Positions 1-64,000 of a DNA stretch of 64,000 nt are shown here, in pieces. The stretch comes from Trissonchulus latispiculum (Eukaryota; Nematoda; Enoplea; Enoplida; Ironidae), in contig JASAND010016667.1 in the NCBI GenBank assembly GCA_030248195.1, forward strand, positions 1 to 64,000, in the 5' to 3' direction. How positions within the stretch are numbered: position 1 is the stretch's first letter; each line of letters begins with the position of its first letter. Under the pieces are notes generated by a model that saw nothing but the letters and a program-made list of their open reading frames with translations, had not been told where the DNA came from and ran no database searches. The position numbers and the translations under genes were made by a program.

Positions 1-2514
1 AAAACGTGCTAAGGACAGCTTTTAGTTTAAAGGAGGGGCCGGCATTCCCCTTTTAACGTCTTGAGTATTAGTAAACTAAACACAATTTGAAAGGACAACT
101 CTGCTTTTAGAGTGTTTTAGAAGACCTCATATTTTGACCCGGCAATGATTAAAAACAGGGCATAGTTACGACAGTTAATTTTCGAACGCAATGGAAAAGC
201 ATGGCCAGCAACCCTAGTTGCCGGCTGTGGGGTTAAAGTGGGGTTCCTAACCTGAACGACCTACTCCCGGGGAGTGGCCTAACTCCCCTTCCTCAAGGTG
301 GGTAGGTAAGGGTCCTCCCTTAAAACTAACTACCCAAATTTAGATTGATTTTAGGGTTTTGAAATCGGTTTTGGAATGAAAAACTGAGAGGGTTAGAAAA
401 GATGAAAATGACGGTTTTAGAGTGGTTTGAAAGAGGTAAACTTGTAAACATTTACCTGGAAATATGGCCGAAAACGGGGCCTTTTTGGGATAGGTACAAA
501 CAAAATGGGACTAAGACACCTTTTTGAAATGAGTGGTTTGCGAGGTTCGACTGCTCGCAAACCACTGTGGAAGAGCTAAAAACCAACCAAAATACCCCAG
601 AGGGTGGGGCGAAAGGTCCACACCCGCACAGATACAATACAAAAAATAAAGGGCACTTGGCCCGAAAAATAATAAAAAAGTGGTCTTCCGGGGTCCGAAG
701 ACCCCGGGAAATAGCAGCGAAGGCGGAACCCGGGGACCGCCTTTAAAAGCATAATGGTCCCCGGGTCAAAAGCAGTGCACCCCGTGAGCCGTCCGGAGAC
801 ATATGGGCTCAGGAGGGCGGCCAGAAAGAGTGCCTGGCTAGCGGAACCTGAAATGGAAAACCCTAAGGGAAATGGGGGGAAGGGGAGAGATGCTATAGTC
901 TAGGCCTCCGTATATCTGGCGCAGGACACACCTCTCCCGGGTACATACGGACTAAATGGGGGAGAAAAGTAATGCTAATACTTCTAAGGGGAGAGAGACC
1001 GACCTCTCTCCCCGACTGCCAGCCAAGCACTGACTGAAAGCTTCTGTTTTCAGTCGAGACCCCATCAAGGGGTTGGCCTTACAGCTTCTGGCAGCTGATT
1101 GGCTGCCTGGGCGTGATCACGTTTTCTAATTGGGCTACCGAGTCGTGACCTACGGTAGCCCACAGGCGCGTCTGGCGGCTGGAGGACCCTGGAATTGATG
1201 AGGACAGGTGACCCTTAATTTGAAAAGATGGATGGCCAAAGGCCGGATTTTTGGTGTCGAATTTTATGGGTCACGGTTGGAGCTCATCAATTCGCGATAA
1301 ACAGAAGCTCCCATATTTTGAAAGTTTGGTCCTCCAGCGGCCGCTTCAAAAGATCGCCTTTGCTTATTAGAAAGCAAAGGAGACACACCTTTTTGGTCCA
1401 GTAGGGACCTTAACTAAAAATAAATAACTAAACTACATACTACGTAAGTCTACGTAAAATAAAACAGATATTATCTTACCTACGATTTTAAACTAACTAA
1501 GTTACTTACGTTACCTAAGTTTTGTTTTCATTTTTATTTTCATTTCTCAGGAGCTAGCCCCCTTTGTGTATGTTCTCACTTAAGTACTACGCTGGGTTAG
1601 TGCAAAGGTTTCCCTTGCCTTCAAATGAATGGTCTGAAGAAGAAACAGAAAGGAGATAGAAAGGAGGAGAAATACACTCATAAAATACGTAGGAAGTAGA
1701 TGAAATAATCTAGATAATAGGTACATTTTTTGTTGTTTCAGGTTAAAGAATGAAGTAATTTTTGTGGAGTCTTTTGTGTAGGTATGTAATTGCAGTAAAT
1801 ATTTATTGAAGTTGTTGTTGTTTTAAACGTTTTAGGTAAATGGACAAGGAAAAGGCAGAATCTTTCATCGTAGGTAATTGTTGTAAAGTGCCACATAAGT
1901 GGATAGAAGGTCTAATTCTGACTAATCCGGCAATGAATTACGTTAATACAGGCAAAACAAAGAGTGTGACACGTTTTACACTACGCACTTGGTACCTAAG
2001 ATTTAAAGAGTAAAAACGCTTTCTTTTCTTTAGATACAAGAATTTAGTTTTAAATCCTTTTTCCATTACAAATGTTACTAAAATTTATTAGAATATGTTT
2101 GTTACATGACATAATTTAATTTAATGTTGATGCAATTCCATTGTATCCGATGAAATATCTTAGTATACAACAGCCCTCCTCTGTGCATTTTGTTTACGTC
2201 CCCCTCTATGCATAGCTTAAGCCTTGTAACTAATCAACAAGTAGTGCCCAAAAAGGGCATGATTCCTCCGCAGAGAACTGTCTGAATTAAGTTTTAGCTT
2301 TAATGTCGCACGTACCTTCAACGTGTTTGTGGTGTTCCTTGGTCCAAATTTGTTCGATGATGTATATAAACTGCCTGCATTGTGGCCCGCAGCCCGTAAA
2401 TTTCGACGCGCTGGGTCGAACTGGTTGACTTACTTACATCTTAAGTTTATGCTGAGCTATTTTATACTGAAGTACTGAATACTAGTTTATACTGAAAAAC
2501 GGACTTTAGATTCG
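1..2514. other. Intergenic, no gene recognised
   Basis: No convincing reading frame longer than about 60 codons and no domain was seen. The first 1.4 kb is richer in GC than the window average and holds short palindromic words such as CCCCGGG and GGTCCCCGGG around 690-775. From about 1390 the sequence turns AT-rich. Confidence 0.4.
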
Positions 2515-2735
2515 TGTTCTACGACCCCCGAAAACTCCTATAAACATCTTTTCAGCAAAATCGAAGGCAAAAATTTTTCGGTTAGAAATCGAAAAAAATT
2601 GAATTTCGCGAAATCGAAAAATTTAGCGATATTTGAACTCAGCGTGGTCGAAAACATACCCACACCAAATTTTAGCTCATTTGGTCAAGTTTCATTGATT
2701 ATGAGTGGCGGGGGTAATCGAGATATGTAAGACCC
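2515..2735 (+). repeat. Dispersed repeat, copy 1
   Basis: This stretch shares a run of near-identical sequence with 3655-3865 and, more diverged, with 22740-22940 and, reversed, 22383-22470. The common core contains TTTGAACTC followed by CGTGGTCGAAAACATACC and ACCAAATTT. The phrase GCAAAATCGAA nearby also recalls the TTAA elements at 6.9 and 58.5 kb. It is an unclassified interspersed repeat with no coding potential. Confidence 0.6.
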
Positions 2736-2835
2736 CATCTTCTAATACATGGCTCAGCTGCATATTCTTGCTCCTATAGCGGTTTCATGAAAATTTCGGA
2801 ACTCCGACCTTTTTAAATTTTCATGATTGCAAAAC

Positions 2836-3260
2836 TTGTAATGGGTATGTCAGCTTTAACTCCACAGCAAGTGCAGAGGGTTTCCGGAAAGTTAAGGAAA
2901 AACGACTCAAAAGTTGTCACCAAATGTCTCGAAAGTTGTAAAATTAAAAGTCAAAATTGTCTCGAAACATTTCTAACCTTTCTAGAAAGATTTGAAAAAT
3001 GTCTCAAAACATGTTGACAAACTTTGCACTTTCTAGAAAATTTTGTAACTTTCTAGAAACATTTCAAACTTTCTAGAAACATTTCAAGCTTTCTAGAAAC
3101 ATTTCAAACTTTGTAGAAACATTTCAAACTTTCTAGAAACATTTCCAACTTTCTAGAAACGTCGTAAACTTTCTAGAAACATATCGAACTTTCTAGAAAC
3201 ATTCCCAACTTTGAAGAAACATTTCACATCTTTCTAGATATCTCAAACTTTCGAGTTTTT
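2836..3260 (+). repeat. Word-repeat element L (20-bp tandem repeat with conserved end)
   Basis: The left end at 2841-2890 is the inverted counterpart of 11125-11190, sharing GTCAGCTTTAACTCCACAGC and CAGAGGGTTTCCGGAAAGTT. Inward of this end lies a tandem array (about 3025-3240) of a 20-bp unit close to CTTTCTAGAAACATTTCAAA, roughly ten copies. A degenerate far end may lie at 3436-3460 (GTGCAGAAAGTTTCTGGAAAG). It looks like a non-autonomous element whose interior has been replaced by repeats. No target duplication was identified. Confidence 0.55.
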
Positions 3261-3654
3261 ATGCGTATTTGGAGTGACTTTATCTATAGATTCTCAAACG
3301 TTTCCACCTGTCGGACACAAACGAAATCAAGTTATAGTTAACACCTCAAGAATATAGTACGCCATTATATGAACAGCTATAATCTATCGCTAAGCTAAGC
3401 TATCGTATGTTATGTCAGTTAGTCTCCAAGCTTAGTGCAGAAAGTTTCTGGAAAGTGCTGGAGGCAAATTTAAAAGTGGAGCCTGGAAACTAGAGAAGAT
3501 CATACATTTGCATGGGGGGGGTTGGGGTTTATCCTTCCCAGACCAGGAGCTCATCTCCCCAGAATTCGGTTTTTTGCCCCTAAAACCGAAAAAATCGGCG
3601 TTTGGCTGCCGGTTCACCCCCCATCACCAAAACGTTCCCTCCTGCACATGTCAG

Positions 3655-3865
3655 GAGAAGATACTGTATATTTCACTTGTTGTGTATAACCCTGTATACA
3701 CCTTTGCAGCAAAATTCAATTGCGAATCGGAAAAAAATCGAATTTCGCGAAATTCAAAGCTTTTGCGATATTTGAACTCTGCGTGGTCGAAAACATACCC
3801 ATACCAAATTTCAGCTCGATTGGTCAAATTTTAAAAATTTTAGTACTGGGAGGGGTAATCTGGAA
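3655..3865 (+). repeat. Dispersed repeat, copy 2
   Basis: This is a close relative of 2515-2735, with the same GCGATATTTGAACTC and GGTCGAAAACATACCCATAC phrases in the same order. It has no reading frame of interest. Confidence 0.6.
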
Positions 3866-6073
3866 AGGGCCCAGAAAATGATCAAAGCAATATGGGCTAA
3901 ACGCTTTTGCTTAGTTCTGCGGATCGTGGCTTGTGTTGCAGGGTAAAGAATTGAGGACCGATTTATTTTTATTATATGTAAACTGATTATACCTATTAAA
4001 CGTTAACCATGATATTGTAATTGCACAATTGGAGGTTTTACAAAAACGTTGTAGGTTAAAAGCATGCCAGAATTAAGATAGAATGCGTATGGCACCAAAT
4101 TTAACTTTGTAACGCTCATAATTAGAAACTGCTTTAAACTTAAGAATTTCTGTCGTGTAAAAGAGTATGAAAATTTTCACAGCGTAAATTATATTCTCAT
4201 TTTAATTTCAACAAAGTCCTTATATCATTTCATATCATATATAATATGTATATAATATATATATTATCATATATAAGATGGTCCCTCCTACTTCTCTTCA
4301 CTTAGTGTAAAGTTATTGGTTGCCTTGTGGTAGCATTTCTTTTGTTTAGTATCAAATGAAAGAGCAAACGAAACCTTTGGCATCTATCCAAAATGTCTGG
4401 AAGTCTCACACAAGCGTATTAAGTTGAAACAACATAGCCCTGTCTCATTCTTACTCGTAAATATTACTCTTCTTAAGTACTTCCTTACTGCATTGAATTA
4501 ACAGCTGTCTCCTTGTCTACATATTCCTGACGTCGTCTGAGGTCAAAGGGCCATCTCGTATATTACAAAGAGAATGAATCCTATTGCCAATGAAACTGAA
4601 AAGCTTCGCCAAAATTCGCAAATGCAACTGAAAGTGTGCTACCGTTAAAAATTTTTCCGTTAACATTTTTAAGATTGAACTTTCAACATTGTGAAATGCA
4701 AACTAATAGTGCATATTAAAAATAGCCTGGCAGTCGTTCCCCTGCCATTCTTTAACTGTGACACCCCCCCCCCCCGGATAAGCTCATGACTATATCGGAC
4801 ACAAGAAAGAGAGGTCATGTTAGAATGTGTGCAAGGTTTGAATCGAACCCTATCCTATTTTGGTCATGGGATTGTTTTAAAGTGCAGGTACGATCAATTT
4901 TTGCAAAGTTTGAAACGGTGTGATGTGATACGCTTCAATTATGCGTAACCGCTTGATGTGTTGAACTACAGTTTAAGCAGCAATATGCTGTTGTAAAGGC
5001 AAGCTTTTCTGTGACGAGCGGCATTGGATGGAGGTCTATATTGTCTTGATGTCAATTCATTCCCAGAAGTTAATCGCCCTCTGAAGGCTTTCAAATTGCA
5101 AAAATTATCTATTTTGTGTCAAAATTGTTTTTGAGGAAATCAGATTATTCAGACTTAGCAGCAGATATTCAGCTGTCCAGAGCACTGTTGAAATAGAAAG
5201 ACAGTCACATTGCTCATTTTACCACCTTATCATCATCATCATTAGGTGACGCCCTTTGCTTCAGCGTAGAGATTCAGTTAAAAACCGAAACTGCACTATT
5301 TTGTTTTTAACGTTGAATCTTCAGAAACTATAGAACGAAGCTCCATGGACTCGAGTGTATTTTGGTATAATAAAAATACGTAATTCTGGAGAGAGACTAT
5401 GCTTGATAGTCCTTAATACTCTTTGTCAGACACGACAAGAGCGAATGAGAACTTGTGAAGTTTCGAATCACATTTGGCAATTTTTGGAAGCATTGATGGA
5501 CACTAATTTCCAAAAATAGCTATTAATCTATTTACTAATAGCCACTTATCTCTCAGCACATTTCCTCTAATATCATACACATAGTTTAAAGTTTGGCAAA
5601 ATTTCTTGGCGCATTTGGCACAAAAGAGTATATACTCCTACAGGGCCTCCTTGTATGCCAAATTACAGTCTTATAGCCCGCACCAGCAATAAATTTTGCT
5701 TTCGTTAACCAAAAGGTTTTAAATGTTTTGCCGAAACTTCAACTTTGGAGAGTAATTCCCTTAGATGCATATAAGATACAGAAGTCTAGTATTTTTCTGC
5801 AGATGGGGGCACACGTGCCAAATCATATTGGCAAATGGCAACCTTGACGCTAGGGTCTTGCAGCCAGCCGGGACTTTTTAATTAATTATGTTGGTACTTG
5901 AGAAAAAAGCGGGCCGGGCACATAAACGCGATGGCTGCATATGGCTGGAAGGCAACTAAGATCTCAGTAGCAGATATTTTTGACCACACCCATACTCTAT
6001 ATTTTCGCCAAAAAGTAGGCCAATCGGACAAAGTCGGGGCAAGTCGATTTTAGAAGGCCCCTCCTCCCTTTAA
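3866..6073. other. Intergenic, no gene recognised
   Basis: AT-rich sequence without a supportable coding region. It contains an AT-dinucleotide stretch at about 4236-4285 and a run of C at about 4765-4776. Nothing else stood out. Confidence 0.4.
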
Positions 6074-7520
6074 GGGGGGGGGGCTACGAATTTCACTAAA
6101 AGTTCGATGTTGGAAAAGCTAGCTAGTCTTTTTCCACATAATAGTATTAGATTTAGTGTAAAATAGTTTATAGTTTGAGTAATTCCATGTAGCGTAGCGT
6201 CCTGTGGAGGCATCAGAAGTTGGCGTTGTCTGTCCAAAGCTGGACATGACACGTACACAAACTTCGCCTCTACCAGACTGCTGTGCGCAAGGTAGGGTCC
6301 CCAAATTTTCAAGAAATATTTCTGACATATAGTACTTTGATATCGTGTAAAATAATCCTTAGATCAATGTACACATTTCTGTGAGATACAATCAAAGTGC
6401 GAAAAATTGGCTGTTGTCGGACTATTCGGGTGAAGGTTAACTAACGTCTAATGAGCTGTGGTGTACCAAATGAACCCAATTTTGCTCCAATTAATACTCT
6501 AAGTATCTGACTTAACTTATGTAGCAATGACGTGATTTCGTTAATCAATGCTTCGCAGTGCAAGATTACATTCTCGATATTGTCGCTGTTATTTGGTGCC
6601 ATTTCGAAGATGCGAGTAAACTACTCCAAAGTACTGCGGCAGAATGGGCTGAAACTGCTCATGACAGGCCTGTGACTGTACCAGATGTGCAGAAAGCTAG
6701 GTCACTAAACCTCGCTTAGATGCTTAGACCTCCAATGCTTAGAAATGCTAAATTGATTTCTCGAAGTATATATGGATGGACATCGCTCCAAAAAGCTCTA
6801 AGACAGTTGTAAGCGCACACTGAGCGAAGGAAGCGTCATATTGAAAAACGGATTTCATATTCGGATTCAGCAGGTCAAATAACCCCTATAAGCACCTTTT
6901 TCGGAAAAATCGGAGACAAAAATTTTTTGACCCCATTTTTACAGCGCTTAGATAGCTTTTTAGGCCTAAAAATTAGGGCTAGTTTTTTAACAAAAAGTTT
7001 GATAGCACACTAACCAGAAAACCAAAGTCCTCGAAACTTAGAGAAAGTTTGCCCCTATTAGACCCTAATATTTGGTAAAAAGCTGAGGTAGGCTAGGGGC
7101 TGTCAATTTTATTAGATCGAAAACGGCGCACGGTCACATCGCAACTTTTTGGCAAATTTCAAAATTAGAGCTGTTATAGCTGAAGAAGAAAGCAACGCTC
7201 GAAAGCCGGAATACTTTTAATACTTAGCACTAGTAACAGTTAACATTTATGGCTGAAACTTTCCGAATAAACATTGCCATATGGCCAATTTTTAGTCATA
7301 AATTCGGGCTAGAAGTAGCGAAATCTAAACATTGGAGGGCACCTTAGACAGTGTCTGAAATTCGCAAATACTGACCTGAACGAAAATACGTACCAAAAAA
7401 TCACCACCTTAATTGAGCATGCTGAAAGTGTAGACAATTCCGAGCTGCGTGCTCATTTTTATTACATTTATATATAGCTTGCCAAATTAAGAGGAGTTAT
7501 CAATTTAACTAAAAGCTGCC

Positions 7521-7760
7521 TAGTGATGTTTCAGGCGCAGGAAGTGAAACTGAAACTAGGTTATAATCTGTGTATACAGGTCACACTGGCAGTCACTGAA
7601 ACTGTAACTCAAACAGGAACTCGGGAGGAGATCTGAAACCGAAACTAAAATGGAAACTAAAATTATTTTTGGCCTGCCGCCTGAAACTAAAACTGAAACT
7701 GAAACTACTCTGAGCAAAGACCTGAAACTCTGACTGAAACAGGTTTCAGTCTTTCGTCAA
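7521..7760 (+). mobile_element. GAAACT-word hAT-like element, left end only
   Basis: It starts with TAGTGATGTTTCAGGCGCAG, the same 8-bp terminal motif as the elements at 49.4, 51.4, 53.4 and 57.0 kb. Irregular GAAACT repeats follow, as in the 53.4-kb element. I found no matching CATCACTA right end, so the copy appears truncated. Confidence 0.5.
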
Positions 7761-8230
7761 GACATGCATATGAAGGTTTTAAGCCGCTATTGTGTTAATG
7801 TTCTGCAATGGGAGAATAAATAATCATCAATGTCAGTAAATGTCAGTAGTTAATAAATGTCACGAATAAATGTAGAGTACTGTAGAGTTTTCACGAGTTC
7901 AGAAAACTCGACAAAACAATCATAGGTACAAACTTCGCTGCGCCCTGAACTTCGTGTGCAAGGTGCGGTACCCAAATTTTACAGAAATAGTCCTCACATA
8001 GTGCTTTGTTAATGTTTACTTTTCTCTAGGATACGATCAAAGTGCGAAACTTGGGCGTGGTAGGTCCATAGATGGAGGTCTTATGAACTGTGATTTACCG
8101 CAAAGGCCCAATTTTTCCAGTTAGTGCCCCAAGAATCTGTCTAAACTTATGTGCAAATTACATGATTTCGTTATTCATTGATTTCGTGCGCTTGATTAAA
8201 ATTTTTTGACGTTTTCAAGTTGAAAGAGCA

Positions 8231-8352
8231 AGCAACGCCAGAGTTGTATGCAGGCCGAAACTGGAACCGCTTCCATCGGCCCGCCTGGGCCATGCGGGTA
8301 GCAAAATTAGGCCCACCACGCCATGCCGCAGCCCGCATACAACTCTGCACTG
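8231..8352. mobile_element. Small palindromic MITE
   Basis: Terminal inverted repeats CAGAGTTGTATGC and GCATACAACTCTG bound a roughly 120-bp GC-rich interior. The flanks match continuous sequence elsewhere (GCAACGCTCGAAAG at 7190 and 58803), which shows an insertion into the host element. A degraded 8-bp target duplication is possible, so it may be hAT-like. Confidence 0.55.
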
Positions 8353-8636
8353 CTCGAAAGACAGGAAATACTTTTAATGTTTAGTACTAGTAATAATTAA
8401 CATTTGTGGCCAAATTTCAGAATTGATCAAATCACAAATCCACGGAATCGAAATTAACATTTTTGAAAAAATAGTGCTTTAATCACGAAAACCTTCCAGA
8501 ATCGATTTGTAGATGACACTAATAGTAACGACCACTGCGGACTATTTTATCTTTATGTGATAGCTAATCATAATCATAATGCAAAAATGTAGCTCTCTGG
8601 AAACATTGGGCACGGCCGTTCCTAGCTCTCTAAATT

Positions 8637-10790
8637 AGATTGTTTACTCATAAGAAATGAGACTTAAGTCCATTTTTATACAGATTACAAACTCCATTCA
8701 TTAAGTCAGCGTGTTTGTCATCGCACATCTTTCCGTCATCATATGTGACCTTTTGGATTTTGCGCTGACAAGGAAATGTCTACTAAACAGCTGTTTATTG
8801 TGTCTGCGCTTCAAAGTAGAAATGAGACCTTTACCCTAACTTCTTTAAGTCTAACGCTTTCTTTCTCAGACATTCTGAAAACGTGGACAGAGGCCAAAAG
8901 TTAGTTGATACTAAACAATGACATTAGTCTATAAGTCAACGTGTAATTTAATATTAAAGAACAAGGGCCCGTCCTATTTGAAAGGATGCTCACGTGGCAA
9001 TAGTAGTAGTAATGGTAGGGAAAGTGAACAGTAAGTAGAAATATAACTATTGTCGTGGCAAAGATAATAAATAATATGATGGCTCACAAACTTTGGGATA
9101 TGTATCGGTTATACCAATTAAAAGAATATCGCAACGTCTTCGGTGATTAGATAGCTGGGTTACTATTTTTACAGTGCAAACATGTCAAACTCAACTACTT
9201 AAGGGGCCGATTCGGGTATCAGCACTTTGGAAGGCACTAGTATATTAAGCATTTCTTTGAGTTTCAACAATAATTTTGCATTTTAAAGCAAAAATTTCTA
9301 GACAAGGTTTGGGTTTCTCAACAGTTTTATGCGAATTGCGCCTACTTTTGGCGCAGATTGTACGCACATTCGACAACACAAAATCAATTCTTAAACATAG
9401 ATTTCTAGCAAAGTGGGAACGCGGAAGAAAAACGACCATATCAGTCTTCAAAAGGCTCATTGTACTAATTTTTTCTGAAATTGTTAAGTAGAAAACATGC
9501 TCGATAGTCAGAGAAAAACGTAAGTATGTAAGCTGTGCGTTGTGACTGACTTTTGGCAAGCTTGGGGTCTATTGCTCCTAAACAAAAGCACAGAAATCCT
9601 TTGAAATGGAGTGATTTGTGATGGACCAATCACGTGAAATTCACTTATTCTGACCACATATTGCTAATAAATTAATTACATCCTGTTCGTGGACAAAATT
9701 ACACCATGCATTTTAACTCCCCGGGCTGGTCAGACGAGTTAAAATATATTTCGTTATCTCTGCTCTTTTGGCGCCAGGAAACACGGCGATATAATTTTGT
9801 AAAATTTCGAAATGTTTTTATACATTCCGACATATTTAGATTTAGGTTTTCATACATGTACAAAACAAACGTTTTAACAATAATTTCAATTTTTTCCGAA
9901 AGTTCGAAACTAGAAATTTACGTATTTACGAACTTTTTGAAAAATCCATGAAAATCACTATTTGAGGTCGAACGACCGAGTGTTACGAAATTCGACTGCA
10001 AATTCGGAATCAGCGAGTAGAATTGTGTACTCTTGGTGTATATAATCGGATCCTACCAATCGGTCGGTTGATAGCATCGAATTCGATTTTTGAAATCAGC
10101 GACATCGATTTACGTTAGGGGCAACTGCTTAGCCAAATCGAAAACAAAACATTTTTCGAACCATAAGGGGGGAACCAAGCATAGTTTCACCGGAAATTTT
10201 GGTCGGGGGAGGGGTAAGCTCTGGAAATGTGGTGGTCGACCCGCGAAATGGGATGGGGGCACTCCCTCGAAATGGGGACCTCAGAAAATCCAAAAAATGG
10301 CCTCGTTTTAGCCGTTTATAAGCGGTTTTAAACGAGTTAAAGTCAAAATTTGAGAAAGTTTTCAAAAAATGGCCATTTTGGGACACCATTTAGCCAACTT
10401 TTTGGCTCCAAAAAAAGCCGGGGGGTTGGGTGGGGGTAGCCGAAGGTTGGAGGAGGTGGAGGGTATGTCGAAAATTCCTGGGGACGGGGCGATGGGGTCG
10501 AAAACTTTGGGGGAGTACAAGGTGAAACTATGAGACCAAAGCGAAAACCCCCTCCCTATCTAAAGAAGTGCCAAAAATACTATTTATCAATCTTAATCGA
10601 TTCTCCTGGTGATGATGTTTCGGTCAGACGGATCGCTTCCAGCTTATGTAGGAATCCCCCACACCCTCCTCCACCTCCAAAAGTAGCTGGTTTAGGAAAC
10701 TCCTCCACCCCTTTCTACCCAAAGACAGTCCCATAGCTAAGTTGGCATAGCTAAATGTTGCTGCAAGCAGATGTTCACTAAATCAGCTAT
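8637..10790. other. Intergenic, no gene recognised
   Basis: Mostly AT-rich. Open frames at 9245-9559 and 9706-9951 have no recognisable domain and look like chance. A GC-richer patch at about 10160-10520 (runs of GGGG and TGGGG) also has no coding evidence. Confidence 0.35.
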
Positions 10791-11192
10791 GAAATATTTC
10801 GAGACATTTTATATTTCGAGACATTTTATATTTCGAGACATTTTATATTTCGAGACATTTTTTATTTCGAGACACTTTATATTTCGAGACTTTTTAATAT
10901 TTTGAGACTTTTTTCTAAAAGTTCTCAAAATATTCTCATTTGTCTCAAAATATTTTCATTTGTCTCGAAATATTTTCATTTGTCTCGAAATATTTTCATT
11001 TGTCTCGAAATACGTTTTTACAAAATCTAGAAAGATTTGTGAAATGTCTCAAAAGATTTTCAAAAAGTCTCGAAAGTTGAAAATCTTTCGAGACAAAATG
11101 TCTCGAAAGTTGAATAATATTTCGAGACAAATCACAACTTTCCGGAAACCCTCTGCACTTGCTGTGGAGTTAAAGCTGACACACCCATAAAA
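10791..11192 (-). repeat. Word-repeat element R (TTTCGAGACATT arrays with conserved end)
   Basis: An array of about 17-18-bp units near TATTTCGAGACATTT (10793-10905) is followed by inverted units of TGTCTCGAAATATTTTCAT (10938-11010). The right end, 11125-11190, is the inverted copy of the left end of element L at 2841-2890. The two elements share their ends but have expanded different words, TCTAGAAA in L and TCGAGACA in R. Confidence 0.55.
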
Positions 11193-11651
11193 CTGACAAA
11201 ATGGGCATCCTTTTACTTCATCCTTGTCAAAATGGTTAACGTTTCCGGGCTGAAAAGTAGTGGAGCCCGCCCCTGTTTTGCTTGGTTTTGCGTCTGTCAG
11301 AGTCAGGCATTATCGTGCGCTGAGCTTTCATGGGGTCAATTTCAAAAATCTTTATGTTATCTGTGATTGACTGTGTTGCAATTACACGGCATTTCTTCTG
11401 CGGTGGAAACTCCAGTTTTGTCCTTTCTGCGTAGGTGGAAACTTGAGTTTTGATATTGACATTAAACTGAGAACAAAGGTTCTGCATTAGTGGATTAAGT
11501 GGAATACACCCTGCGAAATCGTGCAAATTAAAGTCTGACCAAAAATGTAGAAAGCGAAAGTGTTTTCTTTATATCTCAAAAACGCTTCAGCATTGCTACC
11601 ATAAAGTGTATATTTTCTGAACCAGACTGATGAGATCTTTCTTTTCGGGAA
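11193..11651. other. Intergenic, no gene recognised
   Basis: A frame on - at 11236-11526 gives 96 residues with no recognisable motif. It lies between two repeat elements and I do not call it a gene. Confidence 0.35.
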
Positions 11652-12465
11652 ATTTTTTTGGCTGAAAATTGCGTGAGTTATTTCATTTTTAGATTTTCAA
11701 AATCCTTTGATCTTTGCCGCTTTTTCGACTTTAACCGGTTATTACTCGCGACTCGGTCAACGGAAAAATTTTTCGATTAGATTTTCAGGACCGCCTAGGC
11801 GTCCGCTTTCATCTGATATATGTGAGATTTCAATATTTGAAAGTTGATTTTTTCAAAAAATACCACATTTGACCCAAAATTTCGACATAGCGAGTCTAGC
11901 AAAAGTGAGTACAAACAACATAATGATAACGTTCAATCTAAGCAGAATCCAACGATATAAAGTTTTTGTGGTTACGACTTATATTGCGTCCGCAATGGAT
12001 TTTTAAACAATTTCCCTTTTTCAGCTGGTTTTTGCTTAGTTTACACTGGTTCAGGCAAATCAAGGCGGCAACATCAAAGGGAGCCAAAAACCAGCTGAAA
12101 AAGGGAAATTGTTTAAAAATTCATTGCGGACGCAATGCAAGTCCTAGCCACAAAAACTTTAAATCGTTGGATTCAGCTTAGATTGGACTTTATGATTGTG
12201 TGATTTTTCTCACTTTTGCTAGACTCGCTATGTCGAAATTTTGGGTCAAAAAGTGGTATTTTTCGAAAAAAATCTACTTTCAAACATTGAAATCTCACAT
12301 ATATCGGGTGAAAGCGGACGCCTAGGCGGTCCTGAAAATCTAATCGAAAAATTTTTCCGTTGACCGAGTCGCGAGTAATAACCGGTCAAAGTCGAAAAAG
12401 CGGCAAAGATCAAAGGATTTTGAAAATCTAAAAAATGGAATGACTCAAGCAAGTTTCAGTCAAAA
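11652..12465. mobile_element. Long foldback (hairpin) element
   Basis: The left arm, about 11652-12034, and the right arm, about 12085-12465, are inverted copies separated by a loop of about 50 bp. Matching blocks include GGACCGCCTAGGCGTCCGCT, CGACATAGCGAGTCTAGCAA, TTTCCCTTTTTCAGCTGG and GACTCGGTCAACGGAAAAAT, each present as its reverse complement in the other arm. Divergence is a few percent. It has no coding capacity. A transcript across it would fold into a hairpin of roughly 380 bp. Confidence 0.85.
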
Positions 12466-12538
12466 AGTTGAAATTTGGTGTGTAGAACTTTCATACAAGG
12501 AAAATTAAGTAAATTTTTTAGTCGTAAATTTTTGGTGA

Positions 12539-12562
12539 ATTTTTTTTTTTTTTTTTTTTTTT
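12539..12562. repeat. Poly-T tract
   Basis: An uninterrupted run of more than 20 T, followed by AT-rich sequence, sits at the edge between the foldback and the virus-like block. Confidence 0.8.
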
Positions 12563-12619
12563 AAAATTTTTATTTTTTAATAATGTTTAGTTTAAGTAGA
12601 TATAAAATGGGGGTCCGAG

Positions 12620-12722
12620 GACAAATCCGCAGCCATCTCTAGTGTAAAAAGCCCAGGCTGCGGATTCAGTCTAGTTCAAAACGGCTGCGGAATTTTCGCA
12701 GCCTCAAAGCTGCGGATTACCA
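12620..12722. repeat. GCTGCGGATT inverted-word cluster
   Basis: AATCCGCAGCC at the left is followed by GGCTGCGGATT, GGCTGCGGAATTTTCGCAGCC and GCTGCGGATTACC within 100 bp. The words are mutually inverted, so several short stem-loops are possible. It lies immediately downstream, in the - direction, of the first hammerhead ribozyme. It could be a small word-built element or part of the virus-like element's end. Confidence 0.5.
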
Positions 12723-12732
12723 GATGTTTTTT

Positions 12733-12789
12733 AACCGTTTCGACCCCTGCCAGGAGGTCTCATCAGACGGCTAGGCTACCGTTACGGTT
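12733..12789 (-). ncRNA. Hammerhead ribozyme 1 (type III-like)
   Basis: Read on -, the conserved core CTGATGA (12760-12766) and GAAA (12738-12741) are both intact. Stem III pairs AACCG (12785-12789) with CGGTT (12733-12737). The next base pair is U-A and the cleavage triplet is GUA, with the cut after position 12783. Stem I pairs ACGG with CCGT around an 8-nt loop. Stem II has six pairs closed by a 6-nt loop. Stems I and II are closed and stem III is open, so it is type III in form. It lies about 150 nt after the stop of the 155-residue ORF and 17 nt after an AATAAA (12800-12805). Confidence 0.85.
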
Positions 12790-12938
12790 TTTGTATTCTT
12801 TTATTGAATATATACATTTAAATACAGTTACATGCAGCACAGTTATTTTTTATATTTTATAATGTCTAACTGCTGATATCATCTGTATTAATATCATACC
12901 ACACATATAAATGTTTATATTAAGCAAAACACAACTAA

Positions 12939-13406
12939 TCAAATATCAGGTAAGTCAGCAACTTCCCAATCAGAATCGCTACGCATAGATATAGCATTTC
13001 CATGCTTGATGAGGGAGGAATTTGTACGAATAAGAGTGGATAAAAGACATCCAGCCTCCTTTTGTAAAACAGTTGAAGATATATGACTTCCATGACAATG
13101 ACCTAACATCCGTTTCAGTTCATACAACATCTTATCAAACGACAAGCGTTGCACAGGTAATTCACAATATCCTGCAAATCCATTTTCACACAAAGTCGTA
13201 GAACTGGGATAATCAAATTCCCACAAACTTATCAAATGGTTTCCTTCCATAATAGCGAACGTTGGAGTCCCAAAGGAATCAGCATAAGAAAAGTCAGTCA
13301 TAGCAGCATCTTCTAGTGCAGCTTCTTTTGTTAAAAATTCTGATTCGCTCGTTGTGATTACACTGACTTCACGCCAATTCACTCCAAACCAACACCACCA
13401 AAACAT
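12939..13406 (-). CDS. Unknown 155-residue protein of the virus-like element
   Basis: I do not recognise this protein. It is rich in Ser, Glu and Leu, and its first 12 residues are aromatic and hydrophobic (WW-CW-F-W), so translation may really start at an internal Met (about residue 36 or 53). A mid-part with the sequence SFDKMLYELKRMLGHCHG could be helical. It has its own apparent transcription unit: the preceding gene ends in a hammerhead ribozyme at 13534-13598, about 130 bp of AT-rich spacer follows, and its own 3' region carries AATAAA and a second hammerhead. That shared arrangement is the best evidence that it is a genuine gene of the element. Confidence 0.55.
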   Translation of the reverse strand: MFWWCWFGVNWREVSVITTSESEFLTKEAALEDAAMTDFSYADSFGTPTFAIMEGNHLISLWEFDYPSSTTLCENGFAGYCELPVQRLSFDKMLYELKRMLGHCHGSHISSTVLQKEAGCLLSTLIRTNSSLIKHGNAISMRSDSDWEVADLPDI

Positions 13407-13533
13407 TCTAACCGACCGCTCTCAAACAGGAAAATAACGCAAATGAGGATATTCTTTGGTTTCTGCTAATATATACTATATGGCATTACCAGAACGGAGG
13501 CATTGGTTGCTATGATTTGCTATAATGGCTGCT

Positions 13534-13598
13534 AAAACCCGTTTCGACCCCTGCCAGAAGGTCTCATCAGACGACTTAGGGCAACCGTTACGGTTTTT
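13534..13598 (-). ncRNA. Hammerhead ribozyme 2 (type III-like)
   Basis: The core CTGATGA is at 13564-13570 and GAAA at 13542-13545 on -. Stem II (13546-13563) keeps six pairs although one base differs from copy 1 (C-G becomes U-G). Stem I keeps four pairs with a G-C to G-U change. Stem III pairs CCG with CGG and continues as A-U pairs past one bulged G. The cleavage triplet is GUA, with the cut after 13589. The stop codon of the TBP-like gene overlaps an AATAAA (13609-13614), so the cut lies 20 nt past that signal. The compensatory-type changes between copies argue for selection on structure. Confidence 0.85.
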
Positions 13599-13609
13599 TG
13601 TCTTATTCT

Positions 13610-14176
13610 TTATTTTTTAAAAGCATCACATAATATGCATACATTACTAGCTAGATTACATGCACTAATTTCACTACATAAACCAATTACAAAAAACTTC
13701 CCATTATGAAACAGTCTTATAGTTCCCCCATCTTGTTTCCATAGGATACCACTGTAGATTTCTAGTTCATAGCAGACATCATGCTTCATCCTCAAATAAC
13801 TGTAGAGCGCTGATAGGTCTACATCATACCCAAGGTGATGGGATACAACAACATTTCGGGTTGTTTGATGATTAACAGCTAAACCAAACTTTCTTGCCAT
13901 TACTTGTCCAGCTTGGAGTCCTCCATCTACTGTTTTTGCTCCCATGCACATAAAACTACCAGTCGAGAAAACCAGAAATGTACATGAGTTGATGGTAATT
14001 ACGGCTCCGCTAAATCTCTTCGGATTATATACCACATCAGGCAACTCCTTGAGATTAACTCTTGAACTGAGCTTTCCTTTCTGGACTATATTGACAACTT
14101 TCATATCTGCACTTGCAATGTTGAGATGTAGGAGAGCACTTCCAGAACCGCAGGTTGTCAACAAAACACTTGACAA
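13610..14176 (-). CDS. TATA-binding-protein-like protein
   Basis: Two TBP-type repeats are visible. Repeat 1 has VVNIVQ (27-32), YNPKRFSGAVITI (50-62), LVFSTG (68-73) and MGAKT (78-82). These match the NPKRF, FSSGK and GAK signatures of eukaryotic TBP, and both DNA-intercalating Phe positions (55 and 70) are kept. Repeat 2 is more diverged: CYELEIYSGILWK (135-147) with Tyr141 at the Phe position, and LFHNGKFFVIG (155-165) with Phe156. TBP binds the minor groove of TATA boxes and nucleates transcription. The first 24 residues overlap the protease ORF, and Met25 (codon at 14102-14104) fits the usual TBP core start better. It is the last gene before hammerhead 2. The probable role is to direct transcription of the element's own genes (inference). 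Confidence 0.8.
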   Translation of the reverse strand: MSSVLLTTCGSGSALLHLNIASADMKVVNIVQKGKLSSRVNLKELPDVVYNPKRFSGAVITINSCTFLVFSTGSFMCMGAKTVDGGLQAGQVMARKFGLAVNHQTTRNVVVSHHLGYDVDLSALYSYLRMKHDVCYELEIYSGILWKQDGGTIRLFHNGKFFVIGLCSEISACNLASNVCILCDAFKK

Positions 14177-14570
14177 CTGAATCGTTGTTATCTCCTCTCT
14201 TCCTTAAATAGTCTACGATCCCATCAAAGCTCCATCCCCGCACCCTTTTATGTAAAAAATATATACAGTACTCACCACATACAACTGTATCAAAATCTTG
14301 TAGACAATAGTAATTATATTTATCAATTTTATATTTTTCTTTACATTCTTCGATAGGATCCAATCCATAACTGTCAAAGTACTCCACGTATTGATCAAAG
14401 AACATCGCAATCCAATGTTCTCCGGGAGCTGTGGAAGGATCCGTGTTTAGGACAAAGCAAGCAGGCCTCTTAATTACATCTGGTAGTTTGTCACAAGCGA
14501 AAACGCCCAGAAACCATCGGCAACCCAAAATGTCCCTCTTCAGAGTTTCTGTTATTTCCAAAGTATTCAT
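14055..14570 (-). CDS. Adenain-like maturation protease (C5-type cysteine protease)
   Basis: At 171 residues it is close to adenovirus and Polinton proteases. Catalytic elements are in the expected order: His52 in GEHWIA, Asp66 in YFDSYG, Gln91 in CLQDF and Cys98 in VVCGEYC. Such enzymes process capsid and core precursors during virion assembly. The start codon overlaps the stop of the capsid gene (ATGA, 14567-14570), as in compact viral gene sets. The C-terminal 40 residues are Cys/Lys-rich and overlap the start of the TBP-like ORF in another frame, so the true C-terminus may have been altered. Confidence 0.85.
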   Translation of the reverse strand: MNTLEITETLKRDILGCRWFLGVFACDKLPDVIKRPACFVLNTDPSTAPGEHWIAMFFDQYVEYFDSYGLDPIEECKEKYKIDKYNYYCLQDFDTVVCGEYCIYFLHKRVRGWSFDGIVDYLRKRGDNNDSVVKCFVDNLRFWKCSPTSQHCKCRYESCQYSPERKAQFKS

Positions 14571-15901
14571 GTTGAGTAGTCATAAAATGGGCTCCTGTTG
14601 TGATCAATAGATATAAGATTATCAAATTCACCATATATAATGACTTCCACACCCTGAGCGTGATCCGTGAGTGGTTCCTTCAACTGTATATAGAGTGATA
14701 GGTCACCTTCTTTAATTAATTCCATTGCACTTCCATCCACGCTGTCAGCGGTTAAATCAAAAACAAAGATAGTGTATCCTTTACTGTAGTCTGTATAGGT
14801 GATATCAATTCCCCTGTCAGTCTTTGCCATATTGATTCCTTCGAACAGGTACATATAGGGAATTGTATAGTTAAAGCCTTCCCAGTCCATTTTCATGGGA
14901 TGCTTTGGAACGTACTCATCACCGCACTTCAGAGATAGTTCACTAATCTTGCATGTTTCAAATTTGAATGGGTTTTTTGTGAATGAGCCATTGAACGCTT
15001 CTGAGTCTATCATTGCCATGATCACACGCCTAGGTAACTGTCCAGCAAAAATAGAATTTTCAACCACTGTTTGTGATTTGGGAGCAATATGTCGCGTAAC
15101 CATCTTTATGCGGCGCACTGGATATTTAGCTGTATTGTTGCTATGAAGAACCTTTTCAATAGCTAAGCTGAGAGACTCTTGGGGTTTTACCTTCCAAACA
15201 TACCAGCGTAAATCTTCTACTTTGATTTTATATTCAGTGCCATCACTTATTAAGGCAAACTTGTCAGCATTCCTATGTAGTTCTATTATCAGTTCAGTAT
15301 CGCTCAGCATGTATCTGTCTTGTTTGAAGAGGTCCACGTGTAACGGAGCCAGCAATTCAACTCCATTGTTGGTCATGAAAGGCTTTCCTCTCCATTTCAG
15401 TGAACCTGAGCTCAAGTCTTCAAAATTTGTATCCTTATAAAACATAGCCATCTGTTGGTGGTTAGTTTTTGAAGCCCATCCATAGTTTAGCAGCACTTCC
15501 AGATAGGATTTGTAGGCATATAGTGGTCCACTGTTTTCAATTTCTTTATCACTGAGCTTAACAATTACTCGCTCAAATAAAGTAGAACCAAGTAGGTTGA
15601 TTGGAGCAACAACAGGCTTGCTGGTGTCCACGGTTCCCCCTGTTGCTGTTGGATATGCTAGATCCTTCCCATCCTTGGTTACAATCTTCAGTTTCAAGTA
15701 CAGGTAGTTTTTATTTAAATCCAACATGAATGAATCTTTAGCTATATGTAGTCTATATGGCCCATTGTCAGTTACAGGATTTTGAGGATAGTACTCTGCC
15801 CAGTAGCCCTTCTCTACAGCTACCTGTGTAGGAGGTAGGGAGAATAGGTCCAGTTCACTTTTAAAACCAGGAAAGGATTGTGCATCCAGCTGTTTAGCCA
15901 T
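14567..15901 (-). CDS. Major capsid protein candidate of a Polinton-like element
   Basis: This 444-residue intact ORF resembles the family often annotated in animal genomes as F54H12.2-like, which recurs beside adenain-like proteases and integrases. It is rich in beta-prone segments, without a signal peptide or membrane segment. The C-terminal part (VEVIIYGEFDNLISID) is typical of that family. Size and position (core protein, capsid, protease) match a double jelly-roll hexon-type capsid, but that fold is inferred, not seen. It begins 11 bp after the core-protein stop and overlaps the protease start by 4 bp. No frameshift or stop interrupts it, suggesting recent or still selected coding. Confidence 0.75.
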   Translation of the reverse strand: MAKQLDAQSFPGFKSELDLFSLPPTQVAVEKGYWAEYYPQNPVTDNGPYRLHIAKDSFMLDLNKNYLYLKLKIVTKDGKDLAYPTATGGTVDTSKPVVAPINLLGSTLFERVIVKLSDKEIENSGPLYAYKSYLEVLLNYGWASKTNHQQMAMFYKDTNFEDLSSGSLKWRGKPFMTNNGVELLAPLHVDLFKQDRYMLSDTELIIELHRNADKFALISDGTEYKIKVEDLRWYVWKVKPQESLSLAIEKVLHSNNTAKYPVRRIKMVTRHIAPKSQTVVENSIFAGQLPRRVIMAMIDSEAFNGSFTKNPFKFETCKISELSLKCGDEYVPKHPMKMDWEGFNYTIPYMYLFEGINMAKTDRGIDITYTDYSKGYTIFVFDLTADSVDGSAMELIKEGDLSLYIQLKEPLTDHAQGVEVIIYGEFDNLISIDHNRSPFYDYST

Positions 15902-15912
15902 GACTGAATACG

Positions 15913-16314
15913 TCAGGTTTTATTAACTTTCTTCTCTTTCTTAGCCTTTTTATGTTTTTTTGAGCGCGGTCTAAACCCAATTCCTTCACCTTCCTGTTGC
16001 AGCTCTTCTCCAACAGTTGTCATTACCCTACCAATAGCTTGCCTTCCGCGTTTCTTTAGTGAACTTTTTACATCCTTTCCTTCATTAAGATAGTCTCTTG
16101 CAACCTCACTGCCTGTTCGTAAAGCCTCCTTCCCTACATGAACTCCAACCTTTCGAACTGTCGGCCAGATTGCCCGAAATAGCCCTCTGAATAGGCTACC
16201 GATTCCTTCTCCCCGTTGATAAGGAACTCCAGAATATGTAGGTAGGGCACCTCCTGTTTGAAGTAAGGCGTCTTCCCACGTCTTGATACTTTCTGGATAA
16301 TATATAGTTCTCAT
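15913..16314 (-). CDS. Basic core protein (adenovirus pX/pVI-like region)
   Basis: 133 residues. A Gly-rich start (residues 35-43, RGEGIGSLFRGL) and a segment AIWPTVRKVGVHVGKEALRTG recall the membrane-active or core peptides of adenovirus-like elements. The C-terminus is very basic (RSKKHKKAKKEKKVNK), fit for DNA binding or nuclear import. GEGIGSL and GEGIGF resemble the Gly-type sites cut by adenain proteases (inference). The start overlaps the stop of the penton-like gene (ATGA, 16311-16314). It probably condenses packaged DNA. Confidence 0.65.
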   Translation of the reverse strand: MRTIYYPESIKTWEDALLQTGGALPTYSGVPYQRGEGIGSLFRGLFRAIWPTVRKVGVHVGKEALRTGSEVARDYLNEGKDVKSSLKKRGRQAIGRVMTTVGEELQQEGEGIGFRPRSKKHKKAKKEKKVNKT

Positions 16315-17147
16315 TGTCGTAGCTTTCTAAAGTGTAGTTTGACAAACACCTTTCCAAAAGCAAACTTAACAGGTTGACCACTGTCATTGTTTATATTGAT
16401 TTCAATGCTATTAAATTCCTTTTTCAACACAGGCACATAATGTGGGTTATGATATAGCTTGCTAACGCTATCACCGTGTTGTCCTTCTACATTAACCACT
16501 CTGATTAGTGGAGCTAAAGCATTTCCCACTATCTGCGGTGCTACAACATCACAGTAAATATACAATGAGTAGAATCCACCCCTCATATCAGGCTCATAGT
16601 CAGCCACAAACTCCAACAAGTTGTAGGCAGTCGTGCTGTCAGGTGCAATTTGTTTACCTTCCAAAGAGATAATTTTATTTACAAACCTCGTAGTTCTTTT
16701 CGAACTATATCCCAGAATTTCGTTCAAGTCGTCGCTTAGTTTTAACTGATAGGCAGCTCCTACCATGTTCACAGGTACAGTATACAATACTTTGTGTCTA
16801 TAACTGTTAAATCTAAATTCTATTGGTATAGCTTCTCCAGTAACAGGGTGAGACATCTGAAGTAGAGTAAAGTTAATTGCTTGACACAGATCATCAGCAG
16901 TTTCATAATGTCTTTTTGGTAGTTGTTTGAGTATTGGACGTTGGTTGGGATAGTTGATAGAAATTGTACTGTCTTTGCTAATAAAGTTACCCCATGTTAC
17001 AGGGTACAGCATTTCAACTAGTGCCACTTCCCAATCTCCATCTAAGTCTATGCGATGAGGCAGTCTTACTCTGTAATGAGCTAGACTATTACTCTCAAAA
17101 TCTCCAGTGTTACTAGGCAGTTGCAGATAAAAATCCATCTTCCTCAC
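16311..17147 (-). CDS. Penton-like minor capsid protein
   Basis: 278 residues. The N-terminus (MDFYLQLPSNTG, LPHRIDLDGDWEVALVEMLYP) is the recurring hallmark of a protein family found next to the core and capsid genes in Polinton/adintovirus-type elements. Penton or minor capsid is the usual interpretation, from position and beta-rich composition. The start codon lies inside the 3' end of the integrase ORF (35-bp overlap). The ORF is intact. The jelly-roll fold itself is not visible from sequence. Confidence 0.65.
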   Translation of the reverse strand: MRKMDFYLQLPSNTGDFESNSLAHYRVRLPHRIDLDGDWEVALVEMLYPVTWGNFISKDSTISINYPNQRPILKQLPKRHYETADDLCQAINFTLLQMSHPVTGEAIPIEFRFNSYRHKVLYTVPVNMVGAAYQLKLSDDLNEILGYSSKRTTRFVNKIISLEGKQIAPDSTTAYNLLEFVADYEPDMRGGFYSLYIYCDVVAPQIVGNALAPLIRVVNVEGQHGDSVSKLYHNPHYVPVLKKEFNSIEININNDSGQPVKFAFGKVFVKLHFRKLRQ

Positions 17148-17720
17148 TGATCCAACTGTTAAACTTTTCTGGATATCCTAACCATTTGACGTAGTATTTT
17201 TTCATCCCGCTACGTTTTCTAGTTTTTATTACTTTCTCCACCCAATAGCTATCTGGTTCCTTGACAGCTTGTAGCTCCTGTTCATAAAATCTTCCTTGAA
17301 TGTCTTCTCCTTGCAAGTCAATCAAATGATACATAGCTGGTGACAGGTTCGAGCTGATTTTCACAATTTTGAATAATTCTTCTGACCAGTTTGGAAGATA
17401 TCCCTTTTCAAATAAACCTTTAGACTTGCTTATTCTAACTATGTCATCTATTTTGAGCTTTACCTTCTGTATTGACTTTTTGCTATACAAATTATGATAG
17501 ACCACATGGGTGTTAACAGGATCAGATGCTTCCAGCGGAGTCATTCGGATGCTTGAATGCTTTGTATTGTTATATGCTTCCACTAACTGTGGCAATACTT
17601 CTAGATACCGATAGCTTCTGGTTGTAGTAAAATGTCTCCACAACTTAGTCTTTATTGTGCGATTAAATCTTTCGACAATGCTACATTTGATATCAGGATT
17701 ATCACACGTATAGTTTGTGT
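17113..17720 (-). pseudogene. Polinton-type integrase, C-terminal part with chromodomain
   Basis: The open frame from 17643 begins inside the integrase. In the same frame upstream, to about 17720, one still reads NPDIKCSIVERFNRTIK, the conserved end of the DDE core. AYNNTKHSSIRMTPLEAS, an SH3-like barrel region (VKLKIDDIVRISKSKG) and a C-terminal chromodomain (YWVEKVIKTRKRSG, YYVKWLGYPEKFNSW) follow. The catalytic D,D residues are missing because the N-terminal half is replaced by a Ty3-type reverse transcriptase in another frame. Chromodomains guide integration to modified histone tails. Unusually for a broken gene, everything downstream is intact. Confidence 0.75.
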
Positions 17721-18740
17721 CAAGGTAGCTCCCAGGCCGTATGCCGAGGCGTCTGTTGTAATGGTTGTTGGTGCTTGAGGATCAAAGTAACTCAAGACTG
17801 GAGAATTTCTGATGTTTTCTTTTAGCTTCTCAAATGCTGTCTGTTCTGTTTCAGTCCACTGGAATTTAGATTCTTTTCTGGTTAAGGCTCGTAGTGGTTC
17901 GCTAGTTTTGGCAAAATCAGGAACAAATTTTAGATAGTAGGCGCTGAGACCTAGAAAGGACCTGACTGTTTGAATATCAGTTGGAACCGGTGCTTCCAGA
18001 ACTGCACGAAGATTCTTTGAATTGGGTTTGATTCCTTCTTCAGATAGTGTGTGTCCTAAAGCTTCAATTTCCTTGACACATAAGACAACTTTATCAAGTT
18101 CTAATCTGACATTTCTATCTTCTAATCGTTTTAGCGTAGCAAGCAGATTTTCATCATGTTCTTCTTTAGTTGAACCAGCTATCAATATGTCATCTTGATA
18201 CACTACCGTTTTCGGGATGTCTGCCAAAATAATCTACATCATTCTTTGAAATGCGGCTGCTGAATTTTTCATACCCATTGGTAATCTCTTGTATTGATAG
18301 ACACCTGTTTCGGTGATGAAGGCAGTGAGTGATCTACTCGCCTCTTCTAATTCCATTTGGAAATACGCTTTTCGTAAATCCAATTTAGAGAAAAATTTAC
18401 CATTTCTAAGCTTATCAAACATTTCTTCGGATGTAGGCAAAGGAAACTTGTCGGGAATAATGTTCTTGTTTAGTTCTCGTAGGTCACAACATATTCGTAC
18501 TTTGCCATTTGGTTTCAAAACTGCCACTAAGGGATGGACCCATTCCGACGTTTCTGTTTTCTCTATGATGTCGTCTTTTTCAAGCTGTGCCAATTCTTGG
18601 ATAACCTTATTTTTCAAAGCATATGGGATGCGACGTAGTTTTTGTATGACGGGTTGTGAGTTTTCCTTAATCTTTATTCGATGTTTAAATCCTGTTATCT
18701 TTCCAAGATCAGACTGCACATGTGGTTCTTTATCATAAAA
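17721..18740 (-). pseudogene. Ty3/gypsy-type reverse transcriptase fragment with premature stop
   Basis: The frame from 18719 shows RT hallmarks: a primer-grip approach (LRRIPYALKNKV), CCDLRELNKNI, FSKLDLRKAYFQ, LPMGMKNSAAAFQ and, after the interruption, the catalytic YQDD, then LGLSAYYLKFVPDFA and the start of RNase H (TTDASAYGLGATL). A single in-frame TAG near 18231 separates FQRMM from the YQDD half. No protease or gag lies upstream of 18740, and the downstream end changes abruptly into the integrase of a different element class at about 17720. It is a dead fragment of an LTR retrotransposon. Confidence 0.85.
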
Positions 18741-20500
18741 TCTTTATCATTTTTTACCACTTTAGCTTTATTTTTTAAATTTTTGCAACTAAAAGTAAAA
18801 ACACCTGTAGGCAGTAGTTCTGGGGTCACTTATATTTTCTCCCGGCTCTCGTGGGGCGCTGTGGTTACGACCCTAATCCCCGGATTTGGATCCTGGGGAT
18901 GGTGGAGAATAACATGGAGCGCTTACACAAAGATTCCGTAGTTCTTTAGCCATTTTTCGTTGATAGGGCACTGGCAGCGGTCTTTATCCTGGGATTAGGA
19001 TTCCTGGAGTTTGGACTTCTGTCCGTTTCCATCCTTAAATTCATAGGTAGGGCTAGCCTGTGCGTGAGCTGGTAGTAGATATGTCATGCATTTGTGGTTC
19101 TGGTTTTTGTAGTTGTGATAATTGTGCTGATGTTCGTGTGTGTTGTCTTGTTATCTTTAGTATTGATGTGCTGTTGTGTGTGTTGTTGCTGACAATAAAC
19201 ATGCATTTATTATTGTATGTATGTGTCCCACCCATCCCCCCCAGTGAGCCTATGCTCCTTACTTGGTTTTTCGGTGAGCGCCAGGGTGGTTTCTTGGATT
19301 GGTGGGAAACCGGAGGTTCCGGCTGTCGGTGATGTTGTGCTGGTCTTGGCATTTTTGGGCATGGTTTCTGTGGTTCTGGTCCCTGGGTGCAATCTAGCTC
19401 TTCGGAGGGCTCTAGCCCTATGGGGGGCGGCCCCCAGGGGGCACTGGTGGGACACTGGCGGCCTTCAATGGTTCTGTACCGCTGATTCGGTTGAGTATTG
19501 TTGGACAGCTCGGTGAAGGTTCTTAGAACTTTAGTTGATGGTTCTGGGTGGTACCTGGCTCTCTGCCATGTTGGGATTGTTTGTGGTTGATGGTAGTGGT
19601 GATGTTAGGTGGGCTGTAGCGCTGTGGACGCGTTTGTTTGTGTCCTGCAGATTCCTCTCATTGGTGCTAGGCTCGCTACTTTTGTCCCTTGTTCCCAGTT
19701 TCTTTGGCGTGGTTGCGTTTGTATTTTCAGTATGGTGGGGAAGTGTTTGTAGTTTAGGGGTATGCGTGGGGTGGGGGAGCCATGGGGGGAACTTTTCTTC
19801 AAATTTTGATAAAATCTCTGCCTTTTCTTATCTTTTCTCGGATGCCGGAGGTTTCGGATTTTCTTTGAATAGGGTGCCCGCTACCTTGGCTAGGCCGTTG
19901 TACTGTTTTTTGTGTTTTTTTTCTTTTGTTCTACTAGCAGCTATAACTATGTTGTATTTTACTCATTCCAGTTGTTTCGGGTTCTTAAGTTTTGGTGTGT
20001 GTTTCACTCAATTTTTTCTATCATAAAATATAACGCAATACTTTTCCCTTTTTAAAATCCTTGCCATCTTGTTATGCTGCCATCCTTCGCCATGATTATG
20101 ATTCGGTGGTGCTTTATTTGATGTGCTTTATCACTTTATGCTTTATTATATGAATCTACCTTTTGTATGGCATTGTTCGGTTACTATGTACAGTAGTTAG
20201 AAATTGATACTTCTCTTTCGCCTGAGGTTTGGGGAAATTTTTGTCTTTGATTATAGTTCTCGCCCTTGTATATATGTGTCTGGTGCCGCGTTGCGGGTAT
20301 GTTTGTTGTTTATGCCTATTGTCATTTGTCTTGTTTGCCTTTGTTGTTGTCTGTATTTTCTTTCTTTATCGGGGCAGGCGCCGGTAGTGGGCCCGTCTAG
20401 TGTGTATTGTGGCGCCTTGCCCCATTGCCAGCCTCTGGAGAGGTTCTCCAGCGTAGTTTTACCAAACTAGTACCTACGATGCGTTGCTTAACCTAAATTT
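18741..20500. other. Unassigned GC-richer region
   Basis: GC is visibly higher than in the flanks, especially 18830-19800. Overlapping frames exist on both strands (19535-20026 on +, hydrophobic; 19053-19455 on -, Pro/Thr-rich), but none has a recognisable domain. On - a Met-start stretch (MPKNAKTSTTSPTAGTSGF) runs into a possible splice donor, GTAAGG, near 19260. It may be a first exon, the gag side of a retroelement or old mobile DNA. I cannot decide. Confidence 0.3.
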
Positions 20501-23500
20501 TACAATACTAATTTGCGTACCGCGGCGTGGGCGCGCGGGCCAAAGAGGGGTAATTTGTGAAATATTAGTTGGGTTTCAGTGATACCTTCTAACAGTTTCC
20601 AACACTTTCTTTCAGTGTATAACTTTCTGACGAATGGTCAAGCTGTCGAAAAGTTAGCCACTTCTGTAGTTTGTAAAGATGGCGTCAAAAAATTTAGATA
20701 GACATTCAGTCTCGGTGCGAGTTTTGGTTATAGTGGGTTGGGTCGTCAAGAGCTTTCATATCGTGGCAGCTGATATACTTTGTAGTATCTTATACAATTT
20801 TGATTTATCCTTTTGGCATATAGTTATACGTTTTTATATGGTTTTTCCTGAAAATGTTCTATGACAGCTTTGTGAAAGTCCAAGATTAAGGTATCGTGTT
20901 TAATTTCTTAATTTGAATTTAGGGTTTTCGAGTAGACAAGAGGAGGAGATTGTAGGCATACACTACCTACTGTGAACCTGCAGAGAAAAATTAGTCAAGT
21001 TCGTTTATTTGGCAGAACATAACACTAACAATACTTTTTACACTTGTATCGAATTTATCATTTGTTCATTCTAATCAAATGAAAGCAGTTTTGCTTAGAC
21101 TTTACCTATATATTAGGAATTTTTGAGACCAAGTCTCCGCTAATAATCTCCGGTCCGTATAGTGACCTTTTTCACCTCGATTACTTTCGTCGGATGCTAA
21201 AATTATTATTTCGCCGGAGGGGAAATACTTGTAACGGGTGGACCCACTTTTGAACTGAATATTTTTTTACTAAATGCAGTGCCTATGCTTAGCATGTAAA
21301 CCTAGCTGCTCCCTTTTTTAGATTAGGGGGTACCCTGGTCTAACCATATTAAAAGGTTAAATATTTGGAAAAAGCCGGTTGTATAATTAGTGGTTTTGTA
21401 TCCGGATAACATTTTTAATCTTCACGTATCCCATGCACATTCGCAGGGGGCCTCAGTAATTACTTTTGCAGCTAGGATAAAGTTTACACGCTGCCCCCTT
21501 GACTAGAATTGAAAACGAAAGAATGCTTAGTATATGCAAATTATGCAAATGAGGCAGTCGGAAACGAATCATCATTACTTAGATGACCGTTGTGTGATTA
21601 AGTCTCTACTTCAAATACTGTTATTTGCAGCAGCAAATGCATAGTGGGTGATGCCTGATAGATTACCCATTTAATCGATCCCGGCAATTAGGCCAGCTAC
21701 CACAACAAAATATTTTAGTTGCAGTGATCTTGAGAATGACGAAACCTATTTCTGTGGAAAGTGGAAGCATTTCAATTTCTTGATGATCATTTAGCGATTT
21801 ACTAGTCTCAGCTATGCTCTGTAGCAACTAGAAAAAGGAAAGAAAAGGGACACATTTATTCTGAATTGTGAGTGCTGAATTTTATAAGAAAATTTGATTT
21901 ATAATTTCCAGAATCTGCAAATCTGTAGTTAATAGAACAGAAAGTCCCCTAATGGCTGTATCGTGCTAAATCGCAATTAATTAGAATTGCTCTAATCACA
22001 TTCATTATAATTATTCGACCTTGATATCTACATATTACTCGGGATTGCATTTTATCTGATCTGAAAGACAACTGCAGATCCAAACTGATGTCGTTCAGCA
22101 TGTGTAATTAAGTTGTAAATGATGTAAACTATGGGCAGTGCTGGAAATGACAACTGCGACAGCGGTAGCCAAGTCAATAAGATAGGACTGTCCAAACTTC
22201 TGAATTTTCAAGGTAGCGGACTTTTGTTTCCAAATTAAATTAGGTTTGCTGTTTTGTTCAATAGTCCTTCCATATATTTCCTTGTGACCGGCCCATGCAA
22301 GTACATATTTTTAGCACAATTTGTAATTGGCCTCAATTGTTCTTTACAGAAAAACTCAGGGTCTTTACCATTATTTCCCAGTTCTAAAAATTGAAAACTT
22401 GTCCAGTCGAGCTAAAATTTAATATAGGTAATGTTTTCAACCACGATGAATTCAAATATCACAAAAATTTTTGATTTAGCGGAACTGAATTTTTTGATGG
22501 GACAGTAACCGAAACGTTTTTGTGCCTACTCTGCTGAAAACTTGAATACAGGTGCTTTCTGGATGGCACAACACAAATTTGGGGTTCGTTTTTTGATCCA
22601 GTATTTCGTTATCTCAGTGAGGCAAAAGTTATAAGTTTACGATATAAGTTTATATCTAGCTTTCGATAACGAACTGAATCGAAAAGCGGACATTTGTGTT
22701 ATTGAACTGAAACCGATAAAACCCCTATTTACAACTTTTCAACCAAATCAGTGTTTTTGGTTCCCTTTGGTCCCTGCTTACAAAGCGAAAGAATCTAATT
22801 TCGAGAAATCGAAAAAGTTTATAAAGTTTGAACTCCTTGTGGTAGTAAAAATATACACATACCAAATTATTTTTTGGAGTGGCCTAAGTTTCAGAATTTT
22901 TCGCACTGGGAAGGGATAATGGGAAAGATCCAAAACTCTTATGTTGCAGTATCGTTGAGAGGAACTCGTCTGGAGCGAAATATTACCTTTTAGGGGTAAC
23001 TTGTTTTTGGATTATCATTTTTATGTGGTGGTCAACTCCACATTCCATACCAGACTTTAAAGTTTAATGTTATTGTTCTTGTTATTGACATTTCTTTCTT
23101 CTGTGCTTTGTTGCTTTCTTGCTATTTCAACATTAACTAATTTCCTCCGATCAAGTAAATAAATTAAATTATTGATGTATTTAGCTAGTGATTTAGTCTG
23201 CATGGCATGCATTTAGGTAGGACTGAAGTCAGTTAGCACGTCGGCGTCGAAACATACCAAGCTACCACTTATCACATCATCCTACAATATATAATCCTTT
23301 CAAATATAAAGTATGCCAATAAACAGATGATAATAAAGTGTAGCTAGAAAAGTTGTCTAATTTTATATCACAAACTCTGATTGGTTTTATCAGAGTAGCT
23401 TAAAACAGAAATGGGTAGGTTTGCTGTGCGTCAAGTTTTTTACCTATATATGCATTAAAAAATTCAACACTGAATGTTTGGACCTATGCCAATCTTATGC

Positions 23501-24563
23501 TAGCTAAGCAATGCCAGCTGAGCCTTAATGGGCCTGGCGTCACGTGTGCTACTCATTTCCTAGGTTCAAGTGCGCTTTAATGCTTTAGGCTGATTCTGGT
23601 TTTAAGTTAAGAACTATTAAGTTAACAGGCTTGATTAGTTGCCAAACATTCACAATGTTGCCAGTTACTTTTCTCGCGCCCAGATTTCGCCAGTTTTTTA
23701 TCAATTTTCTAACCTGGCGCGATGGGAGGAAGTGTCACACCAGTTTCCGTATGCAATTAAGTTTAGAACTGGGTTGTCTTTAGCTGTGGCGTTGGCTCAT
23801 TCTAAGTTCCGCTACCAAAGTTGCGAATAAGCCATTAAATCATATCTTTTGAGATATTCCGAGGACAAGGTACATATGATGGGCTTCGAGTATATTACAA
23901 AAGCCCTCTTTGTGCATAAGAAAAAACTAAATAAGTAATAGGTAAGTAATAAGTTGGTAATTAATTTAAGTAAGACTTAATTAACTTAATGGCATAATTA
24001 GCGTTATTAAGTAATTAGCGATTGTGAAGCCGGAAGCCTGACCGATTCCTTCGGGTTCGACCGGTTCCACCACACAACAAGGGGTCCTGATTGTGGGGGC
24101 TAAGCCGGCTTCAACAAGGTGTACCTGAATTTTTAGTGATTTAGAAAGTCTTTGAAAAAATCGCTAAAATTTGCATCAAAACATGCAATTTCTGGTAAAT
24201 GTGCTGAGGGACTTCCCGTTATTATTTTGTGAATGAGAGCGTCTATCCTTTTTTCCTTCTCACCGAGCAGGTCTGTCCGTTCTTTGTCGGTCGTGGTCTG
24301 ACTGAACCACCTCCAATTTCCCCTTACTTCATTCCATGGTTTCGACCAACCAGTCCTGAACCAGGATTAAAACTGTAAAATACAAAAGCTTATAAAAAAT
24401 ATTGTTTTTGTTGTACCTATCTTGCCTAAAAATTTGATCTCTGAGTCAGCATTGATGAACGGGAATGCCATTGCAAAGTTTTTGAGCATTAAATATTTTG
24501 ACTTTTGCGTTTAAAAGTAAACTGTTTTCAACTTGGTTTTGAAATGTTTATGTCGATTTATGT
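20501..24563. other. Intergenic with dispersed repeat fragments
   Basis: No gene recognised. The family at 2515-2735 recurs here at 22740-22940 and, reversed, at 22383-22470 (TTTTCAACCACGATGAATTC). A short inverted pair GAAGCCGG/CCGGCTTC bounds 24026-24114 and may be a small MITE. The rest is AT-rich. Confidence 0.4.
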
Positions 24564-24671
24564 CACGCATGGGCAACGCCTACACCACGCCTACACCGGT
24601 GTAGGCTGGACCCACGCACCCACGCAAGGCAAAATGAAGGACCCACGCAAAGGCAAGGCGCGCGCCCGCAA

Positions 24672-24866
24672 AAGACCTACGCAGACGCAGGGCGCGTGCC
24701 TGCAGAAGTCCCACGCAGACGCAGGGCGCGTGCCTGCAGAAGACCCACGCAGACGCAGGGCGCGTGCCTGCAGAAGACCCACGCAGACGCAGGGCGCGTG
24801 CCCGCAAAAGACCCACGCAGACGCAGGGCGCGTGCCGGCAGAAGACCCACGCAGACGCAGGGCGCA
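24672..24866 (+). repeat. 36-bp minisatellite
   Basis: About five and a half units of a GC-rich 36-mer containing CACGCAGACGCAGGGCGCGT and CCTGCAGAAGACC. The unit length is a multiple of three and free of stops in several frames, which explains the long repetitive open frames on both strands. These are not genes. Confidence 0.9.
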
Positions 24867-25059
24867 TTCAAAGGTTTTTGCGGACGGAGAATCGATTCCC
24901 GCTATCAATTTTGCTGCCCGACTGACCCAAATTGCTGGGCTTGTCCACTTTGCCGTCTGGAGGGTTATGTCGGCAATCGCTACCTGGAGGCCCATACTAG
25001 GCTCTACTTGGCCTCTCAAAACTTTGTCTATAGGGGTTTTTTGGTGCGCCCAGGTCATT

Positions 25060-25800
25060 CCCGGTGCAAAATAAAATTTTTCAAAAGTGGTCAAATGTGG
25101 TACCAAATGAAAGCCCTAAGTGAGGTGAGCAACTTTTGTCATAGAATTGCATGCTCAACGTGGCTGTAGAGTGCTGGGGACTTGGTGATTTTCGGTCAAA
25201 AATGAATTTTTTCAAAAGTGGTCAATTTTGGTACCAAATGAAAGTTCTAAGTGAGCTGAGCAACTTTTGTCATAGAATTGCATGCTCAAAGTGGCTGTAG
25301 AGTGCTCTGGGGGTGGGGTGGGGACTTGGCGATTTTCAGTCAAAAATGAATTTTTTCAAACGTGGCCAAATTTGGTACCGAATGAAAGCCCTAAGTGAGC
25401 TGAGCAACTTTTGTCATAGATTTGCTTGCTCAAGGTGGCTGTTGAGTGCTGGGGGTGGGGTGGGGACTTGGCGATTTTCGGTCAAAAATGAATTTTTTCA
25501 AAAGTGGTCAAATTTGGTACCAAATGAAAGTTCTAAGTGAGTTGAGCAACTTTTGTCATAGAAGTGCGTACCTAAAGTGGCTGTAGAGGGCTGTGGTAGG
25601 GTGGGGTGGTGACTTAGGCGATTTTGGGTCAAAAATGAAATATTTCAAAAGTGGTAAAATTTGGTACCAAATGAAAGCCCTAAGTGAGCTGAGCAACTTT
25701 TGTCATAGATTTGCTTGCTCAAAGTGGCTGTTGAGTGCTGTGGTGGGGTGGGGTGGGGACGTAGGCGATTTTACGTCAAATATGAAATTTTCCAAAAGTG
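25060..25800 (+). repeat. Tandem repeat of about 148 bp, five copies
   Basis: Each unit contains CAAAAGTGGTCAAATTTGG, TACCAAATGAAAG, GAGCAACTTTTGTCATAGA and a GGGGTGGGGTGGGGAC block ending in CAAAAATGAA. Units begin near 25070, 25210, 25355, 25495 and 25645, and the last is partial. The array lies wholly within the hAT-like element at 24564-26841. Confidence 0.85.
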
Positions 25801-26849
25801 TTCAAAATAGTGTCTGCTTGCGCATGGTGTTCGGAAATCATACATGGGTCTCTGTTTACAGAGTGTACCACCAGAAATCAGTTTCCTGATCAGAAAACCT
25901 TCGCACAACGGGGGGGGGGGGGGTTCGGGCGACGCGGAGAGGCGAGAGCGGTAGAACACGCAACAGGGATCGTGACATTTTCAAAGTATTCGCAAATATG
26001 CACACATGTTGAATTTCTCACTCGTTTTTCATTCATTTCACAGATTGTAATTAATCTGCTTGCGAAGCTCTTCAAAACTTTCACTTTTGTGGAAATTAAA
26101 CAGAAGGACAATATTCATTAATTAGAGCTTAGTTTTTGTGAATAGTTCACACAATTTTGACATTAGAATAGCGCTCGCGCTGCGCGGTCCCCCTGATTTT
26201 GCTTGCGCACTGCGCGGTCCTCCCTGAAATTAGGGTGTACCTGGTACACCCTCAGTACATCCCTTGCGCATGTATGTCGGAAATATATTATGTTGGATCT
26301 TTTTTGCGCATACATATGTAAAAGAATGGAAAACAAGAACCAAAAATGCTCCTTCGTCACATGTAAAATACATATGAGTACTCTCAGGCAGGTTGTACAA
26401 ACACGGAAACTAGCCTGTAAAATGCATATGAGCGGCGTTGAGGTTGTAAATTTAGGGAAACAAGTTGCAACAGCTTAACATATGAGCCTGTCTGTACAAC
26501 GAGGCTCATATTGGCGTCACAGTGCAGCCTCGTTAAAGATCATCAGATCATCATATTAAAGAAAAAACGAATGAATAGACATAACATGTTAACATTGTAT
26601 ATATCCTGAAAGAAATGGACTGAACGAAGTGAACTGCGACACCTCAAGTTGAACTGTACATGAAAGCTTGTAATTAAACAATAAATAAATAAATAAATGA
26701 AACAACAAACTCCGTATATACCCATATAAAAAAATAGCCGAAGCAAATTTTCATGGACCACCCCCCTCCATCAAACATTAAAGGACCCACGCACGACAAA
26801 AATCTGGTGTAGGCTAATCCAGTTGACCTTGCCCATGTATGATTTATGT

Positions 26850-27320
26850 CATATACTGATACGATCTATGTCATATATTAATTATCTTTTAGTGTCCATT
26901 TGCAGTTGTTCAATATGTACTAGAAATCCAAAATTTTAACTAAACAGAGTTAAACGACTTTAAGCCGACTTCTTTGATGCGCCAAGGACAGAAATGTTGT
27001 ATAATTCTGCTTCGATCAATAATACCACTTTAGATTAAAAAGCCAGCTATTCCGACTACCTTCCTTAAACATTAGTGTCAATTAGTGTTAACCCGCGTGC
27101 TACGCTTTCAGCTATGTTAGTTTGTAAATTCTAGTCCTGCTACGAGGGTTAAACGGATGAAAAAGTTACCGATTGCATTGATTTAATTTAATTCTGGTTT
27201 CTTTAATGAAAGCTGAAATTGGTCAAAACTAGCAATTAACTTGTTCAATTCGCGGATTAAAATGGTCAGATTCGAGTTAATTATCAGTCTGATCCGGCAT
27301 TAAATCAATTAATTTAATTT
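26850..27320. other. Intergenic
   Basis: No gene seen. From about 27170 the sequence is dominated by TTAAT words (ATTTAATTTAATTC, CGGATTAAAATGG), related to the TTAATCCG element at 41.3 kb. Confidence 0.4.
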
Positions 27321-28136
27321 AAACTAGTTTAATCTGGCCCTTCTATTCTTTAAGGAAATAGAACCTAAAAGGCCGCTTCATGCTCGAAGGTCGAAGGAGC
27401 TATCGGAGAAACAGTGGGGCGTTTCACAAAGGACTCATAGCGCTATGAACTCCTAAGTTTACTACTTATGAGAAAAGTTAGGAGAATGGTGTTTCACAAA
27501 GAGCTCCTAAACTGAGAGACCTCCTAAATCGGCTCTTAAAATTAGGAACCCAAAATCTGGCTCATAACGCACTCTCAAGTGCAAATTGTTCAACTATTTA
27601 GCCAAGATAAAGGTGTAATATATTGTATTCCTCCAGAAAAGTTCTGTAAAAGCTTATTAGTCATTTTATGAGTTTCAACTAATGAGTAAATATATAATAG
27701 TAAATGTTTGGAATTTCGGCATTACTTTTGTCAAAAAAATAGGAAACAAGTTAATTTTATCCTTGCCTTTAAATTTGAGCATGTTCGATTTAAATGATCT
27801 ATTTATCACCATATTTAGTAGGTGAATATTGTATAAATTCATTTTAACTTGTAAGTCTCTTAACTTTTCCAGCAAACCTCATAGGTTCCCAGCGTGAAAG
27901 TGCTTAGAATGTTAAAAGAAAAGCGCTAAGAGGTGGTATGAGCGAATGGCTAGGAGCAGTTAAGAGGAGCTTTGTGAAACAGTTTAGGAGCCGCTCATAA
28001 ATTGCTCGTAAACTGCTCATAAGAGATAAAATAGGAGGGACTAAACTAGTTTAATCTGGCCCTTCTATTATTTAAAGAAATAGAACCTAAAAGGCCGCTT
28101 CATGCTCGAAGGTTGAAGGAACTATCGGAGAAACAG
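27321..28136. mobile_element. Insertion bounded by 94-bp direct repeats
   Basis: The stretch 27321-27414 is repeated at 28043-28136 with a handful of mismatches (AAACTAGTTTAATCTGGCCC, AAAAGGCCGCTTCATGCTCG). Between them lies 628 bp whose ends carry GTTTCACAAAG and CTTTGTGAAAC and whose body is full of CTCCTAA/TTAGGAG and GCTCATAA words. It is either an element with long direct ends or a word-built transposon inside a local duplication. Confidence 0.55.
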
Positions 28137-29165
28137 AAGAATAACAAAGTGGTCTAAAGCGGAGACTCAAAACAGAAACTGTAGCTATTTAGGCTTGTTT
28201 GCATTAATAAACAGAGGAGAGAAGCTATCCATGCTGTAGGTTGAAACTACCGTACCCCCTCTTCTAGCCTGAAAAGGGCAGTTGTGCAATGTCATTGGTC
28301 TTTGATAAGCACAAGACGCTCCCCCAACGACCGATAAATGTTACGCTATACAGAAGCACACAACAATGCTAAGATGAAAAAAGACAGAAATCTAGTGCTG
28401 TTTCTGGTTTGGCTTGACGGCCGTTGTAGTTAAAGGATAGACCCATCAATTTAACCCAAACCCAGCATTGTCACCTTTATTGTCTTCAAAATTCCAAAAT
28501 TTTCTGGTCCTCCCTAAATCCAGTCATTTTAAAGAAGACAGTCGTGTAAAGAGGGCGTAACATGTGGTCTTGTTAAAACACAGCTTATTTCAGCTTACAC
28601 GCCGTTTCTGCTACGGACTGCTGGATAATGCACTCAGGCTGTCTACTTCTGGGTGGCTTTTTTGATTCTGATATTGATTTCTTTCTAACCAAGCTGACAG
28701 GCTGGCTTAGCTTAGTGCTTAGCTTATAGTTATGGGCACGGGATATAGCTTTATGTTTTCCCCTTGCAGGTCTGAATTTCACGTGAAATTTTGTCCGTTT
28801 TGCTCCGCTAGTTGAAGTAGCCTTGAATGAGTGTTTTGAAACGACGGTTTTTTCCAGTCTAGTGTCTGGAAGTCAGCCTCTAATGATGTACATAAAAATA
28901 ATAGGGTCGCTTTTTGACTGATTTTTTGTCCGCAATTTTGTTGCTGCAGACTATCGACATTGATGTGTTGCATCAGCTAAGTGATGCAACTGCGGTACTC
29001 CATTGCAATATTCCGCATTTAAAATTTGGAGCTCCATTTTTTTTGAAAATTCAGTTTTTCATGGCAAAAATTGAGGTTGTTTTGATAGAAATTTGAATAT
29101 CAGTTCCTCTCCACGCTTCAATTTTCCCGGCAGGTTAGGGTTTTCTCTTGCCGGCCTTTTTGAGC
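28137..29165. other. Intergenic, no gene recognised
   Basis: Short frames on both strands (for example 28585-28782 and 28779-28973 on -) show no domain. Nothing else was noted. Confidence 0.35.
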
Positions 29166-29173
29166 CTTCATGC

Positions 29174-30310
29174 TGGTGGGGTCTAAAAGCAGGACCAGGA
29201 CCAGGACCAGGACCAGGACCACTTTTCAGGACCAGGACCAGGACCAAGGGTCTAAAACCAGGACCACCCTCAGGGCCACTTTCAGGACCAGGACCAGGGG
29301 TCTAAAACCAGGACCAGGGGTCTAAAACCAGGACCAGGACCAAGGGTCTAAAACCAGGACCACTTTTCAGGACCACCCTCAGGACCACTCCCCAGGACCA
29401 GGACCAGGGGTGCAAAATCAGGACCACCCTCAGGACCACTCCCAGGACCAGGACCAACGATGTAAATTCAAGACCACCTTCAGGCCCACTTTCAGGACCA
29501 CGAAAGGCCGCTTTTAACATCAGGGACAGGTGTTTAAAAATTCAGAATCAAGCTCAAGATCACTTTTTCAATTGAAGTGGGACTGAAACCTTTCCACCAA
29601 AGTTTATAATTTAAGTTTAGGTTCTTAGTAATTTCTTCTTAAATTTGTTTATTTTTAATATATACTTCCGAATGATGACAAACTACAAATCTATGATGTC
29701 AAAATTTCTTAAAGAACACTGTTGTCTGTGAAGCACTTGCATTTTTATCTATGCTGTCCTGATTCCGGTTTTCAGCGTGGGAAAGTGACCCGTGTAGCTT
29801 TTCTAGTGCGAAACGCCTATATAATATGTGCAAGATTTTGCAACCATGTATGTTGAGAGATATATATATCTGAACAAAATATATAACCACTTGTTCTATG
29901 ACAAACAAAGGCGAGAAATTAAGTGCATATATATCTGCACCGCTCGCACTGACCAACCAATCAATATTAACATCAACATATGAAGGAAACACAATGCACA
30001 ACTAACTGTTTTGTGCCACGGAAAACCAGAAGGTGGTCCTGAATTTACATCCCTGGTCCTGGTCCTGGGAGTGGTCCTGAGGGTGGTCCTGATTTTGCAC
30101 CCCTGGTCCTGGTCCTGGGGAGTGGTCCTGAGGGTGGTCCTGAAAAGTGGTCCTGGTTTTAGACCCTTGGTCCTGGTCCTGGTCCTGGTTTTAGACCCCT
30201 GGTCCTGGTCCTGAAAGTGGTCCTGAGGGTGGTCCTGGTTTTAGACCCTTGGTCCTGGTCCTGGTCCTGAAAAGTGGTCCTGGTCCTGGTCCTGCTTTTA
30301 GACCCCACCA
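29174..30310. mobile_element. AGGACC-word element with long inverted ends
   Basis: The left end TGGTGGGGTCTAAAAGC is followed by about 330 bp of AGGACC/CAGGAC repeats mixed with GGGTCTAAAACC. The right end, 30010-30310, is the inverted equivalent (GGTCCT repeats ending GCTTTTAGACCCCACCA). The roughly 490-bp middle is unrelated AT-rich DNA. CTTCATGC abuts the left end (29166-29173) and recurs 8 bp after the right end (30319-30326), possibly an 8-bp target duplication with a slightly extended right end. Open frames here encode only GPGP- or LVLVL-type repeats and are not genes. Confidence 0.7.
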
Positions 30311-30326
30311 TAACTCACCTTCATGC

Positions 30327-31725
30327 TTCACACGAACACATCTTCGAGTTTTCAATTATCTACGTTCTTAGCACCTACTACTTGTGCGTTGTAGGAATAA
30401 TGACATTTCATTAAAATTGTTTTCATTCATCTTTCAACTATTACAAGACCTTTCGACGTAGCCGGAACATTCTGGAACTCAGTTTAGGTTTGTGGTAAAT
30501 TCTTCCCAACAGTGTGTTAAGTCGGAAAATTCCCAGGAAGTTGTTGTTTTAATCAAAAGTTTTAATCAGCCTAATTGTTATCAGTAGCTCTCCTGGTCTA
30601 GTTTCGCTTCGCTGCAATGTTTACATTTTAACTGTACGCCCAGATTTTGTTCACGTGCGAGATGTTTTTAGATCAAACAGTAGTTCACATGAGTGTGTCC
30701 AAAAATAGCTGATTTGCACTGCAGTACCGATTTTGTAAACAACATTTTTTGCGATTATTTTGCGGGATCTCATGCACAGTTGCACGCTTTTGCAGAGATT
30801 CGAAAGTGGTTTAAATTCAGCTTTATAATTGTTTTTACAAAGTTTCATGGAAGGATCTGGGTTGAATGTCCTTTCGGAAATTAATTTCAGGTCACAGATA
30901 CTAGTCTTTCAAAGTTTTCCTCTATTTTTGTTGCTGTAGCAGAGCAATTATTCCATAAGAGACTAAGGATTGAGGAGCTTTCATATTTTTTAAAATCTTT
31001 GATTTGTTGCACTGCAGAAAACTGTTTGCTTGATTTCAAGTGCCGTAAAATACACCTAATTTATATTTCACAGATTTGGGATGATATTAGCGTCAGCTCT
31101 ATCTCTTTTAATCTCTATCTCTCTATCTCTATCATTAACATTTAAGATTAATATAGAATCTTGATCATTATGATCATCATGTTGGCAATGGTAATCTATG
31201 ACTAATTTACATTAACTAATTCATGCGAATTTATTAATTTATCGTTGATACAGCAATAGCTTTTTAAAGATATATATTTAGTAGATTTCATCTGAAATGG
31301 TTTTCTTGCCTTAACTGTCTTTTTAAACTCAACTTTGACCAGAAACAGCATTGCTGTTATATATGTTCAAAATGTATGATCCTCCGATAGCGCATTTGTT
31401 TTGTATTGTGCTACACGACACACGCGGAGGATCGTGTCAAGTCTAGAGCTTGCAGAAATTAAACTATTTCACCATATTTAAAATTGTTATCCCCAATTTT
31501 CCGAAACTGTCAAGGGGTTAAGGCCTGCCAGGTTGTGCTACCAGAGTGCCGACAGTATGGTGCACGGACGGCACGGACGTTCTGATAGCCTTGTAGAACA
31601 CCTCGGATAATTGCAGAGGTATGAGCATTCCCCTTCTAATCAAAAATGTATAATGTTCTAAGCTGGCACTACGTCAACCGTACAATACCGACTGGTATGA
31701 GGTGGCTGTAAAAAATGAGATGTAT
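30327..31725. other. Intergenic, no gene recognised
   Basis: AT-rich. A CTCTAT microsatellite lies at about 31100-31135. No coding region could be supported. Confidence 0.4.
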
Positions 31726-31744
31726 TCCTGAACACCGCTTGTGC

Positions 31745-31930
31745 GGTGGCGCATGAACGCAATGCAATGCAACGCAACGCAATGCACGTGTCAATGCGCT
31801 CAACTGCGATTCCTACCCCGTGTAGGACGGAATGTGTTGACGTCGACGCCATTGGTTCATTATGGTATATCCATACTACATACGTGCGTCAATGCTAGTT
31901 GCATTGCATCTGTGCATTGAATTGAATGTA
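31745..31930. repeat. GCAATGC-word element
   Basis: GCAATGCAATGCAACGCAAC at about 31759-31790 faces GTTGCATTGCATCTGTGCAT at 31899-31918 as an inverted, word-built pair. It is similar in style to the other word-repeat elements. No target duplication was found. Confidence 0.4.
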
Positions 31931-34263
31931 ATACGTATGTAATATGGTTTTTGTAATTTGTAGTGCGGGTTTTTTAGGTAAATTTTGATTTTATTCTACG
32001 TGGAAGAGCGTAGTACATAATTTCAGTAATACAATGATCGTAGGTTTCGCTAATTTATTGGCACCATTTCAGCATGATTCGAATTAGCGAAATCCAGTTT
32101 TTTCCATCCGTCATAACAGCTTTTTTTGAGGCAGACTCTTACTTTCATAACTCGATGTTGTAGGACTTGTTCTTTGAGTTAACAAAAGGCTAAGAGAGGT
32201 GTTAAACCGGAGCCCCTTTTTGATCACGTTGTTTGAACAGTTATCTACTTACATGTCCTTAAAATCTAGTTTTGCAGATTCCTATTGACAGAATAATTCA
32301 ATGCGAGCAGCCATGAGCTATTCTGCTTGGTGCTTGAGACAATGTTGCTGAGTTCAGTTTCAAAAATCTAACAAGTAGGCTCCTAAAAGGAGCATCATCC
32401 CGATGTTGTGTTAGCAGCAAAGATTGTTGCAACTTTTATCTTAAAATCTGGCTTGGACATTTTTACGGCACTTTTGTTGTTTTTGCCCTGACTGCTTTAT
32501 CTTCACAAATTTTTGTCTTGGCTATGATGCCCACCAAATGGGGACCTGCTTTACCGAAGTCCCCAAATAGATATTCATTTCGTAAAACCTGTAGTAACTT
32601 GTTTATTTCAAGCGAACCCAGCATTCCCAGTAAAGCATCAGTCACTGCGCCCTTCGGTTGGTGATATGAGCTTAAATCACATATTGACTTTTAACAAATA
32701 TGTAACTTCTTTGTTACAAAATTTGCTTGAAGTTTCCCTAATAAAGAAAGCATAGTCTCCTTGCTTTATACTGAGCTGTAAGTAAAGATGTTGTTAACTC
32801 TAGTGTCGCAAGATCCCTGCAGAATTTCTCTGGCAATTCCTATGTAGTTTTCAAGGGATGGAGTCTTTAGCTGGAGCTGCTGTGTTTGGGTTATTACGAA
32901 TGTGATCTCCATGAACGGTCTGGTCTAACTCTTTAAATATTTAATGCTAAAATCAAAGTAGTCAGCTAGCTTCACTCAAAGTAAACACTTTTGACTCCAA
33001 AAATCGTCATAAAGACTAACCGTAGTGGGCTACTAATCAAAAAATGTGATGTTGCCCATCTTTGCCTGCTCCAAACGCTTTCCTAGTTTAAGCAAAAACC
33101 TGCATTCTTGCACAATGGTGGACTATTTTTATCGGAAAGGTGCAGTACTCTGTCTATGAAAATCGAACCCAAAAATTTAAAAGCTCACTTGCACCGGCTA
33201 ATAAAATTTAGGCTGAAAAATAACTATTGTATAGAAATGCAAGATCAAAAAATGAATAATTCAAAGCGTCCATGATGCACCGACCAGGTTCAAGCCTAAA
33301 TGAGCAATAACTGATGAATCTGACAACCTAATTTGCATATTAAGATATGATTTTGTCTGAATTCCACAATCCAACCGACGGGGGCACTGCTCAAAAGATT
33401 AAAGAAACTGTAAATTCAGGATTGGAAGGGGGGGGGGCTGCAATTGAAAAGCACAGCTGAAATAGTTTTTTGTTATTTACTTTGTCTACTACAATTCTGC
33501 ATCACGCAATATTAAAGGAAAATAGCTGGTGACCCATTTTCGCACATGCACCCTCTGCACAAAAACGTAATCCTCAACAATCTCCAATGCTGAGCATAGA
33601 CCGTAGTTTCAATGTTGAGCTAAGGCAATCTATTTTGCTACAGATTCGATAACAGCTATCCCGCCTTTAGGCGGGATAAAAATCTCCGGTTGAATTTTCA
33701 TATCAATTTATATTTATCATTTTTGAAATAAGAAATTTTTGCTTAGAATCCTAAGATGATTTCATGGGCACGTTGGCATGGCAGGCGTACGCGCGTCGAC
33801 GTCGATTTCTACGTGTAACGTCGAAACGTCAATGTACTTACTTTTGCGCTCATCAGCGCACGGCGACGTGCGCCGATGGGTGTAAAACCTTGGGTGTTAG
33901 AAATCGGTCAGTTGACAAGTGTCGACGCACATCTAAGCAAGCACGTCACCGCGACGTTCGTCTGCGCGAAGCTACTGTTCGCTACGGGAACTATGAAATC
34001 AGCATTGTAGACTTATCAGTAATCATACATATATAAGCTGTTTCTCAACTTGCATGGCAATTGGCAATTGATGCAGGGAACAGCTTGTCCACAAACTGGG
34101 GAAGGGGGCACTGATCCCACCCATCTGCGCTAGAGGCTTGGAGTGTCGAAAGACACTGTGCTCCTCTGCTTCTCGCAATGAGCACTTAATGGAGGCATAC
34201 AACCCGGAGCCGAAAGGCCAAGATGGGCTCTCTCCAGCTTCCCATTGTGTGGACAGCATCCTA
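31931..34263. other. Intergenic, no gene recognised
   Basis: No supportable gene. A CG-rich patch at 33770-33980 with many GTCGACG/CGACG words gives a 90-residue Arg-rich open frame that I regard as repeat-derived. A similar CGTCG patch lies at 39840-39910 in a trehalase intron. An 8-9 base G run lies at about 33429. Confidence 0.35.
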
Positions 34264-34619
34264 GGGCCGATGTTATAAAAACGGGGTTAATGCTAACCCG
34301 GGTTAAGCCCATTTTGGAGTAAACCCCGAAATTTTGGGGTTAGGTTAACCCTGTACTATAAAACATTTTTGGGGTTAGGTTAACTTAACCCGGTTATCCT
34401 TAGAGTTAATACCACTTTTAACCCCAATTAGCTCAAGAAGAAGAGTCAGCTATTAAGGATTAATCCGGTTATTTTGGGGTTAACCCTAACCCTAACCCCT
34501 CTAGTGGAACCCGGGTTTCGCTAACCCCATTTTTATAACATTGGGTTAGGGTTGATAACCCGGTTTCTAACCCGGGTTAGCGATTTAACCTGGTTAAATC
34601 GCTTTATAACATCGGCCCC
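34264..34619. mobile_element. GGGTTA-word element 1 (telomere-like repeats)
   Basis: Terminal inverted repeats GGGCCGATGTTATAAAAA and TTTATAACATCGGCCC bound a 356-bp body made largely of GGTTAACCC words, including CCCTAACCCTAACCCC. No gene. A very short target duplication (CCTR) is possible. Confidence 0.7.
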
Positions 34620-34701
34620 TGGTCTGGTCCAGCCCTGCATTCAAGAGAACTTTTTCCAATTGTGCTCTTATGAGTACGACAATAACCGAGTCGTGCCTGC
34701 T

Positions 34702-35376
34702 GGGGCCAATGTTATAAAAATGGGGTTAACGCTAACCCGGGTTATGTCCATTTTTAAGGTTAACCCCGAAATTTTAGGGTTAGGTTAACCCTTTGGGTTA
34801 ACCCTATATATATTATAAAATATTTTTGGGGTTAGGTTAACTTAATCCGGTTATCCTCATGGTTAACCCCAATTGGCTCAAGGAAGCAGCGGATTCAGCT
34901 AGCAAGGATTTAACCCGGTTATTTTTGGGGTTAGCCCCATTTCTAACCCAAATCTTGACGTTTTAGCCCTTTTCATAATAACTGCAAATAACAAAGTTGT
35001 AGTAAAAATGAATTTTTTAAAAAGTCCACCACGAAGAAAAGCAATGTAAAAATGTATTTTCATCATCAAAAGCAAGTGTTCAAAAAGTTTTTCCATTTGT
35101 TTTTTATCCAAAAGCTGATCCGGGTTAACTTCTAACCCTCCTCACTGAGGAAGGTTGAGATTTGCTTGATTTAACCCCGATTTTAACCCGGGTTTGAAAC
35201 CTAGGTTTTGTTATAACACTGGGTTAAGGGTTAACCATAACCCTAACCCTAACCCATCTAGCGAAACCCGGGTTTCGCTAACCTCGTTTTTATAATATTG
35301 GGTTAGGGTTGAAAACCCAGTTTCTGACCCGGGTTAGCGATTTAACCGGGTTAAATCGCTTTATAACATCGGCCCC
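34702..35376. mobile_element. GGGTTA-word element 2 (telomere-like repeats)
   Basis: It has the same ends as element 1 (GGGGCCAATGTTATAAAAA, TTTATAACATCGGCCCC) and the same GGTTAACCC-type body, including ACCCTAACCCTAACCC near 35240. A unique AT-rich insert lies at about 34980-35110. Length 675 bp. It sits only about 80 bp from element 1 in the same orientation. Confidence 0.7.
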
Positions 35377-37220
35377 AGGCGACATAGCGAGAGTCATACT
35401 AGATATGACCAATGACTGATGGGGAGAAGCAATGGCTCAGCCACCAATATGCCTTGCGATTGGGCCCATAATTAGAGAGAGAGAGAGAGAGGGGGCACTG
35501 GCGTTTTCAGTTCAGAGCACCAGACAGAGAAATGAAGTGGTAGCTTAGCTTAGACATTTCTTATCAAATGCAGTGGACTGCTACTGTCAATGCAATGATT
35601 CAGTCAGAGTTCAACCAATCTTCGCATCACATTTCTGTGCTAGAGGCGCTTCTGTTTTCAACCTTAAAAGCTCTGATCATGTGGCTAGGCTGGGACAGTA
35701 TAAGATCCTCTTTCAAAGCCTAGTTGATACTTTGGTCCATTAAGAACTAAGTAGATCCCAGGTAGACTTTTCTGTTTCCTTCAGTTTGCTTCTCAGCTAA
35801 ACGATGTTTACGAACAAAAATCCGGCTAAATCTAGCTAGATCCAGATTTGCGATATTTCACGTCGCCTCAGTTTTTTCTGCTAATAACCTATTCAGGTTG
35901 ATAAAACTTTGATAATGGGTTGCTGGCATCCTAAGTTTAGAAATTCTCTTACGTAGTTCACTAATTGATGTCTGATCCTTGCAAATGGTAGAGCCTAAAA
36001 TCAAACCCACGGTTTGATTCTGGTTTCTGATAAGAATTTAGTCACCATATATGTACATTAGTTTACTGTGTAGAATGCTCTTGACTTTTTGCGGACACAA
36101 CATTTTGATAAGTCTGATAAATTTTAATGGCACTTCAGTTCGTTTATCTTAGCCTGCAGTTTTTTGAGCGACTGGAAGTCAGCTTAGTGCGCAGATAATT
36201 TGTCACTGAAATTGTTGGAATATAAATAGAGCTTGAATACTTTAAAAATTCTTCATAAAAGGAGTGCTAAAATCAGCTGTTGCAGATGCTTTTTTTACAG
36301 AATCTAGATCTCTGTTTTCTGGGCACTGATTATTTTTTATTGATTATTTGATTGATTTTTGTCTAATTTTAAGGGGACGGGTTGACATGATTTTTCTGTC
36401 GGAAATAATTGACAGAGTTGAAACGTGTCAGCGTTGATGTCAGATGATACAGGAAAACTGTCTGTTGTAATTTACGACCAGTTTTCACCACTGCCATATA
36501 AATTTGCTGCAATGATTTTGACTTCTGCTGTCAGTTTAACACTTTAACGCCTGCTAAATGGGAGCGAGCGAGCGCATTCTGCGAATAATTTTGTAGGTGT
36601 AGTGACAGTGACATACGATTGTGACAGACTGATGTTTTGAGTACGATCTTTTATTATAATTGTTAAAACGAAACCTTGTAAATCTCTCCTAGTTCTAAGT
36701 CTTGATGATCGACGATTTTGGGGTTCTGATTCCTTTAAGGAGTGGAGTGGAGGCTCTCTCCCGTTTGCTCCTCACCTTAATTTGTCTCAAAATCTGTAAC
36801 TACTGAAACGAATTTCTTCCTTCGTAAACTTGTATCGTTTGTGCCTAAATCTTACGTAGTCGCTTGTCTGTTAGCCGCAGCTTTGGGCTCCACTGTAGGG
36901 TCTAATATTTGAAACCTCTTTTTCAGTCTTAGGTATGCCTGTATTTTCTTTATTTTCATTTTTTGCAGAATTGCTTTTTGACGCTATAGTAGAATTAGAA
37001 TACACTTCGGTCATTGCCGAAAACTTGAGATACCAAATAATCGTATTCTGTCTTTAATTTTGATGAAATTATTTCAGCGAATTTAAGACTGAAACTTTTC
37101 CTCGGTATATATTCACAAAAAATTATCCGACCCTTCCCGCGAGCCACATTAATTCCATCATATTTTATATTTATTTTATTTCCATTTTAGTGTTATTTTA
37201 TCAATTTTTCTCTGTGAAAG
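35377..37220. other. Region upstream of the trehalase gene
   Basis: It contains an AG microsatellite at about 35473-35492 and otherwise AT-rich sequence. It should hold the trehalase promoter and perhaps a 5' exon, but I could not identify either. Confidence 0.35.
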
Positions 37221-40200
37221 ATGACATTTAGTGTGGTATTCAGTATTCTCAGTCAGATTTATTGTAGTGGGCCCATTTTGGAAGCAGTACAGAAGGCTCA
37301 CCTATTTCAGGATTCTAAATATTTTGTGGATATGACCCTGAAGAAAGATCCGAGTGAGATTTTGAATCAGTTACTACCAGAGTGGATTCACGATTCACAT
37401 TTAAGTTGCCATTGTTTGGGCTGTTGCAACCATGATAAAAAAATCCGCTGTATGGCAGAGAGTGTACGATACGATACGATAATTATTATTCTTCCGGTTA
37501 AGTGAATTTGTTAATTTAAAATTAATTGATTGAATGGAAAATACATTAGCTGTACTTCATTTAAACCGTTTGCTTTTAGTCACAACACTTCGTGATTTTC
37601 ACGAACTGCAAGGGATTGTGGGAGATGTTGGAAAAGATAAACTGTTGCTGATGCAATTCGTAAACGATCATTTCGATCCGCCCGGAACGGAATTAGAACC
37701 TTGCGATCCGGATGACTGGCTGCCGGAACCTGAAAACTTCAGACGAATTCGTGACTATCGATTAAGAAGATGGGCCTATGCCATTAATAAATACTGGCAT
37801 GAATTGTGCAGAAGAGTACGTTGGCAAAGAATCGATTTTGTAGAAACTTTTATGTTAGTTTAATCACGACACGACGAGTTTTGTTTGTCTACCACCAAAA
37901 ATACAGTACGGCTGTACTGAGTTAGGCTGCATGAGCTAAAATTAGGCAGATCTTCCCATTAGTGGAGTCTTTCCATGAGCACAGTTTATTTACAAATTCA
38001 AGAAATAACAACTGTTGCAAAAAATGAAAGCTGGATTTGTCAAGTGTAAGTAAATCTATAGCTTTTGTTTTAGGTGAAAAATGATGTCCGAGATAAGCCC
38101 GAACTATTTTCCCTCCTCTATGTCCCTCACAACTTTATCATACCCGGAGGCCGGTTTCGCGAATTTTATTATTGGTAATGCAACAACTTTGTTTGTTCCT
38201 ATTTCCAGTTGAAATTGACAAATAAATTCGGATGAAAATTATATATAATGGCTTGGTATATCGCACTCTGGTCCGGATCTGCAAATTTCTTCTCGGATCC
38301 GGACCGGATCCAATTCTCATCGCACTATCTAAAACTTCAATACTAATACTTCAATTCAATACTTCAAACTTCTACTTGGGATAAGTAAGTAATATGAAGA
38401 AATCTTTCTTTATAATTTAGATTTTAATTCTCGAGAAATTTCTTTTCACGATTGCTTGTTTCATTTCAGGGATTCTTATTGGATAGTGAAGGGTCTGCTG
38501 TTTTCGGAGATGTACGCCACAACCCGAGGAGTAATTCGGAATCTAGCCTATATGGTGGACAAGTAAGACTGTGATGATTAGAGGGTGACTCTGAGTCGAA
38601 GCCAATGCAGAAGAGTTGGTGACGCTGACGCTGACGGTGAACGACTGAAGGCTGAAGTTGTCTTGCGTTGACACAACTCTTCTGATGAGGTGACGCTTCC
38701 TTCCCATCCCCTCCCTCTTCCTTTCTGATCCCCTGTCTGTCTGACTCCTGGCTGGTACCTCGCTATTTAGCTCAAGCTTAGGTCTAAATGGAATGCTTTT
38801 TAAGATACCTTCTTAAGCCAAAGCATTTAGTTCTGGTTCTAAACCGGTTAAGAGTAATGTCAGTTGGGTATTAAGTTTTAGTGTTTTGGCTGTGTCTGAG
38901 TCCGGAATATTTGTTTAGAACAAATAGTAAAATTTACTATAGAACATTGCCAGGCATTATTTTGGAAGAAGGCTTGTGCTGCAAATTTGATGAATTTGAT
39001 TTAAGAGTTATCGTTAGATCATACACACTTCATACTGAGCTTTAATTTAGCATTGCTGCTTTTAAAACAAAACAGTATCAACAGTAGTTTTCTTTTATTT
39101 TAGTTACGGGTTTGTTCCAAACGGGGGTCGCATTGCTGCTTTTAAAACAAAACAGTTATCAACAGTAGTTTTCTTTTATTTTAGTTACGGGTTTGTTCCA
39201 AACGGGGGTCGCGTCTACTACATGACCCGCTCTCAGCCTCCCTTGCTCAGCCTTATGGTCCATGACTACTACATCGAAACGGGTGACATCGAGTTTGTGG
39301 AAGAACTCCTCCCCACGCTGGAGAAAGAGTACAACTTTTGGCTGGATCACAGGGGCTCCCTGTATTGGGATGAATCTGTGGAGAACAGATTTAAATATTT
39401 CCAGTATAAAGCATATATGAAAATGCCAAGGTAATTGGTTAAGCCTAATTGGTTGTGTAGAATCATTGAAAATTTCTGCATGGATTTGGGCTTACATATG
39501 ATATCCTAATAAAATTTTTGGGATTCCAAATTTCGGACTTTTGCTACTTGTGTGAATATTGCCTTGTATTTGCACAGATTAAATACAAATTTAACAATGA
39601 CATGTCTTCGGTTTGTTTTCAGACCAGAGTCCTATCGGGAAGATTTGGAGTTAGTCCACAACATAAGTGATATTGGTAAGTTCTGATGGATGTTCATGGA
39701 TAGACTTTACAAAGTGTTCTGTTTGTCCAAATATTCTTAGCCAAAGTTGATCTACGCTAGTTAAGACATAGCGCAAAGGAAAGGCCAGGTATAGCTCAGT
39801 AAAAGACAACTTGTCATTGTCACTTTAGTTGTGTGCCGCAAGTGACATCGTGCGTCGTCGCGGTCATCATCTCACGCACGTCGAAGCACGTCTGCTCCCC
39901 TTACGTCAACTTTCTGGTGCAGCATCACAGCGAGACACATTATGATATTGTCGAGCCGGTTCACGAAATGGCTGTAAAGTGATCTTAAGTTATGCTTTTG
40001 CTAAGACAACTCATAGTTTTTCTTGAGACAACTACTCAACAATTGTGCTTGTATTTTTCCAGGTACGCGTGAAATCATCTGGAGCAATGTAGCCTCAGCC
40101 GCAGAGACCGGATGGGACTTTTCCACCCGATGGTTTGCTCAGGAGGGTCCAACCGCCTTCCACATGCAGTCCATCCGGACTTGGTCAATTATCCCCGTAG

Positions 40201-43200
40201 ATTTGAACGCTTTCATGTGCATGAATGCTCGGATTCTGGCAAACCTTTATGAAATTACGGGTACACATACATACATATTAGGGTGCTTTTATTACTGTGC
40301 TACTAAACTTTATTGTTCAGGTTAAACGTTTTTTAAACTGTTAGCACTAGAGATAAGGGAAGGGTGTTCCTATTAAACGCTTCATAATTGAGAAGCAGAT
40401 ATTAACCTGAAAGATACACACCACACACCACACAAAAATGACGCAAGTACCTCAAGGAAAACATTCATGTTTTCGAGAAAGCCAGTGCAAGTAAGAACAA
40501 TATCTAGTGAAGTTACCAATATTTGGTTCAATTTTTTTTAATTTTATGGTTGAGAAGTATTCATATTAAAATTATAATTTCATTTGACGACTTTAGGCAA
40601 TTTCACGAAAGTGATGCTCTATCAGGCCCGCTATCAGCAGGCCAAGCGAGCCATGCACACGATCCACTGGAACGAGGAGGACGGGATCTGGTACGACTAC
40701 GATCTGGATCGAAAGCGACACATCCGACAGTACTACATATCCAACGCCCTCCCACTCTTCGCCAAGTGCTACGACGATAGCGATCCCACCCTCCACCGAG
40801 TCCATAAATACTTCACTGTAAGTGGGGACAGTCCTCCTACAGTGTAAAGCGGAAATGTTAAATGTTAACTCTTTGTATTGGTTAACTACGTTTGTTATGA
40901 ATTTTTTCTCAAGCGTTTATGCAATATTCCAATCATTATCTGTAGTAATGGAAAAGATTTTTCCTATAAAATGTGAGTCCAATGTGAGTCAAATTCTATA
41001 CTTAATTTACTTGATTCTAATGCTGGTTCTTATTTTAGGACATGGGCGCCTTCAATTTTACCAAAGGTGTCCCAACCTCCATTATATCCTCCGGGCAGCA
41101 GTGGGACTCCCACAACGCCTGGCCTCCCATGGTTCACATGCTCATTGAAGGATACAGGACTTCCGGGGACCCTTACATCATGAAATATGGTGAAAAGTTG
41201 GCCGTCAAATGGATGAAGGCCAACTACAATGCATTCATTCGTACTCATCAGATGTTTGAAAAGGTCCTTTTTACTGGTGTTTTTAAGTTTGAATAACTTT
41301 GGGTTAAATTAAAATTAACTCGTTTAATCAAACCATTTTTAATCCGCGGATTAAACGAGTTGATTCTAATCCATTTAATCCGCCATTAAAGAAACAGCCA
41401 TTAAAAATTTTAATCCGTCAACTTTTAATCCGTTTAATCCGCGTGGTTGCACAAGGATTAAAAACTAGTTGAAAATGCAGGCGCGGATTAAATGTATTAA
41501 AATTAATCTTTAAAGAAACAGCGGTTATGCAGGTCGGATTAAAATTAACTCGTTGATTTTTTAATCCGAAGTGTCAATAAAGAAACAGGATTAGATTAAA
41601 ATTTTAATCCTAGGTGCATTAAAGAAATAGAATTAATTTAATCCGTTTAACTCGTTTAACTAGCTGGATTAAATTTTAATCCGTTTAATCCGAGGTGCTA
41701 ATCCTTTCATGCGGATTAATTTTAATCTAATCCGTTTAATCTTTAAAGAAATAGGGCCTTTGAACAATTTCACTTAAGGGGCGACAAATTGGCATTTGAA
41801 ATAGAGGAGCCCGATTAGTTACAAAATTATATCAATTACGTTCAGGTAGACATCAAAGTTTTCGAATGTTATAAATTTGCTGATGACGATAAGCGTTAAG
41901 GAGTATGCATATTATTCATTATGGATTATAAGTTTTATGTATTAAGAATCATTAACTTTGAAGCTAAATGTGATATGCTTATCACGAAGAACTCAAAGAT
42001 CCGTTCTTCTCTATCACTTTATCATATATATATATCATTGACTAATCACAGTAATCAGAGGTTCTAGTCAAAGTCTCTATACAGATTATATATGCTTAAA
42101 GTCATAGTTGGAAACTCATTTATATCTTTAGCTTTTTAATGTTTCTGTGAGATTCCACACTTTCCCTTCTTTTTATTGTTCTGGCTCAGTCAAAGTATCT
42201 TCCTCTTTCGTAGGTCCTAGTAACAGGGTTGTATCGGGATGGTGGATGTCTGGTGCGACGTGGATAGCGGGCAGGCTCAGGTGCAGGAGCCTCGGGCGCT
42301 ATGGCGGCATCTCCGGCAGTATTGTCCAATTTGACGACTGATTTGTAGTGCTTTTTCGATGGTTAGCTGCTGCTCCATAAGCATTCTTTCTCGAATTTTC
42401 TGGTTGTGGATTCCTTCAACCAGTTGGTCTCTGATCATTTCTTGTGGATCCTGGAAATCACAGGCAACTGATAAGGAACACAAATCGCTGTAGTAAGCAT
42501 CAACCGTTTCTTCTGATGACTGCTTTCTCTGTCGAAATTCGTGTCGAGCGGCAACAACATTGGTTTTTGGGGCAAAGTGACACCGTAGAGTCTGTAGAAC
42601 AGTATCAAAGGTGTCCTCGCCATTAGGTTTAGGCAAGGATTGATATATTCGGTGTGCTTCCGTGCCAATGCAGGTTAGTAGTATAGCGATCTTTCTTGCT
42701 TCAGGAAATTCATCTGATCCGGTGGCTGTTAGATATGTCAGCAACCGCGATTCCCACTGTTTCCAAGGGAGGGGCGGTAGTCCTGGGGTTTCCAGGAAGG
42801 GTTGTGGAGGACGGAAGTGATCCATGAAACGTACTTCACCTCGTCGCCAATTGTGATATGCTTATCACGAAGAACTCAAAGATCCGTTCTTCTCTATCAC
42901 TTTATCATATATATATCATTGACTAATCACAGTAATCAGAGGTTCTAGTCAAAGTCTCTATACAGATTATATATGCTTAAAGTCATAGTTGGAAACTCAT
43001 TTATATCTTTAGCTTTTTAATGTTTCTGTGAGATCCCACCCTCGTCGCCAATTGTGATATGCTTATCACGAAGAACTCAAAGATCCGTCTCTAACTATCA
43101 CCTTATCATACATATCACTGACTAATCACAGTAATCAAACATTCTAGCCAAAATCTCTATACAGATTAAAGTCACAGTTCTAAACTCATCTTAAGTTTTC

Positions 43201-46038
43201 CAATGTTTCATTGGGATACCACACTTTCCCTTCTTTTTATTGTTCTGGCTCAGTCAAAGTATCTTCCTCTTTCATAGGTCCTAATAACAGGATTGTATCG
43301 GGACGGTAGGTGTCTGGCGCGGCGTGGATAGCGGTTAGGCTCAGGTGCAGAAGCCTCGGGCGCTATGGCCGCATCTCCGGCAGTATCATCAGCTTGATTA
43401 TTCTGACGGCACTCCGAATGATCTTGTCTTTCTCGCGGTTGAACGGCTTCGGGAGAGAACGACCGATGTAGGTTTGGATCGCTCTCTGGTTGCCTACATA
43501 TGGCACTGCACTTGCGAAGCTTGCGGAAGTTCCAAATAGAACAATCTTCTAATTCAAAGGTATAGGATCCTTTCAATGCGATCACTCGTTTTGGACTGCT
43601 GTATTGTAGCTCTCCTTTGGGAACTTGAGGCAGCTTTGCGCGAACGTAGTCTCCAACTTTAATCTTGGGGGTTTCTGGACTTACACGCGCTTCTTTCTTT
43701 TGATCTGAAGCGTTGTAGACCGTGGAATTCAACTTTGTCCGCATTCCCCATCCGAACATGAGTTTTGCAGGTGATTTGCCAGATGCTGTCGGTGTTGAAC
43801 GGATTGTGGTTAACGCGTGCTGGAGTGATCTGCTGTTGATGTCAGCAGGTATACGGTTCTTTGACGGCCATGTAGACGTCGTATCGGTTCGGACTTTGTT
43901 AATGAGCTGATCATTTGTTGTTTCAGATTTCAGTTCTTGAAGTGGTACTCCGCTGTTATCTTCTAAACTAAGGACCATTTCTTCTGCTGTTACCTTGTCC
44001 TTGATTGCTAAAGGTACTCTTCGTAGTTTTGCGGCCACTGGAACAGCATTTCCTTGGACTTCGATTCGGTGTTCAAAGCCTTTGACTTGACCAAGGTTTT
44101 TGGAAAAGAGTTGTGGATATTGCTGTTTCAGTGAATCTGTTGATACGTTGCAGATAGTCAACGTTTCGCCAACAACATTGATTTTCAGGCTGCAGATCAA
44201 ATCTCTGCCAATTAGACATTTGCTTCCAGTTACAACAACTAATGTCGCTAGACACTGTTTTGAACCATAGCTTACCGTTGTCGTGAAGATACCATGCACT
44301 TCTAGTTGGTTCCCACCGAAACCTGTTAGGCTAATGTTACTTTTGGTTAATGGATGGTCTGGGAAACTGGATCGGTAGGCTTGCGGAGTTAAGATGGAAA
44401 CGGCAGATCCAGTATCAACGACGAACTGGATAGGTTTCATGCGGTTTTCAGAGTTGGCTAAGTAGAGGTTGCAAGAGATTTCTTGATTTGAAGCTGAAGA
44501 GTTTAAAGTTAACACATGAACGCTGTTGTTTTCAACACTGGCATCGGTTTCTTCTACTGCGTGAATTGTGTTGGATCGCCACTGTTGGTAGGTCTTGGCA
44601 TTTTGTGGTTTTCTAGATTTACACACCTTAGCGTAGTGACCGGTTCTTTGACAGTTATTGCACTTAGCGTTGATGGCTGGGCATGCTTTTCTGTCATAGT
44701 TGTGAAATATTTAAAATTAAACAAATTAATAAATACGGCATACATATTTATATTTCGCTTATACATATATAATTAGTTTCGTTGTTGTTCTATGGTTTCT
44801 TAATCAGCAGCATTTTTACTTTGGTTTGTTTACCACCTTTTTTGAGTCTGCTCCCGCATCAGTTTTTGCTTGTTTGCCGTGCCTTCCACCAACGATTGTT
44901 GAAATTTCTGAAGCACTAAACAGAAGTAAACAACCTTAATCTTTATTGACATTTCAAACTTTCGTACGTATGTCAAAATGCAAAAGAAATGGCGTACGAA
45001 TGTTTCGAACTGCAGTTAAAAACTGTCAACGTAGTTTATTTTTTCAGTACAACGTCACAGGAACTGATAAAGAATTCGCGGGCAGTGGTGGAGAATACGA
45101 AGTTCAGGTAAATTGCGTAACCAATGCTGGAATGAAAGAACGAACGAAACAAGAATGTGTCAGTGCAGTATATTAGACCCGAAAATTTCTGACCTAAGGT
45201 GGGAATCGAACGCAACCTTCGGTTTAATACGCCCAACCCCTACCAATTGACACACTCGGACAAAATCGAAACAAGATTGTTTCTGTTGAAATCGGACCCA
45301 AACGGCAGTTCCCTTTTAGATGACTCTTTGGAGGGCGTCCATGTGCAGTCTTTTGGGAGCTGTGCTGATCAATGAGAGAACGAACGAACTAAGATGTGTC
45401 CCTGTGGCACCTCCGTCCCGAAAAGTCCGCGCTTGAGGTAGATAGGCCGCAAAAGGTTGTTCAATAATCTATCTGCCTAAGTCAACGCTATACTGATTGA
45501 ACCACCCCAGGCACAATCCAGACGAACTCTAAATTTGAATTTTTTTCAAACTGTAAAAAATGTGCACTAAAATTTTAATGTTCGTTATGGCCAGTGAAAT
45601 ATTTTTAATGATCATTAATGAAATTATTGCAGATTCGACATGTAACTTCTTTTGAAAAAATTACTGTTGACATTTTACCTACCAGATCAGTCAGAAGTTT
45701 ATCAGACTTTATTTGGTTAAAGCAATTAGGTTAGAGTTACCCTTCAGTTAGGGTAAACTGTTACCTCAGTTTAGGGGTAAGAATTCCAATCGCAACTTTA
45801 TTATATGTACCTTTTTATTTCCGTTATTTTTAATACGCTGAGTTCTGATTTTTTCCTATTTCAGACAGGATTTGGCTGGACAAATGGTGTAGTATTAGAT
45901 ATTATGGCAAAGTATGGGGATATTCTGTCCGTTTCTGGACAGACTAGGCTGATAGGATCTCTCTCAATAAACAATCTTCTATTGTTATTTGTTTGTGTTC
46001 TTCTAGTAGGTAGGCAATATAACCATGATATTAGCTGA
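37221..46038 (+). CDS. TREH: Trehalase (GH37), eleven exons, membrane-anchored form
   Basis: It hydrolyses trehalose to two glucose molecules. Exons: 37221-37353, 37580-37815, 38074-38174, 38470-38562, 39185-39430, 39623-39675, 40063-40260, 40597-40817, 41039-41263, 45048-45107, 45865-46038. All junctions are GT-AG, phases agree, and the sum is 1740 nt (579 residues). Seen: IYCSGPILEAVQKA near the start, signature 1 PGGRFREFYYWDSYW, NYGFVPNGGRVYYMTRSQPP, ETGWDFSTRWF (general acid Asp), signature 2 QWDSHNAWPP, and GGEYEVQTGFGWTNG (base Glu). The hydrophobic C-terminus (NNLLLLFVCVLLVG) suggests a membrane or GPI anchor. The start is uncertain: no strong signal peptide precedes IYCSG, and a 5' exon may exist. 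The first donor (A|GTGAGA) is the weakest junction. Confidence 0.93.
38225..38335. repeat. GGATCC-word fragment in trehalase intron 3
   Basis: GGTCCGGATCTGC, CGGATCCGGACCGGATCC and the flanking words TCGCACTCTGG/CATCGCACTA resemble a remnant of a GGATC-word element such as that at 51.4 kb. Confidence 0.35.
39050..39210 (+). repeat. 80-bp tandem duplication over the exon 5 acceptor
   Basis: The segment from GCATTGCTGCTTTTAAAAC to AACGGGGGTC occurs at about 39050-39129 and again at 39130-39210, almost identical. It includes the branch region, the TTTTAG acceptor and the first 26 coding bases of exon 5. Only the second copy continues into the open exon. The first copy would leave the frame after NGG, so it is a decoy acceptor. 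Confidence 0.9.
41300..41757. mobile_element. TTAATCCG-word element in trehalase intron 9
   Basis: About 450 bp composed of TTTAATCCG, GATTAAACG and AATTAACTCG words in both orientations, with CTTTAAAGAAA(T/C)AG phrases repeated at 41389, 41512, 41578, 41631 and the right end. The related block at 27170-27410 shares CTTTAAGGAAATAGAAC. It is probably a word-built non-autonomous element. Confidence 0.5.
41969..43040 (-). mobile_element. Ty3/gypsy LTR element A, internally deleted, with both LTRs
   Basis: Reading -: 5' LTR 43039-42852, primer-binding region 42851-42840 (ATTGGCGACGAG), gag (42825 to about 42320), then a deletion joining gag directly to the last 150 bp of pol, and the 3' LTR 42159-41969. 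LTRs are about 190 bp, begin TGTGATATGCTTATCACGAA and end CCACA. Only about 1.07 kb remains. It lies in trehalase intron 9, antisense to the host gene. Confidence 0.85.
42277..42825 (-). pseudogene. Gag-like capsid fragment of element A
   Basis: The frame contains FLETPGLPPLPWKQWESRL, FDTVLQTLRCHFAPKTN and SSEETVDAYYSDLCSL, typical of the retrotransposon gag (capsid) domain of Ty3/gypsy elements. The last 12 residues are out-of-frame pol sequence after the deletion. No zinc knuckle remains. Confidence 0.8.
43041..43052 (-). other. Orphan primer-binding site between two LTRs
   Basis: CTCGTCGCCAAT is repeated exactly at 42840-42851, inside element A next to its 5' LTR. Here it lies between LTR 42852-43039 and LTR 43053-43223, giving an LTR-PBS-LTR-PBS order on -. 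Confidence 0.65.
43053..44700 (-). mobile_element. Ty3/gypsy LTR element B, 5'-truncated
   Basis: The 3' LTR (43053-43223) is diverged from those of element A by about 15 percent (visual estimate) and shorter. Coding sequence reads on - from a CCHC zinc knuckle at about 44650-44690 (CNNCQRTGHYAKVC) into pol. Similarity stops at about 44700, where AT-rich intron sequence begins. No 5' LTR is present. Confidence 0.8.
43250..44626 (-). pseudogene. Deleted Ty3/gypsy pol (protease joined to integrase end)
   Basis: The 458-residue open frame has an aspartic protease active site VVDTGSAVSIL (residues about 69-79), a GRDL motif, then the region leading to reverse transcriptase (KGFEHRIEVQ, KLRRVPLAIKDKV). 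Near residue 213 it jumps to the integrase end: ALTTIRSTPTASGKSPAKLM, VGDYVRAKLP and a Pro/Arg-rich tail ending in ERGRYFD. The catalytic RT, RNase H and integrase core are absent. The deletion kept the reading frame, so the remnant looks deceptively intact. Confidence 0.85.
45131..45290 (-). repeat. tRNA-derived SINE, copy 1
   Basis: On -, a tRNA-like head has an A-box-like GTGTCAATTGGTAGGGG and a B-box GTTCGATTCCC. A tail containing inverted GAACGAACGAAA repeats follows. It lies in trehalase intron 10 and shares structure with the copy at 45373-45535. Confidence 0.6.
45373..45535 (-). repeat. tRNA-derived SINE, copy 2
   Basis: It shares GAACGAACGAA, GATGTGTC, CCCGAAAA and GAGGTAGATAGG-type phrases in the same order as copy 1. 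On -, an A-box-like TGGTTCAATCAGTATAGCG is visible, but the B-box is decayed. Confidence 0.55.
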
Positions 46039-47258
46039 GCGGATGTTACCATTGTATGTAGCTTGTCATATGTAAATTGTAACTTGTGACTATTGTGAAT
46101 AGGTAAAGGCTGGTTCACACTGGCCTTTAAACTGCCTGCTATAGGTTAAGCGCTATAGCTTAAGACTGAGTCAGTGTAAGTCAAAGTTTCAGAAAACCAA
46201 GTGACTTATTAAAATTCATTCATTAAAACTTCATTAAAATTCATTCTTCAAACCTAACCATAACTTATTAATATTAACTTGAAGCTTGGTCAGTCCGTTT
46301 GAACCAGATTGATTGAACCAGTTTGAAGTCGGGCTCGTTTTATTTACTGACTGTCTGTTAAACTATGTGGGGAAATGTGCAGTCAAAGTAACTAACTGCT
46401 CGTTTGCAGCTGCCTAGAGTGTTATAATACATTGCCGAAAGCGTCATTTTTGTCACTCTTTACGGTATTATGTACTCGTTCAGTAATCTAGTTCAGCTGG
46501 TGAGGTATGGTGAAAATTTCGTATCAGAATTTGTTCAACCTTTTACCAGTTAAGCTATAAGCTTATTTCGGGGTATGTATTTACGTTTGCTCTTTTTGTT
46601 TTGCTTCTGTTATTGTGTTTTGCTTTGTTTGCCTGTCCTCGTGCAGGGTATTGCATGTTGAATCACTTCCTTGGAGGCGATGCGAACTGTACACTCGTGC
46701 TTTCGTGAATTAATGGGCTTCACATGCCAAAGTAATAATATGTGTTTGTTACTTGTATACTTATTCGTTTCTAATAACCTTTATATTCTCAAAAACTGTC
46801 TATCAGCGGAGAGCAAACTTCATCAGTCTGAGCTTCCTTGTTTTGAAATTCGAATTCGAATTGGCCTCATCTGAAAATTCCTTCAAAATGTGGATCTCTT
46901 TAGAGAGTCTCCAGAGACATCCGCTCAACGAAGAAGGTCAGAGATTGGGCAATGTGTTTGGATGTTAACTACATCTCTCAAATCAAAAAGTTGAATAAAA
47001 AACAAAAAATCCTGCTCCTCTCAATAACTGATTGTTAATTAATTAATGATTAACAAAAATAAATTAAAAAAGAATCGTGTAATTAAGCATGCAGATGAAA
47101 TTAAACATTGCGTTTTACTCGTGCTAATGACTTCAGTGGCCCGTTTTACATTTTAGTCACCATTTTGATAGCCCCAAAGCAGTATCAAAACTGCAAAAAC
47201 CTGTACTTTATATCAGTAGTGCTGCGTAATAAAGCTGCTATCCCAAAAGGGTCTTTTT
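46039..47258. other. Trehalase 3' flank and intergenic DNA
   Basis: No gene recognised. A possible small MITE starts at 46106 (GGCTGGTTCACACTGGCC) with a weak inverted partner near 46290-46320. The rest is AT-rich. Confidence 0.35.
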
Positions 47259-47432
47259 CAAGAAAGGGTAGAATAGAGTAGAGTCAATGGAGTTGAGTAG
47301 AGTAGAGTAGAACCGAAAAATACCCGTTCTAACTCGCTTGCTTGCTTCAATTCGGCTCAAGCTTGAGTTTTCCTCGTTTAACTTCTTCATGAAAAGATTG
47401 AGTGAATTTAAAGTCTACTCTACCCTTTCTTG
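47259..47432. mobile_element. GAGTA-word element
   Basis: Inverted ends CAAGAAAGGGTAGA and TCTACCCTTTCTTG bound 174 bp with GAGTAGAGTAGAGTAGA repeats next to the left end. It is short and non-coding. No clear target duplication was seen. Confidence 0.6.
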
Positions 47433-48136
47433 ACAAGGTTTTATGAATTATTGCCCGTGAGATTTGTGCAACAAGGCCCTGGTATCGTGTTTTTGCATTT
47501 GTTGCTTCTGTGCTGTACATTTATTCATTGCATAGGATTTTTCTTGCCTTCTCTTCTTCGAATGTGATTTTTGTAATTTCCAGTATGTGAAAGAGTAAAA
47601 GTCGGGTGGCTTTATTCATAAGCCCACGTTAAAATATGCATTGTGTTGCTTACGAAATTATGAAAACTATTATAGACATTTGGTAATTACTCAACTTTCA
47701 AACTTAGTCTTTAATCATTGTGAAAACGTTCCTACATACAATTCATGTGGCTTTTACTCCTTCATACTTACACGATTGTTTGCCACCGACCTAATTTTCT
47801 CCAGCCGAGCCGGCCGGGCGACTTCAGCAACTTAGCAAAGGTTAGAACGGATCGACTTGTGATCATAGGATAACGTGGGGTAAATGGGGGGGACTGCACC
47901 CCCCTCCAGATCGACAAAATACGGGTAATCCCCCTCTGCCAGAATGGGAAAGGGCAGACCCTCTCGTCCAGAACACCATCCTGGTCTGTTCGCCAGAAAG
48001 CCGGTTTGCTGATTCTGCAACTGCTAATTAGAAGTCAGGTTTGTAGTTTAAAGCGAGCAGTCGAAGAGAACGAATAGGACTGCTGATTCCGAAATTAGAT
48101 GTAAATGTGATTGGAAGGAAATAATCTTAGCTTAAT
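47433..48136. other. Intergenic, no gene recognised
   Basis: Nothing supportable beyond short chance frames. Confidence 0.35.
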
Positions 48137-49286
48137 CTGTAGATGCGCCCAATCTGCGTCACCTTTTGTCCACGCATAAAGTGTGTTCACTTTGATTAAC
48201 TGTAACTTTTGAAAGATCAAAGCTTATGAAATGAAACTTTACAGAAGTGTCAAGTACATCTACTTCTACATTTCTTTAAAATTTGACTGTTTTAGATAGA
48301 GCATACCGTAAGTTATAGCTGTTTTTTGCCAAAAAAATGCAGTTTTTCGCTGTCAAAGGATTGTTCCCTAAAGTGCGTCGGTCGTGTCTTAAAGTGCGTC
48401 ATTTAAAAACTCCTATGATTTGCATTAAAAAACTGAACTTTAAGACGTTATATCTTCCATTTCCTACAATTTTATGCTACAAAAATTTTTTATATGGTAG
48501 TTGGCTTGTTCATAAACAATATATATCAAAATCAGCAAAATCTGTGATCTTCGAAAAATTTGTTAAAATGCTAGTACTGTGTTATTTCAAGCGAATTTGA
48601 GTTGCAAATTAAGCTTTGACAATTTATAAAATGTAATTTTATGATTTAAAGCCCGAAACAACAACTTTTACTAAAAAAATAAAATGCCATACAAACAGAA
48701 AATTTGGTATCAGATTGCTCAGAATTATTCCGAGGATTGTGTTTTTTCACTTATTTTTGTCTTAGGTTAAGTTATAGAGCCAGTATTTGCATTTATTTGA
48801 AGTAAATTTACACGTAAAAGATACGAACGCACATTAGGGATATTTGCGCAAAAAGTTAATTTAGAGCGACGCACTTTAGGCACTGATCAGTGGTTCCAGC
48901 AAAATAGGAATTTCTCAGTTCTAGTACGGCGACATCAGGAATTGTTTATATTTTTGGAATCAGCAGATTCTAACGAACAATTTGATAGCTGACACTTTAA
49001 AAGTTGTTAGGTATTAAGGTTGTTATGTGCATAAAACTGAATTTGGGACATTGCTTAAACTTTGGCGGACAACGGGTATTTTATTCAAAGTATATTGAAT
49101 TTTGTAGTATTGTGCACGGTCAAAAAATTTTTAGGAAATATTTTTTACACCATTGCATAGAGCTTGAATAGACCTGCTCAGAAATGTAAAAAGTTTAGGA
49201 TATCTTCCATTCTGTAGTGCACCAGATAACTTTAAACGGCTGAGTGACGCACTTTGGGGTATGACGCACATTGGGCGAATCTACTA
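48137..49286 (+). mobile_element. TA-flanked 1.15-kb element, copy 1
   Basis: Ends TAGATGCGCCCAATCTGCGT and ACGCACATTGGGCGAATCTA are inverted repeats. The element is about 90 percent or more similar (visual estimate) to the reverse complement of 55299-56449. It contains several AAAGTGCGTC words in both orientations. The shared short frame starting MQFFAVKGLFPKVRR (48337-48600) is not a recognised protein. TA at the right edge suggests a Tc1/mariner-type target. Confidence 0.75.
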
Positions 49287-49428
49287 TAATCATAGTTGGC
49301 CAATCTTAATTATAGCTGGCCACCCAGCTATGATTAAGTCAATCGGGACAACTAGGTCAGTACAGCACGGCTAGCTATCTGAAATATAGGCCGGGTCGGC
49401 CGGTCGGCTCGATTGGCCGCCTTTACAG

Positions 49429-49858
49429 TAGTGTTGTTGACCGGCCGGGTGGAAAACGGCCAGCCGGCGGCCGGCCGCCGGCCGGCCGGCCGTTGACCGG
49501 CCGGCCAAGAGATGCACTCGGCCGGACGGCCGGCGGGCCGGCCGGCCGGTCGGCCGTTTCAAGCCGGCCAGCCGGCCTTTGAACGGCCAGTAAACGGCCG
49601 GCCGGCCGGCCGCGCTTATACTTCAGCGGTTTATCAAAATTTTCTCAGGAAATCGATTTTAAGTTGTGCTGATACATTTTCATATCTTGATTTCTTATTC
49701 TGGCACTCATGGGTCAGCATTCCGGCCATTTGTAGCCTTTGATTCGTCAGCCGGCCGTTTTTGGCCGGTTGGGCCGTCGAACGGCCGGCCGGCCGGCCGT
49801 TTCTGGCCGGCCGGGCCGTCGGCCGGCCGACGAAAATTTCGGCCGGTCAACAACACTA
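49429..49858. mobile_element. hAT-like word element, GGCC type
   Basis: Terminal repeats TAGTGTTGTTGACCGGCC and GGCCGGTCAACAACACTA, with a perfect 8-bp target duplication CTTTACAG at 49421-49428 and 49859-49866. Next to each end are dense GGCC/GGCCGG repeats (49437-49610 and 49748-49845) around a short AT-rich centre. 430 bp, no coding capacity. A further GGCC cluster lies just outside at 49389-49420. Confidence 0.9.
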
Positions 49859-50303
49859 CTTTACAGACCGGTGACAAAAAATAAATATCACTAGATAATG
49901 ATCGTATTTAGTTATTGTGTGACCCTACCAGTACTGTGTACATAATTCTCTGTGTATATGTGTAGTATACAGTTGAAATATATACAGTATGTAAATTTTA
50001 GTAAAGTCGGGTATTACTGATCATATCTTGTATATATCTTCTGTAAAGTGTTCCATCGTAAAAACTTTGTGGAAGAATCTACTTGAGGCAGATTTTATGT
50101 TCGTTGACAAAAAGATGAAATAAAAATCAGTCGCTTTCACTACACGTCGACACTTCCAGTACTGACGTGCGACATCAGCTCCATTGAAGTCTGAGTTGTG
50201 TTGAACTTAGCCTACAGCACCCAGTAAAAGAGAACCACTCGTGAATGACCGGAGTTGGTAATAAGTAGTTACTAAGGCAATGGGCTTGATGCCAAAATTG
50301 ATG

Positions 50304-53214
50304 TCAAAGTTCACCCTTTTGTTCCTCGTTTTCACAGATGGTCACTTTTCGCCACCGATACCGGTTATTGTCTTCGCCTTTGGGCGTCATCTCAACGCTG
50401 GAAGTGACTGAGCTGTCATTGTAGAGCAAAGGCTTATCCAGTTCATTTCTCCAGTCTGGGTCAATGTAGTGTGTCAGAGCACTCTTGGTGCTGCCATTCT
50501 CTCCCTGATGATTTTTAGGCTTTTTACGATAGGAATAGCATAAAAAGAGGATCACATTTCCGCATAGAACGAGCCATTCTACCAATGTTATGACCGAAAA
50601 GCCGAGCCATAGACCTAAATATAATATTTTTAAGGGTGAAAGCTAAGTGGCTGATGTCTACTTATGGGCCAAAAGTCTACAACACTTTCCTCAAATTTCC
50701 ATTATACGCAAAATTAGTGCTAATGCTGTGCCCATGCTTACCTATCTGGCCGCCGAAGTCTGCCATGAGGTTTACAAACTGAAAAGTAAAAATAATCAAT
50801 TGAATGAATAGGTTAAAAACCAATCGTTTGCTGTCATTCACAAATATTTCTATCTAAGATCCAAGGTAGCAATTGGCTAAAATTAGTTTAAACGTCCAAA
50901 CAAAATGAACTTATATAAAGTTTAGTATTCCTTAAAAGCCACATTTCGCGGACTCACCGCATAAGCTTCCCTTTCAACGACCATATCAAAACTCATCTGT
51001 TCGTAGTATACTTCCACCAGAACTGCGTTTTCTCTAAAACAATTGAATTCTCTACTTAGTTGAGATTGAGAGGATATAAAAATTTCCATGTTTACCACAT
51101 TAGTCTTGAAGTTTAATGTCTAAAACTTTGGTTTTTAGGTTCCACCTTTTAAAATATTACCTGTAATCTTCTATGCAGGTCAAATTTCCTGGTTCACAGT
51201 CGCCGATCTAAATGAAAATGCAACAATCATAATTATGTAACACACTTCCAAGTGCGGAAACTTTTAGCAAGGAATCTTAACGAAACTGAAACTGCAATAC
51301 AAAAAGATACAGAAAATGTGTTTTAAATAGTCTTACAAAGCTAAAACTCAAGTTTTTAGCTTTCTATATAGTCACTCTCGTGATATATACTTTACATTAG
51401 TGATGTGGATCGGATTGGCGGATCGGATCGGATCGGATCGACCGATCCGGGGTCGGATCGGATCGGATCGACAAATTTTCGGATCGGATCGGATCGGATC
51501 GACAAATTTTCGGATCGGATCGACAAGTTTTCGGATCGGATCGGCTTGATTTTTTCCGGATCGCCGATCCGGCAAATGAGGCAAATTTTGAAAATTTGTA
51601 CCAATTTATTACAAAATTGCAAATGTTTTTCGAAGCAAATTTTCAAAATCTTTCTTGAATTTTGTTGACATGTTGACTTTTCTGTTGTTAATGCTTTTGT
51701 TTTATGTTATCTCTCTCTGGATAAATAAATTTTTATATGTATATATAAAAAAAGTCAAATTGAACTGCTCTCTAATATTTATTAATTTTTGGACTGTCTG
51801 TTCCGCTTTTTAAATTCAGTATCGCTGACTACTGAGAGTGACTTATTCTGTTTTCAACTAATAGGAACGTTGTCTGAAATGGCAAGGAAAATTTTTCTCC
51901 CAAGTGCGTTTGCTCCGAAATGGAAAGTCTGCAAAATCCGCCGGACGCACTTTTGTATATGCTATTGTACTACCAGAATTGTGCTCGATCGTTTATTGCG
52001 AACTTATGCCTTAAGAGCATATTTTTAGAATCGTTTTGAACTGGAGATTTAGATCAACCTACATATCGGGATTGAATCATGAAAAATATTTAATATTTGA
52101 TATCAATTATTTAATTTATTAAAAATATTTAATTTTTCCAAACTTTACCACATTCAAAATTTTGAATCCATGATCGAATGGAGCTGTTCCAGGTGCATAT
52201 TTTTGCACTTGCATTTGTTACAAAGGTTGTTCAGCTCGTCAAGACCTTTCGAGTTAAGACCCATGGCTCCATAACTGTTGGAAAACACCTAAATCTGGAA
52301 AAATCTTGTTTTCGTGAATTTGGAAATCGAGTGCTTTTTGGGAAATGATTGTATTATTAAATGTGTCCAGATTGCCAAGAGCATTATATCATGAGCATTA
52401 AAATATTTAAATTCCGGAAATTTTGAAAAACCGAAAATTTTAAAAATTTGGTGCACTTTGTTTGAAAAGCATGTAACACGTGCAAAAATGTGCCGCGGAA
52501 CCAGATTTTTTTGATCACGAAAACTAAATCTTCAATGTCAATCATTTAGCAAACCTAATTTTAGATTTTCCGTAATAAAATCCGGGATTCCGGATTTTCC
52601 CTGATTTTCAATGTCGTCTCCGTTTCCGAACGATACTAGAACATAATACATTACTTTGCTGGATTTCCATTATAAATACGACCAACGTTGAGTTTTTGCT
52701 CTTACACCCTTGCTTTTTCAATTTTATCTTAGTATAATTCTCACATCTCGCCGTCTGTTTTTTGTGTAGTTCTCACTAGATCTTAAACTCCCAAAACAAA
52801 ACAAGTCGTTATTTTTCAAAGGTAACTACACATCATTCTGCAGCTGCAGTTTCTGATACGGACTTTCAGAATTATTCAATAAGATTCAGATGCGAAGTTT
52901 GGTGTTTTGCAAAATAATGGGCAATGGGAAAGTATAGCAATTTAAGTGTCTACAATTCAAAATTAAAATTATAGTCGGATCAGATCGGATCGGTCCGATC
53001 CGTGGCTGGATCGGATCGGATCGGATCGACGGCCATTTGCCGGTTCGGATCGGCAGGTGATTTTGGCTGCCGGTCCGATCCGGTCCACATCACTACTTTA
53101 CATTATAACTCAGAACTGGAAGTTGAATAACTACATAATAAGATTCTGCGACTTACAGCGTAATGTCGAGCTGGCCACCTTGCTGCTGAATAGGTTACTG
53201 CATAGACAAATTGT
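50304..53214 (-). CDS. DEG/ENaC-family sodium channel, 3' exons only
   Basis: Five exons on -: 53157-53214, 51161-51207, 50958-51033, 50742-50778, 50304-50614, all GT-AG with consistent phases. The joined protein shows YAVTYSAARWP, CEPGNLTCIEDYR, VEVYYEQMSFDMVVE, the family-typical FVNLMADFGGQIGLWLGFS, a second transmembrane helix (VITLVEWLVLCGNVILFL) and a charged cytoplasmic tail ending in EEQKGEL. The GxS selectivity-filter position reads GFS. These channels are trimers passing Na+ across the plasma membrane. The N-terminus, TM1 and most of the cysteine-rich extracellular domain are missing. They must lie in exons further upstream on -, which I could not find up to 61 kb. Confidence 0.88.
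51398..53095. mobile_element. hAT-like word element, GGATC type, inside the channel intron
   Basis: Terminal repeats TAGTGATGTGGATCGGAT and ATCCGGTCCACATCACTA, with a perfect target duplication CTTTACAT at 51390-51397 and 53096-53103 (one more T matches beyond it). GGATC/GATCG repeats fill 51410-51570 and 52977-53090. The 1.4-kb centre is AT-rich with no recognised gene. The element occupies most of the intron between 51208 and 53156 of the channel gene. Confidence 0.9.
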
Positions 53215-53299
53215 CTGCAATAATATTTAATAATTAACTATGTATAAAAATTCTTAAATAGCTAGTGCCATAGTTGGAAGTGGGTTGCAATTTCGTGAC

Positions 53300-53370
53300 C
53301 TGCAGGTACCCGCGACCCGCGAACCCCTGAACCGCGACCCGCGACCCACGACCCGCGACCCACTGAGATT
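53300..53370. repeat. CCCGCGA-word cluster
   Basis: ACCCGCGACCCGCGAACCCC and further GACCCGCGACCCACG units lie just left of the GAAACT element. Outer words GAAGTGGGT (53277) and ACCCACTTC (54815-54824) are inverted, so the GAAACT element may have landed in an older CCCGCGA-word element. Confidence 0.4.
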
Positions 53371-53385
53371 TTGTCGACCCACTTG

Positions 53386-54806
53386 TAGTGTTGTTTCAGC
53401 AGCTGAAACTGAAACTGAAACCTAGTTTCAGCTTGTACATGTTTCAGTTTCAGTTGCTGAAACTGAAACTGAAACTGAAACCATGACAGATTTGGAGCTG
53501 AAACTGAAACTGAAACTTAGTTGAAGTGAGAGCTGAAACTGAAACTGAAACTGAAACTGAAATTAAAATAACTTTTGAGCTGAAACTGAAACTGAAACAA
53601 GAACCGTTTTGGAGCTGAAACTGAAACTGAAACAGTTTCAGCTCCACACTAAGACTGAAACTAGTTTCAGCTCTCGCTGAAGCTGAAACTATTTTCAGCT
53701 CTCGCCGAAGCTGAAACTAGTTTCAGCTCTCGCTGAAGCTGAAACTATTTTCAGCTCTCGCTGAAGCTGAAACTATTTTCAGCTCTCGCTGAAGCTGAAA
53801 CTCTGAAGCTGAAACTAATTTCAGCTCTCGCTGAAGCTGAAATAGGTTTCAGCTCTAGCGTATGCATGTTTAGCATAGACGAGTGTTTCAAAAACTGGGT
53901 CCTGTTCCCAGCATGTAAACTTCCAGCAAATATGTACGTTTAACTAGTGCTTTTTACAGAACAGACCAAAATTGTACATAACAGTGACAAGTAATGCTGC
54001 ATGAAAACTTTAGTATCATTGCAATAAAATGCATTAAATGCATTAAAATTAAATGCATTAAAATGTTAAAATACGACTGTATTGCAGGCAATGTTTATTT
54101 GATCTGTTTCCAATTATTTTTTTTCAGATTATTAAATAATCATTTTAAGATTTCCCAACTTAATTAACAACCTTTTTTATAAAATCATTACATAAGGAGA
54201 AGGACAAGGAGCCCAGCACCAACAACTAAAAAGATCCCCAACTTTAAGGTTAATTAAATTGCCTTCTTGCGGGTTCTGGAGGATGACGCTGTCATGCTGA
54301 TTCTGAGGAAGGACCGAGAGGGCAGTGCGAACTCACTCGCTGTGTTTCCACACGTATTAGGCTATATCATTGAATAGCACATCTGGAACCCGTCTCACCA
54401 TCAGTTAATTAATTTGATTAGCATAACATAAGGATAACATAGAGGATAACAAAAGCTGAAACTCATTTTAGTCAGAGCTGTATGTAGCTGAAAACTATAA
54501 AAGACTTGGACTGAAACTGAAAACTAAAAAAACTTGGAGCTGAAACTGAAACTAAAACTGAAACTCATTTTAGTCAGAGCTGAAACTGAAACTGAAACTG
54601 AAACTGAAACTAGAACAAATTTGGAGCTGAAACTGAAACTGAAACTAAGCTAAACTACGAGCTGAAACTGTAACTGAAACTGAAACTGAAACTAGAACAA
54701 ATTTTGAGCTGAAACTGAAACTGAAATCTTTCTGAAAGTGGAGCTGAAACTGAAACTGAAACTGAAACTGAAACTGAAACTAAACAGGACAGCGTAAACA
54801 TCACTA
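53386..54806. mobile_element. hAT-like word element, GAAACT type
   Basis: Ends TAGTGTTGTTTCAGC and GTAAACATCACTA, with a perfect 8-bp target duplication CCCACTTG (53378-53385 and 54807-54814). CTGAAACTGAAACT arrays fill 53399-53870 and 54450-54780 around an AT-rich centre. Part of the left array has a larger 36-bp period (GCTCTCGCTGAAGCTGAAAC). The frames in it (SVSVSV, FQFQ) are repeat artefacts. Confidence 0.9.
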
Positions 54807-54814
54807 CCCACTTG

Positions 54815-55298
54815 ACCCACTTCTTTAATTTGCACATTTTTGCATTTATAAGTACTCCATGGCATGCATCGAGCAAAATTAACGCTTTAAACATGTTCAT
54901 AGTCCAGTTTTAGAACTTTCAAACAAACATTTGGCAAGTTCAAAGCTAGCTTCGTTTTAGCTAGTTCTGAGCAGGCTATATATGCTATCGCAAAAGTGTT
55001 GGGACCAGGATCGTTGAGTAGAATCAGTATTTAGGCAACGTTTTGTAGATAAAGTCTATTTTCTTGTAGCAATTTCAAAAAAGTTTAGTCCATTCTGGTT
55101 TATTTTTTAAGCGACAACATTTCTACAATATGACTTTATATAAAAAATTTTTAGTACCGTTTTTGGAAAAGCAATGTATTACGCATTTTTATAACTGAAA
55201 AAAGATATACAAAATTTTCTTTAACTGAAAATGAATATAGATTACTAATTAATTTCTGAAGGCACAAGACAATGACAATCTGTAAAATGGTAGATATA
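54815..55298. other. Intergenic
   Basis: AT-rich, no gene recognised. Confidence 0.4.
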
Positions 55299-56449
55299 TA
55301 GTAGATTCGCCCAATCTGCGTCATACCCCAAAGTGCGTCACTCAGCCGTTTAAAGTTATCTGGTGCACTACAGAATGGAAGATATTCTAAAGTTTTTACA
55401 TTTCTGAGCAGGTCTATTCAAGGTCTATGCAATGGTGTAAAAAATATTTCCTAAAAGTTTTTTGACCGTGCACAATACTACAAAATTCAATATACTTTGA
55501 ATAAAACACCCGTTGTCCGCCAAAGTTTAAGCAATGTCCCAAATTCAGTTTTATGCACCTAACAACCTTAATACCTAACAACTTTTAAAGTGTCAGCTAT
55601 CAAATTGTTCGTTAGAATCTGCTGATTCTAAAAATATAAACAATTCCTGATTTCACCGTACTAGAACTGAGAAATTCCGATTTTGCTGGAACCACTGATC
55701 AGTCCCTAAAGTGCGTCGCTCTAAATTAACTCTTTGCGCAAATATCCCTAATGTGCGTTCGTATCTTTTACATGTAAATTTGCTTCAAATAAATGCAAAT
55801 ACTGGCTCCATAACTTAACCTAAGACAAAAATAAGTGGAAAAACACTATCCTCGGAATAATTCTGAGCAATCTGATACCAAATTTTCTGTTTTTATGGCA
55901 TTTTATTTTTTTAGTAAAAGTCATTGTTTAGGGCTTTAAATCATAAAATTACATTTTATAAATTGTCAAAGCTTAATTTGCAACTGAAATTCGTTTGAAA
56001 TAACACAGTAGTAGCATTTTAACAAATTTTTCGAAGATCACAGATTTTGTTGATTTTGATATATATTGTTTATGAACAAGCCAACTACCATATAAAAAAT
56101 TTTCGTAGCATAAAATTGTAGGAAATGGAAGATATAACGTCTCAAAGTTTAGTTTTTTAATGCAAATCATAGGAGTTTTTAAATGACGCACTTTAAGACA
56201 CGACCGACGCACTTTAGGGAACAATCCCTTGACAGCGAAAAACTGCACTTTTTTGGCAAAAAAACAGCTATAACTTACGGTGTGCTCTATCTAAAACAGT
56301 CAAATTTTAAAGAAATGTAGAAGTAGATGTACTTGACACTTCTGTAAAGTTTCATTTCATAAGCTTTGATCTTTCAAAAGTTACAGTTAATCAAAGTGAA
56401 CACACTTTATGCGTGGACAAAAGGTGACGCAGATTGGGCGCATCTACTA
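55299..56449 (-). mobile_element. TA-flanked 1.15-kb element, copy 2
   Basis: It is the inverted homologue of 48137-49286. Ends TAGTAGATTCGCCCAATCTG and CAGATTGGGCGCATCTACTA are flanked by TA on both sides (55297-55298 and 56450-56451), as for Tc1/mariner-type insertions. The interior repeats the AAAGTGCGTC word. A short frame homologous to that in copy 1 lies at 55973-56248 on -. No transposase is present. Confidence 0.8.
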
Positions 56450-56849
56450 TAAAATCAACCGGAAACTTTTAGCTATACTGCAAATTATACAGGTAACCGA
56501 AACAATACAAGTACAGCATTCCAATATAATTTACTGTTTTGATCCATTTGTTTGAATAAAAGCAAAATTGGTCACAAAAATTTTTCAATGTAAAAAACTA
56601 TTAAGCAAAATTAACTTTTAGCTATACTGCAGATTATACAAATAACCGAAACAATACAAGCATAGGTTAGTTTTCCATAATGATTACTGTAGTGTTCCAA
56701 TTGTTTGAGTAAAAGCGAAAATTGGTCAGAACAAATTTTCAATATAAATAGTTACGTAGAGACTTGGAATAAAAGAATAAAAGAGCACTTGGAAAACGGC
56801 ACCTTGACTTGGAAAACAACTACAGAGGGGAGGAGGATCAGTAACTTAA

Positions 56850-59096
56850 GGGGGGGGGGGGCTACGAATTTCACTAAAAGTTCGATGTTGGAAAAGCTAG
56901 CTAGTCTTTTGCCATATAATAGTATTAGGTTTAGTGTAAAATAGTTTAAAGTTTGAAAGAATTTTATGCAGCGTAGCGTCCTGTGGATAGTGTTGTCATC
57001 CGGGCCTGTTTCGGGCTCGGGCCCCGGGCCGGGCCTGGCCCGAGCCCGGATCAAAATTTGATCGGAGCGGCCCGGCCCGGGCCCGGCCCGGATTTTTTTC
57101 GGGCCCGGCCCGAAACAGGCCCGGATTTTTTCCCGGGCCGTTTCCGGGCCAAAGGAAAAATTGATATAAATGGACAGAAAAACACCAAATTTTTCGGAGA
57201 ATCCTTGAAACAAGCTTTTTCACTTCAATTGAACTGAAAAGTAGACGTTAGATAATAAATATCAAGTATTATTTAAAAAACATCGTTCTTGGTTTGACAG
57301 TTTTACTCCGTTAGAGCTCGATACCGTTCTCGAATTATACCTAAATCGGGTTCATTGAAATGCTTTCAATGATATGAGATTGGTGAGTGATGCATTGCTT
57401 TATTATGCCTATTCGTTTCTTGAAAAGCCGTTTATAAAAATTCAAAAGACAAACAAAGGAAGTTAATACAGTTCATAATAAAGCGTTATTTTAGATTAAC
57501 AGACATTGCAAAGTTAATGCCGATACATTATTGTATATTATTTTTACATTTATTTCCGATTACTTATGTTTATTATCTGCTAAAAACTACATCAAAAATG
57601 GTTTTTACTAATTTTGACCATTCGGGCCGGTTTCGGGCCCGACTCCGGGCCGACCTCGGGCCTGTTTCGGGCCCGAAATCCGGGCCGGGCCTCGGGCCTG
57701 TTTCGGGCCCAAAATCCGGGCCGGGCTCGGGCCGGGCCTGGCCCGGTCCGGGGCCCGGCCCGGATGTCTAGGAACGGCCCGGCCCGGCCCGGATTTTTCG
57801 CTAACGTGACAACACTACCTGTGGACTGTGGACCCATCAGAAGTTGGTGTTGTCGGTCCAAAGCTCGGCATGACACGTACAGAAACTTTGCCTCGCCCTG
57901 ATCGCTATCGGCAAGGTACGGTACCCAAATTTTCCAGAAATAGTACTAACATATAGCGCTTTGATATCGTGTAAAATAATCCTTAGATCATTGTATACTT
58001 TTCTGCGCGATACAATCAAAATGCGATAAATTGGGTGTTGTAGGTCTGTACGGGTGGAGGTTAACTAACGTCTAATGAGCTGTGGTTTATCAAAGGAGCC
58101 CAACTTTGCTCCGATTAATACTCCAAGTATCTGTCTTAACTTATGTAAAAATGACGTGATTTCGTTAATCCCTGCGTTCGCAGTGCTAGATGACATTATC
58201 GATATTGTCACTGTTATTTGGTGCCATTTCGAAGATGTGAGTCAATTACTCCAAATTACTGTGGCAGTATCGGCTGAAACTTTGCGCATTACAGACCAGT
58301 GAGTGTACCAAGATGTGCCGAAAGCTATGTCACTAAACTTCGCTCCAATGTTTAGAAATGCTAGATTGATTTCTCAAAGTATGGATGGCGTTCGCTCCAA
58401 AAAGCTCCAAGACAGTTGTAAGCGCATACTGAACGAAGGAAGCGTCATATCGAAAAACGGATTTCATATTCTGATTCAGCAGGTCAAATAACCCCTGTAA
58501 GCACCTTTTCGGCAAAATCGGAGACAAAAAAATTTTTGACCCCATTTTTACTGCGCTTAGCTAGCTTTTCAGGCCCAAAAATAAGGGTTATTTCTTAACG
58601 AAAAGTTGGCTAGCACACTAACCAGAAAACTAAAGCCCTTGAAATTCACAGACAGTATGCCCCTATTAGAGCCTAATAACTGGTAAAAAGCTGGGGTAGG
58701 CTAGGCTAGGGGCTGCCAATTTTATTAGATCGAAAACGGCGCACGGTCACCTCGCAACTTTTTGCAAAATTTCAAATTTGAGCTGTTATAACTAAAGAAG
58801 GAAGCAACGCTCGAAAGCCGGAATACTTTTAATATTTAGCACTAGTAACAGTTAACATTTGTGGCAAAAAGTTTCAGAAATGGTCAAACCGTTAATCCAC
58901 CAGAATTCAGAAAAGCTTTTTCAAAAAACCCACTTTTCGCACCAAAATTTCAACTTTGGCGTAGTGCCAGAATCGGTGTGTGTTAGATATAATAATGCCC
59001 ACTACGGACTATTTAACCTTGATATGTTAGCTAATCATATGGCAAAAGGTAGGTCTCTCTGAAGAAGTTGGGCAAAACCGTTCGTAGCCCCCCCCC
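56850..59096 (+). mobile_element. TTAA-flanked non-autonomous DNA element, copy B
   Basis: TTAA at 56846-56849 and 59097-59100 flanks ends built of a G run plus GCTACGAA and its inverse TTCGTAGC plus a C run. The piggyBac-type target is clear. Without the nested hAT-like element (56988-57817) and its duplication, the body is about 1.4 kb and encodes nothing recognisable. It is homologous to 6074-8636. Confidence 0.85.
56988..57817. mobile_element. hAT-like word element, GGGCCC type, nested in a TTAA element
   Basis: Ends TAGTGTTGTCATCCGGGCC and GTGACAACACTA, with a perfect 8-bp target duplication CCTGTGGA at 56980-56987 and 57818-57825. Copy A of the host element has the single uninterrupted CCTGTGGA at 6200-6207, an independent empty site. 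CGGGCC/GGGCCC arrays fill 57000-57140 and 57620-57795 around AT-rich DNA. Frames rich in GPGP are artefacts. Confidence 0.93.
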
Positions 59097-59100
59097 TTAA

Positions 59101-61628
59101 TATTTAATACAGGCAATGCTGCCTCAAAGTGCTTCATTCCCGCAGATCCTTGTGTGTATTCCTATGACATGTTTCATCTTCAAAGCATAAAAATTAAAGA
59201 CAAGCGTCAAAATTTCCCAGCTGTGAAATTGATAATTCTATGTAAGAATTAATGTAAAATTCTTCATTCCGAAGAGACCGAGACCACCAACCCTGCTGGC
59301 TAGCTTTCAGCATTTACGGCAAAGATAATTTAGGCCAGTAGAATTAGGACGGCCGTGCTAAAGATAGTTAGAAAGTAGAAACAAGTAAATTTCAGTACAC
59401 ATTTTACACTACAATCGCATTATCTTCAAAGGCACAACTGGTTCTAGCTAAGGCACTTCTTGCTTCTCGGGCTAAATTAAAAATGATAAATCAGGATCAC
59501 TAATATAAGCCAAATCTAAATCTACTTCATCAATGAGTGATTTTAATTTCGCAAGTAAACTAAGTAAAGAAAACAAGAATCCTCAATACGAGCAGAAAGC
59601 AAAAAGAATAGACTTATATACTGTCACGCAACTGTATATACATGTAAACAATAAACTAGGTATAAAAAACCTTCAACAATAAACGGGCAAAAGAGAGACC
59701 AATACGAAGAACTGAATAAAAAACAGCAACGGAATACGAAATACCCATAAATCTGTTATTAAAGACACAGAAAACAGTTGCACAAATACAGCGTACGAGT
59801 ACAAGTAAGCAGGCTAGAGAACATTAAAATACTGAAAAAATCAAAGTTACAAAACTAATACTGGTGACTAATACTAAGTTATCAAATCTTAAAGACCTCT
59901 TAACGACTCCCACCTTTCTAGGTCTCTTTTGCGACCAACCTATCACGCAAACTCATGGCACAACCCAGGTTAAAAAGGTTGCAAACATGCACCGAAAAAG
60001 ACATCAGAGTAACAAAAAAGAACAAGTAGAAACAGTTCACACGAGTGCTGTACAACAAACAAACAAACAAACACTTTCATTTACGTAACACTCAATTAAG
60101 CATTGCAGATCGACAAAATGAGACTTTATGCAAGATCAACTGCCAATAGGTTTCAAAAAAACTGGGCGCTAACTTTTGGTATGGCCACACTATCGGTCAC
60201 ATCATTGGATTAATTAGACTACTGTTGTCAGTTGTCATATTCAATTTCGATAAACTCTATCTTTTCAATCCGCAGAGAGCAACCACTCTGAGTTTGAGAC
60301 TCATTTTTGTTAAATTCGATAACAGTACGCATGGCAAAGACAGAGAGACATTACATACAGCACAAAAAGATGCAAGTCAAACGATAACAAAACCCGATAT
60401 ATAAGAGTGTCGTCAAGCAAACAAAGTACATCTATACATTATAACTGTAAAGAACATTTTGTCAGAAACTTTTGCGTTATTGACAAAGATGGGATGAATT
60501 GGTGAAATTGTCTTGTGGACTTCCAAAAAGGGAGTTCAATGCAACCTAAGCCACTGCACAACTTTCATACATTCCGGCACAAGATCGCCCCTTTTATTGG
60601 GTTTAACAATTTTCCTAAATATACATAGGTCCTTCTCCCCGGCACAATTCTGTTGTTACAAAGTCTAACATTTCGTGAAATTAACGACAAATTTAAATTT
60701 TGGAACCATAAATACACATTTTGTCAGTCTTTTTACTTTCATCTTCCAAAGTACCATCATAAAAGTTAATTTTTATGACTGGGTTATTCATAGCATTAAT
60801 AAATTTGGTTTCTCACATCCCAAAAGAATAGAGAGTGTAATAGAAAGCAAGCACTCAGAAAACTGAACTGGAAATTGTACGATAATAAATCCACGCACAA
60901 ATATATATATATATATAGTATATAGTATATACCACATAAAATCAAATTGTAAAAAATGTGTATAAGGGATACAGAGACAATGCCTTAGAGTATGGTTGCC
61001 ACAAAACTGCATCAAAAAAGTGAAACCTAACACCAAAGTTGCACAGGGTTTAATAGTCATTATTCAAGACAGTAGTACACATATTCACAAGTTTTTATAC
61101 AGTACATATACGTGCATTTACAGTATACAGTGCAATAACTACTTCTTTATTTAACTACAAAATGCTAAGAAAAGAAAAGAATTAAAGAAAAGAAAACAAT
61201 AGAAAACCCATTCACAATGCTTTTATGAACAGCAGTCAAATTATGTATTAAGTAACTCAAAGTCTGAGTAACTGGATAAATATGTAAGCAGTTCTCTTCA
61301 AAAGTTGGAAAAGGGTACTATACGACGGAATTAAATTTTCTGACATTTCAACATTATTTGTCAGCAAGACTCACCCAATCTATCATGACGACTCCAACTA
61401 CGTCTATATAGTATGCCGCAAGTTCACAAGAAGAGGTAAAAATCAGAAAAATAAGACACACACACACACACATACACACACGCAAGATGGCAACGAGACA
61501 ACAACAACAGTACAATTTCATCTACTAGCAACTACAGAAACCGGCAACACGCAAACCAGGAAAGCATCAAATCAAACCACGAGAAAACAGAGCAGAAAAA
61601 ACACGGTAAACCGGGGCCAAAGTTCACA
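59101..61628. other. Intergenic or 3' region of the proline-rich gene
   Basis: AT-rich without recognisable coding exons. It contains an AT microsatellite (60901-60917) and a CA microsatellite (61458-61482). Part of it is presumably the 3' UTR of the gene ending at 61629 on -. Confidence 0.4.
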
Positions 61629-64000
61629 TCAAAATCGTCTGGGCGCAGGCGCGTGGCGAGGGAACGGCGGCCCCTGACTGGCTCTGGGGAATCGAGCAAT
61701 AAACGAGGCGGCAACCGGCGACATCTGGGGCCGATCGATCCCCGGCGGACTTAGACTCCCTTTTCCACCCAGTTTCCGGGACGGGGACATCGACGAGCCG
61801 CCAGCGGCAATGCTCACAACCATTCGACCTCGACCACGACCACAGCCGCCAAGAGGAAAATTGGAAGGAGGAGGATCGGGCGGATCTCTGACCTCAACAG
61901 AGGACGCTCCAGCCCTCCCTTCAGACGGCACTGTAGTATCGGTGGAACCACCTGACTGCTGGGGGGTTGCAGAAGGCACCCCGGTCCCAGCCCCTCCACT
62001 GGGACAGGAGCCCCCCGGCGAAGGGCCCGAGAAGGAAGTCACCGGAACCGGAACCGACTGCCCAGCAGCACCGCCTGCCTGATGAGGAGTAGGACAGGGA
62101 AATCCGCCGGTGCCGGCAGGATAGGTCGGCCACCCGCCCCCCGTCGGCAAATGACTGAAAAATGGAGGAGACGGCTGGAAACAGGCGGATGGAGTCATGT
62201 AGGCGCCATCGGACATGGGGACCGGCACAAAGTAGGGAACAGGACAGAACTGATAGGAGGTGGAGGGAGAACCAGAACCGGACATCGCAGCAGTCGTTGA
62301 GACAGTCGGACCCGGCCAGGCGGGAAGAGGAAAGCCGCCATAGACCGGCGAAAAGGACGGATAGAGGGGGGCTGGTGGAGTGGGGCCGACCCCGGGTGGT
62401 TCGGAGGTGGGGCCTTCCGTGGCAGCGGATCTAGGGGGCGGTTGGGCAGCAGCGGCAGATAACTGCTCAACCTGGGCCTTAAGACTCGCCACCTCTGCCA
62501 GAAGTCGCTCATTGGTGTGACGAACCTCATTCAGCACATTCTGGGCGTCCGGGTTCACCTCCGTAACGGCGGACGGGGCCAGTGTCAGATCACTCAGGGC
62601 CGGACTGGGCGACCGATCAGGCGACGACGACGAGCCCTCCCCGGACTGGACCGGAGGCTCAGATCGCTCCGATCCCAGAACTGGCCGGGCACTGGTCACT
62701 ACGGACGAGACCCGGCTGGCCACAGAGACCGAAGACGGCCCGGGAACAACAGCAGCAGCGGTGAGAGTGGACCGGGCGGCGGAGAATCTGGGGGGACCAG
62801 GCAGGCGCGGCAGAGTGAATCGCTGAAGTCCCCGGGGAGAGGGCTCACCGATCATGGCGGGCCGACCGGAGGCTCTCACCGTCACCGCAGCTGTTGCACC
62901 GATTCGATTAGCCGAAGTCGGCTGTGAGGGACGGGCACTGCGGGAACTGCAGGATGTTGCCGCCGATTGGGGGGCAGCTGAGCCCGAGGAGGACGGGGCC
63001 GAAGCGCGAGGAGCGGGGCGGACTGGCAGAGCAGCGGATAGGGAAGCAGGCGGAGGAGGTGGAGGAGAAAGGCCAGCCAAGGCCGCCTGAATGCGGGACG
63101 GCGGCATCGAAGGAGGTACAGTCACGCTCAGGACGGCAGACGACTGAGACAGCGCTGAAACAGAAAAAGGCACACAAGTAAATTAGGTACAAGTTTAAAA
63201 AAGGAAGGTACACATAAAAATGCTATGCCATTTATTATCCTCAGAATAGCGTCTAAAAAATGTGTGTCTGCGCTGCAAAAAAATTTTATGACAATATGCT
63301 CAAAATGTGGGGAAAGCGAACAGAAACTCTCCTAAAAACAAAAGCATTAGACACAGTTTTCTTTAGTGAGGAAGGGCGCCCTCCCCCCCCCTCGACCCCG
63401 TCCCCCCATTTTTTTAGTTTCCCCCCACGTACTGTAAGGTGCCCAGAAAATACCAAATTCTAAAGACTTTTGGTCGAAAATTTTAAATTTTCCTGCTTCA
63501 CAAGAAAGTTTTGGTTCAAAATCGTCTATTCTGTACCAAAACTTACTTTTTGAGAACTTTTGTGCTCAGTTGTAGCAGTATATGCAGAAAACACAATTTG
63601 TTACAGTATATATTTTAAGTATTATTAGCCCATCTTATTCCCACCCAATGTCCCCCCCACTATATGGCCTAGACAAAAACCAGAGACATGGCTTGACTGC
63701 AGCCAATTAAGCAACTACACAGTCTAACGACAACAAACCAAAGTGTAGATACATGCATAATAATTCAGGAAGAACTAAGTTCGCACAGCCCCCCCCCAAA
63801 TCCTCACAAATAGCCACTGAAAGCCTTACCAGGAGCCGGTAGGTTCCTTTTCAACGTTTCCAGCGAAACGGGGTCCGCCTCCAAGTCCTCCAGCATGGAT
63901 TCGAGCGCTTTGCTGGACGTCTCGTCAAAGTGGAAGGGATAGTCGATTGGGAGCCAGCGACCAGAGCTCGGATCGAACCGATAGTTGTCCCGTGTCAGGG
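61629..64000 (-). CDS. Proline/serine-rich protein, 3' exons, partial
   Basis: Two exons on -: 63830 to beyond 64000, and 61629-63154. The donor GTAAGG and the acceptor TTTTTCTGTTTCAG splice in frame (a split Ala codon). The visible first exon encodes YRFDPSSGRWLPIDYPFHFD and an acidic, helical stretch (ALESMLEDLEADPVSLETL). The large exon is low complexity, with Pro/Ser/Ala/Gly, a short coiled coil (LNEVRHTNERLLAEVASL), an RGRGRM patch and a Pro/Arg-rich end (HAPAPRRF). I do not recognise it. A scaffold-type nuclear protein or the gag-like ORF of a large element are both possible. The exon is strikingly GC-rich compared with the AT-rich flanks, and the splice agreement supports a real gene. 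Confidence 0.6.
63155..63829 (-). other. Intron of the proline-rich gene
   Basis: Bounded by a GT donor at 63829 and an AG acceptor at 63155 on -. It holds C-rich runs (63382-63408, 63789-63797) and nothing else of note. Confidence 0.55.

Follow-up and report, generated by a model that had tools for sequence, protein, structure and literature searches.

The window analysed here is the whole stretch of 64,000 nucleotides from contig JASAND010016667.1 of the nematode Trissonchulus latispiculum (assembly GCA_030248195.1). It encodes a trehalase. The concatenated translation of this gene is closest to nematode proteins among the best 120 of 2565 matches, with 58% to Ascaris. The window also holds four elements, here E1 to E4, each flanked by a perfect 8-bp target site duplication (4/4) and bounded by the tip TAGTGWTG. 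The tip is in inverted orientation at all eight ends. A first-pass annotation of this DNA had described four elements with these duplications and this tip, and all four are present where it placed them.

E1: 49429..49858, no strand assigned, 430 bp, tip TAGTGTTG at both ends, word GGCC/CCGGCC
E1 target duplication CTTTACAG: left copy 49421..49428 (+), right copy 49859-49866
E2: 51398..53095, no strand assigned, 1,698 bp, tip TAGTGATG at both ends, word CGGATC
E2 target duplication CTTTACAT: left copy 51390..51397 (+), right copy 53096-53103
E3: 53386..54806, no strand assigned, 1,421 bp, tips TAGTGTTG / TAGTGATG, word CTGAAA(C)
E3 target duplication CCCACTTG: left copy 53378..53385 (+), right copy 54807-54814
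E4: 56988..57817, no strand assigned, 830 bp, tip TAGTGTTG at both ends, word CGGGCC/GGCCCG
E4 target duplication CCTGTGGA: left copy 56980..56987 (+), right copy 57818-57825

The comparison of the 8-bp duplications with chance, proposed at that stage and run here within the window, places them well above it. Random 8-mer pairs taken 400-1700 bp apart in the window were identical in 151/2,000,000 draws, so that matching flanks in four elements out of four are not due to chance. The sequence TAGTGWTG occurs at 9 sites in the window, against 3.68 expected from shuffles, and 8/9 are element ends. We also scanned the window blindly for 8-bp direct repeats with inverted tips, taking 30 Markov resamples as the null. 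It found 55 pairs in all. Four are the elements themselves, 36 fall within word arrays (those of E2, E3 and E4), and the other 15 lie in different parts of the window. The null gave a mean of 3.0 pairs and a maximum of 6.

The perfect inverted repeat of E1 spans 19 bp, and the inverted match of E2 covers the outermost 21 bases only, with 2 mismatches. The GC content of E1 is 63%. Target duplications of Hermes tend to have T as their second base and A as their seventh. E1 and E2 fit this preference; E3 and E4 differ from it.

Inside the tips, short subterminal words are present at both ends in 4/4 elements. Each element has its own word packed into its two ends, as previously annotated. Words make up 47-58% of the sequence in these end regions, eight in all and delimited by eye.

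E1 arrays: about 49429-49620 and 49720-49858, with 36 GGCC
E2 arrays: about 51398-51580 and 52970-53095, with 22 CGGATC and 4 GATCCG
E3 arrays: about 53386-53870 and 54440-54806, with 52 TGAAAC and 9 GTTTCA
E4 arrays: about 56988-57160 and 57618-57817, with 20 CGGGCC and 16 GGCCCG

The words had been taken to be inverted between the two ends of each element. E2 and E3 contradict this, as their arrays run mainly in one direction. On one strand, E3 shows TGAAAC 27 times in its left half and 25 times in its right half, and GTTTCA 9 and 0 times. The corresponding counts in E2 are 16 and 6 for CGGATC, and 2 and 2 for GATCCG. In these two elements the tips are inverted and the arrays are mainly direct at both ends. 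In E1 and E4 the words are self-palindromic and nearly equal to their own reverse complement, so that both orientations look alike. In E1 and E2 the word already starts within the terminal inverted repeat. The left end of E3 carries at bases 8-24 an inverted pair, GTTTCAG-CAG-CTGAAAC, which is absent from its right end. The direct arrays of E3 make its two ends unlike each other.

A common AAATTT-like spacer between the words was considered and dropped, with runs of at least 4 A/T found in 1-9 of 4-15 spacers per array. A common cluster period was dropped as well; the strongest autocorrelation lag varies between arrays, from 19 to 60 bp. Another scan of the window combined a YARNGNTG tip with a word-rich stretch, and its filter removed 5-mers of two letters. 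E1 and E4 could not surface in it for this reason. It returned 11 sites: four ends of E2 and E3, four sites inside E3, and one each in an array at 3028-3238, in the element at 29174-30310 described below, and at 34637. It supports no claim in this analysis.

The statement that the elements share no other sequence holds for long homology. All six pairs gave a best blastn E-value of 0.014 or worse, and the element interiors used as queries found no other element at E 0.1. It fails for the triplet CGG, which recurs at tip positions 14-16 in 5/8 ends. Read inward, CGG occupies these positions at the left and right ends of E1, the left and right ends of E2, and the left end of E4. It is missing from them at the right end of E4 and at both ends of E3. 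Thus, 5/6 ends of E1, E2 and E4 carry it, and equal sharing by ends arose in 0.025-0.08% of random phases. The paired ends of an element do not, however, count as independent observations. Counted by elements (3/3), the sharing arose in 13-14% of random phases. The common position is suggestive.

The triplet is part of 3/4 words (E1, E2 and E4). Five stretches of these elements have CGG+CCG counts above the highest of 500 base shuffles (79 against 41, 25 against 14, 18 against 14, 32 against 21, and 39 against 30). Since the words repeat, this excess amounts in effect to three independent words and not to 193 sites. The two E3 arrays have CGG/CCG counts of 2 and 0, below the shuffle means of 7.7 and 3.7.

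The ninth TAGTGWTG site of the window, absent from the first-pass annotation, belongs to a relic of the E3 type with a single end.

One-ended E3-type relic: 7521..7741, + strand, TAGTGATGTTTCAG then TGAAAC words, 68% identity to the first 214 bases of E3

Its alignment with the left end of E3 scored 161, against at most 109 in 200 block shuffles; with the right end of E3 the score was 13. The 8-mer flanking the relic, AAGCTGCC, is not repeated elsewhere in the window on the + strand. Up to position 9000, the search found no CACTA accompanied by a matching 8-mer. A looser search to 11000 gave a candidate right end at 10773, which was rejected with 2 and 3 mismatches. The relic is decayed or truncated, since its flanking 8-mer has no partner on that strand and no convincing right end was found. 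In this one case tip and word travel together. As the diverged relic keeps both the tip and the word of E3, words are apparently not invented afresh at each jump. Shortly after the relic and shortly after E4 lie copies of a dispersed repeat with 66-68% identity (7930-8176, 57883-58170 and 6257-6553).

None of the window's 51 ORFs that reach 100 aa has a hAT domain, nor has any of nine shorter ORFs of the element region. A Pfam scan of 16/43 ORFs of at least 60 aa overlapping 49429-57817, including all those of at least 100 aa, gave no transposase. E1 to E4 are non-autonomous, with no transposase coding capacity found. They rely on a partner elsewhere, because no hAT domain occurs among the scanned ORFs of the window. 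Rfam gave 0 matches at the gathering threshold over the whole window. Viral contigs were searched with the tip and word patterns, the E1 word being left out, for a matching 8-bp repeat and an inverted tip with up to 3 mismatches within 6 kb downstream in the available sequence. The 25 loci obtained include none with both features. They are read as chance matches.

The hAT-type tip consensus is YA..G-like, and TAGTGWTG fits it. Membership in the hAT superfamily, with repeats inside the tips as first annotated, is supported by sequence features: it fits the 8-bp duplications, the short TAGTGWTG tips and the subterminal words at both ends. The comparisons that follow draw on excerpts of the cited papers. 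These elements had been thought to resemble no described family, which is too strong. Subterminal repeats are a defining and haphazardly placed feature of hAT elements, and the ends of Tgf2 hold 17 and 18 of them (PMC4890040). In these elements the catalytic domain reads the tip and the N-terminal BED finger reads the short inner repeats. Hermes, Tgf2/Tol2 and Kat1 resemble E1 to E4 in having a tip and short subterminal repeats, theirs being 4-6 bp long and read by BED. In those systems the repeats are scattered and the transposase is known, whereas the repeats of E1 to E4 are near-tandem.

Maize Ac/Ds shares with E1 to E4 short common tips, otherwise unrelated filler, a repeated end word and 8-bp duplications. 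Ac requires AAACGG repeats, which are bound cooperatively. Ds1 and Ac have little in common beyond their 11-bp tips and a few AAACGG repeats, and some Ds1 elements are mobile without the repeat (PMC3260210, in the part consulted). Nevertheless, Ac/Ds has one word per family, whereas E1 to E4 present four words and one tip, in near-tandem clusters. A paper on coral MITEs was set aside as a parallel; the elements in the excerpt are piggyBac-like (PMC2872659).

Among proteins that derive from hAT elements and combine a BED with a Hermes domain, binding specificities are diverse, and CGG or CGC is usually part of the motif (PMC8097297, as excerpted). Five hAT proteins were tested there and four gave motifs, all four matching subterminal regions of their own elements. 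In the coelacanth, at least 8 hAT-derived host proteins bind distinct motifs (PMC8097297). The hAT-19 / CGGBP-type proteins thus offer many different motifs, usually with CGG and several of them in one genome, like the words found here. Their proteins and motifs were measured, whereas E1 to E4 are known from DNA alone and E3 is nearly without CGG.

The excerpt on Hermes (PMC10368747) describes a quasi-palindrome in the left end, within bases 11-27, to which two BED domains bind cooperatively. It also reports that activity needs unlike ends. Both features are comparable to E3, with its inverted pair at bases 8-24. About 70% of Hermes activity remains when every putative BED site of the left end except the first ones is mutated. 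The right end has no BED contacts in this account, and making one end asymmetric again over its first 50 bp gives no rescue (PMC10368747). These mutation, right-end and asymmetry results suggest no benefit from many sites.

Among the titles and abstract openings listed for open-licence papers, none pointed to a single hAT tip combined with several different subterminal words inside the same genome. Tandem packing in E1 to E4 exceeds that in the published hAT descriptions consulted, in the parts drawn upon. It is unusual how far the repeats have expanded in tandem and how many different words occur within 8.4 kb.

We consider that E1 to E4 are nonautonomous nematode hAT elements whose words are over-grown subterminal BED docking sites, differing between subfamilies. 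We give this reading a probability of about 70%. Counting against it are the lack of a hAT domain among the scanned ORFs, the near absence of CGG from E3, the 13-14% obtained when CGG sharing is counted by elements, the two target duplications that depart from the Hermes preference, and the Ds1 elements that move without their repeat. The conserved catalytic part of the transposase would recognise the 8-bp tip. The words would be subterminal repeats that serve as docking sites for the N-terminal BED zinc finger of the transposase. Slippage and unequal exchange may have grown these repeats into near-tandem arrays. Each word would represent one hAT subfamily with its own transposase, the BED specificity having drifted mostly around a CGG core. 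The tip would stay fixed while the word changes along with the finger. The same tip with different words is expected for several hAT subfamilies in a genome, because the specificities of BED motifs are diverse. The reason for the expansion is the weakest step, as extra sites have little effect in Hermes; any benefit from many sites is presumptive. For Tetris and Galileo, end repeats were proposed to grow by unequal exchange, with extra sites favouring mobilisation (PMC4079207, excerpt).

Other explanations place the change of word elsewhere. A single nematode hAT transposase family could have switched words with the tip kept fixed, its binding specificity being a freely replaceable module. We regard this as unlikely. 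In one variant the BED finger would tolerate any multimerised CNG-type word; in another, words and fingers would change in step as part of an arms race that limits cross-mobilisation. The first-pass annotation had offered two mechanisms of its own, a transposase needing a minimal tip plus any repetitiveness, and amplification of end-proximal DNA. Neither is supported, as the E3 relic keeps its word and 3/4 words contain CGG. The former, in which one transposase reads no more than the 8-bp tip and some adjoining DNA of any repetitive or palindromic kind, so that the word is free to change, agrees with the common tip, the lack of long shared sequence and the four words within 8.4 kb. The Ds1 elements that move without AAACGG (PMC3260210) and the Hermes ends about 70% active with putative left-end BED sites mutated (PMC10368747), both known from excerpts, point the same way. 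However, the words do not look arbitrary, the relic has not exchanged its word, and in E2 and E3 the words form mainly direct repeats and not palindromic arrays. We find it improbable.

If instead tip-adjacent DNA were amplified during or after each transposition, for example by gap-repair slippage, each new element would grow its own word. The start of the word inside the inverted repeat in E1 and E2 agrees with this, and the arrays are fairly pure, as expected after recent amplification. Against it, the relic, diverged to the 68% level, has the tip, the adjoining bases and the word of E3, and the same word stands at both ends of E2, E3 and E4 despite their long word-free interiors. This makes such amplification very improbable. 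The superfamily itself could also be another one. P-like and Merlin-like superfamilies also make 8-bp duplications, and the ends could be filled with repeats as in foldback transposons. The TU elements of sea urchin are foldback transposons with variable tandem repeats in their ends, and their arrays are inverted. In Tetris and Galileo variable tandem repeats likewise fill the ends, as in E1 to E4, and these repeats may add transposase sites (PMC4079207, in the excerpt). The repeat-filled element with a different tip at 29174-30310 is also in favour of another superfamily. However, foldback arrays are inverted, whereas inverted tandem end repeats are not what E2 and E3 show, their arrays being mainly direct; the words of E1 and E4 read alike on both strands. 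The tip, moreover, agrees with the hAT consensus. Another superfamily is thus quite improbable.

If every word marks the binding of a single BED finger, as the hAT subfamily reading would have it, the genome would in itself list fingers together with their words. Transposases could then be paired with words known from the DNA sequence alone, and the evolution of hAT binding specificity would become open to direct test. The words would also serve as a signature in the DNA by which a non-autonomous element could be assigned to the transposase that moves it. Such elements would further supply an AT-rich genome with short arrays that resemble microsatellites and are often GC-rich.

The window contains other repeats. 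An inverted element of another kind lies at 29174-30310, with the word CAGGACC/GGTCCTG, here truly inverted. Its perfect terminal repeat of 36 bp begins with TGGTGGGGTCTAAAAG. The 9-mer CCTTCATGC abuts its left end and lies 7 bp outside its right end. Word-filled ends are not limited to TAGTG tips, since this element is also word-filled. Two of the four elements (E1 and E3) adjoin another word array. The left tip of E1 is bordered on its outer side by GGCC-rich DNA (49389-49421), and that of E3 by an ACCCGCG array (53308-53361). The latter was rejected as a fifth element, no 8-bp duplication being seen by eye.

Terminal inverted repeats of 53 bp (98%) lie 8.2 kb apart at 2841-11188 and enclose arrays of TTTCGAGACA-like and CTTTCTAGAAACATTTCAAA units. 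No clean target duplication was seen there by eye. Two copies of a repeat of ~1.15 kb, 97-98% identical and in inverted orientation, occupy 48139-49288 and 55297-56447. Each copy has its own short inverted ends by eye, with a Tc1-like look. A long palindrome is found at 11686-12434, its arms of 175 and 122 bp being 95 and 89% complementary.

Finally, an ORF at 13610-14203 (-) has a TATA-binding-protein (TBP) domain (Pfam E 8.4e-22), and its best TBP match in PDB has E 7.8e-10. The neighbouring ORFs at 14055-14579 and 14567-15919 (-) give sub-threshold matches to an adenovirus-type protease (E 0.00065) and a double-jelly-roll capsid domain (E 1.9e-05). These domain matches look as if a Polinton-like element carried its own divergent TBP. 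The capsid ORF beside the TBP ORF has 227 relatives in public proteins.
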